Below are positions 1 through 64,000 of a stretch of DNA of 64,000 nucleotides, one piece after another. A model generated the notes under the pieces. That model had not been told where the DNA came from. It saw only the letters and a list, made by a program, of their open reading frames with translations, and did not search any database. Both the position numbers and the translations under genes were made by a program. Numbering within the stretch: position 1 is the stretch's first letter; every line of letters starts with the position of its first letter. The DNA is from Loxodes magnus (Eukaryota > Ciliophora > Karyorelictea > Loxodida > Loxodidae): NCBI GenBank assembly GCA_946699065.1, contig CAMPDV010000876.1, positions 62,001-126,000 on the forward strand, given 5' to 3'.

Positions 1-1008
1 TCACATCCCAAAATAATGAGACACTTTATAATTTTTTAACCTGAATTTAATTTAAATTAACTTAAGCATAATTTTTCAAAACTACTCAATTTTAATTTTT
101 AACTAAATTATATTGTAAATTTTCACTATTTATTTCAAATATTTTTGAACATACCCTTAATTTACTTCTCGTTCCAAGATATCATAAATTATTTATTAGA
201 AAAAAGCATAATTTCAAGTAAGGCAAAAAAGTTAATTATTATCAAGTAAGTTAAAGATAATAACTTATAACTTTTTTTAATTGATTAAAGCATTTTCTAA
301 GCTATTTAATTATTTTCTTTTATATTATAAATTCTTTTCTATCAATCTCTGATTTTATCTTTAACCAGCTTTATAATAAATGATTTGATGAAAAAATTGT
401 ATTGCTTAAATAATTTTATTTTTGTCATTTAGTCTAAAATGAAATTGTACTTTTTTAAATATTTCATATGTGTTTTTATTTAGAATTATACTATTGAAAT
501 TAATTTTTAATTCCTAGAAAAAATAAACACATTATTTATGCTTCAGATTTTTATTCTCTCTTATTAATTCTTTAAAATAAGTATTTTTAATTCTCTTTTA
601 TTTTTAATTTTTTTTTATTAAATAGATTTTAATTTTAAAATCAAAGCCTAAAATAGAAAAAAATTTCCGCCTCAGAGTTTAATTGATACAATGTTGCAAA
701 TATAGAAAATTTAACGTCAAAAAAATGAGAGATATATATTCAACTTGCATTATACTATCGATCTCGAATTTTTTTAATTTTTATGCTTGAAGTATCTTAA
801 TGATGAGATTTATTTCCCATTTTTTAATTATTTTATTATATTTCAGCTTTTATATAAAAAGCGAAGAAAATTGATACATTTTTCAAAATTGTTACTTTTG
901 TTTTTTTATTTTTGTATAATTATAAATTAAAAGCTTATTATGTAAGAAAATAAAATATAATAACTTACCTGCTTTAAATTTAATGCATACAAATAATAAA
1001 TAAATATT
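1..1008. other. AT-rich DNA, no gene recognised
   Basis: Very AT-rich DNA with many homopolymer runs. I find no frame with protein-like composition, even when TAA and TAG are read as Gln and TGA as Trp, and no structured RNA. It ends where the 3' tail of the SINE-A copy begins. Confidence 0.5.
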
Positions 1009-1405
1009 ATTATAGAGCGCGTAGCATCCCATTGGTGAGCATCTCTTTCCATATTAATATTTAATATTAAAAAAATGTTCTCGTACTTCTTGTTGCCATT
1101 CTAGCTTTCCATTGAGTACGTCAGCTTCTCCAAAAAGTGAAACTATTTATCAAAAATTATTCTTGAATCTTAAACCAAATGTTCCAGTCTTCTTGAACAA
1201 GATCCAAATTAGAATTAATTATTAAGTCATTAATTAGAAGGTCCGTCAGTCAAACGTTCGTATTGCTAGCGAGAACCCTCGGGCAAGTTACTTTGTCTCT
1301 TCTGAGCTTATTAGCCCTCCCTTTGGTGGCATACAGTGTGAGATTACTCGAATGTAGCATACAATACACCAGATTACCTATTAGTTATCCTGACCTATGC
1401 CAACG
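1009..1405 (-). mobile_element. SINE-like element, family A, copy 1
   Basis: On the minus strand this element runs from a structured, GC-richer head near 1405 to the shared bulged hairpin tail at about 1013-1056 (TATAGAGCGCGTAGCA on the plus strand), followed by an AT-rich ATAA tail. It aligns along its whole length with copies at 24.55, 32.2 and 43.0 kb; shared blocks are the GTCAGTCAAAC box, GAGATTACTCG and AGAAGG.CCGTCAGTC. It is the most diverged copy: the head reads TAGTTATCCTGACC where others have TAGTTTGACTGACGC. No protein is encoded. A non-autonomous, LINE-mobilised element is inferred from the common tail. Confidence 0.75.
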
Positions 1406-1726
1406 CAATAAATAGTAGAAATATTATTAATTATGTAGATTCTTAGTAGTCTTTAACAATCTAATAAGTCTTAGAAACTGAATTTTGAAATTAAGATATC
1501 TAAATCATCGAAAACATTATATAAGGTTAAAATGAATCAAAACATATTTAAGGTAAAGCTTACAATAAAATTTATTTCCTTAAGAAAGAATAAACTCATC
1601 TGAATGTAAACAGAGAAAAAACAAAAAAATTATAAAAAAATTCTTTAAAAGTATACTAAAATAAATATTATATGCTAGTCTGGTAAAATATACAAGATAT
1701 AAAATGCTTAGAATAAATTAACTTGG

Positions 1727-1968
1727 ATTCGCCTTTCGCCTTTATTGGACCTATAAATCGGCTCAATTTCTTTCTTTCCTCTATTATTCACCTATATTAT
1801 ACTAACCTTTCCTTAAGAAAGGCAAGAAAGGGTGAGATTATAATGAAATGTTGTCGCCTTCAATGCAGTAAGCTTCCAAACAATGTTGATGTTCAATATT
1901 AACTGCACATCTCTGTTTGCTCAATTATTAGTTACCGGAGTCTACAGTCAATTTCCAGCTGACCTCAT
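1727..1968. repeat. Interspersed repeat, family G, copy 1
   Basis: About 240 bp of GC-richer sequence that aligns with 42355-42608. Shared blocks include a TGGACCTA box near the left end, ACCTTTC followed by AAAGGCAAGAAAGG (a potential CCTTTCTT/AAGAAAGG stem), TTCAGTATTAACT or TTCAATATTAACT, and a CTCATTTTTTTAT or CTCCATTTTTTTAT right end. It lacks the bulged hairpin tail of families A-D. Orientation is not established and no TSD was found. Confidence 0.6.
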
Positions 1969-1969
1969 T

Positions 1970-3089
1970 TTTTTATTATTAGTTCAAAGAGTAAAAACAG
2001 AAGCTAATTTACATTTAATATAAGAAAGTGAAAATTTATATAGATTTGATTTTAGTAAAATTTGAAGATCTTTTATCAAAAAATTTAATTTCATTCAAAT
2101 AAAGTAAAATCAAAAGTTTATTTAAGTAACAAAGACTTTATTCATTCTATATCAACATAATCATAGACAGATATTAGTCCTAAGTATAGCATTAAGTTAT
2201 TTTAAATTTAAGATTTTCCTAAATTTAGAAGTGAAGGAAAAATTTAATTTTAAGTAAAGATAGTTCTGTCTAGTGAATAACTTCTATTTATTAAGAGAAA
2301 ACTTTTTCCTGATTTATCACGAAAGTTTCATTTTAGTAGTCTTTTAATTTTGCAGAGAAGAAAATGTTCTTTTGGAAATCCGAATTTTTTTAAGCATAAT
2401 AAGTTGATTAAATGTTTCAGAACATTATACTTTGCTTATTCTTTTATTTTAATTCTAAAGCATTATCAATTAAATTTAGCGCTTGCTTAATAAATTTTTC
2501 TTTTAAGCGACATAATAATAATAATTTTAATCCTAATGTTATCACATTTTTTACGATCTAAATATAAAAAATAGCAATGATTAAAAATGAAAAATAAGCT
2601 AGTTAGAATAATGTGGTAAGTTAATCTGACAGCAAATATGAACGGACTTCTCTTTTTATCTAGTCTTTCAGATATTAAAAATGACTATAAATATAGCATC
2701 TATTAATAAAGCATATCTTTAATCTACTAAACATCTTTAAAACTTAAATATTTTCTTCTTAGTTTCTTTTATCTCCATAATGTAATAAAATTATCTAAAT
2801 TAAGAGTGAACATAATAACTTTAAAATAAAGCTATTAGGTTTAATAAATTCAAATTATATTGTAGAACTTTATAAAAATAAGCTTTAAAATTAATTATCT
2901 ATAGTTTATATTTGAATTCATTAATTTCTATATCCTTGCTTATTTATTAAAGCTATGTGAATTAATAGTTAATTGAAGCCTATATACTTTAATTCTATTC
3001 AACTACTTTACCAACTATAAAATCTACCTTTATTTAAATAATTTATTTTTATAAATACATCAAAATAGAAATTATTATAAAAATATTCT
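1970..3089. other. AT-rich DNA, no gene recognised
   Basis: Uniformly AT-rich spacer. No frame looks like a protein and no repeat from elsewhere in the window was recognised here. Confidence 0.4.
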
Positions 3090-3610
3090 TTAAAACCGCC
3101 ATAGTTGTTCGAAGGTGAATAACAAGGTCATCTTCATCAGAGTTTGGGAAGTCAAGTACCCATAATCGACGTTATGTCTTCCTCTGCTTTGGTTCTGCCT
3201 CGAGAAATAAGATTCTTAGACCTTCGACGTTGGCTTGACTTGGTTTCGTTTATTTTTAATACTGGAACGAAAAAGAAATAATATTGCGAGCTTCATTAGA
3301 GGTGGGGAATTTAAGTACCCATAATTGACACATGTCGTCCTCTGCTTTGGTGATGCAATGAGACACAATCCTGCCATGTCCTTGGACCTCCAACAAGTAT
3401 TAAAGATTACGAGTATTCTGAGATTATATCAGTATTGAACATTTTTATCAGTACTGAATAATTATACCAGTATTGAACAAGGTTTATCAGTATCTGATAA
3501 TTTTATTAGTAGCAAACATTCTTGTCAGTATGAAACATTATTTTAAAGAGCTGCGCACCAATGAGAGTGCTACGCGCCCTATAATCAAATTTATTTATTT
3601 ATCCATAACC
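3090..3610 (+). mobile_element. SINE-like element, family D, copy 1
   Basis: GC-richer unit ending in the shared hairpin (AAAGAGCTGCGCACC ... GTGCTACGCGCCC at about 3545-3583) and an ATTTATTTATTT tail. The body holds two diverged copies, about 160 bp apart, of a module with AAGTACCCATAATCGAC or AATTGAC, then TCCTCTGCTTTGG (about 3154-3198 and 3312-3352). After these come five or six loose repeats of TATCAGTATTGAACA (3425-3540). A shorter echo of the module (GTACCCGTAATCGC) occurs in family C at 54.67 kb, so families C and D share ancestry. The left boundary is approximate. Confidence 0.65.
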
Positions 3611-3611
3611 C

Positions 3612-4632
3612 CGAGTTATTCTGAGGGCCTATATTTATTAATATCTTAATCAGTTAATTAGATGTTTATAAGCATATTTTAATCCTTATAATTCTATTAA
3701 AGTATATATAAGGAGTATTTATAACTACTAGCCTATAATTATGAAAATAATCATTTAAAAGGTTTCTTTTAAACTAATAATTTACTTATAAATATCTATT
3801 TAATCCTTGTAGTCACTATAATTTGTTACTTTACTTACTTAGTTTCTATTAACTTTGACTAGAAATTATCTATAAAAGGCATTATTTTTCTTTTTTAGTA
3901 CAATTTTTTAAAAGCTTGTGCAAGGTATAAATAGCTATAAAGATAGAATGTCTTTTGGTATTAATATATCCTAGTTTTTCATTTTGTCAAACTTTCAATT
4001 TAATGATTTATTCTAATTTCTTTTAGTATTTTCTCTTTTAACCATTTTAAATAGTTCCTCTTTTGTATATATTTTATCTTTCTATATTTTTTCTAGTATC
4101 TATTTCAAAAATTTGGAATTTTAGCATATTTTTTATGAAATTTTATAAATAGTTAAATAATCTCATTTCTCCTCTAATTTTTCACTTTATAATTTCTCAA
4201 TTTATAAATTTTCACTTAATTGCTCTCAAAATCCTATTAAAATTGAGCCAAACAAACGTGTGAAATTCGGATTATTTTTCACTTTCATTTTTGTATAAAA
4301 TATTAACTGATACAACATTTTTAAAACAAAGAATAATCAAATTTTTTACTTTCCGAAGATTAAAAAAGATCTTTCTTGATATCTGGATTTTTCTACTTAA
4401 AAAATAATAATTTATTTTTAAAGCATTTTTTATTAATTGTCTTTTTACTTTTATTTAATCTTATCTAAATTTTCTAGTCAATATTTAAAAAGCATTATAG
4501 TCTTTCTTGAATTTATATTCCGTTGAACTTTTTAAATCTTTCTTATTATATTAAAATCTATCTCTAAGCTTCTATTATCTCATTATTTCTCTAATCTTAT
4601 TATTTTGTAAAATCAATTAAATAATAAATAAA
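3612..4632. other. AT-rich DNA between two family D tails, no gene recognised
   Basis: Spacer between inverted copies of the family D tail. It is AT-rich with T-rich runs on the plus strand; no convincing coding frame was found. Confidence 0.4.
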
Positions 4633-4633
4633 T

Positions 4634-4712
4634 AAATAAATAAATAAATTTGATTATAGAGCGCGTAGCACTCTCATTGGTGCGCAGCTCTTTAAAAAAT
4701 GTTTCATAATAA
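4634..4712 (-). mobile_element. 5'-truncated SINE-like element, family D, copy 2
   Basis: Only the 3' end is present: an ATAAATAAATAAAT tail, the bulged hairpin and a few bases of body (reading ATGAAACATT before AAAGAGC on the minus strand), matching the end of the copy at 3.5 kb in inverse orientation. Truncation at the 5' end is the normal outcome of target-primed reverse transcription, which supports LINE-type spread. Confidence 0.7.
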
Positions 4713-4838
4713 AGAAAGGACTAGGAAATATCTAAATAAGCAAATCAATGATTAATTAAAAATATAATAATGGACATAGACAAACAAAAATACAATTTGT
4801 CTATATCTTAAATTTTTTAATAAATAACTACTTGATGC

Positions 4839-5882
4839 TCATAAATAGAAAATAAAAAGGCATCCTAAAGTCTTGATAATATTCTTAATCTTATAGATAG
4901 CAATAGAAAAGTAACTACACTGTATATCTTCTATATATTAAAAAAATAATTAGTATATTATATATATATTACTAAATTAAAAAGTTTAAATTAGAGTTTA
5001 GTGAACTTGGAGGACTTTCAACCTCGTGTTCACAGGACCAGTTTGATAACCTGGCTGGAACCAGCTCCCTTCAGAACTCTTTCTGTAGTCGCCTTGGATT
5101 GTATACCACTTCGGTTTGTAGATTTGACCTCCTGACGGATAAAATTAGTTACAGAATTCTCGTCTAATCTTATCCTAATATTAGTACTATTATTTTTCTT
5201 ATTGTTTTCTATTCCAGTACTATTATTTAATTAATTTCAATTTCTAGCATTGTCTATATTTATGTCCAGTTTGTTTGCATACAAAGCATCTTGGCTTATT
5301 CCTAATTCATTTCTTGTCTGGACTCCTCGGTAAATTAGTAGTTCCTTCTATGTCCATTGGATCTTGAATTTTCCTAACTTTTAATTCCTACTACTGTTGC
5401 TACTTGTTGTTCTCTTCAAGCACAGTTGTTCTCTGCTGCAGCAATCCCATTTCCCTGAAGAAAGTGTTTTGCTCTCGATCGTAGACTTCCCAGAAGCTTT
5501 CTTTCCATTCCTTGAGTTCAGTAACTTGATTTTTTAGAGCTCTATTCTCTAATCGTAGACTCTTTACTTCCTCCTTCAGGTCAGAGAATGCGACTAAAAT
5601 TTATGCTTGTTCTTCCTGGAATTGTGGCATCGCAAACTCTCGCACGGCTACTGCTTCTTGCGTCTCCAGCACCTTTCTATGTCCTTCCTCTTCAGTTGAT
5701 GTCATCGGGGTAGCCTTTTGGCGCTTTTGTCCCATTTTAGTGGTTGGCCTGGAAGTTCCTAGTTGAGTCTATTATTCTTGAAGGTTTTGAGAAGAAGATG
5801 TGTGAATTAAAGATGAGGGCTCTTACTTTCTCTCCCCTTTTTAGGAGGTGGTATAAAAGCCTTTCTTGAACCCTTCTACCAT
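4839..5882 (-). CDS. LINE ORF1-like protein with coiled coil and CCHC zinc knuckle
   Basis: Reading TAA/TAG as Gln and one TGA (5307-5309) as Trp gives a 347-residue frame that starts at the ATG at 5882 (MVEGFKKGFYTTS). A Ser/Gln-rich N terminus is followed by a charged heptad-like coiled coil (about residues 90-180) and a perfect CX2CX4HX4C knuckle, RCFVCKQTGHKYRQC (about residues 200-215). A basic Gln-rich stretch and a GGQIYKPKW motif follow. This order matches ORF1 of CCHC-bearing non-LTR retrotransposons, an RNA-binding chaperone. The MVE/MED start, coiled coil and knuckle recur in five other copies in this window. No ORF2 follows. The last ~50 codons, beyond about 4990, are AT-rich and may be flanking DNA. 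Confidence 0.75.
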
Positions 5883-5884
5883 TT

Positions 5885-8120
5885 TTTTTTATAATTAGTA
5901 TATTAGGTTCTCATTTTTTATTCTATTTTGAATTTTGATTTTTTTAATTTAATATTTATCTATTAATTTTAAAATTACCATTTTACCTAACTTATAAATA
6001 TCAAAATAAAAACATTAAGAAACAATTAAAAATTTAATCTAAGCATTTTTTAATTTATTGGAACTATTTTATAAATATTATGTTTATTTTTCTGATTTAA
6101 CTAATATTTCTATTCTAGAAGTTATTTCATATAATTCTTTTTTTAATTTCTTTATTTTTTAATTTTTATGGTAATCTTGTGCTTTTTGACCGTATACATA
6201 CTTCTTAATACTAGCAAAAAAGCATAAATTTAAACCTATCTATTGCTTAAAAAAAGATAGGAACATTTAATCAAAAATTAGAAAAACTTTTTCCGTTTAT
6301 AAAATTTAACTTTGTATCTATTCATACAGCAAAATGGCAAAAATAATCTTTAAAAATAGAGAAAAATAAATTTAATTTTAGCTAAGATATTTAAATTGTA
6401 GCATTAATAAAAATTAAATATAAATTTAAATTAAAATTAAAACTTTAAATTTTATAAATAAGCATAAAGTTTTAGAATAACTTCCTATATAACATACCTT
6501 TTCTTTTTTATTTAGTCAAAAAATAATTTAATTTAATTTAATTAAATAAGTTGCAAAAAAAGCTTTTAAAAGTAAAATAAAAAGTTTTATCTTTTTGAAG
6601 AAAATTTATAATTTAATGATAAAATTAAGAATATAAATATAAGCAAGCTAGAATTAGTTCAAAACTATTTTATTTATATAAATTAAATTTTTAAATTTTA
6701 ATTAAATTAAATATTAAATTGAACAAATTATTATTTTTGAATTTTAAATATAAATAATTGTAATTTTAAACAGTAAATTAAAAGTAAACGTTTTTTAAGT
6801 TTTTATTTGATAATAATATAAAATAAAATAGAAAGACATCTTTCCAGATTTTGTAAAAAGAATTAATGTAGCTATTCAAATAAGATGAAAGAAAGTGAAA
6901 ATACTTTCGTTATGTTTTTTGTTATTAATAATCTTTTTAAAATATTTATATGCATCCCCTAATAAGAATTTCCTTTTTTAATTATTGTAAATTTTACATT
7001 ATATAATTTAACATAATTTATTATTGTGATATCGCTTTTTTTGGTTTATTACATTTGAATTTGTTTCTTAAAAAATATTAATCTCAAACTTTCTTATCTT
7101 AATAGCTATGAACTTTGATAGTTTTAAAATTAATTTTTATAATTTTTTCATTGGTTAATCCGAATAATTTTACTATTGATTGCATTAATTGCTTTCAGAT
7201 AAAAAAACTTCATTTTTACATGTAGTTTTTTTCTAGTAAAGTAAACCTTCTTAATGACAATTTATTTTAAATAAACTTTACCATTAATTTTCTATTATTC
7301 TCTTTTCTTTTACTTAAATTAGTAGAAGCTTCTATCTTTATATTGGCTAACAGTAACAGATAACGTCACCCTTCGGTGGAAATATATTTTGCTTTAGGTT
7401 GTTGTTCTATTTACATTTAATCTTTTATTATTTAGGATTTATCTGGCTTACAGTTTCTAGTATTTTGAATTTTTCTTACGATTATTCTACTTATAAATCT
7501 CTCCCTTAGATTTACTACAATTACTAGTTAGAGTTAATTCTTATCTTAAAATCAAGTTTTTGATTTTAAAGATTCTATAGAGTTTAGCATATCTTAAGTT
7601 CATTAATAAAGATCATTAACATCTTTGTTAATTAGATGGATCTCCTACTAAAGAAGGAAAACAAATTTGATAATTTCCTTCTAATAGTTAGTAGCTTTTA
7701 TAGGAGAGGCTTGTTTCTTTGGAGTCTTTTTATATATATAATAATCTTTAACTTTTTTATCTATTTATTTTTTAGGTAAAGTTGAAATACCAATTATTTA
7801 AATTTATTACATAGCTTGAAAATATTTAGACTGTTCTTTTATGAATGAATTTAGAATTAATTTCTTAATTATTATATTTTACTTATTCTTTTTATCTTTA
7901 TTTAACTTTTATTTTAAGTTCAAAGTTACTTTAAGTTATTACTCAAAATTTATTAATCAATTGTGAAAATTTAAAACTATTTAATTGATATTGATTAATC
8001 GGTTTTTCTTCAGAAAAATAAATCTCAATTTAATGCATAATTTTCCTGATAGCTTTTCGATTTTTTAAACTTATCAGATTTAATTTGCTTTTTTTAATTT
8101 AGACAAATCTTTTTCGTAAA
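5885..8120. other. AT-rich DNA, no gene recognised
   Basis: Long spacer between two LINE ORF1 copies that point away from each other. AT-rich throughout; nothing in it was recognised. Confidence 0.4.
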
Positions 8121-8127
8121 ATAAAAA

Positions 8128-9030
8128 ATGGAAGACTTCAAATCAAGTTTCTGCATCACTTTCAAGAAGGAGAGGAAACCAGAAGCCACTCTCAACCAAT
8201 CTTCTTTTACTTAGCCCTAACCTTTTTCTTAATAATCCGGAACACAGGCCAAGAAGAACAGAAACAATATAAGAAAGTCATCCATGTAATCACCTCAACG
8301 TCTCAGGAAAAGCACAAAAACAGAAAAGTCTGCTTTGTACCATGAGGCCTCAGAGTTTAATCCTTCTGGTCAGATGAGCAAGGAATAGCTTATCAAAGTA
8401 GTACTAAACCTCCAGAAAGAAATCAAGAAGCTAAAGAAGGACAGTGAGAAGCAAATGCAACAGATTAATCTAGCAGAAGGAATAGAATCAAGATTCATGT
8501 CCTAGGAAAGAGAACTAAGTGCTTTTTGGAACATATTACAAAATCAGAATAACTAATCCTAAAATTAGCTACAGAAACGGATTGAAATGGACAACAGACT
8601 TGAAAAAATAGAAGAGAAACTGCGCCATTAAATAGAGTAAAAAGAGCAAAGAAGTTATCTAATGAGAATTGAAAAGGAAGACACAAGAAAACCTAAAAGA
8701 TTCAGAAAAGACGTTACTATTGCAAATCGGGAGAACATTTATGAAGGAGATGCAAGAAATTCCTAAATTTCATGAATCAATACTGAATAAAGCAAAGAAA
8801 ACAGCAAGCACAACAAAGAAAAAATACTGTACCAGAGAAGAATCAGAAAAGACTCTATATGAATGAGCTTGGCAAGATCTACAAGAAGAAATCAGAACAG
8901 AATGGAAGAAGAAACCGATAAGACCAGTGAGAGAGAGCAGATCGAACTTTTAAACATTTTTATTAAATCCCTAAGCAATCCTACGATTGGCAGGAAGAGG
9001 TGAAATTCCTCCAAGATTGCCGAACTTAAT
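8128..9030 (+). pseudogene. LINE ORF1-like copy, frameshifted
   Basis: The ATG at 8128 opens a 215-codon frame (stop TGA 8773-8775) closely related to the ORF1 at 37230-38123: both share SEFNPSGQMS, QLIKVVLNL, a Lys-rich coiled coil and AFWNI. The zinc knuckle lies in the next frame (about 8715-8755), so one indel separates them. Its first Cys is replaced by Arg (RYYCKSGEHL, a TGA, then RRC). The shifted frame stays coherent with TGA as Trp, including a QYW box where the 5 kb copy has TGG, and a GKIYKKK motif. A hairpin-forming GCAATC...GATTGC block sits at about 8976-9025. It is a decayed retrotransposon copy. Confidence 0.7.
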
Positions 9031-9464
9031 TTAATTATTAATTTTTTCATAAAAACATTTAAAATATTTTTATATTACTAGTAAAAGCCAATTTAATTTT
9101 GAGATCTCATTTAATTTCCAAATCTATTCTTTTTATAAAGCATGTTTGGCAAAAATTTAAAATGTCTCTATTAGTATTTTAATTATTATCTTTCTTAATA
9201 TAATCCTTATTAAGTTAATTTTGTGGATTTATTCTTGAAGGATGCTACTTGTTATAAGTTTGTTTATTTAATTATTTGCCAGTTATCCAAGGAAGTTAAA
9301 AAGCTGATAACTTTTAATTGACAGAAGTTCGAAATATTTAATTTTAATATTTTGCTTAGTTATTAAATATTAAGAATAAAGTAAAACAATACTAATTATT
9401 AAAATACTAAGCATACTGTTATTATCTTAGAACTTAATTATTTAGGTTATATTATAAAATAAAT

Positions 9465-9552
9465 TTATAGGATTGTAACATAATTTTTATGATAAAGATA
9501 TTAAAACGAATAATTTATGCTTATAAACCACTAAAAATCTAATTATTATAAA
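9465..9552 (+). promoter_or_regulatory. Duplicated 5' flank of F-box/LRR gene 1
   Basis: This stretch is nearly identical to 26180-26268 upstream of the third paralogue (shared AATTTATAGGA, GATATTAAAACGAAT, TTATGCTTATAAACCAC, then ATTATTATAAA before the ATG). The duplicated segment therefore included the 5' leader and probably the promoter. No specific factor site is claimed. Confidence 0.5.
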
Positions 9553-11052
9553 ATGAAACGGTAGAGGTAGGAAAATCCTAACATTCAAGAAGAGTAATAG
9601 CAAATATAAGAAACTGAAAGTATAAACACAGAGAAAAGATAAAAAACATCTAGTACACATATAAATTGTTTGCCAATCTATATTATAGAAAACATATTTT
9701 CATACTTAAAGTTGTGAGAAATATGTAAAATAGATATGGTTTAAAGAAAATGATAAAATGTTAAAATTTAATCAATTTAAATGGATGATTATTAAATATT
9801 TTTTTGCATTTAACGCTAACTGTAAGAAGAAAGAAGTCAGAAGGTTGAAGAAAATATAAAAACATAATTTTTTCAAAGTGTTAAATTAAACTTCAATAAA
9901 ATAGTTAGACATAATCCTTCAATTCTTAATATTAGCTTAATAAAAACAGGGTAGATATAATAAGATCGAGAAGAAAATGAAGTAATTAAAAACTAAATAA
10001 AAGAAACATTAGCTTACTTAATTGAAATACTCTAAAAAGAAAATAAACATAAATAAAATAATAAAGCATAATAATAATAAAATACTTATGGAAAACAAAT
10101 AGTAAAACTTACTTTAAAAGGTGTTTGCTGAAATAACTACATTGGATAAATCCTAAAAACTTGCACTTACTTGTAGAATTTAAAGCTAGATGAGTGTAAT
10201 ATTGAAGAAATAAATTTGAAGCAATTATAATAATTATAGTATCTAAAATATATTTCATTAGATTCAAACTGAAAAAATAAAATAAAAGGAGATATTCTAA
10301 AATTTAATAATCAATGATCTCTTTAGAGTATTTCTTTCTATTATACCCCTATTAAAAACATTCAATTTTTAATAGACTATTTAACCTAAAAGAGATAAGG
10401 TCTTTAGAAATTAAGATTTAGCATTTAAGATTTAAGTTAAGAATAACTTATTAAATTATTAGAAAAGTGTCATAATCTTAATAATATATAAATTGATGGT
10501 CTTCTTCAAGATAATTATAATTGATTGAGTTATATAGGATAGAATTATAAAAATTTGTAATGTTTATCTTTCGAATAATTCAGATTAGGTAAATAGCATT
10601 TTATAGACTTTTTTAAAGTTAACATTTCTAAAATACAAAAGCTTAATTTTATTTTCTGTTTTTAAATAGATTTATAAGTTATATAACTTTTGGTATAAAA
10701 TTAGAAACATTTAGAATCGCTTATTTTAAACTCATGTCAAGGAATAAACGAAGAGTGTATTTAATACATTTTTGAAAATAATAGAAGTTTAAAATATTTA
10801 AAATTAAGCAGTTTGTAATTTAAAAAAGATAAAATTAAAATAAAAGATAGTGAAGGTAAGTTCTATGAATTTTGAAATAAAATGAAGCTGCTCTAAATTA
10901 CTTACTGTGATTTTGAAGACAAGAAATAAATATAAGATCAAATATAAGAGTTAAAAAATAGGTTTCCCTTTTTAAAAATAGAATTAATTTAAGACTTTAA
11001 ATTGTTCTTTAATACATTAAAGTTATAATCAGTCTTAATACATAATTTTTGA
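9553..11052 (+). CDS. F-box/leucine-rich-repeat protein 1
   Basis: A single 499-codon frame from ATG 9553 to TGA 11050, open only if TAA/TAG are Gln and internal TGA is Trp. After a Gln-rich N terminus comes an F-box (residues about 42-70: INCLPIYIIENIFSYL ... DMVQRK, TGA at codon 67, QNV); the TGA is at the invariant Trp of the motif. The rest is irregular LRRs such as LQNLKLDECNIEEINL and LESLILNSCQGINEECI. F-box/LRR proteins typically bind Skp1 in SCF ubiquitin ligases and select substrates with the LRRs; that role is inferred from the family. Paralogues: 14001-15458 (minus) and 26269-27864 (plus). No frameshift over 1.5 kb implies recent selection. The stop is chosen because similarity to the paralogues ends there and TAA TAA follows. 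Confidence 0.8.
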
Positions 11053-11054
11053 TA

Positions 11055-13322
11055 ATAATGCTAGCAATATAATAAATGTTAATTAATTAAAATAAAAACT
11101 ATTAATTTTATGGTTAAAATAGCATTAATAAATAACTAATTTTAAAGCTAAGTTTAGAAATAATAGATAATTAATCTCTTATATTTTAAAGTTTAATATA
11201 TAGGTAAACTATTAAAGTAAACATAAACTAATTAAATAAGTTACTATAAAATTTTATTTCTTTATCTAATAATTCTTCTTAATTTTCTTGAATATAAGAA
11301 TGCTACTTTGCTCATATATCTTTCAAGATTTATCAAATTGGAAAGAATCATAGATAATATCAATAAATTTAGTTTGAATTAAGGAAATAAGTAATTTAAT
11401 CTATTATGTTATTCTTCATGCTTTTTTACTTTTTTAAGATATGATTTATTACTATTCTTGCTATTACTATTATTGTTCTTTTAAAAGCCACCGATTTATT
11501 ATAATCACATTATTAATTTTTATTATAAAATAATATCTATAAATATATATTATTTAATAAGCATTGATACACTTTATTAAAGCTTTAAATAATTTAAAAA
11601 ATAATAAGATAGTTAAATTTAGATCTTATGTTAGATTTAAAATCATAATATAAGCGTTTATAATCTTTCTATCAAATGAGTAATAATCTTTAAACAACTA
11701 TTTGTTTTATACTTAATCAACTTCTACCTGATTTCATAAGTTTATTTGTATTACTAAAATATTTATAATTTCAAAAGAAATTATCAGCAATAATAGTTTT
11801 TAAAATCTATTTTGTTTGCAAATTGCTTAGAATAGTTCTATTTTTGGATTTATATTTAAATAAAATTTTCATTTTTAAGTTAGATTTAAAGAATTCTAGT
11901 TGCTTTATATGAGCGACTTGCAATTTAGCTTTAACTTTTATAATTAAATAAATATCCAATAAAGTATTATCATTTTTTACTAACAAGAAAAATGAACGAT
12001 AAAGTATTATATACCCTAATAGAAATCTAAAAAGGAATATTAATAATTAAAAGAGATAAATTACCTAATAATATTTAGATATAAATAAATTTTTATTCTA
12101 ATAATCTACTTATGCTTCTTTATAAGCAAAATACAATACTTAAATTTATGTAGATTAAATTCAATTTATACATTATTAAATTGTGTACTTCGATATTTTA
12201 GTTTTTAGAGTAATTTTTTTTCTAATATAGTAACTTTTATAACTTTTTGTTCTATTGATGATTTAGATATGATTTAATAGAGTGAACATAATTTATAAAA
12301 ATTCCTTAAAAATTAAAATATATATAATAATGCATGTACTATCTAAATTTTTTGTACAATTTGAAAATATTTAAAGATAATATACTTGGATATATAAGTA
12401 AGCATTCAATATATTATTTTTGTTATATATGAAATATAAATAATAGATAACGTTTATAATTATTTTTCTGTCATTTATAAATTAACATTCCTGATTTATT
12501 TACTATTACATACAAAAGATTTACATAAGGATTTTCCAAATAATAAATAAATGCATTTATCATATAATAATATATACACATTTTAACTAACTTTCCTTAT
12601 TTTTATCTAAAAAATAGTATAAGATTTAACTTAAAGAAACATTTAACAAATTCATGTTTGCACTTTTAAATATTTTATTTATTACAAGGTTGATATTTGA
12701 AAATATTTTGAATATTTATATTGTAGTTTATTTAATAAAAACCAAGAAAGAAGAGAGCAAACATAGAATCTTAAAATATCAAAGCTATATAAAATCTTAA
12801 AAGAAATTGTTTCAAAAAATAAAGAATTTTCTCTTTACCTTATTATAATTAAATCTTATTTACAAGGAAAATTGTAACCATTTTAAGTCCAACTTTCTAA
12901 ATATTTCTAATTTAATTTAATTTAATTTAATTTAATTTTTAACTAAAATATTTAAAATTATAGCTTTAAATTAATTTGAAGTTATCAAATTTAAGAATTT
13001 TATTATCTATTAAGTTATAAAAATTTTAATTATTTCTCTAAATCTTAGAGAGTTTTCTAGTTGAATCCTAGATCTAAAAAAATTATTTGACAGAATATCC
13101 AGACTTAGTAATGGCTTGAAATAAATAATTATGGAATATGCATTCATTACTTATGATAGTCACGTTTGCAGAAATGAATAAACAAAGCATCCTTTCATAT
13201 CATTCGAGGAGTTATATGGATGGCAATAATTTAGTTATCCTTAAGCAATCAAGATATTTATCATTGTTTTAATCATTATAAATAAGAAATAATAAAATAG
13301 ATTACTAGCCTTTATTAACAAT
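11055..13322. other. AT-rich DNA with simple repeats, no gene recognised
   Basis: AT-rich spacer downstream of F-box gene 1. It contains a short TTTAA microsatellite at about 12907-12938. No credible coding frame was found. Confidence 0.4.
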
Positions 13323-13325
13323 AAA

Positions 13326-13654
13326 TAGAGAGGAGCAATTCTCCAACTGAAATTTACTTAAACTCAGGTACCAGAAAGTATCCCATATGTGAAGAGTCAA
13401 AAAAAATTGGTAGGAGCCAAGAGAAGAGAATTGAATAGGCATCAAGTAACATTAACGATGAAAGATGTCAGATACTAAGGTCTCTTAGGGTAGCATTCCG
13501 ATCATGGTTTATAGAAGACAAAAATCGCAAGGTAATACTAGCACTATGGAAGACTTCAGAAAGGAATTTTTTTCAACTTTAAAAATTTTATTAAAGAGCT
13601 GCTCAACATTGAGGTGCTACTCGCTCTATAATCTCATTTTATTTATTTATTATT
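13326..13654 (+). mobile_element. SINE-like element, family B, copy 1
   Basis: Begins with a small hairpin (GAGGA-GCAA-TTCTC) and carries the family landmarks: GGTACCAGAAAGTATCCC, a GATGAAAGATG box, TAAGGTCTCTTAGGGTAGC, CACTATGGAAGACTTC. It ends in the shared bulged hairpin (AAAGAGCTGCTCA ... GGTGCTACTCGCTC) and an ATTTATTTATT tail. Its closest relative is the copy at 48.2 kb. It is non-coding in all frames; the 3' tail is shared with the LINE ORF2 fragment at 57.15 kb. Confidence 0.8.
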
Positions 13655-14000
13655 AAAATATATAAGAAATGATCTTAATATTCAGTATTATAAATAATTA
13701 TTTGGTATAATATTTTAGTAGGACTAAATTTCCTTTCTAAATATATTAATACTAAAATAAAAATAGCTTTAAGTATTTGGTTAAACATATTTAATTATAA
13801 GATTAAGTCTAAATTAATAATTAGAAGATAGATATTTATATGTTATATAAAGATATAAAATCTACTTTAAATATATAGCATTTTCTAATTTAGATTTATT
13901 TGTAAAGTTATAAAAGTTGCTTATTTATTACATTATGATTTAAGTTATTTATTTAAGTAATAGTTAAGAAAGATAAACAAAACTAAATATTCAATAATAT

Positions 14001-15458
14001 TCATTTTATCAATTACTTAAATTAAAAATTTTTATCTACTTTCAGTAAGGGAAACTTATTACTTAACTCTTCTATCTGTTCTTCCCATTCGTTAGTAGTA
14101 TAATTAATTTCAAAATCGCATAAAAAGATTTAGAGGATTTTTAAATTGCTTCAGAAAATATAGAAATTGCCTTCATTATCTTTCATATTTATTTTCTCCT
14201 TGCTAAAATACAAACTGATCAGCTTTAACTCTTTTAAGGTTCTATTGTTTTGAAAAATATATTCAATACACTCTTCATCTATTGCTTTACAGTATTCTAA
14301 AGTTAGTGATTCTAGATGCCTCTAATTTTATATAATAAGCTACATAACTTATAAATTAATTTGATCACATTACTACAATTTTAGCTTTTGTATTTTAGAA
14401 GCGTTAACTTGAAAAAAAGCTATAAAATGCTATTGCTCACATCAAATATTTTCTAAAGCTAAAGATGTTAGATTTTTAAAATTCTATCCTATATAATTTA
14501 AACATTAACCGTTTTTATTGAAATCCTTACTAATAGTTAATTTATATATATTCTGACATTTTTCAAATAGCTGAATAAGTTATTCCTATCTTAATAATCA
14601 AAATGTTAGTCTTAACTTCTAAAGATCTTATCCCTTTTTAGTTAAGTAGTCTATTAAAAATTGAATGTTATTAATTTTGCTGTTATAGAAAGAAATACTT
14701 TGAAGAGAGCATTTATTTCTAAACTTTATAATATTTCCTATTATTGCCTTGCTATAATTTGAGTCCAATGAGAAGTGCTTTAGATATTATAGCTTATATA
14801 AGTTTTTCAGATTCAATTCATAAATGTCGCAATTATCTAGTTTTAAATATTATAAGTTAGTACAAGCTTTCAAAATCTATCCAATGTAGTTATTTAAGCA
14901 CTTTCCTTTTAAAGTAAATTTAGTTATTTGCTTTCCATAAGTAATAGGTTCTTTTTTTTGTGTACTAGTTTATTTAAATTGCTTTTGTTTTAATAGAATT
15001 TCAATTAAATAATCCAATGTTTCCCTTATTTTACTTTAAACTACTTCTTTTTCTATAGTCTCTTTAAGTAACTTAGTTGTATTTAGTAGATTAATAGTTA
15101 AAGTGTTAGGATTATGCTATACTATTTAATCGAATTTCATCTTTACACTTTAATAAAATTTAGTTACCATTATTTATAAAGTTTCATTAGTTTCCTTTTT
15201 GGGCATATTATGCTTAAATAATTATAAGTCATCAATTTCAATACTATTTATTCTAACGTTTTATCATTTCTTCTAAACTTAATTACTCTTGCATACTTCT
15301 CTATAGCTTAAGTATGAAAATATATTTTCTATAATATACATTGATAAACTATTTATATGTGTCATAGATCATTTCTATCTTTTCTCTAAGGCTTACATTT
15401 CTTATATTTGCTATTGCTCTTCTTCAATTTCTCCATTTTCCTATCTCTATCGTTTCAT
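14001..15458 (-). CDS. F-box/leucine-rich-repeat protein 2
   Basis: Minus-strand frame of 485 codons from ATG 15458 to TGA 14001-14003, without frameshift. It starts MKRQRQENGEIEEEQQQ like its paralogues. The F-box (MYIIENIFSYLSYREVCK) is followed by QKK, a TGA at codon 65 (15264-15266) and QNVR, so the F-box Trp is again TGA. LRR units follow (LQYLKLDNCDIYELNL, LQKLRLTF, LESLTLEYCKAIDEECI). A late FW is TGA in all three paralogues (NFYIF, TGA, SNLK). It is more diverged from copies 1 and 3 than they are from each other and lacks their conserved leader. Probable SCF substrate adaptor. Confidence 0.8.
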
Positions 15459-15978
15459 TTTATACCTATTAAATTTTAATGCTTATAAAGATAAATTATC
15501 CGTTTTAATATCATTAGCATAAACCTTAGTTACAATGCTATAGATTTATTTTATAAAGAAAATGGTAAATATAATTAGATGCTTAAAATAAAATAGGAAG
15601 TATTGAAACTTTATAATATTTACACAATAATTAAAATATATCATAGCAAACTAAAAGCATATAAGTAACAAAACAGTAGATTAACATCTTTTTTTATATA
15701 TCTACCAAATTTAAAAATCAACACCAAAGCGCTAATTAAATTATAACATTATTATGAACAAAAATTATTTACAACTTTAAGTTATTTTAAACCTAAGAAA
15801 TCTAGAAACTCTTTACAAATAATTAATAAATTTGGAGTAACTAATTAATTAATAGTTTATTTAAATTAAAAACAAAAAACAATCAAATCTTAATAAAACT
15901 TATTCATTTATTTAAGGCTCATCGATATCTAAATATTTTTAAACAATTAAATTATTTTCAATTATTAATGTTTCAACT

Positions 15979-16722
15979 ATGCTTAAAAGTAAAAATAAAT
16001 TAATTAAAAAGTAAATAAAAAGAAAGTAACAAGAATATTTAATTTAAGTAGATAAAAAGATGTAAGAGGTGATAGAATATAAATGGAGGAAGCAAAGATC
16101 GAAAATATTAAAAATATTAAAAAAATGTTTACGAGTCATGGAACTATTTACGCAATAGATACCAAAATGTTTATCCTCAAAAATAAACCTAAAAATTGGA
16201 TAATAAGAGCAATAAAAATTCAAAAATAGCATTGAAAAGCTGAAAAGAGATAACAAGAGAAGCTAGACTGTAATTAATTAGGACAAATCTATAAGATAAA
16301 AATATAAAAATATAAAAATCATACAAAGAGGATATAGGATATAATCAGCAAGTTAACTAAGCAAGGTTTATAAGCGAAATTTTCTAAATTTCTTAAAAAC
16401 TACGGAAATCTCCAAAGAGGAAAGAAGAAAAATTACCAACAATAATTATAGTTATTATAGTTAAAATAGTAAATACAAAAAAAATCATTAAAAATTAATG
16501 CTAATAGGATTTATAATGCATAAAGAATATTATTTATATACTAAAAATACTATTTTATCTAGAGCTTGCTTTCAGTCATTTGAAACTTAAATAAAACTAG
16601 AGTAAAAATTTAAGCTACAAATGATAATCAAGATAATCAAAACTAATAGAAATTTGAAAAATAATAATATCTTTTTTAAGGTTTAATTACTAAAAGGTGG
16701 ATAAAATAGCTATTTTTAGTGA
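15979..16722 (+). CDS. Hypothetical Lys-rich protein
   Basis: A 247-codon frame with no internal TGA, starting at ATG 15979 (MLKSKNKLIKKQIKRK) and ending TAG TGA at 16720. It lies head-to-head with F-box gene 2. The composition is basic, with Gln written as TAA/TAG, and has patches such as IEYKWRKQRSKILKILKK and NSIEKLKRDNKRS that suggest a helical or coiled region. No family was recognised. At this base composition such an open frame could arise by chance. A competing frame from ATG 16083 contains TGA and looks less protein-like. Confidence 0.35.
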
Positions 16723-17134
16723 TAAAATACTATAATAATGATTTCATATTAATAAATTTGGCAATGTGAACTACCAAATTTAACATTGATTTTATAATAT
16801 AATGTATTAATTAAATTTTAGTAAGTAACTATGTGATTAAAAATATTAAATTTACAAATAATAAAGAATAAATAAAACTAAATGAAATATAGATAATATA
16901 AAATATAATTTTTAATATTATAACTAAAGTAAATAGTAAAAGGAGCTTATTAAATGGAGATTTAATAAATAAGAACATTTTTTTACTATAAGGAAATAAA
17001 AACAAAAATAAAATTACCTTAGAGGTTTGCTTAGCAGATTTAGAATAAAGAAAAATTTTATTTGTAACTTCTTCAGTTCAAGAAGGAATAAGAGTATATA
17101 AATAGAAGAAGAAATCAATTTAATAAAAATGTTA

Positions 17135-17395
17135 ATGAAATGAAATTATTGATATGAATCAATTACTTCATTTTAATTATACTCATTAAGTTTAGGCATC
17201 GTTCTTTTCATCTTCCAAATAATCTCCATTGCTTCTTGTACTTTCTTGCTGTTAATCTTTAGTCTGTCATTTACAAATATACAATTTTAAAATCTTAATG
17301 AGATTCAATATTAACTATTGGTTTTAAAGTGAATATTTTTCGAATATCTCTCAAATAAATGTTTGAAATAAGTGTCTCTAACTGAGACTCTATAA
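17135..17395 (-). pseudogene. Unidentified coding-like fragment
   Basis: On the minus strand two overlapping frames give protein-like sequence: first ESQLETLISNIYLRDIRKIF, then after a one-base shift a stretch with IFVNDRLKINSKKVQEAMEI and KMKRTMPKLNEYNQNEV. GC content is higher than in the flanks. The family was not recognised; it is probably a remnant of a decayed gene. Confidence 0.3.
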
Positions 17396-17399
17396 AGAA

Positions 17400-18440
17400 T
17401 TTGTATTAAATAGTATTAAAAAATAATAAGATTTGAGAATTATAATAAGGGAAGAAAATAATAATATATATGTAACTATATAAGAAGTAATTTAAATAAT
17501 AAAACCTAGCTACAAACTTATGCTTTAATATTATGATTCTTTCAATAAAATATAATTATCATATAATAAATCAATATTATAATGCTTTCTAATAGAAAAT
17601 TAAATATTTATATTAAATTATACTTTTTCAAACTTCTTAGCAATGATAGCTCAAGGCTGCAAAATATGTTTAAAATATCAACAAAACTAATTAAAAATAA
17701 CCAAATATTTATTAAAATGCAAATATCATAAATAGTAATATGAATAAAAAAGTAAAGGAGAGTATTGGAAACTTAATAATAAAATAGTTTTTCTATTTTG
17801 ATTTATAGAAATCCTTGCTAATTTTTAAATAAACAACTTTAGAAAAGGATTTCTAATTATTTCCATTGAAAGTAAACTTATTTTAACCTAATAAACTTTA
17901 TTTTTATTTAATTATAGGAGAAACACTAGAAATCATTAAGAGATATGAAAAAAGGCAAAATAAGCCTTTAATTTATAAATTAATTAATTGCTTAAATATA
18001 TTCGTTAATATGTTATAAAATATTATAAAAAGTAAAAAATGTATAATTTTTGCTGATAAGCAGATAGGAAATAAAAATAGTTGCATTTTATATAGCATAA
18101 TTTCTTAAAAAGAGAAATATACAGGTATTTTGGCTAGAAAATTTAGGAATTTAAAGGAAATAATAATTATAATTGTTCTAATATTTATAAAGAATCTGTA
18201 AAATTAAAATAATCTCGTTACCATTAATTAGTTTCTTATTGGTAAAAAGAGTTTCTTTATAAAAAATGTCAAAAATAATAAAATTTAGTTGATATCTATC
18301 TTTAAATTAATTAGTACTATAAAGATCTTTTATTAAGCTAATTTATTTACAAATAATTAATTATTTATTGAAAAATTCTTACTAAAAATATTAAGAATTC
18401 AATAATATTAGAATAGTGAAAACATTTTAAGCTGTTTATT
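17400..18440. other. AT-rich DNA, no gene recognised
   Basis: AT-rich spacer without a recognisable gene or repeat. Confidence 0.4.
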
Positions 18441-18443
18441 ATA

Positions 18444-19190
18444 CAAATTATAACTTATAATCCTAAAATTAAAAAATAAGTAATAAGACCAATTAAAGTA
18501 AAAAATCTAATCATAAAACATAAAGTCATGCATGATACAACGGAGATCGAAGAATTTAATTAAAATGTTTATTGAGGATAGAAGTCTAAATACAATAAAG
18601 AAAAAATAACATAAAAAATGTACTGATTCTGTAGAATACTTGGAAATTTCAAAAAATCTTAAAGGAAATATAAAATTTTTTTGTTAAATGAAAGCACAAA
18701 ATTCTGAAAATTCCTAACCAAGATTTATTAATATCTGAAAGCGAATTATATAGTAAAAAATACTCAAAGTAAACAAAGAAGTTCCCTATATCTAATAGGT
18801 AAATAATGGATTAAATATAAAATTATTGGGATTTTATATATAGGAATAAATTAAGAAAAGTAATCTTAAAATAGTCAAGATTCATGATAATGAAGATCCA
18901 ATAAATTCGAAATCTATATATTTTTAAATACTGAACGCTTTAATTGTGGTGATTTTACAAAGTGGTACCTCGTTAATTAATTATTATTATTTCATTTATC
19001 TCTCGGATAATTAACAATATAGTCAATTCCCAACTGAGATTTAGACTTATATTTTTTGATAATGATTCTATGCGTGAAATTGGACCTTGCTTGAATAAAA
19101 TTAACTTACTAATTCCGTATATTTAGCAAATTTCGTGATTGACTCGAAATTTATTAGTTTTATATTCAATTTAATTTTTTTTAAATCTAA
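18444..19190 (+). pseudogene. Possible ISXO2/IS1595-type DDE transposase remnant
   Basis: With TGA as Trp this strand stays open and protein-like for about 245 codons. Features that fit the ISXO2-like DDE domain: TEIEEF (family EIDE, first catalytic Asp replaced by Glu), GQKSKYNKEK (family G.RKYNRGR), YWFCRILGN (family W.FG), KIFLLNESTKFWKFL (family FLVPV..R...TL), and NSQDSWQWRSNKF (family HTQ.IES.WR..K). The central D and the NHS box are not clear, so an active enzyme is unlikely. No terminal inverted repeats were located. The assignment is by eye; an unrelated protein remains possible. Confidence 0.35.
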
Positions 19191-19194
19191 CAAT

Positions 19195-20480
19195 CCCCAA
19201 TTTTTCATATTACCTGTTAGTATTTAATTTAACTTAATTAACAATCATAATAATTATATATTTTAGATTAAGAAAATTAACAAAAGGTTAATATAGATAA
19301 TTACTTTAATGCTAAAATATAAAAGCTAATTAGACCAAAAATTAAATAAACGAATACTACAAAGAATTAACTTTTTAGTTAAACAAAATATTTTCTAATA
19401 AAAAATTAAAAAATAAACTAATTTAATAAATATTAAAATGTGCTATTAATAAACCATATTAAAATAGTGGATGCAGTTATTTTAAATCCATAAGGAAAGC
19501 CTTACATATTTATTAAAAAATTAATAAACTTTCTAGAAAAAAAATGTAATGTTTTGGTAAATTTGCTTATGTTTTTATAAAAAGAATAACATTTAATTCA
19601 TCAAAAATATAATTAAAAAAGTTGGATTTTTCATGAAAAGTACAAAATAATACTTATATTGATTAGGAATTGAAAATTAAATAAATAGATAATATTACCT
19701 AAGAATCCAGAAAATATTATAAAAAACAGAAAATTTCATAAAAGAAATAATTAATTTACCAAAATATAAAAAGAAATATAAAGGTGTATTTTTCTAATAA
19801 ACAAAAATTAAGCATTTTTAATTAAATAAATGCATTAAATATTAATATTAAAAGAAACGTAAATTTCTAAAATTCTGTTGCATTTTAAGAGTAAAAATTA
19901 AATTTAGATTATCTAATATAAGAATTCAAGAAACTATTTAGTTATAATAAGCATTAAAAAATCGAATGCACCTTTAGCTTAAATTAAGATAAAAATAAAA
20001 ATTATGATTAAAGTAATAATTATTCTATTTTAGCACTGCTATGCTAAAAAATATATTTCTGGCAGTATAGCAAAATAAAGTAGTTGAAGATATTATTATT
20101 CTTTTAGGTTTAATGAATATTTTTAATTTTATTTATAATATGAAATGATTATAAAGATGAAATAAAATTAGTAAAAGTAAGTATACTTTAATTATTATAT
20201 TTAAATAATATTATCAGAATTATACTTTATAGTAAAACCATATATTATAAGATAAAAAATTGATAAAACTTTAAAAATTTACATAATAAATAAAAGACTT
20301 CCTATAGGTAATATTTTAATTATCTTTCAATTTTTATGACTTATATTCATTTCCTTTTATGAGTTTAAAATAATTTTAAAAGAATCAAGAAACCAAAGTT
20401 TAGGATTATTTTATGAAACTTAAATTTTAGAAATAACTCAAAAAAAGAGTTTCAGAATTTATTGAAATAATTAAAATTAT
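19195..20480. other. AT-rich DNA, no gene recognised
   Basis: Low-complexity AT-rich spacer with no gene or repeat recognised. Confidence 0.4.
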
Positions 20481-20482
20481 AT

Positions 20483-20537
20483 TACGATAAAAATTAGCCA
20501 ATGAAATACGATAAAAATTAGCCAATGAAATACGATA
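20483..20537. repeat. 24-bp tandem duplication
   Basis: The 24-base unit ACGATAAAAATTAGCC + AATGAAAT occurs twice without a mismatch and is followed by a partial third copy (ACGATA). It is a small, recent tandem duplication in AT-rich DNA. Confidence 0.8.
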
Positions 20538-20984
20538 ATAAAAAACTAAACTTTTCCCAAAAATAGATTTAACTAATTTTTATTAGTTTGTACTACAGAC
20601 TCATCACAAAGAATGAACATTCCAAAGTATTATAAAAAATGTCATAATTTATAAGTTCTTTAATTGAATTATGTCATGAATATAAATTGAAAATTACGAT
20701 ATTAATAATTCTTTTAGCAGACATCATTATGATAACTTTCAAAAATTTTGGTAATATTATCGAGTAAAAGATGGACTTATTAACTCTATGAATTTCCCAT
20801 GTATAAAAAAATGTAATAGAATATTATAGCTTTAAAAAAGTTTCTATGTGTTTTAGTTAAACGTGGATACAACGATACTTCAAATGAGTTAGTAGAAGTC
20901 AAAATTTTGCAAAAATAATTGAATTAAAAAAATAAAAAAAGAGAATTCACGTTAATTTATTATTATTATAAAATTTAATTTAAA

Positions 20985-21057
20985 TAGGGAGAAGCAATCC
21001 TCACGCTGAGACATCTTAATCAATTGAGGTGCTACGTGCTCTATAATATAAGATTTT
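20985..21057 (+). mobile_element. Internally deleted family B element
   Basis: A family B head (AAATAGGGAGAAGCAATCCTC) is joined almost directly to the family tail (AATTGAGGTGCTACGTGCTCTATAATA). It lacks roughly 250 bp of the body and half of the tail hairpin. This is a deletion derivative or template-switch product. Confidence 0.65.
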
Positions 21058-21059
21058 TT

Positions 21060-22419
21060 TAAGTTTGAGCAAAATTCTCATTTGAAAAGGATTCATCTCA
21101 GCCAAATTACAGTTAGAAAATTATACTTAAAGAACTCAAAAATAAGTAAGAGAAAAATATTTAACTTTTAAGATAAATGCAAGAGCTCAAAGGAAAATTC
21201 CACAATCTTATTTCTGAATCTTAAGAATTAAAAAAAATGAAAATGGAAATTCATCAAATACGAGAATCGAACAGTTAGAAACAAAGTTCAATTAATTCGC
21301 GGAGTTGACGGAAAACATATTTCTTTAAAATATTATCGATGAATGATCATATTGATGTAAAATCTAAATATTAACCAGAAAATTCCTTTATGTAGGATAA
21401 ATCGATTACGATATTTCCAGAAAATGATTCTTATTATAAAATACTGCAAACATTTTAAATGAAAACAAATTAAGAATAGTTTAAATTATTGGCAATTAAT
21501 TAGTAATTTATATTGCACTCCAAATGAGATGTCATAAAGAAAGTAAATATATAGAAGGAGTGAAATTATGAGAGATATAGTATTTGTGCAATAAAGAAGG
21601 AATAATAAAATTATGTACCGTAAGCTTTACTTAAGCAGGATTAAAATAATAAAAAAGGGTTAAATTAACAAAAATAGATATTTTTTAAAGGAAAGCAATT
21701 AAGACAAAGAATGGGAATTCAAAATTTGACGAAAAAAGTAAACTTAAATTCAGTGATAATTTATATTGGAATCACTATAATTAATTATTATTATATTATA
21801 ATTAAATAAATGTTCTTAATTTAAAGTCTATTTTATTTATAATGTATTAATAAATAATTTTTAGTTTTATGATCTAAAAAGTAATAAAATATGAATTAAT
21901 AATAATTTTTTATTTAAATTTTAAATTTAAGATATACTAATTTTTCTTATGTACTATTGGAAACTTATTTTATATTATTAATTTTATTTTAATTTTTTAC
22001 TATATAATATTCTTAATTTTCAAGAGTAATATCTTTTATCTTTTTTTGTATTTTATAATTTTATTTTATAATAAAAAGCTACTTAAACAAAGTTATGTAA
22101 ATAGTAAAATATAAACTTATTAAATCTTAAATTACCATACATTAAAACTAAATTTTAAAATTATATATAATAGTAAAATAAATCATTAAACTTATTTTTA
22201 TATCATCTAAAATTAAATAAATATCAATATCAAATTTTATTCTTATAATAATAAATTTACTTAAGTAGTAAAAATACTTTCAATAAATATGATTCTTGCA
22301 TTATAAATTGTTCAATAAAGTAATATCATAAGATCCAACATATATAGAAATAATCAACAAATTTAAGGATATAATTTAATAATGTAATAAATAAATAAAT
22401 TATAAAAAGAGTAGAATAA
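21060..22419. other. AT-rich DNA, no gene recognised
   Basis: The first 700 bp are Lys/Glu-codon-rich on the plus strand and might be a decayed coding region, but no stable frame could be followed. The rest is plain AT-rich spacer. Confidence 0.3.
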
Positions 22420-22420
22420 A

Positions 22421-23230
22421 ATGGATTAATCTCTTCGACTCTCAAAAAATTAACTTAGAAACCTAAAGAGAAAAGCGGCAAAAGAAATTTAGAAAAAATA
22501 ATAACAATAGGAGGAGTCAAGCTCTTCTTCAGAAGGTAAAGTTATGGTAGGATAAATAGAGATAAGTTAACCTAAAAACGAAACTAATAAAAAACTTTAA
22601 ATTTAATTAGACCAAATGTAAAAAGTAATCTCAAATTATGAAGAAACAACCTACAACTTAGGCGAAAAAATACGGGAACTAATGAGTAACATAGAAGATT
22701 AGAACAACGAATTACTAATACTTAGAAGATAACTTATTTGTAGCAAATTAATAACGGAAGAATAACTCTGAACTTAATCATAATAAAATTTTAAATACGA
22801 CACAAAAATGGAAATAGAAAAAATACCAATAGAATTAAAAACAGAATTGAATCCAGAAAAAGAAATGATTGCTACAAGTTTCATTAAAAGATTAGAAAAT
22901 ATAGAAAATAAATTATCATAAAAAAGAACGAAATAAAGACAATAATACAAACTTTGTTGATGTTGCAAATCAAATCAACATATTTTAAAAAACTGTTGAT
23001 AGTGAAAGAAAATAAACGAATAAGAGCAGAAAAGAACATGGAGACAACTCAATAAACTATGAATAACTCCAACAGGGATCTACAAATAAAAGCTTTTTGC
23101 AAGACCACTTGAACGGTTGCAGTGGTAACCTTCCACTTAATAAAAAGGTCGTGGATCACACCCACGTTAAAAAAGCTGTCCGCAGGAACTGGTTGCAATT
23201 CCAGAGAATGCAAAACTCTACTAACTTTAA
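22421..23230 (+). CDS. LINE ORF1-like protein with CCHC zinc knuckle
   Basis: From ATG 22421 the plus strand encodes a Gln/Lys-rich protein with a serine run (EESSSSSEG), a coiled-coil region (GEKIRELMSNIEDQNNELL) and a knuckle C-(TGA)-CCKSNQHILKNC near codon 188, spaced CX2CX4HX4C with TGA at the aromatic position. A TGIYKQK motif follows, equivalent to GGQIYKPK of the 5 kb copy. Internal TGAs fit Trp. The 3' part (23050-23220) is GC-richer and ends in an ATT/ATAA simple-repeat tail, as expected for a LINE 3' end. The stop was not determined. RNA-binding ORF1 role inferred from the family. Confidence 0.65.
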
Positions 23231-23270
23231 GTATATTATTATTATTATTATAAATAAATAAATTATATAA
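23231..23270. repeat. ATT/ATAA simple repeat
   Basis: A run of ATT units followed by ATAAATAAATAAATT directly after the LINE ORF1 region; it looks like the 3' tail of that element. Confidence 0.6.
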
Positions 23271-23439
23271 ACTAGTTGCATTTTCATGATTTGACTGTAT
23301 TGTAACCTTGATATATCTTATAATAGCAGTTATGAATAAAAACTGCTGAATATTTAAATGAAAGGAATGAAGTAAGAAATAGAAGATTATTTTTCGAATC
23401 AGATTAAACATAATAGCAAAAACTAAAAAGCAAAATATT

Positions 23440-23755
23440 AATTAATTAATTTCAACTATAAGAGCTTTTGGACTGGAAACTCCTTTCCAATTTCACGACC
23501 AGACGCTCTCTTTTTAAAGAATAACGGAAATATCCTGTTGTGCTCCAGACAAAACTGCTAGGGAGCTCCACCACTATGAGCAGCCAGGCTTAAAGCCCCT
23601 ACCAAGAGCGGATAATCTCAAAGACAACATTCCCTTCAGAAAATGGCTCGGACTAGAGATTTTCTCAGCGACAGGAAAGGAACTTGTTCCTAGCTATAAA
23701 ACCAGAAAATGTGGTCAAGAAGGCCAATATCAACTCACACAATCTTTTCATTTAT
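23440..23755 (+). mobile_element. SINE-like element, family F, copy 1
   Basis: Element of about 315 bp flanked by a perfect 17-bp direct repeat, CTAAAAAGCAAAATATT, at 23423-23439 and 23756-23772. It begins AATTTCAACTA, then a hairpin TGGAAA-CTCC-TTTCCA, and carries the landmarks ATCCTGTTGTGCTCCAGAC, TATGAGCAGCCAGGC, CCTACCAAGAGCGGATAATC and GGAACTTGTTCC. Copies at 34.1 and 40.3 kb share all of these. It is non-coding and lacks the bulged tail of families A-D. The long, variable-sequence duplication indicates target-primed reverse transcription. GGCTTAAAGCCC is only a weak resemblance to a pol III B box. Confidence 0.85.
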
Positions 23756-24119
23756 CTAAAAAGCAAAATATTTTGTGGATTTTTATACATCTTTTGATTT
23801 GCTTAAATAGAAATAATAAAGATGTCAATTATGTTGCTTGTAAATTAAAATATCATAACCTACTTTCTGATTTTTATTTATTTTAAGGAATTAATTAATC
23901 TAGTCAAAAAGAATAAAACATTTATTAAAAGGATAAAATTTATCAAATTTTATGTTTAAATTCTCATAATGGCATATTATATTACTATGAAACATATATA
24001 TTATTATTTATTTTAAGGTAATATGCAAAGAAAGTAAATTAAATATAATTTAATATGTTGTACTTATAATAAATCAATTTATTTAATTATATTAGATAAA
24101 TTAATTAATTAAAAAATCA

Positions 24120-24442
24120 ATAAATTGGGTTATAGAGCGTGTAGCACTCTAGAAGGTGCGCAACCTTTAAATTAATTTTATTTATTGTTAATAAAAATTT
24201 TCATTAAAAGCTTCCTCCAGTGTCACTCCCTTGGAAATTCTGTTTTTTAATAGGGCATGGTCGGAGATATGCCCTAAGAGATCTAATTGTCTGGTGTCTT
24301 TCATCAACCGTTACTCAATGCCTCCAGTTCTTTCCTACTTGGCTCCTGCCAAGCTTCTTGATCAGTTCTTCGCTCTTGAAGTATTTCCTAGTACTTGAAT
24401 TTAAGTTAAAATTAGTTGGAGGATCTCTCCTCCCTATTTAAA
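24120..24442 (-). mobile_element. SINE-like element, family B, copy 2
   Basis: Reverse-complement family B unit. It starts at 24442 with AAATA and a perfect 6-bp hairpin GGAGGA-GAGA-TCCTCC, passes through GATGAAAGACACCAG and ATCTCTTAGGGCAT, and ends in the bulged hairpin at about 24130-24170 with AAAT tail. It is diverged from the other B copies in its middle, but the terminal hairpins are kept. Confidence 0.75.
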
Positions 24443-24548
24443 ATAACTATTAGATATATAAAATTGATAATTTAAAAATGTGAAATAAGATGTATTTTCT
24501 ATTTATTATTATGGAAACTAACAGTCATTTTATTAAATATATATAAAA

Positions 24549-24965
24549 TGGATGTCAGCCGCGTCAGTCAAACTAGTAGGTAATCTGGTGCAATGTATAC
24601 TGCATTGCGAGTAATCTCGCACTAGATGCCACCACGGGGAAGGGTGTATAAGCTCTGTTGAGATGTACCTAACTTACCCTGAGGGTTCTCTCTAGCAGTA
24701 TGAAAGTTTGACTGACGGGCCTTCTAATTATCGACTTAATAACTATCTATTATTTGGACCTTATTCAAGAAGACTGAAGCATTTGACTCAAGATTTTAGA
24801 ATAATTTTTAATAAGAAGATTCTCCATTTGGAGAAGCTGACATAACTCATCGGACATCTAGAATTTAACAAGAAACATGAGAACATTTTTAAATATTAAA
24901 TATTAATATTGAAAGAGCTGCGCGCCAATGAGATGCTACGCGCTCTATAATTATTTATTTATTTA
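24549..24965 (+). mobile_element. SINE-like element, family A, copy 2
   Basis: The best-preserved A copy, about 415 bp, from ATGGATGTCAGCCGCG to the hairpin tail (AAAGAGCTGCGCGCC ... TGCTACGCGCTC) and ATTTATTTATTTATT. Positions about 24564-24575 (GTCAGTCAAACT) and 24704-24715 (AGTTTGACTGAC) form a 12-bp perfect inverted repeat. Inside it lie GCAATG...CATTGC and GCGAG-TAAT-CTCGC hairpins, suggesting a branched RNA head. No protein frame. Shares its tail with the LINE at 55-57 kb. Confidence 0.85.
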
Positions 24966-24969
24966 TTAT

Positions 24970-26178
24970 TGATTTAACTGTATTTATAGAGTAAAGATAG
25001 ATATAATGTAATATAGTATAATTAAATAATGTGATATAAATATATTATTCAATATTAATTGTTTAAATAGTTAGTAATTTTTATAATTATACTATAATAA
25101 TATAATTTAACTAAATATTCTTTCAATTATTTTAGTTTAGTTAAATTTATGAATATTTATTGTATTAACATTTCCTAATATTTAATTTATTTTATTTCTA
25201 AATATATTAATTATTAATATTTAGCATCAGCATAATATTCTTATTTTTATATATTTATACAACTTTCTAAGCTTTTAACTTTAATTACTATTTATATAGA
25301 AACTATTTTCCTAGCTATAAACATTATAGTTTATCTACATTTTTATCTTTTAGATATATTTTTTAAATGCTTAATATTTAAGCTTTATATTTTATGCGCA
25401 TTTTTTCAATTATATTTTTACTTTTCTCGAAGGAATTAAACTCTTTATAATTTTTTAAGGAAGGAGTAAAGTTTGAATGTAAATGAATCAGTTTCATTAT
25501 AATATTTTACTAGTAAATAAGAAAAATATAAATAATACAAAATGCTAATTAAATAAAAGGATATCGAGTAGTTAGTCTCAAATCAAGCGAATCTTGCTTT
25601 TAAGTTGATAAAATTATATTTTATTTTAAATTAACTCTCCTTTAGTTAAATCGTTATAACCATAATATGAAAGAAATTTATAGTATAAATTAATAAAGGT
25701 TTTATTTCTCAAATTTGAATCACAATTCTCTGCTTGGTTTTAAGGTGATTTAACAATTTTCTATATTAATATACATGTCTCATTACCCTTGGAGATAGAA
25801 AAATCCTTTTCGTATTCCTTCTAATATAAGTTTACATTTTTGTTAAAACATTGCAGGATTTAAAATTTTGCTTTTATATGTCTAATATTTTAACTTAATT
25901 AAGCTTTACAAATTAGTTTCTAGGTAATCAGTTTGTATGTTAATTAAAAATATTTTAAAATAAATATATTTTAATTTATTAAAAGGATGAATGGCTTTTA
26001 ATGAGTTGATTATTTAATAATTTTATTAGTGATAGAATATGCTAAATTTTAATTAATCTTATTAATAGAAATTTAAAATTATTTTATCTTTTACTTAATT
26101 ATTGAGACTAAATAAAGAATACTCTATGTATCTTTATTAGATTAGGCATCTAATTATTTACCTTAGTTTATCAAATCA
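24970..26178. other. AT-rich DNA, no gene recognised
   Basis: AT-rich spacer upstream of the third F-box/LRR gene; nothing recognised until the duplicated leader at 26180. Confidence 0.4.
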
Positions 26179-26179
26179 A

Positions 26180-26268
26180 TTTATAGGACTCTAACATTAT
26201 TTTTATGCTAATGATATTAAAACGAATCATTTATGCTTATAAACCACTAAAAATCTAATTATTATAAA
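26180..26268 (+). promoter_or_regulatory. Duplicated 5' flank of F-box/LRR gene 3
   Basis: Matches 9465-9552 almost base for base, marking the left part of the duplicated block and a conserved leader directly before the ATG. No core-promoter motif is claimed. Confidence 0.5.
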
Positions 26269-27864
26269 ATGAAACGGTAGAGGTAGGAAAATCCTAACAT
26301 TCAAGAAGAGCTATATGGAAATTAAGAATTCCAAGATTATAACATAGAGAAAAGATAAAAAACATCTAGTACACATATAAATTGTTTGCCAATCTATATT
26401 ATAGAAAACATATTTTCATACTTAAAGCTTAGAGAAGTATGCAAAGTTGATTTGGTTTAAAGAAAATGATAAAATGTTAAAATTAATTATTTTGAAATAA
26501 ATGATAATTTCATGTTTTATTTAGTTAAGAGATAATTGTAAGTGGAAGGAAGTCAAAGGGTCGAAGAAAATACTATAGCTTAATTTTTTCAAAGTGTAAA
26601 ATTAACTTTCAATAAAATAGTTAGACATAATCCTTCGATTCTGAATATTAGCTTAATAAAAACAGGATAGATATAATAAGATCGAAAAGAAAATGAAATA
26701 ATTCAAAACTAAATAAAAGAAGCATTATCTTATTTAATTGAAATACTCTAAAAAGAAAATAATAAAACAAAATAATAGTATAATACTTATGGGAAATAAA
26801 TAGCCAAACTTACTTTAAAAGGTGCTTGTTGAAATAACTACATTGGATAGATTCTACAAACTTGCACTTACTTATAATATTTAAAATTAGATAATTGTGA
26901 TATCGAAGAAATAAATTTAAAAGACTTATAACAATTATAAAATCTAATTTACTTCTCATTAGATTGAAATTATAAAAAGGAAATTATAGGAAATATTCTA
27001 AAATTTAATAATCAATGATCTATCCAAAGTATTTCTTTCTTTTAGAGCAATATTGCTAATGTTAAATTTTTAATAGACTACTTAACTTTGAAAGGACAGT
27101 ATCTTTAGAAGTTAAAACTTAGTGTTTATAAATTAAGTTAAGAATAACTTATTCAGTTATTAGAGAAATGTAATAATCTAAATAAACTGTAAATTGATAC
27201 TGCTCTATATGATAATTATCGCTGATTGAAATATATAGGACAAAATTTTAAAAATCTTAGAAGTTTGTCGTTCGATTTTATTAGATGCGAAAACTAGCAC
27301 TTTATAGAATTTTTTTAATCAAACATTTCTAAAATAAGAAAGCTAAAGTTTAAATAATGTAATAAAATTGATTTATAAGTAATTTAAATTTTACTATAAA
27401 CTCAAAAGCATCTAGAATCACTTATTCTAGACTCATGTAAAGAAATAAATGAAGATTGCTTAGTATAAATTTTTAAAAATAATAGAAGCTTAAAATAGTT
27501 AAAGATACTTTTTTTAAAATTTAAAAAAGAGTAATTAAGTTTAAAAGATAATGAAGGTAATTATTATCAATTTTGAAATCATTTGAAACTGTTTCAAATT
27601 TTTTGCTGCGATTTTAAAAATGAGTCAAATGCAATAGAAATGAAAGTTCAAATAGAAGAGCTAAAAAATAAGTTTCCCTTACTAAAAGTTAAAGCAGATT
27701 AAGATTTTTTACATTAATAAACTTAAATAGATTTTAATTTAATGTCTAATTTTTCTTAATTATATGATAAATCAGTTTATATAAATTAAATCTAATCAAA
27801 ACTATAAGAAATATCATCTAAAATTACTAAAAATTAGAGACTTAAGAATCTTTAATGCTATTGA
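26269..27864 (+). CDS. F-box/leucine-rich-repeat protein 3
   Basis: Frame of 531 codons from ATG 26269. The first ~65 codons are almost identical to gene 1 (F-box INCLPIYIIENIFSYL, Trp as TGA at codon 67, 26467-26469). TGA also occupies shared positions in AC-W-NNY (26830), NNQ-W-S, NYR-W-LKY and QF-W-NH. LRR units include LQYLKLDNCDIEEINL and LESLILDSCKEINEDCL. The similarity to gene 1 falls off after codon ~480; TGA 27862-27864 is the chosen stop but an earlier end is possible. The strong conservation of the F-box with diverging LRRs fits adaptors that keep Skp1 binding and change targets (family inference). Confidence 0.75.
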
Positions 27865-27869
27865 TTTAG

Positions 27870-28710
27870 TTTATTAATTACTTGAGTATAAATATTTAAG
27901 ACAATATTCTGTAGAAAATACCTCTACTAGTGTTTTAAATAAATTGAGGTAAGATGAGTAATCAATTTTAAGAAATAATTAATAATTAGTCTCATGTATT
28001 GAAAACTAATAAATTTAAAAATATATTTAATTAGAATATGAATAGTCAATTTTGCTTAAAGATATTTTATATTTAATCTAATCTTAAAGTTACCTAAAAA
28101 ATACAATAATAGCTTAGATAAAATATTTGAATTTAGTTATAGCTATCAGTTATTATAACTTTTTTATGTATAAATTTACAATTTTTCATTAATTTTACTT
28201 CACAATATTTACTCTAATTTTAGGAGATAAAGTAATTTATCTAAGATTTTTATACTTCAATTCTTGCATTTGATATTAAACAATAAATATATATTTATAT
28301 AATGATGATTAAATAAAATAGATATTTAAATAAATTTTAAAAAGAAATTAAAAATTTCTAAATTATAATCCATATGTATAATTTATCGTCTTATAATATA
28401 TGAGTTTATACAGAAATAACTATAAATGTATAAGTAATAATTGAGAGATATTGAATAAAATAATTTTTTGCTTTAATTAAATTTTTTTTAAAATTATATT
28501 TATCATAATTCCTTTTTGAATTTTTTTGCAGAAAACTAAATTTTTTTAATGGATTTTCAGTTATAAAAATTTAAGCCTAATATATACCCATTCAAACAAG
28601 TAGTTCTTTTTAAAGTTTAACTAGGAAAACTAACTTTGACTTAAGATTCTATATACTAATACAGAATTATATTAAAATTTAGAAAAAACTTTATTTTATT
28701 AAATTACATA
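27870..28710. other. AT-rich DNA, no gene recognised
   Basis: AT-rich spacer between F-box gene 3 and a LINE ORF1. The first 200 bp may still hold decayed C-terminal sequence of the F-box gene; otherwise nothing recognised. Confidence 0.35.
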
Positions 28711-28714
28711 TAAA

Positions 28715-29452
28715 ATGGCTTCTAAGAAATAACAGAACTTTGAACAAAACATTTAAACAGGAAAATTCTCTAAAAAATAAAAAAACGAAATAGTTACAAT
28801 GAGTGAAAGTGAGAAATATGATTGATATGACGAACATTAACCACTTGGAAATCCAGAATTAAAAAAACTTCTGACACAAACTCAAATAGAAATATTATCT
28901 AAGTCATTAAAAGATTTTATGTTTAAAAATAGATACCTCACTAATAAAGTAGAAAAATTAGAAAAACTAATAACATCTTTACTTGAGAAACAATATTAAT
29001 AATCACAAGAAATAGAAAACAAACTGGAACAAAGAATTCTTTAAATTTAATAATAAATTCAGGTAACGCCATTTTCGATTTAACAGAATTAATCAGATCC
29101 TATGGAAATAGAAAATGAAGCCTCAAATTAAAATAAACAGTAAACGTTTATTTAAAATAAGTAGTAAATTTAAATTAAATAAGTGTTACAGGAATAATAG
29201 TTTAAAAGAAGAATAAAATGCTACGTGTGCAATAAATAACACCAATGAAAATACTGCTACTAACTAAGCGAAATTTAAAGAAAGAATAAATAAGATATTT
29301 TTAGAAAACTATTTAGGATATATCCAACATAAAGCGGAAAAATTTATAGAAAAAAATTCTTTAATTCAAATCTTAATCCTTGGAGAAATAATTATGAACG
29401 CTAAGTGCAAGACCAAAACTATTCAGAATATTAAAGGATGGTGCGCTAATGA
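28715..29452 (+). CDS. LINE ORF1-like protein with zinc knuckle
   Basis: ATG 28715 to TGA 29450-29452, 245 codons, in frame throughout with two internal TGAs read as Trp. Starts MASKKQQNFEQN; a coiled coil (YLTNKVEKLEKLITSLLEKQ) precedes a Gln-rich linker with PMEIENEAS and the knuckle CYVCNKQHQ-(TGA)-KYC, spaced CX2CX3HX4C. SGKIYRKKF follows, the same downstream motif as in the other copies. The end of the frame runs into a degenerate form of the shared hairpin tail (GGTGCGCTAATGAAGTGCTACACCGCC, positions 29439-29465), tying ORF1 elements to the SINE tail. Probably the RNA-binding ORF1 protein of a non-LTR element. Confidence 0.7.
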
Positions 29453-29589
29453 AGTGCTACACCGCCTAACTAAGCCTAGTAGAAATTAAAGACAAACTAA
29501 TGGAGACAAGCTGATAGAATAGGTCAGATGGCTGACTACTAAGGCTTTAACAAAGCTTTTTAATTTTTTAACTTTATGTAAAATTAAGT

Positions 29590-30840
29590 ATATGAAAAAA
29601 GACATCCAGCACTTGCCAAAATAAAATCTTTTAGTCAGTCTTTTTAGAAAAAAGGAAAGGCAAAATAAATCAATTTAAGTTTTAAAGAGGATGTGGATTA
29701 AGTTATTTAAATAGATATTTGGTAAGAAAGTCAAATTTATGAGATATTACAACAAATCATATAAGAGTTTGAATCAAATTTTAGATAAATAAAAGTATGG
29801 TTGACTAAAAAATAAATCTTAGAATTAGATTATTTAACTTATCCTCATCAGATTGAAATAAATTCTTGGTTCAATAAAGAAAATTATTCACTTATGAATA
29901 CTCCTAATAAACATTTTTAAATCTTAGTCCAACTTTGAAAATAAAACAGTTGAAAGATACTTAGAACGAGTAAACATTCAAGATTTGAAGATTAAGTTCC
30001 TGGTTATTAAAAGAATTAAATTATTTAAAAGATTTCAACATCTAAAAAATCCAATCTATTAGCAATAATCGATTGCAGAAATAGTTCTATGAGGCAATCC
30101 AGGTATAGGTGCTCAAAATAAAAAGAATCTGTACGATTAAGAATAAAAATATCAACAAAGTAAGCTAGAAAAATCAAAACTTTGATAAGCTGAATGGCAC
30201 TATAACTTTTTTAAGTATAATTATTTAAAATATCATAAAATAAGCAATGTTTAGTCTTTTAAAGTTAAAATGCAAGCAATTTTTTTAAATAGGAGATAAT
30301 TAGAATTAACAAAGAGCAGATTTAAAAGCCAGTGCTGAATCTGCAAACTTTCTAGAAGATTATCTTATTAAAATCTTAAAATTTGAATTTTAAACTTACT
30401 AGCAAAAAGATGATATTTGAAACGAAGGAGTGCTATATGGGTAATTTTAGTTAAATGGTGTTTAAAAAGGTAAAAATTTAAAAATTTAAAAGAAGAAATT
30501 GCAACATTTATTTATATGATACGTTAAATCCATAGCTTCATTTATACATAAAAAATAACTAAGAGATTTATTAATTTGCTTAAGTTTAAAATTATTATAA
30601 TTATATTTCTTTTTGTAAAGAAGAAGGGATTTTAAAAAGTTAATTAGCAATCAATTATAAAGCACAAAAATCTCTTATAATGAAGCAAAATCAAGTTGCA
30701 ACTCCAAAATATTATAATTTCTTTAGGACATTATCTAAGAGAATTGCTAATATCGATTTTTCTTAATACAAGCTTTTAATTATATAATCAAAGTCTAATT
30801 TAAATGGGATAACAAGCAAATGTTTTATAGACGAAACTTT
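29590..30840 (+). pseudogene. Unidentified decayed gene with several frameshifts
   Basis: Three successive frames give clear protein-like segments. The first holds EDVDQVIQIDIWQESQIYEI and WLTKKQILELDYLTYPHQIE (about 29690-29920); the second FENKTVERYLERVNIQDLKI and EIVL-W(TGA)-GNPGIGAQNKKN (about 29935-30230); the third DTLNPQLHLYIKN and CKEEGILKSQLAINYKAQKS (about 30510-30760). At least two indels separate them. I do not recognise the family; a transposon protein is one possibility. It converges on the 3' end of the GNAT gene. Confidence 0.4.
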
Positions 30841-31669
30841 TTTTGCTATAAAATTATTATTTATGATTGAGTTAACAATTTCTTTGCATAGAACTAGATT
30901 AAATAATTCCTTTATAATAAATTTAATTTAATTTAATTTAATTTTTAAATTACTCCTGAAAACTCTCACGAATTTCTTTAAGCGATTTCTTTTGGTTTCC
31001 ATTCTCATCAAAATTTCCTTCATCAAGCCAAACCTCAAAGGATTTTTTAACCCTTGGCCATTCTTTATCAATAATAGAAAACCAGGCAGTATCTCGTGAT
31101 CTTTCCTTGTAAACCACAGCTTATCTGAAAATGCCTTCGAATTTGAAGCCAAGTCTAATTGCTGCTGCTTTTGAAGGTTTATTAAGACTATCACATTTTC
31201 ATTCGTACCGTCTATATCCAAGTTCATCGAAAGCTCTTTACATAAGTAAATATTGAGATTCTGTTGCAGCTCTTGTCTACTGCAATAGTTTAGTGAAAAG
31301 AATATGACCAACTTCAATCACGCCAAAATTTACATCTATTCGTAGATAGGACATTACACCAACAGCACGTCCACTTTTCAAATCGATTACTGCATGGTAA
31401 AGTGGGTCATTACTTTAAGAGCACTATTAAACGAAAGAAATATATTCTTATTTATCATGAAAAGGTCCAGAAAAAAGATAAGTGAAGTTTTTATCGTCGG
31501 GAGATTGATGTATTGCATCATAAAGATCTGATGCATGATCCACCGATAGAGGTTCAATCCTGCAATAACGACCTGTTAGAGCACTTCGTGGTGGCCACTA
31601 CCGTGGAGTCCATCCTGGTACGTCTTCCCCTATAGGTTGACCATATTAATTTAATCTCTAAGCTATCAT
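30788..31669 (-). CDS. GNAT-family N-acetyltransferase (RimJ/RimL-like)
   Basis: Starts at ATG 31669 ([20 protein letters not shown]). Family landmarks follow in order: [56 protein letters not shown] (acetyl-CoA-binding core), [25 protein letters not shown]-(TGA)-[26 protein letters not shown] and [16 protein letters not shown] at 31199-31201 (codon 157) is the conserved Trp and TAA at 31121-31123 (codon 183) the conserved Gln. Such enzymes transfer acetyl groups to small molecules or protein N termini; the substrate here is unknown. GC content exceeds the flanks. Conserved sequence ends near 30953, where a TAA occurs at the usual family end; the first in-frame TGA is 30788-30790, giving a 54-residue AT-rich extension. 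Confidence 0.9.
30918..30948. repeat. AATTT microsatellite
   Basis: About five consecutive AATTT units just after the conserved end of the acetyltransferase; it lies inside the AT-rich extension if that is translated. Confidence 0.7.
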
Positions 31670-31671
31670 GT

Positions 31672-32152
31672 TAATTTTTAAGATTATAAACTAAATATAC
31701 CAAAGTTAAAATATATCAAGTTTATATATTCGTTATAATATCTAAACAAGGTCTTATCTAATAAAAACGATATATTAAGCTATTTATTTTTTGAAAAAAA
31801 AATTTACATTATATAAAACAAATGGAAACTCTATTTCTTCTTTTTGAAGTAGTCGAAATATTAAAAACTTATCAAGAAAAATTATAAAAAACTTAATTAA
31901 AAGTTTAAACTTTTAACTAAAAATAAATAAATTAATCTTAAGAAATTTTAGAAAAAATAAAAATAATAAATAGAAATTGCATTAAAGCTAATTAACTTTA
32001 TAACCATATCTTTATAGAACTAAAATTAAAATTAGCTATTGTACCTAAATATAAAAACATAATAAAATGTTTTGTATTTATTTTACAAAAATTAAAAAAT
32101 TTATTTTTTAGTAAAAGAAATAAAAAATTTAAATCGTCTCAATAAATTTGCT
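31672..32152. other. AT-rich DNA, no gene recognised
   Basis: Upstream of the minus-strand acetyltransferase gene, so its promoter should lie here, but no motif stands out from the AT-rich background. Confidence 0.4.
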
Positions 32153-32154
32153 AA

Positions 32155-32590
32155 AATTAAAAAATTTAATAAATAAATAAAAATTATTATAGAGCGTGTA
32201 GCACCTCGATGGCGCGCAGCTCTTTCAATATTAATATTTAATATTTAAAAATGTTCTCATGATTCTTGTTAAATTCTAGAGGTCCGATGAGTTATGTCAG
32301 CTTCTAAAAATGGGGAATCTTCCTATTAAAAATTATTCTAAAATCTTGAGTCAAATGCTTCAGTCTTCATGAATAAGGTCCAAGTAAGAGATAGTTATTA
32401 AGTCGGTAATTAGAAGGCCTGTCAGTCAAACTTTCATACTGCTAGGGAGAACCCTTGGGGTAAGTTAGGTACGTCTCAACAGAGCTTATACACCCTTCCC
32501 CGTGGTGGCATCTAGTGCGAGATTACTCGCAATGCAGTATACATTGCACCAGATTACCTACTAGTTTGACTGACGCGGCCGACATCCATT
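32155..32590 (-). mobile_element. SINE-like element, family A, copy 3
   Basis: Reverse-complement counterpart of the 24.55 kb copy, with the same head (ending GACGCGGCCGACATCCAT on the plus strand), the 12-bp inverted repeat (TGTCAGTCAAACT and AGTTTGACTGAC), a GCGAG/CTCGC hairpin, and the bulged tail at about 32183-32222. The two copies are closely similar over about 150 bp of the head and more diverged in the central part. Non-coding. Confidence 0.85.
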
Positions 32591-32594
32591 TTTT

Positions 32595-34068
32595 TAGATA
32601 ATATAATAATTATAGAATAAATCTCTAGTAAAAGTACACATTAAAAGAATAAAAAATCTTCTTGCTATATTTTAAAATTTTTAAACTGGAGAAATAGATT
32701 AAAAATAGTAATTTGAAAAAATTTATCTATTAAAATTTTATTTAACGGATAAAATAAAAGGAAATCGTAATATGAAAAATACATTTAGATGTAAGTTTAG
32801 GAATAAGTTTATCAAATGCACATAAGTTCAATCTAAAAGAAAATTCAAAAAATCTTTTTAATACAAATCTTATAAAAATCCTCTAGCATTTAAAAATTAC
32901 TTAGCAAAACTAATATTATTTAAAGACAAGCAGTTTGATAAAAAATAACCATTACAGCTGTATTTAATTGATTAAGTTTCAAACTCCTTTCTTATACTTT
33001 CATACGAAAAAATAAATTCAATTCCGACTAAAAATATAAGATAGAACATAACTGAGTCAAAAACCAAAATGAATTAATAAAGATTTCGTCATAAGACTAA
33101 TTATGTCAAAAGATTAATTTTCTTTAATTTAAAAATAAAATTATTCTAACACTCTTAAAGATGTTTTAAAATGCAAAGAATTGTCTTATTTCTCGAAGAT
33201 TTAGTGAAATAAAAATTAAATTTTCTTTAAATCGCTTTGGATGTGATTAATGTGGTTAACAGATTTAATTATTAAGAGGATATAAAATAAGAAAAAGAAT
33301 CTCGTCAGATCAAATCTTAATTTTTATGACTGAAACAATGAATGAGTCAATTATAATAAAAATTAAAATATTAATTTATAATTTCAGGACTTTTATAAGC
33401 AAAATAAAGCATTTTCTTATTAAACAAATATATTATATATTAAACTAGTAAAAATATAAGGAGTAAACTACCCACAGTCTAAAATAAGTTTCATTAAGCT
33501 TGGTTCAAATATAATATTATAAATTAATTAGATATCATTTTTATTAAATTAATTAATTAATATTTAATGATAAAATTAAAACTTTAAAAAATATAAAATA
33601 AATAAATAAATCTCCTTTCATATTAAAATTTATATATAATTAAAATTAACGAAATAATTTACAATTCCTAAATCTTATCATTTTTCCATTTTTTATTTTT
33701 AAAAAGCTTACACAAGTTTAATTAAAATGATTTTTAAATTCTGGTTGTTATCATTAATACCATATAATCTGATTTTTTTAATATAACTTGCTGTATATCA
33801 TCTTATTATATTTTTTGCTATATTTTAAGTTTAAAACTTTTTGATTAATATTTGAATATTATTTTATTATAATTTACTTCGCACTAATTAAAATTATTTA
33901 AATAATATAAATATATTAAATTTACTATAAACAAATTTAAGTAAAAATAGTATTATAACTTAAAGCTATATTTAAAAAATGTTGTTCTTAATTTTATCTG
34001 AAATCCTCTATTTTCAACACAACAATATATTGACTAGAATAATAAACTTAATTTAGTTCTTTTATAAT
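32595..34068. other. AT-rich DNA with a weak open stretch
   Basis: Mostly AT-rich spacer. On the plus strand about 33000-33440 is open with TGA as Trp and shows protein-like patches (KMFQNAKNCLISRRFSEIK, FGCDQCGQQIQLLRGYK), but no family was recognised and it could be chance or a remnant. Confidence 0.25.
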
Positions 34069-34090
34069 TTATTATTTCAAAATTATCATT

Positions 34091-34400
34091 TTTTTTAAAT
34101 TTCAACTAAAAAAGTTTTTGGACCGGAAACTCCTTTCCGATTGCACAACCCGACACTCTCTTTTTATGGAATAACGAAGATATCCTGTTGTGCTCCAGGC
34201 ACAACTGCTAGGGAGCTCAATCGCTATGAGCAGCCAGGCTTCAAGCCCCTACCAAGAGCGGATAATCTCAAAGACAGTGTTCACTTCAGAAAATGACTCT
34301 GACCAGGGACTTTCTTAGCGATAGGAAAGGAACTTGTTCCTAGCCATAAAACCAGAAAGTGTTGCCACGAAGGTCATTCTCAGCTCCCACCATCTTTTCA
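34091..34400 (+). mobile_element. SINE-like element, family F, copy 2
   Basis: 310-bp copy flanked by a perfect 20-bp target-site duplication, ATTATTTCAAAATTATCATT, at 34071-34090 and 34401-34420. The head stem is CGGAAA-CTCC-TTTCCG, with base changes on both arms relative to copy 1 that preserve pairing. Landmarks TATGAGCAGCCAGGC, CCTACCAAGAGCGGATAATC and GGAACTTGTTCC are kept. It ends CTCCCACCATCTTTT. The intact duplication suggests a fairly recent insertion. Confidence 0.9.
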
Positions 34401-34424
34401 ATTATTTCAAAATTATCATTAAGA

Positions 34425-35205
34425 AATATTAATTATTAATGCTAATTATCATTAAAATAAACTGTCATGATCATTTATTTTTTAATTTTTGCATATATTA
34501 AAATTAATTATTAGTAAATAAATTTTAGAAATTTTAAATTGCATAAATAATTAATAAAATTTAATTAAAATTACTTATATAACTTTTTTGCTTATTTAAG
34601 CAAATATTATAAATAAGATTTTAAGTAAACTTCGCTAATACTTAAATTTAAAAAATGATTAAGGCAAATAAAAATTAAAAAATCTTTGAAAATAAAATTA
34701 AAGAATTGAAAATAAATTTTTAGTTAAAGATGAATATAATTTTTTAAATTAAGATAAATTAATTTCTTATATTTCTGTCTTGTTAAATTATATTAGAGAT
34801 GTTACTATATAAATTAAAACAAATAAATTTTGCTTTCCACAGGTTAGATATGTAAAAAAAATTTGGAAATTAATCTTTTTTTAACTTTTGTTTTTTTTAT
34901 TAAATTTGTTTATTTAGAACTTATATACCTTACAAAAAATTTTAAATCATTCATATAAAAAATTGAGTAATAAAAATTTGCTTTGTGAGTATAATAAATA
35001 TATCTATATCATTTTTTCCATTATAAAAATAATTCCTAATTAAAGTGAAATTTATTAACTATCTAATTTAAATTATTTTTGATGGCATTAGTAAATTAAA
35101 CTCCTGCTTTGTTTATATACTTTTAATAAGTTGATATAAGGTAGAATAAAATTAATAATATGCTTAAATTTTATTTTTTAAATATCGTATAAATTTATCA
35201 TGTCA
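34425..35205. other. AT-rich DNA, no gene recognised
   Basis: AT-rich spacer downstream of the SINE-F insertion and of the Kelch pseudogene's 3' end. Confidence 0.4.
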
Positions 35206-35209
35206 ATTA

Positions 35210-36165
35210 TTAATAATCGATCTATTCCCACTTTCCATTATTCAAATCGTAGTTGAATAATTCACTGCATTCGTCGTACTAGAATATAATATTTTTGCTG
35301 AAAACGGGCTGAGTTAAGCAATAGTTACTTTAAGGAATTTTTTCCCCGAACTTTTTGATTGTTTTAAAGTCAAATATAAGTGTAAGAATTAATTTATATT
35401 TATTTCCGTATACAATAAAAGATTTTAACTAATCAATAAAAATTGCTGATGCTTTAGTCTTATCATCCAGTTTTTTTAATTTTCATATCATTAATTTTGA
35501 ATGGAGTCATAAAATTAAATTATGTCCTACTTAGCTCTTTATTGAAAATTATATCCTCCAAACATTTAGATTTTTTAATCACTCAAATCACATCCGAAGA
35601 TACTTATAGCTTTGAAAATTGATTTTATTTCAGTAAAACTTTTTAATTTTAAATGATATATCTCACATTAAGTAGCATCTTTGTTACTTTCAGCTTAACC
35701 AGAATCAATATAAATTAAAGTTTTTTGATTGTAGCAAGTTCGATACTAATGTCTTTTATATAACATTTAGCTTTCTTTTATTTATTAATTTTGGCCATAA
35801 AACGTGAATCTTCTTTGGTTTAAAATTTTTCCGCCACTAAAGAGCAGAATTTCATTTGAGATATATTCGACACTCACAAAGTCATTCATATCGGATATAA
35901 TTTCTTCATAATCTCATTCATTTTTTACTATATTATAGGTTATTTTTTAGTTAGAATATATCACAAGTGTTTAAATATTTCTGAAATATGGAAAAAATTT
36001 CAGAATTGAACAAACTCTTATTTAACAACTCCAATTCCAAATTTTCCAAATAATCTTTACTAATTTTAGTTATTCGACTGTCTAAAAAGTTTTCTAACTA
36101 ACAAAAGCTTTATAAGCAGCTTCTTATAAATATCCATTTTTTCTATTATATGAAAAATTTACAAT
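35210..36165 (-). pseudogene. Kelch-repeat protein, frameshifted
   Basis: Minus-strand segments in different frames read as one protein. EKNGYLQEAAYKAFVSQ is followed by a helical region (LENFLDSRITKISKDYLENL, KSLFNSEIFSIFQKYLN), then, after a shift at an A6 run near 35913, NE-W(TGA)-DYEEIISDMNDF. Kelch-type units come next: EILLFSGGKILNQRRF, IQMFGGYNFQQRAKQD then FYDSIQNQ-W(TGA), and after a further shift LFNYDLNNGKWEQIDY. The FGG...YD...W pattern is the Kelch blade signature. Kelch propellers bind proteins; the N-terminal helical part resembles linker regions of B-box/Kelch proteins. Three or so indels indicate a pseudogene, or assembly errors at homopolymers. Confidence 0.6.
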
Positions 36166-36169
36166 AAAA

Positions 36170-37195
36170 TTGATATATTTAAATGATTAGCAACTTACTA
36201 AGAAATAAATTAAAAAAAAGGAAAGTTATTTCAAATCAAATTACTTTAGAAATTGAATATAAAAAAAGAGGAACTTTAAAATAGTCAACTTAATTAAAAA
36301 GAATGTTTATCTTTAAAATTATAAACTCTTATAAATTAAAAAAAACATTAGTAAAAATTTAATTTTAATCCTTTAGTTTCCATTCTATTTCTTAATATTC
36401 TCTTTTTAATAAATTCATATTTCTTCATATTGAGAATTTTAGCTCTTCTATCTTAAAATAAAGGCCTGTAAAATAAACAAAAAAATTATCTTTCATAATG
36501 TTCATCAAATTTTTATTTTTTTAATATATCTCGAAACTATTTTTAAAACTTTTTGAAGTCACAAGCAGATTAAACTAAATATGCAGCTAATTAATTAAAA
36601 ATAATTAATGATTAAATTAAGTTTTAAACAAAAGTATATAATCGAAATAAAAGAAATATCTTCATTAAAATAAACTTGCTAAAGCGTAAAAACCTTATAA
36701 GCAAAAATCAGAAGGATAATTGCAAAGTGTATTAAAATACTGTAAAAATTTTTAAAATCAAAAAGTAATTAGTTATAAGATTGAATGGCTATGATTAAAG
36801 CAAAAAATCAAAGAAAAACAAAGATTTATGTAATTATAATAAACTTGAGAAATTGAAATTTCTAGAAGGACTTAATCACCTAAATATTTTCTTCGAAATT
36901 ATTTTAACTAAAATAATGAAACTAAAAATGGATGTAGATAAATAAAATCTTAATTAATAAATTAGTAATTTTATAAATTAGTTATAAATAAAATTAGATT
37001 AATTATATTATTTATAAAAATTAAGGAAATAAAAGCTTAAAATCAATTAATAAGGTGTATAATTATATTGGTAATTATTATAAATAAATAAATAAATAAA
37101 ATGAAAGTATTTAATGTTAAAGAAAATGTGAATCAGAATTATTAAATTTTTTATATGGCTAATTAAATAATAATATTAATTTTGAGTTTTGCCTT
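36170..37195. other. AT-rich DNA, no gene recognised
   Basis: AT-rich spacer, with an ATAA simple repeat near 37080-37100 next to the 3' side of the following minus-strand LINE copy. Confidence 0.4.
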
Positions 37196-37229
37196 TTAGG
37201 GATTTCCAACACGTCAGGAGGACAGCAGT

Positions 37230-38123
37230 TCATGCTCCCTGCTGTTAAATATAAATGTTTGGGAAGTCAAGTTTTTATCGAGATTGTGAACTCGGGTTCT
37301 CCAGGTTTTCCTTCCTTTTACTTGATAGGATTCCATCTTGATCTTGTATATTGAACCATCCGGGCTGCAATACATTCTTTTCATTCTTGGTTCTTCTTTT
37401 TTCTTCTTTTGTTGTTCTTTTATCCAATAGTTTCTTTATTTCTATTAGAATTTCTAACACTTCGATAAAAATGTATACGCTTCCACAGCAGAAGCATTTC
37501 TTTTTTATTTTGAATTATTTTTCTTGATTTGTTTGCTCTTTCTAGGCTTCGATTTCCATTTGTATAGCTCCAGTTTCGCTTTACTCTTTCTTAAAAGTTT
37601 ACAATTTCTCTTCTACTTTTCCGAGTCTGTTATCCAGTTCAGTCTGTTTCTAAAGCTAATTTTAGGATTCGTTAGTCTGACTTTGTGAGATATTCCAAAA
37701 GGCGTTAAGATCTCTTTCCTAGGAAATAAGTCTTGATTCAATTCCTTCTACTAGGTCTAGCTTTGCCATCAGCTTATCATTGTCCTTCTTCAATCTCTTG
37801 ACCTCTTCCTTGAGGTTCAGTACCACTTTGATGAGTTACTCCATGCTCATCTGGCCAGAAGGATTGAACTCTGATACCTCCTGGTGGAGAGCAGACTTCA
37901 TCTGTTTCCTCGGTTTCTCGCTTGAGGTTGGGGTTTCCGTGTGTATATTCTTCAAGGTTGGCTTTCGTTCGTTTTGTTAGATTCCAGGTTGTTAGTTCAG
38001 TGTTGGTTAAGGTTGTGATAGAGAAGATTGCTAAGATTATTAAGACTTGGTTTCTTGCTTCCTACCTTCCTTTTTGGCTTAGGAAGAGGTGGTATAGAAG
38101 CCTGACTTGAAATCTTCAACCAT
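37230..38123 (-). CDS. LINE ORF1-like protein, knuckle region degraded
   Basis: Intact 297-codon frame from ATG 38123 to TGA 37230-37232 with no internal TGA. Starts MVEDFKSGFYTTSSQAKK, almost the same as the 5 kb copy. A Ser/Gln/Pro-rich N terminus is followed by SEFNPSGQMSMEQLIKVV, a strong coiled coil (LKEEVKRLKKDNDKLMAKL) and AFWNISQSQ. The knuckle begins KKKCFCCGS but the distal His and Cys are missing, so RNA binding through a CCHC finger is probably lost. The gene is GC-richer than its flanks. The 8.1 kb copy is its closest relative here. Confidence 0.7.
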
Positions 38124-38334
38124 TTTTTTATTATATGGTTAATTAATATTTTATAAGTAAATACATTAAAAATGTGATATTTTAAATTTGTATATATTAA
38201 AAGTAAAAATTAAAAATATCTTGCTAAAAAATATTTAGAATATTATATTATACCTGAAGTGATAACTTTGATAAAATAATTTTTACACGAAAAAATTAAA
38301 GGAAAACAAATATAGTGAAGTCTTAAAATAATGT

Positions 38335-38600
38335 CGCTAAAAAACGTTTAAAAAAAAATTAAAACTGCTAAACGCTTAGTTTAAAACGCAAAACCTTTTT
38401 AATTTTATATTATATTTAATAAAGAAAATAAATTAAATTATTTTTTTTAAAGCAATCTAAAAAAGGTAAGTTTTAAATTTTCGATAAAAGTTTAAAAAAA
38501 ATTAAAAAAAGTACATAGAAAAAAGTAAATCTTAAATAATAGTCAAGCCAAAAAAATAAAATATTATGTTTTAATTTAAAAAAATGAAAAGAGATTAAAA
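38335..38600. repeat. AT-rich interspersed repeat, family H, copy 1
   Basis: Alignable with 44650-44935 through CTGCTAAACGCT (CTGTTAAACGCT in the other copy), AATTTTATATTATATT, CAATCTAAA, AAAAGTTTAAAAAAAA and AAAAAAGTAAATC. Low-complexity sequence, so the relationship is moderately supported. Function unknown. Confidence 0.45.
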
Positions 38601-38799
38601 ATAATATTAAATAACAATAGCCAAAATATTAAAATATTAACAATCAAATTTTAAAAAAAATGGCAAAAAAAAATGAAAATATTTAATAAAAAAGCATATA
38701 AAATGATATTTAAAAATCTAGATAGAAAAACTTGTAAAATTAAAAGCAAGCAATAAAAAGCAGAAAATTAAGTTAAAAAAATAATCTAAAAATGAATTA

Positions 38800-39350
38800 T
38801 TTATGATTCAAGAAATTTAAAATAGAATTCTTGAAGATAAGATTATAATGATAAGCTTATGAGAGAAGTAAGAAATAGACAAAGAAAAAGCATAATTAAG
38901 AAAAACTGAATTAAAATATCGACAGACAGAATTTTCAAATACTTTAAGATGTGACTATAATAATAAGCTTAAGAATGAATTCTGAAGTAAGAAATGATAA
39001 ATCTTAACTATTTATCAACTAGATTCATTCAATGACAGACATAAATTAAGAATACTTTAAGATATAAATTTAATAAAAAACTTAAGAGTGAAGTCTGAAG
39101 TAAGAAAAGATCAGGCTTAACTAAGTAAAGCAAAATGAATAAATCAACAGATAGAAATTAGAATAAGCGAATATATTACTAAGGAGCTTAAGGAAGACAT
39201 TGGAAGCAAGACAGAGAAAAAGCATAAATGAAGTAAAAATTTAATTTTTCATTGAATGAAAGAAGATTTGAATAATTAAAGATGTGATTTTAAACCGTAG
39301 CTTAAGAAAAGGAAGTTTAAAGATGATAAGGAAAAAAGCATAGATATTCA
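38800..39350. repeat. Degenerate tandem repeat, about 110-125 bp unit
   Basis: Five imperfect units, starting near 38805, 38932, 39047, 39155 and 39260. Each has the sequence ACTTTAAGAT, then AAGCTTAAGA, then GAAGT(C/A)TGAAGTAAGAAA, although the fourth and fifth are more diverged. AAAGCATAA also recurs. No protein frame is kept across units, so it looks like an old minisatellite. Confidence 0.6.
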
Positions 39351-39772
39351 AACTGTTTCTCTTGATTAGTTCTAGTCTTAAAATTCAAAGAATATGAAAC
39401 TCTTGTGTATTATTATCACTTCTACAAAACTTGTAATTTTATTCACTTAAGTTTTAGAAATGAAACTTATTGTCGAAATATTATAATTAATGATTATATC
39501 TACGTCAATTTATGAGAATCCTAATCTTTTATCAATCAATTAAATTTCTAATTTTCTTCTTCTTTGCAAATTTTTTCGATCAAATCTCGTTAAACTCTCA
39601 AAATGGAGTAAGTAATAATCTTTAATTAAGAGTCTTAGATTAGAGCTATCAAAAGTATTAATTTAATGTTTAATAGCTTTAGGATTTTAACCACGATATA
39701 ATTTTACAAAGCAACAATTAACTTTAAAAATAATAGCTTTATTAAATAAAAAAATATTATGATAATTTAAAA

Positions 39773-40300
39773 ATGGCACCTAAGAAATATATTTCTTCCA
39801 TAAAATCCAGAATATCTTAGCTAGATACTACAGATGAACTATACTTTTTGTAGTTAGAGATAAAAAAACTAAAAACAGTAAGTGATCTAAGCCGATAAAC
39901 TGAGAATTTGATGATATCCATTAATCTACTTATAAATGAAAATAAAATTATAAGACAAGAAATAAACTGGATTACTCTATCTTAATAAATATTACTGTAA
40001 ATTAATGCAATTTAAAATAGCCTAAAAAAAATGCAAATTTAAAGATATTTTGGATTGGAGTAAACCTAACTAAGTGAAGTAATAATCCAAGATAATTGAT
40101 CAATATCTTTTCACCGAAATCCTAAAATTTTAGTAGAAAAATAATGAGGTGCTGATACTGCAAATGTAAAGGGCATATGGTAAGATAATGCTTTGAATTT
40201 CTCTAAAAAAAGAAAAATAGGAAAAATTATTTACATAATATGTTTGAGATATATTGATTATCGAACGGAAAACTCTAAAGTGTCGTAATAAACTTATACT
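39773..40300 (+). pseudogene. LINE ORF1-like copy with one frameshift
   Basis: ATG 39773 opens MAPKKYISSIKSRISQLD, with a helical region (YFLQLEIKKLKTVSDL; INLLINENKIIRQEINW). The knuckle RC-W(TGA)-YCKCKGHMVRQC, a perfect CX2CX4HX4C, lies in the next frame at about 40143-40187, so a one-base indel lies between (near the AAAAATAATGAGG run at 40138). The start MAPKK resembles MASKK of the 28.7 kb copy. Immediately downstream a SINE-F copy is inserted. Confidence 0.6.
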
Positions 40301-40312
40301 ATATAATTAAAT

Positions 40313-40620
40313 TAATAATTTTAACTAAAAGAATTTTGGGAACTGAAACTCCTTTTCAGTTATACGACCCGATTCTCTCTTTTTTATGAATACTGGAGAT
40401 ATTCTGTTGTGTTCCAGACACAGATGCCAGGAAGTTCCATCGCTATGAGCAGCCAGGCTTCAAGCCCATACCAAGAGAGGATAATCTAGAAGACAGCGTT
40501 TCCTTGAGAAAATGACTCTGGCCAGGGACTTTCTCATCGACAAGGTAGGAACTTTTTACTAGCCAGAAAGTTTAGTCAAGAAGGTCAATCTCAGCTCCCA
40601 CCATCTTTTAAATTATATTA
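40313..40620 (+). mobile_element. SINE-like element, family F, copy 3
   Basis: Third F copy, flanked by a 13-bp direct repeat TATATAATTAAAT (40300-40312 and 40621-40633). Its head stem is ACTGAAA-CTCC-TTTTCAGT, again changed on both arms with pairing kept. Landmarks ATTCTGTTGTGTTCCAGAC, TATGAGCAGCCAGGC and CAGCTCCCACCATCTTTT are present, with more substitutions than the other copies. Confidence 0.85.
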
Positions 40621-40984
40621 TATATAATTAAATAATTCTCTAAAACTTTCTTTCTTATTTTTTTGGTGTGGTAGTTATGCTAAATTTTTAAATCCGAAAG
40701 AAAGATTGTTAAATTTTTTTTTATAGTCATTAATGAAATAACTGTTTTAACTGAAGTAAAAATAAGCAAAGCATGTAAAAAAATACGAATGGCGAACTGG
40801 AAAATAATAAAATTGAACTGTTTATAATTGAAAAGAGCAAAAATTATAACTTTTTTATAATTTATTTCTTTTTGTTAAAAGCAAAAAGATTATATTTCAT
40901 GTTACTTAAATAAAAAATCTGAAATCCAGCATTCTAGCTAATATTTATAGAATAAAGTGCCTATTAAAGTTAATAATAGATAAA

Positions 40985-41551
40985 AAAAATTTAATAAAAA
41001 TCTCAAGTGATTATATAACTACTAAAATATAATATTTTTGTACTATTAAAGAACAGCGAGAGTAAGATTTTAAACTATCTGATTTTATTTCTAATTTTAG
41101 ATAGATCACTAGGTGTATCAAAGATCTTGGAGGAAATGCTTATGAAAGATTTTTCGGTCTTGAAGTGGATATAATTAATGAATATGTCCTTGAAGCATTA
41201 GAAAATAATTTTAATGAAATTTTATTTAAATTTAAAAATAATTTATAGATTTTATATTAAAATTAATATAAAATTTTAATTTTGCTTAAGAACCCAATTT
41301 CGGAATCAAGAAAGCTTTAAATACAAAACATAATAGGCTCACTAAAATCTATTCTTGAGAATTGATCTTTTCTATACCTAATTTGTAGATAATGCCAAGT
41401 CATCATCGAATTTGCAATCCATTGTAAATATTGCGAAATATTAGATACCAAACCTCCTTATCTAAATCTCATATTCCCAAAATAGTTAAGAAAGCACACT
41501 ATCTCATTCATACACCAATTAAAGGGTACAATAACCAAAATAATTACTTGA
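40985..41551 (+). CDS. Hypothetical protein with a candidate 39-nt intron
   Basis: A plus-strand frame runs through SSDYITTKIQYFCTIKEQRE up to 41061. It is followed by a 39-nt segment, GTAAGATTTT...CTAATTTTAG (41062-41100), with consensus GT-AG ends. Splicing it out joins the frame to QITRCIKDLGGNAYERFFGLE and INEYVLEALENNFNEILFKF. Further on, Cys pairs appear (LICRQCQ ... IHCKYC) and the frame ends at TGA 41549-41551; one internal TGA (EN-W-SF) is read as Trp. The second exon is the most protein-like part. The family was not recognised; the start is uncertain and could lie further upstream. Confidence 0.35.
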
Positions 41552-41554
41552 ATT

Positions 41555-42353
41555 TAACTACTTGTACCATTCCCCTTTTTTTCAATATTTAATTATAACA
41601 TTTTTGATATTATATTAAATTATTCTATTAAAGTTAGTTTTTTGAGATTAAATTATTATTAAAAAAATACAAATCTAATATGTAAATCTAAATATCTTAA
41701 ATAAGTCCTTATATTTATATGTAAATCAGAGAAAGTCTTAGAATTTATTTTTGCAAATAAATAAATTATTTTTTATATAAGTGAATTAAGAAATTACCTC
41801 CTTAAGAACTAAAATTTTATACAATATTCTATTTATTTTATTAATAATGCATATAAATTTTTTGCTTACTTTGATTTTTCATACGATTTGGATATTTATG
41901 GTGATTTAAGCAAAAATTAAAAAATTTAAGTTGCTAAATTTCTGTTAAAATGTTAACAAAATTAGTTTAATTAGACATATATTATTATGCTAATATAATT
42001 AGTATAACTAAATATTTTTAAATCATAAAATAATAATCATTTCATAATGATAATGAAAAAGAGGATTTGAAATTTAAAAGTTTTAATTTAAGATTAAACA
42101 CAAAATTTTTGTAATGATCTTACATGTTTCACTCACTTATTTTTATTATTAAAATTAACTTAAGATGATATTAATAATTTAAACTTAATTTTTTTATAAC
42201 ATCTACTAGATTTTATAATATTTAATATTTAATATAAATTAATAAATTTAATTATTTAATTTTTTTTATTTTAGTCTTTTATTTGTTTATTTTTTTTAAG
42301 CTTATAATTTAATTTTTTAAGAATAAATTAAATTAAATTAAATTAATTTAAAT
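41555..42353. other. AT-rich DNA, no gene recognised
   Basis: AT-rich spacer ending in AATTA-type simple sequence next to the family G repeat. Confidence 0.4.
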
Positions 42354-42354
42354 T

Positions 42355-42608
42355 GAGTTAGATTCTCCTTTCTGCTTTAATGGACCTACAGAATGGTTAA
42401 ATTTCTTGTTTCTCTCTACGATACTACCTAAATAATACTTACCTTTCTTCAAAAAAGGCAAGAAAGGATGAGATCAGAATGGAATATTTCATCCTTGAAG
42501 CTGAAAGTTTCCAAACTGAGTCGGTGTTCAGTATTAACTACGCATCTCCGCTTACTTGATTGCAAACAACGGGGTCCACATTCAATTTCTATCTGTTCTC
42601 CATTTTTT
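42355..42608. repeat. Interspersed repeat, family G, copy 2
   Basis: Counterpart of 1727-1968. Conserved blocks include TGGACCTACAGAA, ACCTTTCTTC followed by AAAGGCAAGAAAGG, a CTGAAAGTTTCCAAAC block, GTTCAGTATTAACTACGCATCTC and the right end CTCCATTTTTTTAT. Non-coding, orientation unknown. Confidence 0.6.
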
Positions 42609-42785
42609 TATATAACTTTAGATAATTAATTAATAATTATTTTATAATTATTTTCTATTTATTTTTTTAACTTAATTTTGATATATTTATCATTTATACC
42701 ACTTAAGTAATTTTGAAAACTATTAAGTTTAATTAGTATACTAATACTATTTTTTTCTAATTTAATAAAAATTTATTTCAAAAGT

Positions 42786-43878
42786 TCATATAATTTAAAC
42801 ATTTTTTTAATTTTAACTTTTGCAAAAGCCTTGAATAAAATTAAATTTTTAGTAAGAAAAATAGAAAAATGTGAGCTTAGCCACTAGAATAAAACTAACA
42901 TAAGTAAATAAAAATACTGCGGTTAATAATGATCCAACAAAAGCTGCATAAATAATAGTTTAAACTAAAATATCAGAATTATGAATTTACTCCCTTTTAT
43001 AAGGAATACATGGATATCGGTCGCGGTCAGGAGAACTAGTATGTAATCTGGAGCAGTGTATAATGTATTGCGAATAATCTCGCACTAAATACCACCACAG
43101 ATAAAGGTGGAAAAACTCGAAAGAAAAAGCCCAACTTACCTGAGGGTCCTTACTAGCAGTATGTACATTTGACTGACGGGTTAATTAATGACTTAATTAC
43201 TAAATCTTATTTTGATCTTATTGAGAAGACTCGAGTATTTGATTCAAGATTAAAAAATAATCTTTAATAAACAGATCACTCATTTGGAGAAGCTGACGTG
43301 ATCATTGGACAGTAAAAGTGGCAACAAGAAGTATTAGAACACTTTCTTTTAATAATAATATTGAAAGAACTGAGCGCCATCGAGGTGTTACACGTTCTAT
43401 AATCATATTTATATATCTGATATTTTAAAACCATAAAGGCTACCGTAACAATTTTCTACACAATGTTCTTACAATTGACATCGAAAATAGATCCGATTTA
43501 TCACATTCACTGTCAGAGAAATTTCTTAAACCATAGTTAGGAGTTAATTGGAATTTAAAAATTTTCAAAATTATAATCGTGTAGCACTTTAAAATTAGTT
43601 TAATAGATTAATTTGAATCTTGTTCTAAATTTTGTTTACTTTCTTAGTTTTCAAGTACCATTACCTAGTTTTAGTATTTTTATTTTTAAACCCAAGATTT
43701 TTTATTATTTCACTTTAGGCATTTTTTCGTTTCTTTACTTCGTGGGTGAGTTTTTCAAGTATTTGGATGACTATTTATGACTCATTTCTTGGTTCTATTC
43801 TCTACTAATATATTTTTGATAATTTTTTCTTAATTTTTTAGATGCTAATTATATCATTATTAGTTTCCTCTTCTTCAT
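42786..43878 (-). pseudogene. Membrane-protein gene interrupted by a SINE
   Basis: Coding-like sequence lies on both sides of the SINE-A copy. Right part (43878 to about 43430): MKKRKLIMIQLASKKLRKNY, a Lys/Gln-rich stretch, and after a frame change LTPNYGLRNFSDSECDKSD and MSIVRTLCRKLLRQPLWF. Left part (about 42970 to TGA 42786-42788): two hydrophobic segments, TIIYAAFVGSLLTAVFLFTY and VSFILVAKLTFFYFSY, that look like membrane helices. Minus-strand order is basic/soluble part, SINE, membrane part. That both halves belong to one gene is an inference; no family recognised. Confidence 0.35.
43009..43412 (+). mobile_element. SINE-like element, family A, copy 4
   Basis: Full-length but diverged A copy from ATGGATATCGG to the tail hairpin (AAAGAACTGAGCGCCATCGAGGTGTTACACGTTC). 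It keeps AATCTCGCACTA, CTTACC, GACTGACGG and TCATTTGGAGAAGCTGACG. It sits inside minus-strand coding-like DNA, so it probably inserted into a gene or a gene remnant. Confidence 0.8.
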
Positions 43879-43884
43879 AAAAGA

Positions 43885-44648
43885 AATTATAGTGAAATTA
43901 TATCACATTTATTCAGAAGTTATTAAACTATTACATTTAAGAAGGAGTAAATATAAAAAATCTAAAGATAATTTCTTAAAATATTGGATTACTTTGATTT
44001 TTTTTAAGACGTTCATTTCTCATTAAACAGACTTCTGATTATTAATAAAACATTTTTTTATGGAACAATCTAGATATTGCAAAAGAGAATAAAAAAATGT
44101 TCTATCATTTCTTCACATAAATTATTTTATAGAAAATTAATGAAGTTTTAAGTTTTAACTTGATGAATATAAAATAACTTTTTCCATTAATTAAATATAT
44201 TTTATTTTTTATTATAAAATAAGAGACTTATCATTCAATAGTATCTCTAACTTTTTATTTAAGATTCTAATTTTTTATGTTTTTTCATTCAATATTTCGA
44301 TTTTTTTTTAATTTTAGATACAAATTTTATATTTTTAAACTTTTCTCTCAAAGATTATACAATAAAAGTGCATTTTATTATTTAAAAAGGTTTAAAGGAT
44401 GTTTAGAATTTCTTTCAAATTTCTTAATTTTATATTTTTTTATAATTAGCATCAAGCTTAAAAGTAGGATTATAAAGAAATTTTATGAAGACCGTGCTTT
44501 AGATTAAATTTATATCAAATTACTTTTTCTTCTTTCTTAATATCTTAAATTAATCTTTTCCTGCGTATATTTTTCTTTAAGTTGAATATATCTTTTATTA
44601 AACTAAAATTAATTTTTTCTATTATATTAAATTTTTTTTTTATTCGTT
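43885..44648. other. AT-rich DNA, no gene recognised
   Basis: AT-rich. Short protein-like patches occur on both strands around 44280-44510, but neither reading is convincing. Confidence 0.3.
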
Positions 44649-44649
44649 T

Positions 44650-44935
44650 TAAAAATAAAAAAAAATGGAAAAAATTTAAACCTGTTAAACGCTGGATGAA
44701 AAACGTAAAAAATTTATAATTTTATATTATATTATATTTCATTTAATAAAATAAAATAAATACATTTTAATAAAACCAATCTAAAGAAAAAAGTTTTAAT
44801 ATTTCTACAAAAAAGTTTAAAAAAAATTTAAAAATAAATTAAAAAAAATCACTTTAAAAAAGTAAATCGTAAGTAGTAGTAAAGTCGAGGAAAAATTTAT
44901 AAGAAAAAAATATTTTAAACGAAAATTTTTATGAA
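44650..44935. repeat. AT-rich interspersed repeat, family H, copy 2
   Basis: Counterpart of 38335-38600, same order of blocks (CTGTTAAACGCT, AATTTTATATTATATTA, CCAATCTAAAG, AAAAAAGTAAATCGTAA). Confidence 0.45.
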
Positions 44936-45799
44936 ATAATAAAAAGAACATGGAATTTATACTTTATCTCTTTATCTCATTTTTTATCTAATAAATATTT
45001 ATATGGAAAATAAAATAATTAAAACATTAAATTTCTATCAAGTTCCTTTGCTATAAATTTAGATTTATTTAAATTTAGAGGCTCTTATTAAATTTTGCTT
45101 ACCTTAAAAGTAATGCATGTATTATTCATTAAATGACCTGATTATAATTTGTTATAACTCTTTATAATTTTTTCCTATTTTTTTCCTAGTAAAATAAAAA
45201 TGTTTGATTATTTCAGATTTTATAACTCTTCAGTTTTTTATTCTTTTAAAGTATATAATTTCTTAATAGATATTTGATTCTTTATGCAAACATTGTTCTT
45301 TTACGTTTTAATTTAAGATTTACTTACTTGCAGTCTCTCATCAATAAATCCAGCAATCTTTGAGCTAGAAAATCAAATTAAAGAACATTTATTATGACTT
45401 TTTTTCTTATTTATACCAAATTTTAAATTCAAAATATTTTTCTTATGCTTGGCTTTTATTTTTAGTTAACAAATGGTAATGTTGGGTCTTATGTTCTTAG
45501 AAATAAGTTTCTATTCAATCCTTTGAGTTATGTAGTTACATAAAATTTTTATACTGTCCCCTTTGAAATTTCTTTAGTCAATCTAGGAAAATAAAATTAT
45601 TTAAGACTTTTTAATGAGAAATCTCAAATCTTTATTATATAGTTAGTTGCTAATACGATTAAAATTAAGCATCTTCATTTTAGAATCAATTTTTTATTAA
45701 GAGTTTTTCCTTCTTGAATATCTGTCATCTACTTTTCTTTAATTCTAATAATTGTAGTGCTTTAATTTCTTCTATGCAAAACTTATTTTATCTATTATT

Positions 45800-47100
45800 C
45801 TTTAAATAAGTAGAGTTATTTCTGCGTATCATTGAAGCTAATTAATTTGAACTTAGCATCCAAAAAGAACTAATATAAATTTAGATATTAAAGCTAAATT
45901 ACTTGTAGGCTTAATTTTCTTAGTAAGTAAATATCTAAGCTAAATTTAAATTAAATGATTTATTGCTAAAAAATAAATTACTAAAAGTACCAAAAACATT
46001 AATATTTAATAGATTTTAGAAATAATTTAATCTGATAAGCTTGTATATTAAATAGAGTCTTAATCAAGAGTTAAATACATCATTATTTTAAAATACTTGC
46101 AAATTATATAAATTGAAATAACTTAAAAATCTAAAAAAGTGGCTGAAAAAATTTTATAATATAGTTGGTTATGACTTTCTAATACATATAAGTAACTATA
46201 GAAATGTCTCTTCTTAATATTTTGAATTAATATTTTTATTCTTTAAAGCAACTATATGATATGGTAAATTTGCTTCATTACTAATCTCATTCTTTTTGTT
46301 TTGCATTTATAATTTTATTAAATTAATAAAATTTCTAACTTCAGAAACTCTAAATCTTAAATTATTTTTATTTCAAAATTAAAAGACTAGTAAGATCTAA
46401 CCTTATTAGAATAAATTATATTTGTTTAATAATAATTTTCTTTCAATTTATCTTAACTCTATACATAAAGATTAGGCTTACTTTATTTAAAGCTAAAACA
46501 TAGAAACATTTTATTAATCTTTATTTCTTATTTAGATTTGTTTTTTTACTTTTTTTTAATATTTTCTTATTCTTAAGATTTTAAGAGAAAACAACAAAAA
46601 TTAAAATTTTAGTATAAGCAGACAAATCTATTCTTAGTCTTAGCTATATAATTATTATTTAATGCTAAGTCCTTAAATCAGAATTAGATTTATTATAATA
46701 TATTTTTAAGTTTAAAGATATGAAATATTTCTCTCTATGATTCAAATCTAATAAATATTATTAAATTTGAGTATTTAATCATTAATAGTTTAAGTTTGAT
46801 GATTTAAAAGATTTTGAAAAATTGACATAAGTAAAGCTTAGAATTAATTAATAAAACTTATTTAAACTAAGTTTTAAAAAATCTATGAAAAAAGCTTTAG
46901 AAATAAAACTTTATGTCCTATAAACTAAAATCTAATTTATTTTATAAAAGAATTGCTAAAAGTTTTGCTTAAATGCTTCTGTAGAAAGCTTATACTTTAA
47001 TTTTATCAAACAATAATGAAAAAAATAAAGTTTCCTTATAATTAATAGCTATCCATAATTAAATTTCCTATCTTTTTTTAATATATCTTGTATGTTTAGA
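45800..47100. other. Decayed segment, paralogous to 50850-52150
   Basis: Aligns with 50850-52150 through blocks such as ATTATTTTTATTTCAAAAT / ATTATTTTTATTCCAAAAT, ACTAGTAA, and CTTAGTCTTAGCTATATAAT / CTTTAGACTTAGTTATATAAT followed by TAGATTTATT. Both strands give open, protein-like frames with TGA as Trp (minus strand: KNILQQIQF here, KKILPQQIYSNLM in the other). I cannot tell which strand was coding. Probably an old duplicated gene or transposon. Confidence 0.35.
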
Positions 47101-47104
47101 ATAA

Positions 47105-48222
47105 TTCAAAATCTTAAAAAATATGATTTTAGAAAATTAGTAATTTTAGAAATATAATTAGATTTGGAATTTATATTATATCATTTTTAAATAAAAAATA
47201 TAATAATTTATTAATTATAAAAATATTTTATTATAGTTCTAACTTTCTTTATTTAAAAATGTATAAATAAACAATAATTTCGTCTTAAATACATTTCTAT
47301 GATTTCTTATGGAATTTTTCTAATAAACTTACCTGTAAATTTATTATCTAAGAGTTTTTGAAATCATCTAGATTGTTCTTACATTGACTACTAAATAAAT
47401 TTCTGACAATTCCAACTAAAATAACTGCTATAATTGGCTTATTTTTATAATAAATAATAAATGAAAAATAAAATAAAATTTGCTTTAATATTAAAAAGGA
47501 AATAGCTAATATTAAATTGTTAAACTTCAATCATTTAAAATTATCTCTTAATAAAATTTTATTAAATAAACTATTACGGTATATTATTTTTCTTTATCTA
47601 TTCAATTAAAATTGCTTTATCTAAAATAATTATTTTATATGTTTTATTATCAATTTTTAAATTTTATTTAGTAATCAATTTATAAGTTATATATCTTTTG
47701 CTTTCATAGATTTTTTTTCTATATTTTGCTTTATTTATATATTAAGTAATATAAATATAGTTCAATGATTTTTAAATATATTAATTTATTAATTTAAATT
47801 AATTTTTTCTCATAAATTATTATACTTAATCATAGTTTGTTTTCACTAAATTTTAGAGTATTCTTCAATAAATTAAATCGATTATTTTTTGCTATAATTT
47901 TAGTTTAATAGAATATTTATAAGAATTTCATCTTAAATAAATTATTTTTAGATCATTTTATTCTAAAATTTACATTATTTTTTACTTTAAGGATATCCCT
48001 ACATTTAAAAAATATAAATTCCTTGGAAAGCAAACATACTTTCTACTTCTATCTTTAAATAGTTGCTAAATACTATTTTTATCTGATATTAAGAAATAAA
48101 GATACCATTAAAGGATTTGAGGAAATTACTTTACGTGAGATTTTTCAAAATTTTAATTTTCCTTCTACTCAATTTTATGAATTTTTTTATTAATTTCTTG
48201 TTAAAAGATTCGTGTCAGAAAT
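47105..48222. other. AT-rich DNA, no gene recognised
   Basis: AT-rich spacer; nothing recognised. Confidence 0.4.
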
Positions 48223-48227
48223 ATTAT

Positions 48228-48560
48228 ATAATAAATAAATAGGGAGGAGCAATCCTCCAACTGAAACTGACTTAAACTCTGGTACCAGGAAGTACCCCAT
48301 AGGTGAAGAACCAGCCAAGGGCAGAGAAGACAAGAACGAAGAGGATCAAGTAGAATTAATGATGAAAGATGCCAGGTACTAAGGTCTCTTAGGATAGCAT
48401 TCCGATCGCAGCCCTATAGAAGAAAAAATTCACAAGAGAATGCTAGCACTGTGGAAGACTTCAGCAAGGAATTTTTTTAACTTTAAAAATCTTTATTAAA
48501 GAGCTGCGTACCATTGAGGTGCTACGCGCACTATAATCTCATTTATTTATTATTTATTTA
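48228..48560 (+). mobile_element. SINE-like element, family B, copy 3 (best preserved)
   Basis: Begins AAATAGGGAGG with a perfect GGAGGA-GCAA-TCCTCC hairpin closed by a GNRA-type loop. The body has GGTACCAGGAAGTACCCC, GATGAAAGATGCCAGGTAC, TAAGGTCTCTTAGGATAGC and GCACTGTGGAAGACTTC; it ends in the tail hairpin AAAGAGCTGCGTACCATTGAGGTGCTACGCGCAC and ATTTATTTATTATTTATTT. About 85% identical by eye to the minus-strand copy at 53.9 kb over their shared part. Non-coding. Confidence 0.85.
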
Positions 48561-48609
48561 TTTAACTAAATTTAAAATAATAGGAGATATATAATCACAC
48601 TATTCTAAT

Positions 48610-48656
48610 TATTACATAGTGCTGCGCTCCATTGAGGTGCTACGCGAGTTTAATAA
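48610..48656 (+). repeat. Solo copy of the shared hairpin tail
   Basis: GTGCTGCGCTCCATTGAGGTGCTACGCGAG stands alone 60 bp downstream of SINE-B copy 3, without a recognisable element body. It is either an extreme 5' truncation or a tandem remnant of the tail. Confidence 0.65.
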
Positions 48657-48664
48657 AAGTTTTT

Positions 48665-50848
48665 TTTTAATGAGAAGATATTTTATTACTCTATTTAATT
48701 TAAGACTTAATTTTTTATATTAAGCTTTTAATTCTTAAACATAAAGATTATTCTAACCTACTTATTATTTAAACAAAGTATCTAAATTTAATTTAAAATT
48801 TATGAAAGAGATATACTTGTCAGAAACTTAAACTGTTTATATAAAATTCGTTGCTTTTATTAGAATTGTTTAATTCTTAAATTAATTTAGTTATCTAATA
48901 TCAAGATTTTCATCATTTTTTTATTTAGAAATATTTGTTTAAGATTTAACAATCAATTTAAAGTTTAAATTTTTAATTTTTAATAATTTAAAGAATTTAT
49001 TGACTAAATTTAATTTATGCACAAATCTATTAGAAAGCCTTAGTTTATTGAATGATTTTTATATAAAATTAGAATAATGTTGGAAATAATAATAATTATG
49101 AATGTATTCTAAATTTAAATAAGTTTAGTTTTATAAATTATGTAATAATTATAAGTCAAATTTAATTAAAAATGTTTGATAGATTATTCATTTTCGCTAC
49201 TTATTTTTAGAATATATGCCTTAATAAAAATCTGATTTTCAGCTTTAAGGCTTTTTAAATAACTTTTTTATCTTATTTTAATTCTAAATTAAAGAAAATT
49301 AAAAAAATGTTAAATTAACTTAATTTTTAGCTATTTGACTATATTGTGAATGAAATATATAATATCTTTAGCAAATATATAAATTAAAAGTTTTAATATC
49401 CTTTTATTAAGTTACATAATAATTAGCAGCACTGAATTATCTACCTTAGTGCAAATTTATAAATTAATATTGGAGATAATCATTTTTAGAATCAAAATTT
49501 TCACCTTCTTCTCTTCATATTTTTCTACTCTAATTTTATTTAAATAAAATTAATTTTTTATTTTTAATGACATTACTATTAAAAATCATTTAATATTTTT
49601 TAAATTTTGATAAAACTCTATCTAATTAATTGGTTGTTTCAAATAGATAACTAAAATAGATTAAATTTAATGAAAAATGTATCTTAATTTTATAATTTAC
49701 ATTTATAAGAACTAAGCCATAAATTTATTAAGTATATATCTCTTATTAAAAATTTAAAGCATCATTATAAATAAAATATGAAATAAGTTCTGACTTAAAT
49801 ATAAATTTATCAACATTTATTAGCATACCTTGAAATATTTTACTAGGGTATGAATTTTTTTATTTTGCGAGCCAAAAATAATAAATAATTATGATTAATA
49901 TTTCATGGTAGTGCTTGATCTTTTTCTCGAGACTAATAAAACGTTTCAGTTAAAAATCTCTTTTCTAAACATTTATTTTTTAGAATTAAATGATTTTAGT
50001 ATATTCTTCGTTAAATTACTTTATATATTCTTTAGTATAGCTTTTAATTAATTTTAATTGAGCTTTTTGTTTTAAAATAAAATTTAATAAAATTAAATTT
50101 TTTATGTTTTTTTTTATTTTTAATTCATCATTAATAACTAAAATACATTTCTTTGATTAAAGATTTTTTATTTTTCTATTTTTCTAATTTTAGATTTGCT
50201 TATTTTAGGTGTAATCAAACATCATAAAGTTCAGCGTACTATGACTCTAAAAATCGCATATTAATATGGAAATTTTAAAATTTTTCTTCTCAGATTTCAA
50301 TTTAAAATAATTATCAGAAACTTAATTATTTTCTGGTTAACAATTACGAGGCGGTGCTGGAACTTTATTTAAAAAATAAATTTTAGTATTATTCGAATTT
50401 TTTAACTTTCAGTTTGGAAAAAATTATTGCAATAGCTCTTTTAAAATCCTAAATTAAATTAGCTAGGAACATAAAAATAATTGAATGATAAGAATTTTAA
50501 ATTTTAAGTTGTAGATATTTGTTGTTTCTTTTAGAATGTGATATTTTTCAATCTATTTAATCACTTTTTATTTAAGAATATTTTCATGCTTGAGGAACTG
50601 GTAGTTTACTTTTGCTTATTTAGAACAATTTTGTCTTTATTTTTCCATGCTTATAAAATGTTATCTTCTGTTCTTAAGGAAAGTAAAAAGATTTCAAGTT
50701 ATTTTTGAATTAAATAATATGAACATAATGACTTAAAATAACTAATTTGAAGGTAAAATGCTAAATTAAAGTTGCTTATACACTTAAATTTATTAACTAG
50801 GAAAGTTATTTTATAGTTTTAAAATTCAATTAATTATTAAGAAAAATA
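48665..50848. other. AT-rich DNA, no gene recognised
   Basis: About 2.2 kb of AT-rich DNA, T-rich on the plus strand. No stable coding frame or known repeat found. Confidence 0.35.
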
Positions 50849-50849
50849 T

Positions 50850-52150
50850 CAAAATTAAACAATTGATGCTCACAAATTATTAAATACCTTTAAACTTATA
50901 AGTTCATTTCTCTACTAAAAATAAAAAGCATTGCAAATAAAATAGACTTAAAATAAAGAATACCAACTAAAGATGTAAATAAATAATTTAATTGCATACA
51001 ATCTTATTTTAAAATTAAATAAAAATAAAGAGTTAAAGATATAATTATTTAGAAAGACTTGATAAAATCCAAAATTTTAATAGCCTTAAAATTAAAAAAA
51101 TTTAATTTAGACAATTCTTAATAAATTTTACTTTCTTTTTGATTATAAAACTTAACTTTAGAATTGCTTTATTATGATGCTTTGAAATAAATTAAGTATT
51201 CTTCATAATAATTATAATAAATGAATTATTTCCTTCTATTATTAATTGCTTATATACATTTTTTAATTTTTTGCTAAATTAATAACTAATCATATATAAA
51301 AAGTCTATTAACTTACAATTATTTTTATTCCAAAATAAAAAATACTAGTAACCTGTATCTTAATTCGTATATTATTATTTTTTTAATATTATTTTTTATC
51401 AATTTTCTTTGATTCCATGTATAAAGCTTAAGTTTGTTTTATTTCAAACTAAAATACAATTTTTTTAATTTTAGTTTTACATTTTCACATCTACTTTCTT
51501 ATTAAATAATTTTTTATTCTCAAATTCTCGAAGGATGAAAAAACTAAATTTAAATAATTTATATATAAAATCTCTCTTTAGACTTAGTTATATAATGATT
51601 CAAATTTTACTAGGAACATAAGATTAGAATAGATTTATTGTGGTAATATTTTTTTAGTTTGAAGCAAATTAAACTATCTCTCTGAAATTAAAGTGCTAAA
51701 TATTTGCTAATCATAATCTTAATTTAAATTTATTTTATTTTATTTTAGTTCAAAGCTCGACTTTAATATTAAGTTGTAGACAATTTGTTATTAAATATAA
51801 TGAATTTACCTAAAATTTAAAAGTTATTTCAAATCTTAATTTTCTTAGATTTATTAACCGATTCTTTAAAATATTTAATAAATATTCTAAATATTTTAAA
51901 AATTTATTATTTAATTAGGAAATTAATTTTAAAAGAAATATAGCTAAATTTAGAAATTAAATAAATCTCATTTGTAAATAAAATATATTGATATCCTTTA
52001 ATCATTATAAAATATCGTAAAGTACATTCATATTCTTTTACTCTTAAAGTAAATAACTATAAATTTAGTTTTTATAAAAATACTTTTATTTTCTATGGAA
52101 ATATTATGATTAATGTATTTTAAAATTTCTCATTTAGTATCTTTTTCTTG
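50850..52150. other. Decayed segment, paralogous to 45800-47100
   Basis: See the copy at 45.8 kb. The minus strand around 51500-51800 reads as SSFELKQNKINLNQDYDQQ and FSTLISERQFNLLQTKKIL with Gln as TAA/TAG, which looks somewhat more like protein than the plus strand. No family recognised. Confidence 0.35.
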
Positions 52151-52154
52151 GATT

Positions 52155-53280
52155 TTCTTCGAGATTTTATAATGACTTTAATCTGATTATAACTTAATTA
52201 TGAATTATAAGCAAAGCTATTCGAATTCTTTTAAATAAACTTAGAACCTTATTTTTATTTAATTAAATTAATTTTTAAAGGGAATCAATAAGAGCATCTT
52301 GGTGTTAACAATTCACTAAGAAATAAATAAAGGAAGATGACTAAAACTAAACAAATAATTTAGAAATTTAAATTTCTATTTATTATAAAATCTAAGATGA
52401 ATAACTATTTCTAGCATTTCAAAAATTAAATATCATTCTCATTTAATAATTATTCTTATAAACTTTTTTATTTATTTTATTCTTTAATTCATTTTTACTT
52501 TTAAAGGTCGATATGTACGAGAAGCAATGAATTTGAAAATTGTGACGTTTGTCTATTTTAACCTAAATTTATAATTATCCTGAAATTTCTACTTTCTAGT
52601 GTATTTAAATAAGCAAATATCATTCATATTAATTTGAAAGTTATAATAAAACTTTAAGAATATTGGTTCTAAATTATTTTATTTTTAAATAACTAAAAGT
52701 AAATAAAAGCTTTAAAGTATTCTTGTAATAATGAAGAAACAGATTTAAAGAAATAAGAAGTGAAATAAATTAAGAAGAACTTAGATTATAGTCACTATTA
52801 TCTTAGTAATCTATTTAATAATTTCGAAAATGATTACACTTTAAAATGCCTCTTGGAAATTAAATTAGTAAAATAAATTTAAGGATAGCGCACTTGGATT
52901 ATTTATATAATCTTTCGATGTTAGGAAATGTCAATATTATCTATATGGTTTATAAGTAATTTTATCATAATTTAATATGCTCTCTTAACTTTTACTCAAT
53001 CACTCTGAGTAAAAATAGGTAAAAAACTAAGTTAAAAGAAGGTTAAATTAATAAAATTGTTTAAAAAATGTTAGTAACTTAGGATTATAGCTCATTTAAA
53101 TATCAATAATTGGTAGTCAACTTAATTATAATAATGAATATATTGATTTATACATACAGCTTATATATTATGTTTTATACATTAACATCAAATTTATTAG
53201 GATAAATTATGAATAGATATATTTGCCAAAGGCTAAAAATAACTAATTTATTAATTTTTTAAAAGAATAAAGAAATTTAC
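52155..53280. other. AT-rich DNA with weak open frames
   Basis: Plus-strand 52840-53500 is almost free of TGA and reads as a hydrophobic sequence; the minus strand is equally open. Not assigned. Confidence 0.25.
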
Positions 53281-53284
53281 TTTG

Positions 53285-53747
53285 CTGAAAAAACAATAAA
53301 TGAAAAGCTAAAGAGTGAAATTAAAATAGCAGTTGCTTGAAAAGTAGAAAATATTTTAATTTATAAAATAAATTTTATTGCCTCATTAAGAATCATATCT
53401 TTAGCTACATTTATTACTTGTATGCCTCCTCTCTGCATTTAATTTTATTTCTTTAAATATGATTCCTTTAAAAAAAATTTATATTCTCTATCATAATTTT
53501 TTCAACTATTAATCTAAATTTATCCAAAGTTTTCTCCTGGAAAAATTTGACAAAGTTCATTTATATTATGCAGAATAATGACAGCAAGATAATAAAGAAA
53601 TAAATGCTTAGAATGATTCATTGAATACTGAAAAGAACTCTTCCTAAAGTTCAATTATATATTGATTAAAAATGTCAGCAAGTTATTCAAATTTCATAAT
53701 AAATGCGTTTAATATTTCAGTACTAAATGATAGAGACTCTCTTTCAT
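53285..53747 (-). CDS. Hypothetical protein fragment
   Basis: From ATG 53747 the minus strand is open with two TGAs as Trp (one in LL-W-NLNNLLTFLIN, one in INS-W-KNYDREYKF). Protein-like segments: YLAVIILHNINELCQIFPGE, NYDREYKFFLKESYLKKQ, QRGGIQVINVAKDMILNEAI. The sequence looks like a genuine protein but I do not recognise the family; the end is undefined and could run further left into 53.2 kb and beyond. The neighbouring SINE-B is inserted just upstream of its start. Confidence 0.35.
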
Positions 53748-53857
53748 TTTTTTAAATAAAATCTAAGTAATTTTATTAAACTTAAATAAAAATTTAGCTT
53801 TCTTAAGAAATGTTTAGATAGCGATGCATTTTTAAATAAAAATAAAATAATAATAAA

Positions 53858-54112
53858 TAAATGAGATTATAAAGCGCGTAACACCTCAATGGTACGCAGC
53901 TCTTTAATAAGATTTTAAAAGTTAAAAAAAATCTTGCTAAAGTCTTCCACAGTGCTAGCATTCCCTTGTGAATTTGTCTTCTATAGGGCCGCGATCGGAA
54001 TGCTACCCTAGGAGACCTTAGTATCTGGTATCTTTCACCATTAATGCTATTTGATGCCTCTTCAATCTTGTCTTTCTTCTCTTGACTGTTCTTCACCTAC
54101 AGGGTACTGAGA
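53858..54112 (-). mobile_element. SINE-like element, family B, copy 4, 5'-truncated
   Basis: Minus-strand copy of family B with tail hairpin at about 53875-53915, CTTCCACAGTGCTAGCATTC, CGATCGGAATGCTACC, GACCTTAGTATCTGG and a GGGTAC end. The first ~70 bp of the element, including the GNRA hairpin, are missing. Confidence 0.8.
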
Positions 54113-54132
54113 CTATTTACTAAGCAAGCGAA

Positions 54133-55090
54133 ATGAAGATAACACAATATACATTTCTTAACATGATTACCTTCTTGCTTGCTTAAACTATTCTACTTGC
54201 TTAAATCAATGTTAAATTTTCAGAAGAGGGTGAGAAGGAAGCTTTAAGTCAATCATTCATAAGGATATGGATGTTCATTGCAAGATTCAAGCTCAACTAT
54301 GTGTTTTATTAAAGAAGATAAACCCATTCTCTTTTTATAATCACAATCACCTTAAAACTTTATGAGTTTGAATTACCTAAATCTTACAAACTTAGTAATT
54401 TCTGGAAAAAATTTTCTTCAAGGGACTAATTGCAATTAAACAATTTGCAATTTTATTATAATATAATATAATTTAATTTAAATAGGGTGGAAAGCCCTTT
54501 CCTTCGGATGCTGCTTGGAGGCCCAGCAAGGCAACAAAAAATGAGCGCGGACGGAGGATAAATCGGAGGAAGAGAAACCAATGACAAGAGAAAGAAGATG
54601 TGACAAGCTGGAGAACTCTGAATGCCAGGAGGAAATTTTCTTCATCATAGGTCGGGGAAATGTACCCGTAATCGCATATTACATCCTATACTTTGGAAGG
54701 AAAAATGATTGAGACGTACTGCAGGAAGAGGAAACAAGGTAAGAGAGAAAAGAGAGACCTATAAAAAAATTTTCGAATTTAAATAAAATTAATTTAAAGA
54801 GCTGCGCACCAACGAGAGTGCTACGCGCTCTATAATCAAATTTATTTATTTATATCAACTTAATGTTCGTTATTAGGGATATCTTCAGTGGTAATAGAAC
54901 ATTTTTCACCTAAAGGTAGTAATTAATTTTTTATCAATTAAAGTGAAATATAATTTGAGAAATTAAAAATCTCGAATAATGGGGCGGATTAAAGTGGCCG
55001 GGTATTCAATATATAAAATTCTGAGATTCAAATTGAAGATAGTAAATTTACTAGTGATGAGGGTCTTATTTTATTTAGTTATTAAAATAA
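54133..55090 (+). pseudogene. Secreted Cys-containing / beta-helix-like protein gene, interrupted
   Basis: ATG 54133 starts with a signal-peptide-like segment (MKITQYTFLNMITFLLAQTI, then LLAQINVKFSEEGEKEAL). One base out of frame the strand continues GYGCSLQDSSSTMCFIKED, NLTNLVISGKNFLQGTNC and NQTICNF up to the SINE-C at 54478. After the SINE (54856) the theme resumes: CSLLGISSVVIEHF, SEIQFEKLKISNNGADQSG, RVFNIQNSEIQIEDSKFTSD, EGLILFSYQN. The short F.I.NS.I.IEDSKF units resemble the parallel beta-helix repeats of large secreted or surface proteins of ciliates. LINE ORF2 sequence takes over at about 55090. One frameshift and two insertions make it a pseudogene; unity of the parts is inferred. 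Confidence 0.5.
54478..54855 (+). mobile_element. SINE-like element, family C
   Basis: Single copy here, about 375 bp. It opens AAATAGGGTGG like family B, with a GGAAA-GCCC-TTTCC hairpin, and ends in the standard tail (AAAGAGCTGCGCACCAACGAGAGTGCTACGCGCTC, about 54796-54830) and ATTTATTTATTTAT. The body is different from B: purine-rich, with GTACCCGTAATCGC (about 54663-54676), echoing the duplicated module of family D. It thus looks like a mosaic of B-like head, own body and shared tail. It sits inside the secreted-protein gene. Confidence 0.8.
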
Positions 55091-57205
55091 TATTTTGATA
55101 AAAAATATTCTGGATAAACTATCGAGATGGACAGTTAAAGGATTGAAAGAGTAACGACCTTTTATACATAGGTCATATAATAAAAGAAAACATCAGTTTT
55201 GAAAAGCAAATGGAGAATAGACTAGTAGCAGCATAAAAGATGTAAAAATAAATACCGAGAAAAATAACAATGAATAAGGGATTAAGCCATATAATTCAAA
55301 AATTTTTTTAAAAACTTTCGTAATCTCAGTTTTGAGTTATGGAGCAGAAGTGATCCCATATTGCAAATAATTTCTAGGAAAATAAGTGTTGGAGCAATTA
55401 GAAATAATATAGAAAATATTTCTATAAAATAGATACTCAAAAGTTTAAGAAAATGAAAAAGCTAAAATTTATACTGAGCAGTTTAGTAATCTTAATCAAT
55501 TTCAAGTAATTACTTACACTAAGTTGAACAAAGAATTTAGACAAGAAATTATCGATATATTTAATTTAGAACCCAATCATATAGCTTTCGAAAAGATCTT
55601 TAAGATCATCATTATCCTATAGATATTCCTACTGTATGTGTGGAGAGTATGATTCATTCGAACACATTTTTAAATGTATATACTATTCTAATATAAGATA
55701 TTTACTATTGTAAAAGATTGGGAATTATGATTTAAGATGACTTATATTATATGATTAAGGTTTTATAAGCTCCTTTCCTAAGTCTTATTTGGTATATTTA
55801 GATTTATAAATAATTATATTTCACAAGAAACTTATGTCAAGAAGACTAGAATTATTAGAAATAGAAAAAGTATAAAAGGAAGAAATAAAAGATGAGATTA
55901 AATTAAAGTATCTTAAAATTGTTAAGATCAAGACTATAATTAAAAGCAATAAAAAAATTTACTAATGTCTATAATTGAAGGAAGCAATTCTTGCAGTTAT
56001 AGATGTAAAAAACTCTTTAAGTTTAAAGCTTAAATTTAGAAATAATATAGAGAAGATCTTTACGAACAATCATAGATGCCCCTTTCTAAGTGTAAAATGA
56101 GATGCTAGAATACGAGTTACAGTTTATGAAATTTAAACATTACCTATGGCAAAAACGCTGAGATTAAGAGGCAGACTAATAGGTAACTAAGGAAAAACAG
56201 TAGATGGATTAATGTTCGACCTAAGTAAAGAAGAGAACTTTATATTTGAACAATACTGCACGACAATAAAATTAGAATTAAAAATTGAAGACAAAAATAT
56301 ATTTATAGATGATGGTAATAATAATCAAAAAGGGAAGAAAAACATTAATCGTGCAATTTGAGAACATAGAGTATACATAGAAGATAGAGAAAGAATGGAG
56401 TAAATGATAACAACATTATAATATAGAAAAACATGATTTGATGAATATAAAGTAGGACCACTTAGATACCTGAGATACAATAAAAATAGAAAAGAAGAAA
56501 TACGCTACCTATTTAGAATAAGAGCGAGATGTAACGGGAGCTAGGATTGCTTAAAAGAAAGACAACTAATTATGACAAGTCAATGCCCTCTCTGTAATGA
56601 TGCAAGAGAAAATGAAAGTCATATCATAGAAAAATGCTCAGAATACAAAGAAAGTAGATAAATATATATTAGAAAGTTAAGAACAATAGGAGTAGAAAGA
56701 CAAGGAATGGAACTATTTGATATAATATGAGGTACGGCAAAATTCGAAAAATTCATTAGAACCTAAGAAGAGTAAAAAAGAGCTAAAACTGACTTGGTAA
56801 TAAAAGATTATATCAAAAACATATTAGAAAAAAGGAAAAGAACATATATAGAAAATAAAATTAAATGAAAAAAAAAGAAATAGAAAAAGATTATAGAGCA
56901 GGAAAAGGATAGTTTTTATGAGTTTATAAAAGCTTGATTAAGAAGAAAAGAATTAGAAACGAAAATTAGCAAAGTATGTAAAAAAAAATAATGGACGCTT
57001 GCAATAAAGATTTAATAAAACGTAGATAGTTAGAAGACAGAAGAACAAGAGATAACATAGAGGAAAGTGAGGAAGATATGTAACTAATAAGAGAAGAATT
57101 TATATTACCTGAAGGTTTACTTAAAGAAACTGACATATATTTAGAAATGTAAAGAGCTGCGTACCATTAAGGTGCTAAGCTCTCTATAATTTGTTTAATT
57201 ATTTA
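55090..57205 (+). mobile_element. LINE fragment: ORF2 reverse transcriptase C-terminal part and 3' tail
   Basis: Begins within the RT: ILDKLSRWTVKGLK, YIGHIIKENISFEKQMENRL, then VISVLSYGAEVIPYCK, the YGAE block of non-LTR reverse transcriptases. After a one-base shift near 55590 comes YCMCGEYDSFEHIFKC, the C-terminal zinc knuckle. The frame then stays open for about 480 codons (TGA as Trp) and reaches WFDEYKVGPLRYLRY and a second knuckle-like CPLCNDARENESHIIEKC, with DII-W(TGA)-GTAKFEKF after it. The element ends with the shared bulged hairpin (57151-57186). RT catalytic FADD motif and endonuclease are absent (5' truncated). It supplies the link between LINE and SINE tails. Confidence 0.75.
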
Positions 57206-57209
57206 TTAT

Positions 57210-57420
57210 TCATTAATTTTTTTTTTAAACTACATTGATGTAATTATAGATATTTCATGCTTACTCTTATTTTTTATGAACTAAAAAAAATAATTTTAGT
57301 TTTTCCACCATTTTTTTTAATTTTTTTTAATTTTTTCTAACTTTTTTTAATTTTTTCTAACTTTTTTTAATTTTTTTTAATTTTTTTAAATTTTTTTTTA
57401 TTCAAAATACTTAAATATTT
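57210..57420. repeat. T-rich low-complexity tract
   Basis: Repeats of TTTTTTTAATTTTTT interrupted by TCTAAC, giving a long T/A tract upstream of the WD40 gene. On the transcribed strand it may form part of an open promoter region; no motif is claimed. Confidence 0.6.
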
Positions 57421-57575
57421 TGAGTAGCTTAAAAGTTTTTAAATTTTATCTTAAAATTTTGTAAATTTTAATTTTTTTATGTTAAATATTTTTTTTAAAT
57501 AATAAAAATAATTTATCAATTTTTATTTCAATATAATTAGTTTCTTAATACTAAATTGTTTTTTAATCTTTATAA

Positions 57576-59883
57576 ATGGATAGCAATCAATGTCCAAACT
57601 GTAAAAAGCAATTCGATTAAGAAGAGAGATTATATAAACGATTACCATGTGGTTGTATTTCATGTTTGAATTGTCTTAAAACTATATATTAGTTTACTTA
57701 AAAAATTGAATGCATAAAGCACTAGCAAGTTTATTACATACAGCCTGAATAGTTATAAGGATAAGTTAATTAACTTCGAGTTAATTAAGAAGTACCAACA
57801 AATTAATAGTTTTAATCTGTTGAATAAGTACAGATGAATGAATAAAAAAAATGGTTACAGGGATTTTAGATTCAAAAATAAAATTACCATAATATGATAA
57901 AAGAACTTGTATAGGATAGTTCTCAATTTATGCAGACAATCTAGGTCTTATCGTTTCAGTAGATACTAAAGATTTTAACGGATTAAATTTCAGGTACAAA
58001 TAATAAGATCAAGAATTTACTTTAGCGTCTGACTAAGCTTCAAGTACCAAATTAATTTTAGTAATAGCCAATGGGTTAATAATAATAAAATCTAAGACAG
58101 AATAGTTAATAAGAACTTAATTCAATTTTACAAGAGATAGCTGAGTTAAGAAGAAGTTAGAGTCAGCAAATGAACATAACAATTCTAAGAAATATTATCT
58201 AGTCAAGTATATTCAAAGTATTCAGTTATTTAAGTTAGAATTCTAATGGCTAGCAATTAACTTTGAACGAGGCGTAGTAAATAATATAAAACTATTTCAA
58301 GTAAGTCAATGTAGTGAATGAGATTTGTTAAGTAGCAACTATTGCAATATAACCAGAAGTTTAAATCTAAGCTTAAATTCAAGAGTAAAAAATAGTGAGC
58401 AAATATGCATTATATGATTTCGCAAATTTATCATTAAGCAAGCTAAATCAGTTGTTGAATCAGATAAAAGATGAGAATCTCAATGTAATAATGTTGAAGT
58501 AAAGTCCTTTAAGCAAGCCAGGATTAATTGAATAAGGATAAATTTTGTTGCAATTACCTTAAGTAACTGACTAACTAATTCATAAAAAGTTGTTTTAGAT
58601 AGTTTAGTTATGTAAGTCTCAACAAGGAGTATCTTAAATAGCCTCTAACGCCTTAACAATGTTGAACTTCATGAACTTCGCATTCACGTAATAAAACTTC
58701 CAGAACACTGAATTAAATAACTCTGATTTATCTGACACCACCTTCACAAACTGCAATTTAGCTAACTCCAATCTAACATCAGCTAACCTAAGAAACTCTA
58801 AATTCATCAACTGTGACCTCTCCAACACCAACCTAACCTAAATCTCCACTGAACACCCTCAAGTTTTCACTGGACACTCTGATCGTGTCACATCGGTTGC
58901 CATCTCCTCAGATGCTAATTTAATCCTTTCTGGTTCTCTTGACAAAACTCTAAGACTCTACAACATAGCCACAGGTACCTGTAAGACCATGAGTGGTCAC
59001 ACTAGTCATGTATATGCTGTGGCTATATCCAGTGATTCAGAGTTCATCGTATCGGGAAGTTATGATTATACGGTGAGACTATGGGACGTCAAGACAGGTA
59101 CCTGTAAGACCATGAGTGGTCACACTAGTTTTGTATATGCTGTGGCTATATCCAGTGATTCAGAGTTCATTGTATCGGGAAGTTGATGATTAGACGGTGA
59201 GACTATGGGACGTCAAGACAGGTACCTGTAAGACCATGAGTGGTCACACACATTATGTATCAGCTGTGGCTATATCCAGTGATTCAGAGTTTATCGTATC
59301 GGGAAGTCATGATACTACTCTTAGACTTTACAATATCAAGACAGCTACCTGTAAGACCATGAGTGGTCACACTAGTTCTGTATATGCTGTGGCTATATCC
59401 AGTGATTCCAGCTTAATCATATCTGGATCGGATGACAAAACAATTCGTTTATGGAACTCAAGAACATAATAATGTACGCTGGTCTTATCGGGTCACACAT
59501 CTTCTGTCTATTCGGTAATATTCTCAAATAACAACAAGTATATCTTATCTGGATCTAAGGACAAGACAATAAGAATATGAAATATCTCTAATGGATAGTG
59601 TATCTGTGTACTATTGGGTCATACGGACCCAGTGAAGAGTTTATCATTATCTAGTGACAACAATTGATTAGTATCGAGTAACTAAAGTGCATTCTATTCA
59701 GCCTAATCAAAAGACTACAACATTCGAAGATGGAACTTAGGAAGGCTATTGAATAGTGAATAAACAACTAACTAGTAATAGGTAAGTTTAAATCTACAAT
59801 AATTATATAGACTGACTGGAGCAAAGTATATGCTGACTATGGATTAAGATTTAACAATTGTGTAATGGCTAATACTATAATGA
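57576..59883 (+). CDS. RING-like zinc-binding / pentapeptide / WD40 repeat protein
   Basis: ATG 57576 to TGA 59881-59883, about 768 residues. Domains: treble-clef-like Cys cluster at residues 6-33 (CPNCKK ... LPCGCISCLNCL), a Gln-rich helical region (about 60-330), pentapeptide repeats (about 380-425: NNSDLSDTTFTNCNLANSNL), then seven or so WD40 units (MSGHTSHVYAVAISSDSEF, VRLWDVKTGTC). A one-base insertion at about 59185 (GGAAGTTGATGATTAG against GGAAGTTATGATTAT) breaks the frame in the third unit; reading resumes at 59197. TGA 59578-59580 stands at the Trp of IRI-W-NIS, TGA 59665-59667 at NN-W-LVSS. Likely a propeller scaffold, perhaps an E3-type ubiquitin ligase. The indel is a pseudogene mutation or an assembly error. 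Confidence 0.8.
58978..59470 (+). repeat. Near-identical 123-bp WD40 coding repeats
   Basis: CCTGTAAGACCATGAGTGGT recurs at 58978, 59101, 59225 and 59348, spaced 123, 124 and 123 bases: a 41-codon WD unit copied almost without change, apart from the single-base insertion in the third interval. The third base of codons is also conserved, showing recent duplication or gene conversion. Confidence 0.85.
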
Positions 59884-60119
59884 GTGTGGAGGACAAGTAG
59901 AGATACATCAAGTGATCTATTCTATTTTAAACTATTTAAACTATTTAATTTTATTACATTTAAAGAATATTAAAATTTTCTAAGTCTTTATTCTAATAAA
60001 TTATATTCTCCTTCTTATTATTATTATTATTATTTTATTTAAAGAAAAAAAATTGTAAGATTTTGTATTTTTTCTAAGTCTTTTTATTGAACTTATTTAT
60101 TTTTATTAATATTTTTTTT

Positions 60120-60548
60120 AATTTAATTTCAAAATCAAGTGTTAGAGAAATTTAATATTTTGCTTAATGTTTTAAAATTTTTGAGGTATGTACAAGAGTA
60201 AAAAAAGTTCTAAATTTCAAAGTGTTTTTAATTTTTTTTGAAGTACATACTAGACAAAAAAAATATTAAATTTTCAAGTGTTTAAATTTTTTTTTGAGGT
60301 ACATACTAGACTAAAAAATTTTAAATTTTCTAGTGATAGAAAAATTTTCGAAGTATGTACTAAAGTTAAAAAATTTTAGATTTTTCCTGTGTTAGAAAAA
60401 TTTTTGAGGTATATACTCAGCTAAATAATTTAAATTTTCAAGCGTTAGGAAAATTTTTTGAGTAATGTGCTAGAGCTAAATTTTTTTTAATTTTATATTA
60501 CAATCTTAGAATTTTTTTGAGTTACGTGCTAGCGCAAAGTTTTTTTTA
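60120..60548. repeat. Degenerate ~57-bp tandem repeat
   Basis: About seven units with TTTTTGAGGTACATACTAGA, then AAAAATTTTAAATTTT and CAAGTGTTAG. Unit starts are near 60180, 60235, 60290, 60345, 60400, 60455 and 60515. T-rich on the plus strand; non-coding. Confidence 0.7.
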
Positions 60549-60559
60549 ATTTGTTATAT

Positions 60560-61560
60560 TTAATTACGTTTGTTATTGTTTTTAAGTTGCACAATGTAAT
60601 TTTACGATAGGAAAAAAGTAGAATACTGCATTTAATGTGCAGCAGATTAAATTTTCATGAGATAGAAGCCCTGGAATCGTGAAAAACGTCAAAGCCTTTT
60701 TTTGCTCAGCGTTTTACACTATAGGGCTGAGTTGGGACGGAACAAGCTGGGGGATTTCGGGATTAGTAGAGGGTAAGAAAGGAATATAAATTTTTAAGAA
60801 AAATTTTCAAAATAAAAAGGTTTTTGAAAAAAATTGGAATAAAAAATTTGAGACTATTTTTTTTGATTTCGATTTTGAAAATTTTTGATATTGGTTTTCA
60901 AAACTTTTGATTTTTGATTTTGGTTTTTTAAATTTTTGATTTTGGCTTTGAAAATTTTGGATTTTGGGCTTGAAAATTGTTGAATTGGGATTTGAAAGTT
61001 TCGATATTGGATTTTGGTTTTGAAAACTTTCGATTTTGTATTTTGGTTTTGAAGATTTAAGTTTTGGTTTTGTAAGTTTTTGTTTTTTGATTTGAAAATT
61101 TTCGATTTTGGTTCGTAATAAAAATTTTAAGAATTGGGTTTCGGTAGTTTTTTAATTTTTTAAATTTAAACGAAAGGCGAATAAGAGTATTTAAAGCATT
61201 AAATCGTGAAAAATTTAATTTTGTTTTTTTGCTCAGCTTTTTACACTGCAAGACTTTTTTCGGACGGAACAAACTGGGGGAAATCGGGATGGATAAAGGT
61301 CAGAATGGTATAAATTTTAAAAAAAAGTTTCAAAATATAAAAGGGTTTTGAGAAAAAATGGGAATATAAAAATTCCAAATAAAATTTTCGATTTTGGTTT
61401 TGAAATGTTTTGATTTTGGGATGTGCTAATTTTTTTTGAATTGGGTCGTGATAATTTTTTTTATTTTGGGTAATGAAAATTGTTTTTGATTTTTAGAGTT
61501 AATAAAAGGAGAAAAAGATAATATTCAGCTTTAAATTGTGAAAAATATATCTTCGATTTT
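60560..61560. repeat. Satellite-like T/G-rich DNA with two large repeat units
   Basis: GTGAAAAA, then TTGCTCAGCGTTTTACACT and GGACGGAACAAGCTGGGGGA occur at about 60680-60755, and in closely similar form at about 61207-61280; weaker echoes lie near 61560 and 61740. Between them is a run of 18-22-base units of the type GATTTTGGTTTTGAAAATTT (60850-61110). Strand asymmetry is strong (T and G on plus, almost no C). No gene in either strand. Confidence 0.65.
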
Positions 61561-61769
61561 AACCTCAGCTTTTTACACAACAAGACTTTTTTTGAAAGGA
61601 ATAAACTTTAAAATACCTTTAAAAAAGAGATTAAAAACGATTTTTTATTGAATTAATGTATTAAAAGATATCTGAAAAAAATAAAAATGTTTTCAAAATG
61701 ATAAAGTGAAAATGCACTTTTTGACGTAAGAGTTTAGCACTATATGAGAAGTTTGGACGGAACAATGAA

Positions 61770-62588
61770 AGAAAAGACTTTAGTTATAAAGCAATTTAAA
61801 ATAGTAAAAAAGTAATGGATTAATATACAATAAACGTTAAAAAATTTTTGGACAAACTAATAGAATATTTATAGCATTAGAAAACGAAGAAATAAAAAAT
61901 AAAAACTTTAAAAAATAAAAAAAAATAGTAACATTTAATTAAAAAATTTTCGAAGTTTAAATAAAGAGTTAATTTAACTAAAAAAAAGAACCATGTGATT
62001 TTCTGTATTCAAAAGATAAAAATGTGATAAGTTAAAAAAAACATTGGTAGAAATAAAAAGAAAAAAAGTAATTTGATTTATAGATTCTTAATATTTTTTC
62101 AAAAAAATATAAAAGAAAAATAAAGCATTTGCGAAAGAAAGATAGATAAAAATAAATCGAATAACTTCTTCAAAATAAATAAAAATAAATAAAAAGTAAG
62201 ACAAGAAATATATGAAAAAAAAAAAGCAAATTGAATAGAAGGAAAAAGTCTATTAAGAAACAAATTTATGAGTATCTTGAAAGTAATAAATAAAAAAAGA
62301 GCAAAAAATTAATTGCATAATGAGAGTAGTGAAGAAAAAAAAAGGGAAAAAAAATACTTAAGAGCAGTTAAATAAAAATGATAAAAAGATGAATAATAAG
62401 CCGAGAAATAAAAGTAATAAATAGACTGAGATCACTAAGAAAACTTAAAGTAATAAAATATCAGGAGATATAAAGGGAAAGTAGTTAATTTTAAAAGTGA
62501 AAAAAAAAAGAAAGAAAAGAAGAGTAATTTCAGATGTCAAGTGCTTAAGATTCGAAAAGATATGAGTTATAAAGAGTAGTTAGTTAGT
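61770..62588. other. Purine-rich tract
   Basis: The plus strand is overwhelmingly A with G (for example GAAAAAAAAAGAAAGAAAAG near 62498), opposite in skew to the T/G-rich DNA before it. Lys/Glu/Gln-rich frames are an automatic consequence of this composition; no gene is claimed. Confidence 0.5.
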
Positions 62589-62589
62589 A

Positions 62590-64000
62590 AAAGTGAAGAA
62601 GAAAAGTAAGAAAAAGAGTCTTGCAATCAGTTATGTAAAGTTATACTAGAAGAGATATTTTTGATTATATTTGCGAGAAAAGTGAAGAAGAAAAGTAAGA
62701 AAAAGAGTCTTGCAATCAGTTATGTAAAGTTATACTAGAAGAGATATTTTTGATTATATTTGCGTGAAAAGTGAAGAAGAAAAGTAAGAAAAAGAGTCTT
62801 GCAATCAGTTATGTAAAGTTATACTAGAAGAGATATTTTTGATTATATTTGCGTGAAAAGTGAAGAAGAAAAGTAAGAAAAAGAGTCTTGCAATCAGTTA
62901 TGTAAAGTTATACTAGAAGAGATATTTTTGATTATATTTGCGAGAAAAGTGAAAAGTGAAGAAGAAAAGTAAGAAAAAGAGTCTTGCAATCAGTTATGTA
63001 AAGTTATACTAGAAGAGATATTTTTGATTATATTTTTGATTATCATTTGCGAGAAAAGTGAAGAAGAAAAGTAAGAAAAAGAGTCTTGCAATCAGTTATG
63101 TAAAGTTATACTAGAAGAGATATTTTTGATTATATTTGCGTGAAAAGTGAAGAAGAAAAGTAAGAAAAAGAGTCTTGCAATCAGTTATGTAAAGTTATAC
63201 TAGAAGAGATATTTTTGATTATATTTGCGAGAAAAGTGAAGAAGAAAAGTAAGAAAAAGAGTCTTGCAATCAGTTATGTAAAGTTATACTAGAAGAGATA
63301 TTTTTGATTATATTTGCGTGAAAAGTGAAGAAGAAAAGTAAGAAAAAGAGTCTTGCAATCAGTTATGTAAAGTTATACTAGAAGAGATATTTTTGATTAT
63401 ATTTGCGTGAAAAGTGAAGAAGAAAAGTAAGAAAAAGAGTCTTGCAATCAGTTATGTAAAGTTATACTAGAAGAGATATTTTTGATTATATTTGCGTGAA
63501 AAGTGAAGAAGAAAAGTAAGAAAAAGAGTCTTGCAATCAATACTAGAAGAGATATTTTTGATTATATTTGCGTGAAAAGTGAAGAAGAAAAGTAAGAAAA
63601 AGAGTGCAATCAGTTATGTAAAGTTATACTAGAAGAGATATTTTTGATTATATTTGCGTGAAAAGTGAAGAAGAAAAGTAAGAAAAAGAGTCTTGCAATC
63701 AGTTATGTAAAGTTATACTAGAAGAGATATTTTTGATTATATTTGCGTGAAAAGTGAAGAAGAAAAGTAAGAAAAAGAGTCTTGCAATCAGTTATGTAAA
63801 GTTATACTAGAAGAGATATTTTTGATTATATTTGCGTGAAAAGTGAAGAAGAAAAGTAAGAAAAAGAGTCTTGCAATCAGTTATGTAAAGTTATACTAGA
63901 AGAGATATTTTTGATTATATTTGCGTGAAAAGTGAAGAAGAAAAGTAAGAAAAAGAGTCTTGCAATCAGTTATGTAAAGTTATACTAGAAGAGATATTTT
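62590..64000. repeat. 89-bp minisatellite array, open at the right edge
   Basis: Sixteen units of GTGAAGAAGAAAAGTAAG ... AGTCTTGCAATCAGTTATG ... GATATTTTTGATTATATTTG. Unit starts: 62593, 62682, 62771, 62860, 62956, 63058, 63147, 63236, 63325, 63414, 63503, 63579, 63665, 63754, 63843 and 63932. Most are 89 bp and nearly identical; exceptions are 96 (7-bp insertion), 102 (13-bp insertion), 76 (13-bp deletion) and 86 (3-bp deletion). GCGAG and GCGTG variants alternate. Unit length is not a multiple of 3 and each unit holds TGA, so it is not a coding repeat. Confidence 0.97.

Follow-up and report, generated by a model that had tools for sequence, protein, structure and literature searches.

Evidence from a 64-kb window of the Loxodes magnus genome for TGA as a tryptophan codon and TAA/TAG as glutamine codons inside genes

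The window, by which we mean the whole 64-kb stretch of DNA that was analysed (contig C876:62001-126000), comes from an assembly of 705,730,643 bases in 7,843 contigs and has a GC content of about 22% (AT about 78%). The macronuclear assembly of Loxodes magnus is described as 706 Mbp long, with abundant LINEs and low-complexity tandem repeats and a coding-sequence GC of 33.5% (PMC11441545). The window, which carries LINE-like stretches and an 89-base satellite, has the same repeat character. The satellite occupies positions 62589-64000 and continues through much of the following 10 kb of the contig. Two recent segmental duplications were also found on this contig, pairing window positions 23223-32203 with positions 706-9706 of the stretch L018 (98.7% identity) and positions 15602-22077 with the stretch L017 (95.7% identity).

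Clear protein signals in the window come from one GNAT acetyltransferase gene, a trio of F-box/LRR copies and one WD40 gene. Under table 11, no reading frame of at least 150 codons was present anywhere in the window. Few families emerged from a Pfam scan of the six frames that covered most of the window, and the matches to UBR4 and EarA were taken as low-complexity matches. Coding-potential segmentation yielded weak candidates, many of them LINE-like; these came from a second segmenter, the first having missed even the known genes. The window gave no match to Rfam at the gathering score and no match in viral-contig scans, and no tRNA genes were found in it or in ten further stretches of the same contig.

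The bacterial-type GNAT acetyltransferase gene (239 codons) lies at 30953..31669 on the minus strand, with its ATG at 31669, and was recognised by protein matches, an alignment-column test and the Pfam family PF13302, matched at E 1.3e-11 when the six frames were scanned. Identity to its best matches is about 61%, and those of the listed matches that carry a name are mostly betaproteobacterial (Achromobacter, Bordetella, Delftia), so that the gene looks bacterial in origin judging from its sequence. It contains six TAA, four TAG, one TGA and five TGG codons. When these were compared with the best 120 of 7,998 matches, the TGA (codon 157, 31199..31201, minus strand) fell on the invariant Trp of the YEWKCD block, a column with Trp in 120/120 aligned relatives, as the preliminary description of this DNA had proposed. 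The same column composition was seen for four of the five TGG codons, while the fifth lies in a variable column. A TAA that had been assigned to a conserved Gln is codon 183, and this column proved to be Gln in 106/120 relatives. The remaining nine TAA/TAG codons occupy variable columns in which Gln ranks among the six most frequent residues but never first (n=120).

An alternative to a sense reading of TGA is the ciliate code of table 6, in which UAA and UAG encode Gln and UGA is a stop only; the TGAs would then be nonsense codons in pseudogenes, lying at Trp positions because TGG mutates easily to TGA. The single TGA of the GNAT gene could on its own be recent decay, but three copies of the gene were found on the contig (in the window, L009 and L018), and all of them keep the in-frame TGA; the two extra copies are about 99% identical.

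More was learned about this alternative from the three F-box/LRR genes, each of which is followed by TAA: F1 at 9553..10989 (plus strand; 479 codons, seven TGA, no TGG), F2 at 14025..15458 (minus strand; 478 codons, five TGA, one TGG) and F3 at 26269..27699 (plus strand; 477 codons, six TGA, no TGG). In-frame TGA thus makes up 18 of 1,434 codons, at a TGA:TGG ratio of 18:1, compared with 1:5 in the GNAT gene. All three copies have TGA at the F-box Trp (9751-9753, 15264-15266 and 26467-26469), where the aligned residue of FBXW11 is Trp in a weak match (E = 1.1). A protein search with the F-box protein gave no match. The predicted structure of F3 consists of helix/strand repeats with a mean pLDDT of 58.6 (below 50 in the F-box part), and the best Foldseek matches of this model include complexes of FBXL2, FBXL17, COI1 and TIR1, with general LRR proteins such as ribonuclease inhibitor further down the list. 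The copies had been described as open for 1.46-1.6 kb; their frames are indeed open, but the length from ATG to the terminal TAA is slightly less, 1.43 kb. The positions given earlier for the TGAs of the GNAT gene (31199), the trio (9751, 15264, 26467) and the WD40 gene (59578) were all correct. One further F-box/LRR-like stretch of the contig (L012, plus strand) gives matches in two frames; this additional copy carries the same F-box TGA, with frame changes further on, and that TGA is also present in the fragment L013.

The trio can be aligned from ATG to TAA, and all pairwise indels in this interval (8/8) are multiples of three. Two columns before the TAA hold TGA in all three copies. In three more, F1 and F3 have TGA where F2 has Leu, Cys and Cys, which means that five TGAs are common to F1 and F3 (hypergeometric P = 4e-7, with 131 columns at most one step from TGA), in line with the shared TGAs noted earlier for these paralogues. 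Behind the shared F-box TGA (codon columns 67-482), the three pairs have dN/dS values of 0.35, 0.45 and 0.39, compared with means of 0.79-0.86 under a null that shuffled the substitutions of a single sequence 200 times per row; 0/200 shuffles were as low in each of the three pairs. In some short sub-intervals dN/dS did not stand out from the null, namely columns 0-66 and 441-482 for F1/F3 and 441-482 for F1/F2. Unless they arose twice, the common TGAs are older than the copies, and since selection has acted behind them from then on, they are sense codons.

A similar picture was obtained from the recent duplication of 23223-32203 in L018, where 0 gap columns were counted in 2,148 coding bases versus 40 in 6,833 other bases, and where the mismatch rate in the two genes is half that of the remainder. 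Counting against a sense reading, a recent F3 duplicate shows six nonsynonymous and three synonymous codon changes. Chance nonsense mutation, which the preliminary description had argued against, is excluded for the F-box family by the common TGAs, the frame-preserving indels and the dN/dS below the null, and with it pseudogene decay under table 6. What table 6 retains in its favour is that the WD40 gene is frameshifted, with its TGAs behind the frameshift, and that the eRF1 genes described below end in TGA and have none inside. The GNAT column, the selection on the trio and a MORN gene described below all show UGA used as sense, and we consider table 6 very improbable for this genome.

Which amino acid TGA stands for is a separate question, and the trio alone would not single out Trp, because its other TGAs correspond to Cys, Leu, Arg, Ser, Tyr, Gln or Thr: in addition to the columns given above, six have TGA in a single copy, opposite Thr, Arg, Ser, Tyr, Gln/Tyr and Arg, and no TGA-TGG exchange occurs in the trio. 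The meaning of TAA and TAG is clearer here. Their in-frame partners are Lys (26), CAA/CAG (20), Glu (14), Tyr (11) and TGA/TGG (1), compared with 2 and 10 for CAA/CAG and 22 and 14 for TGA/TGG off frame, which indicates that TAA/TAG behave like Gln and that TGA is not interchangeable with them. Together with GNAT codon 183 and the TAA/TAG codons inside eRF1, this enrichment of in-frame exchange with CAA/CAG shows TAA and TAG to be sense codons that fit Gln inside genes.

The Cys residues opposite TGA raise the possibility that UGA encodes Cys, as in Euplotes. Besides the two columns in which TGA of F1 and F3 faces Cys of F2, the L012 copy and the L013 fragment have TGA where the trio has Cys (aligned by eye). 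However, Cys is one mutation away from TGA, so exchange of Trp for Cys is to be expected, and a Cys reading conflicts with the GNAT column (Trp in 120/120), the WD40 Trp, the MORN gene and the F-box Trp. It is ruled out by the GNAT, WD40 and MORN positions, and its probability is the lowest of all the readings considered here, close to nil.

The WD40 evidence comes from a RING-like/pentapeptide/WD40 gene at 57576..59880 (plus strand), which runs for about 535 codons without TGA up to a one-base frameshift near 59182. Two TGAs lie behind the frameshift, and the gene ends in TAA-TGA at 59878. The earlier assignment of the TGA at 59578 to a WD40 Trp held in that it aligns with Trp, among the alignments listed that reach the position, but with the qualification that it stands behind the frameshift. 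The frameshift itself is a one-base insertion in 123-base repeats and may be a sequencing error, the mark of a pseudogene or a frameshift site; a short intron as its cause is ruled out by the tandem repeat spacing of 247 (2 x 123 + 1). Very large WD40 repeat arrays were also seen on contig C1503 (L001, L003 and L005), where the L001 unit has TGA at the x of GHTD-x-VRS and the L003 and L005 units have Ser.

TGA had further been reported at aromatic positions of four LINE zinc knuckles. By pattern count this stands for three, all on the plus strand: two in LINE ORF1-like stretches, at 22955..22996 (TGA at the second position) and 29219..29257 (TGA two residues past the His), and one in a LINE-like stretch at 40150..40191 (TGA at the second position). 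The fourth (5288, minus strand) has no TGA in the motif. The second position of the knuckles at 22955 and 40150 is Tyr or Phe in other knuckles.

A MORN gene on the same contig (L016, minus strand) has TGA at the aromatic position in 53/53 matched units, and a second pattern gave 43/43. The pattern fixes the neighbouring residues and leaves the counted residue free, so that only pattern-fitting units enter these counts, and the units are tandem copies rather than independent observations. The gene is long, with frame changes inside its repeat array. The contig also carries a leishmanolysin-type gene whose three TGAs line up with Phe, Ile and Phe of 1lml; these residues are hydrophobic, which is no proof of Trp. 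Elsewhere in the assembly, a Pelota-like gene has TGA beside KKA, where eRF1 has Leu. The consensus motifs used for the F-box, zinc knuckle, MORN, eRF1 and leishmanolysin are those that we take to be characteristic of these families. Overall, a Trp reading of TGA fits the GNAT column, the F-box Trp (weak match), the WD40 Trp, two knuckle positions and the MORN units as far as alignments can tell, and UGA as a sense codon for Trp inside genes is supported by the 120/120 GNAT column, the 53/53 matched MORN units and the selection on the trio.

We next considered where TGA acts as a stop. Two eRF1 copies were found on contig C196 (L019 and L020), each of 436 codons with no internal TGA and four TGG. 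They contain 13 TAA plus 7 TAG and 15 TAA plus 6 TAG (20 and 21 in total), and both end in TGA; GC is 0.33 ahead of the terminal TGA and 0.22-0.23 from it on. Both copies keep NIKS, with RAQ ahead of it whose Gln is encoded by TAA, and the motif YxCxxxF, which we take to be an eRF1 motif, reads FLCENTF. These ends, which represent one gene on one contig and are read from sequence only, indicate that UGA is also a stop, as published. The table 27-like code claimed in the preliminary description is therefore borne out: genes under selection use TGA internally for Trp and TAA/TAG for Gln, and TGA closes both eRF1 copies.

The trio and the GNAT gene present a different picture at their ends, since TAA, not TGA, stands where constraint or homology ends. 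In the GNAT gene, the TAA at 30950..30952 (minus strand) directly follows the conserved C-terminus, GC falls at this point, and the homologues stop near it, most of them within six residues (120 relatives). The next in-frame TGA past the TAA comes after 20 codons in F1, 7 in F2, 54 in F3 and 54 in GNAT. Behind the TAA, dN/dS in the trio rises to 1.17, 1.80 and 0.96, and the first indels of the three pairs, 4 to 23 bases on, measure 5, 11 and 5 bases. These indels, none of which is a multiple of three, sharpen the end of constraint without showing termination itself. All four genes have a GC of 0.13-0.14 over the 120 bases that begin with the TAA (0.13-0.15 when counted behind it).

Such ends raise the question of whether the code is of the Condylostoma type (table 28), in which each of the three codons is sense within genes and can also stop near the 3' end, with UAA ending the trio and GNAT. 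The end of constraint in the trio, the end of homology in GNAT and the GC drop in 4/4 genes are all in its favour, and so is a 5-base deletion just behind the TAA in one GNAT copy. Moreover, a search for GT-AG introns of 15-26 bases near the gene ends found none that brings a TGA into frame within 100 codons for F1 or GNAT. On the other side, the GC change points lie at -21 (F1), -2 (F3), -11 (F2) and 0 (GNAT) bases relative to the TAA but carry little weight for F1 and F3, where the log likelihood rises by 1.5 and 1.6, the GNAT deletion sits inside a short five-base repeat, and the dN/dS of 0.96 for F2/F3 (behind codon column 483) falls short of the mean of its own shuffles (1.74), with 11/200 shuffles as low. 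In addition, a TAA near a gene end may be chance, because TAA is frequent, and F1 has another TAA 15 codons ahead of its end. Both eRF1 copies end in TGA, UAG termination was seen at none of the six gene ends examined, and UGA is the sole stop according to the Loxodes paper (PMC11441545). Taken together, these points make a table 28 code unlikely. We lean towards the TAAs at the trio and GNAT ends being followed by unconstrained tails in which reading continues as far as a TGA, the behaviour expected under table 27, because the authors of the Loxodes paper, who worked from poly(A)-tailed transcripts, treated UGA as the sole stop (PMC11441545). A variant with UAA as an additional terminator of some genes, namely those of the low-GC F-box family and the bacterially derived GNAT, so that the code shades into the Condylostoma type, with UGA as the ordinary Trp codon in families such as F-box and MORN, seems to us doubtful, though a shade less so than table 28 itself.

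Our main reading, to which we give a probability of roughly 0.93, is that the window is nuclear DNA of a karyorelict ciliate, very probably of the L. magnus macronuclear assembly, and uses table 27, with UAA/UAG as Gln and UGA as Trp inside genes and UGA as a stop near the 3' end. UAA and UAG would be read by Gln tRNAs and UGA by a Trp tRNA, and termination may outcompete these tRNAs only near the poly(A) tail (PMC4967479, PMC11441545). Others have proposed a CCA tRNA with a 4-bp anticodon stem as the UGA reader in Loxodes (PMC12005148). Among our own scans, 10 loci out of 30 (from 63 genome tRNA matches) gave no Trp or Gln tRNA, only Lys and Ala tRNAs.

The same code, with TAA/TAG as Gln and TGA as Trp inside genes and as a stop at their ends, is reported for the karyorelicts L. 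magnus (PMC11441545) and Parduczia sp. (PMC4967479), and the repeat character of the window is likewise that of L. magnus (PMC11441545). The four genes with TAA where constraint or homology ends depart from table 27 as described, and the TGA usage reported for Parduczia is 0.120% (PMC4967479), versus 18 of 1,434 codons in the trio. Condylostoma magnum (table 28) shares the use of all three codons as sense inside genes, but all three terminate there (PMC4967479), whereas only TGA termination, in eRF1, is well supported here. Amoebophrya sp. ex Karlodinium veneficum also has all three stop codons inside frames, with Gln and Trp proposed, but it is a dinoflagellate relative with a genome of 127 Mb and 65.2% AT (PMC12005148), compared with about 78% AT in the window and an assembly of 706 Mb. 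Blastocrithidia resembles the present case in reading UGA as Trp and, if UAA also terminates here, in using UAA both as sense and as stop, but there UAA and UAG encode Glu (PMC12153298).

A code in which all three stop codons are sense inside genes is already published for L. magnus, with table 27 stated and UGA given as the only stop (PMC11441545), so the present analysis is of value as a confirmation obtained independently and from the sequence only. Few genetic codes allow a sense reading of every codon, and those that do bear on the recognition of termination. The points left for testing are UAA as the end of some Loxodes genes and UGA as the dominant Trp codon in some families, though not in GNAT; any novelty would lie in the gene ends at TAA alone.
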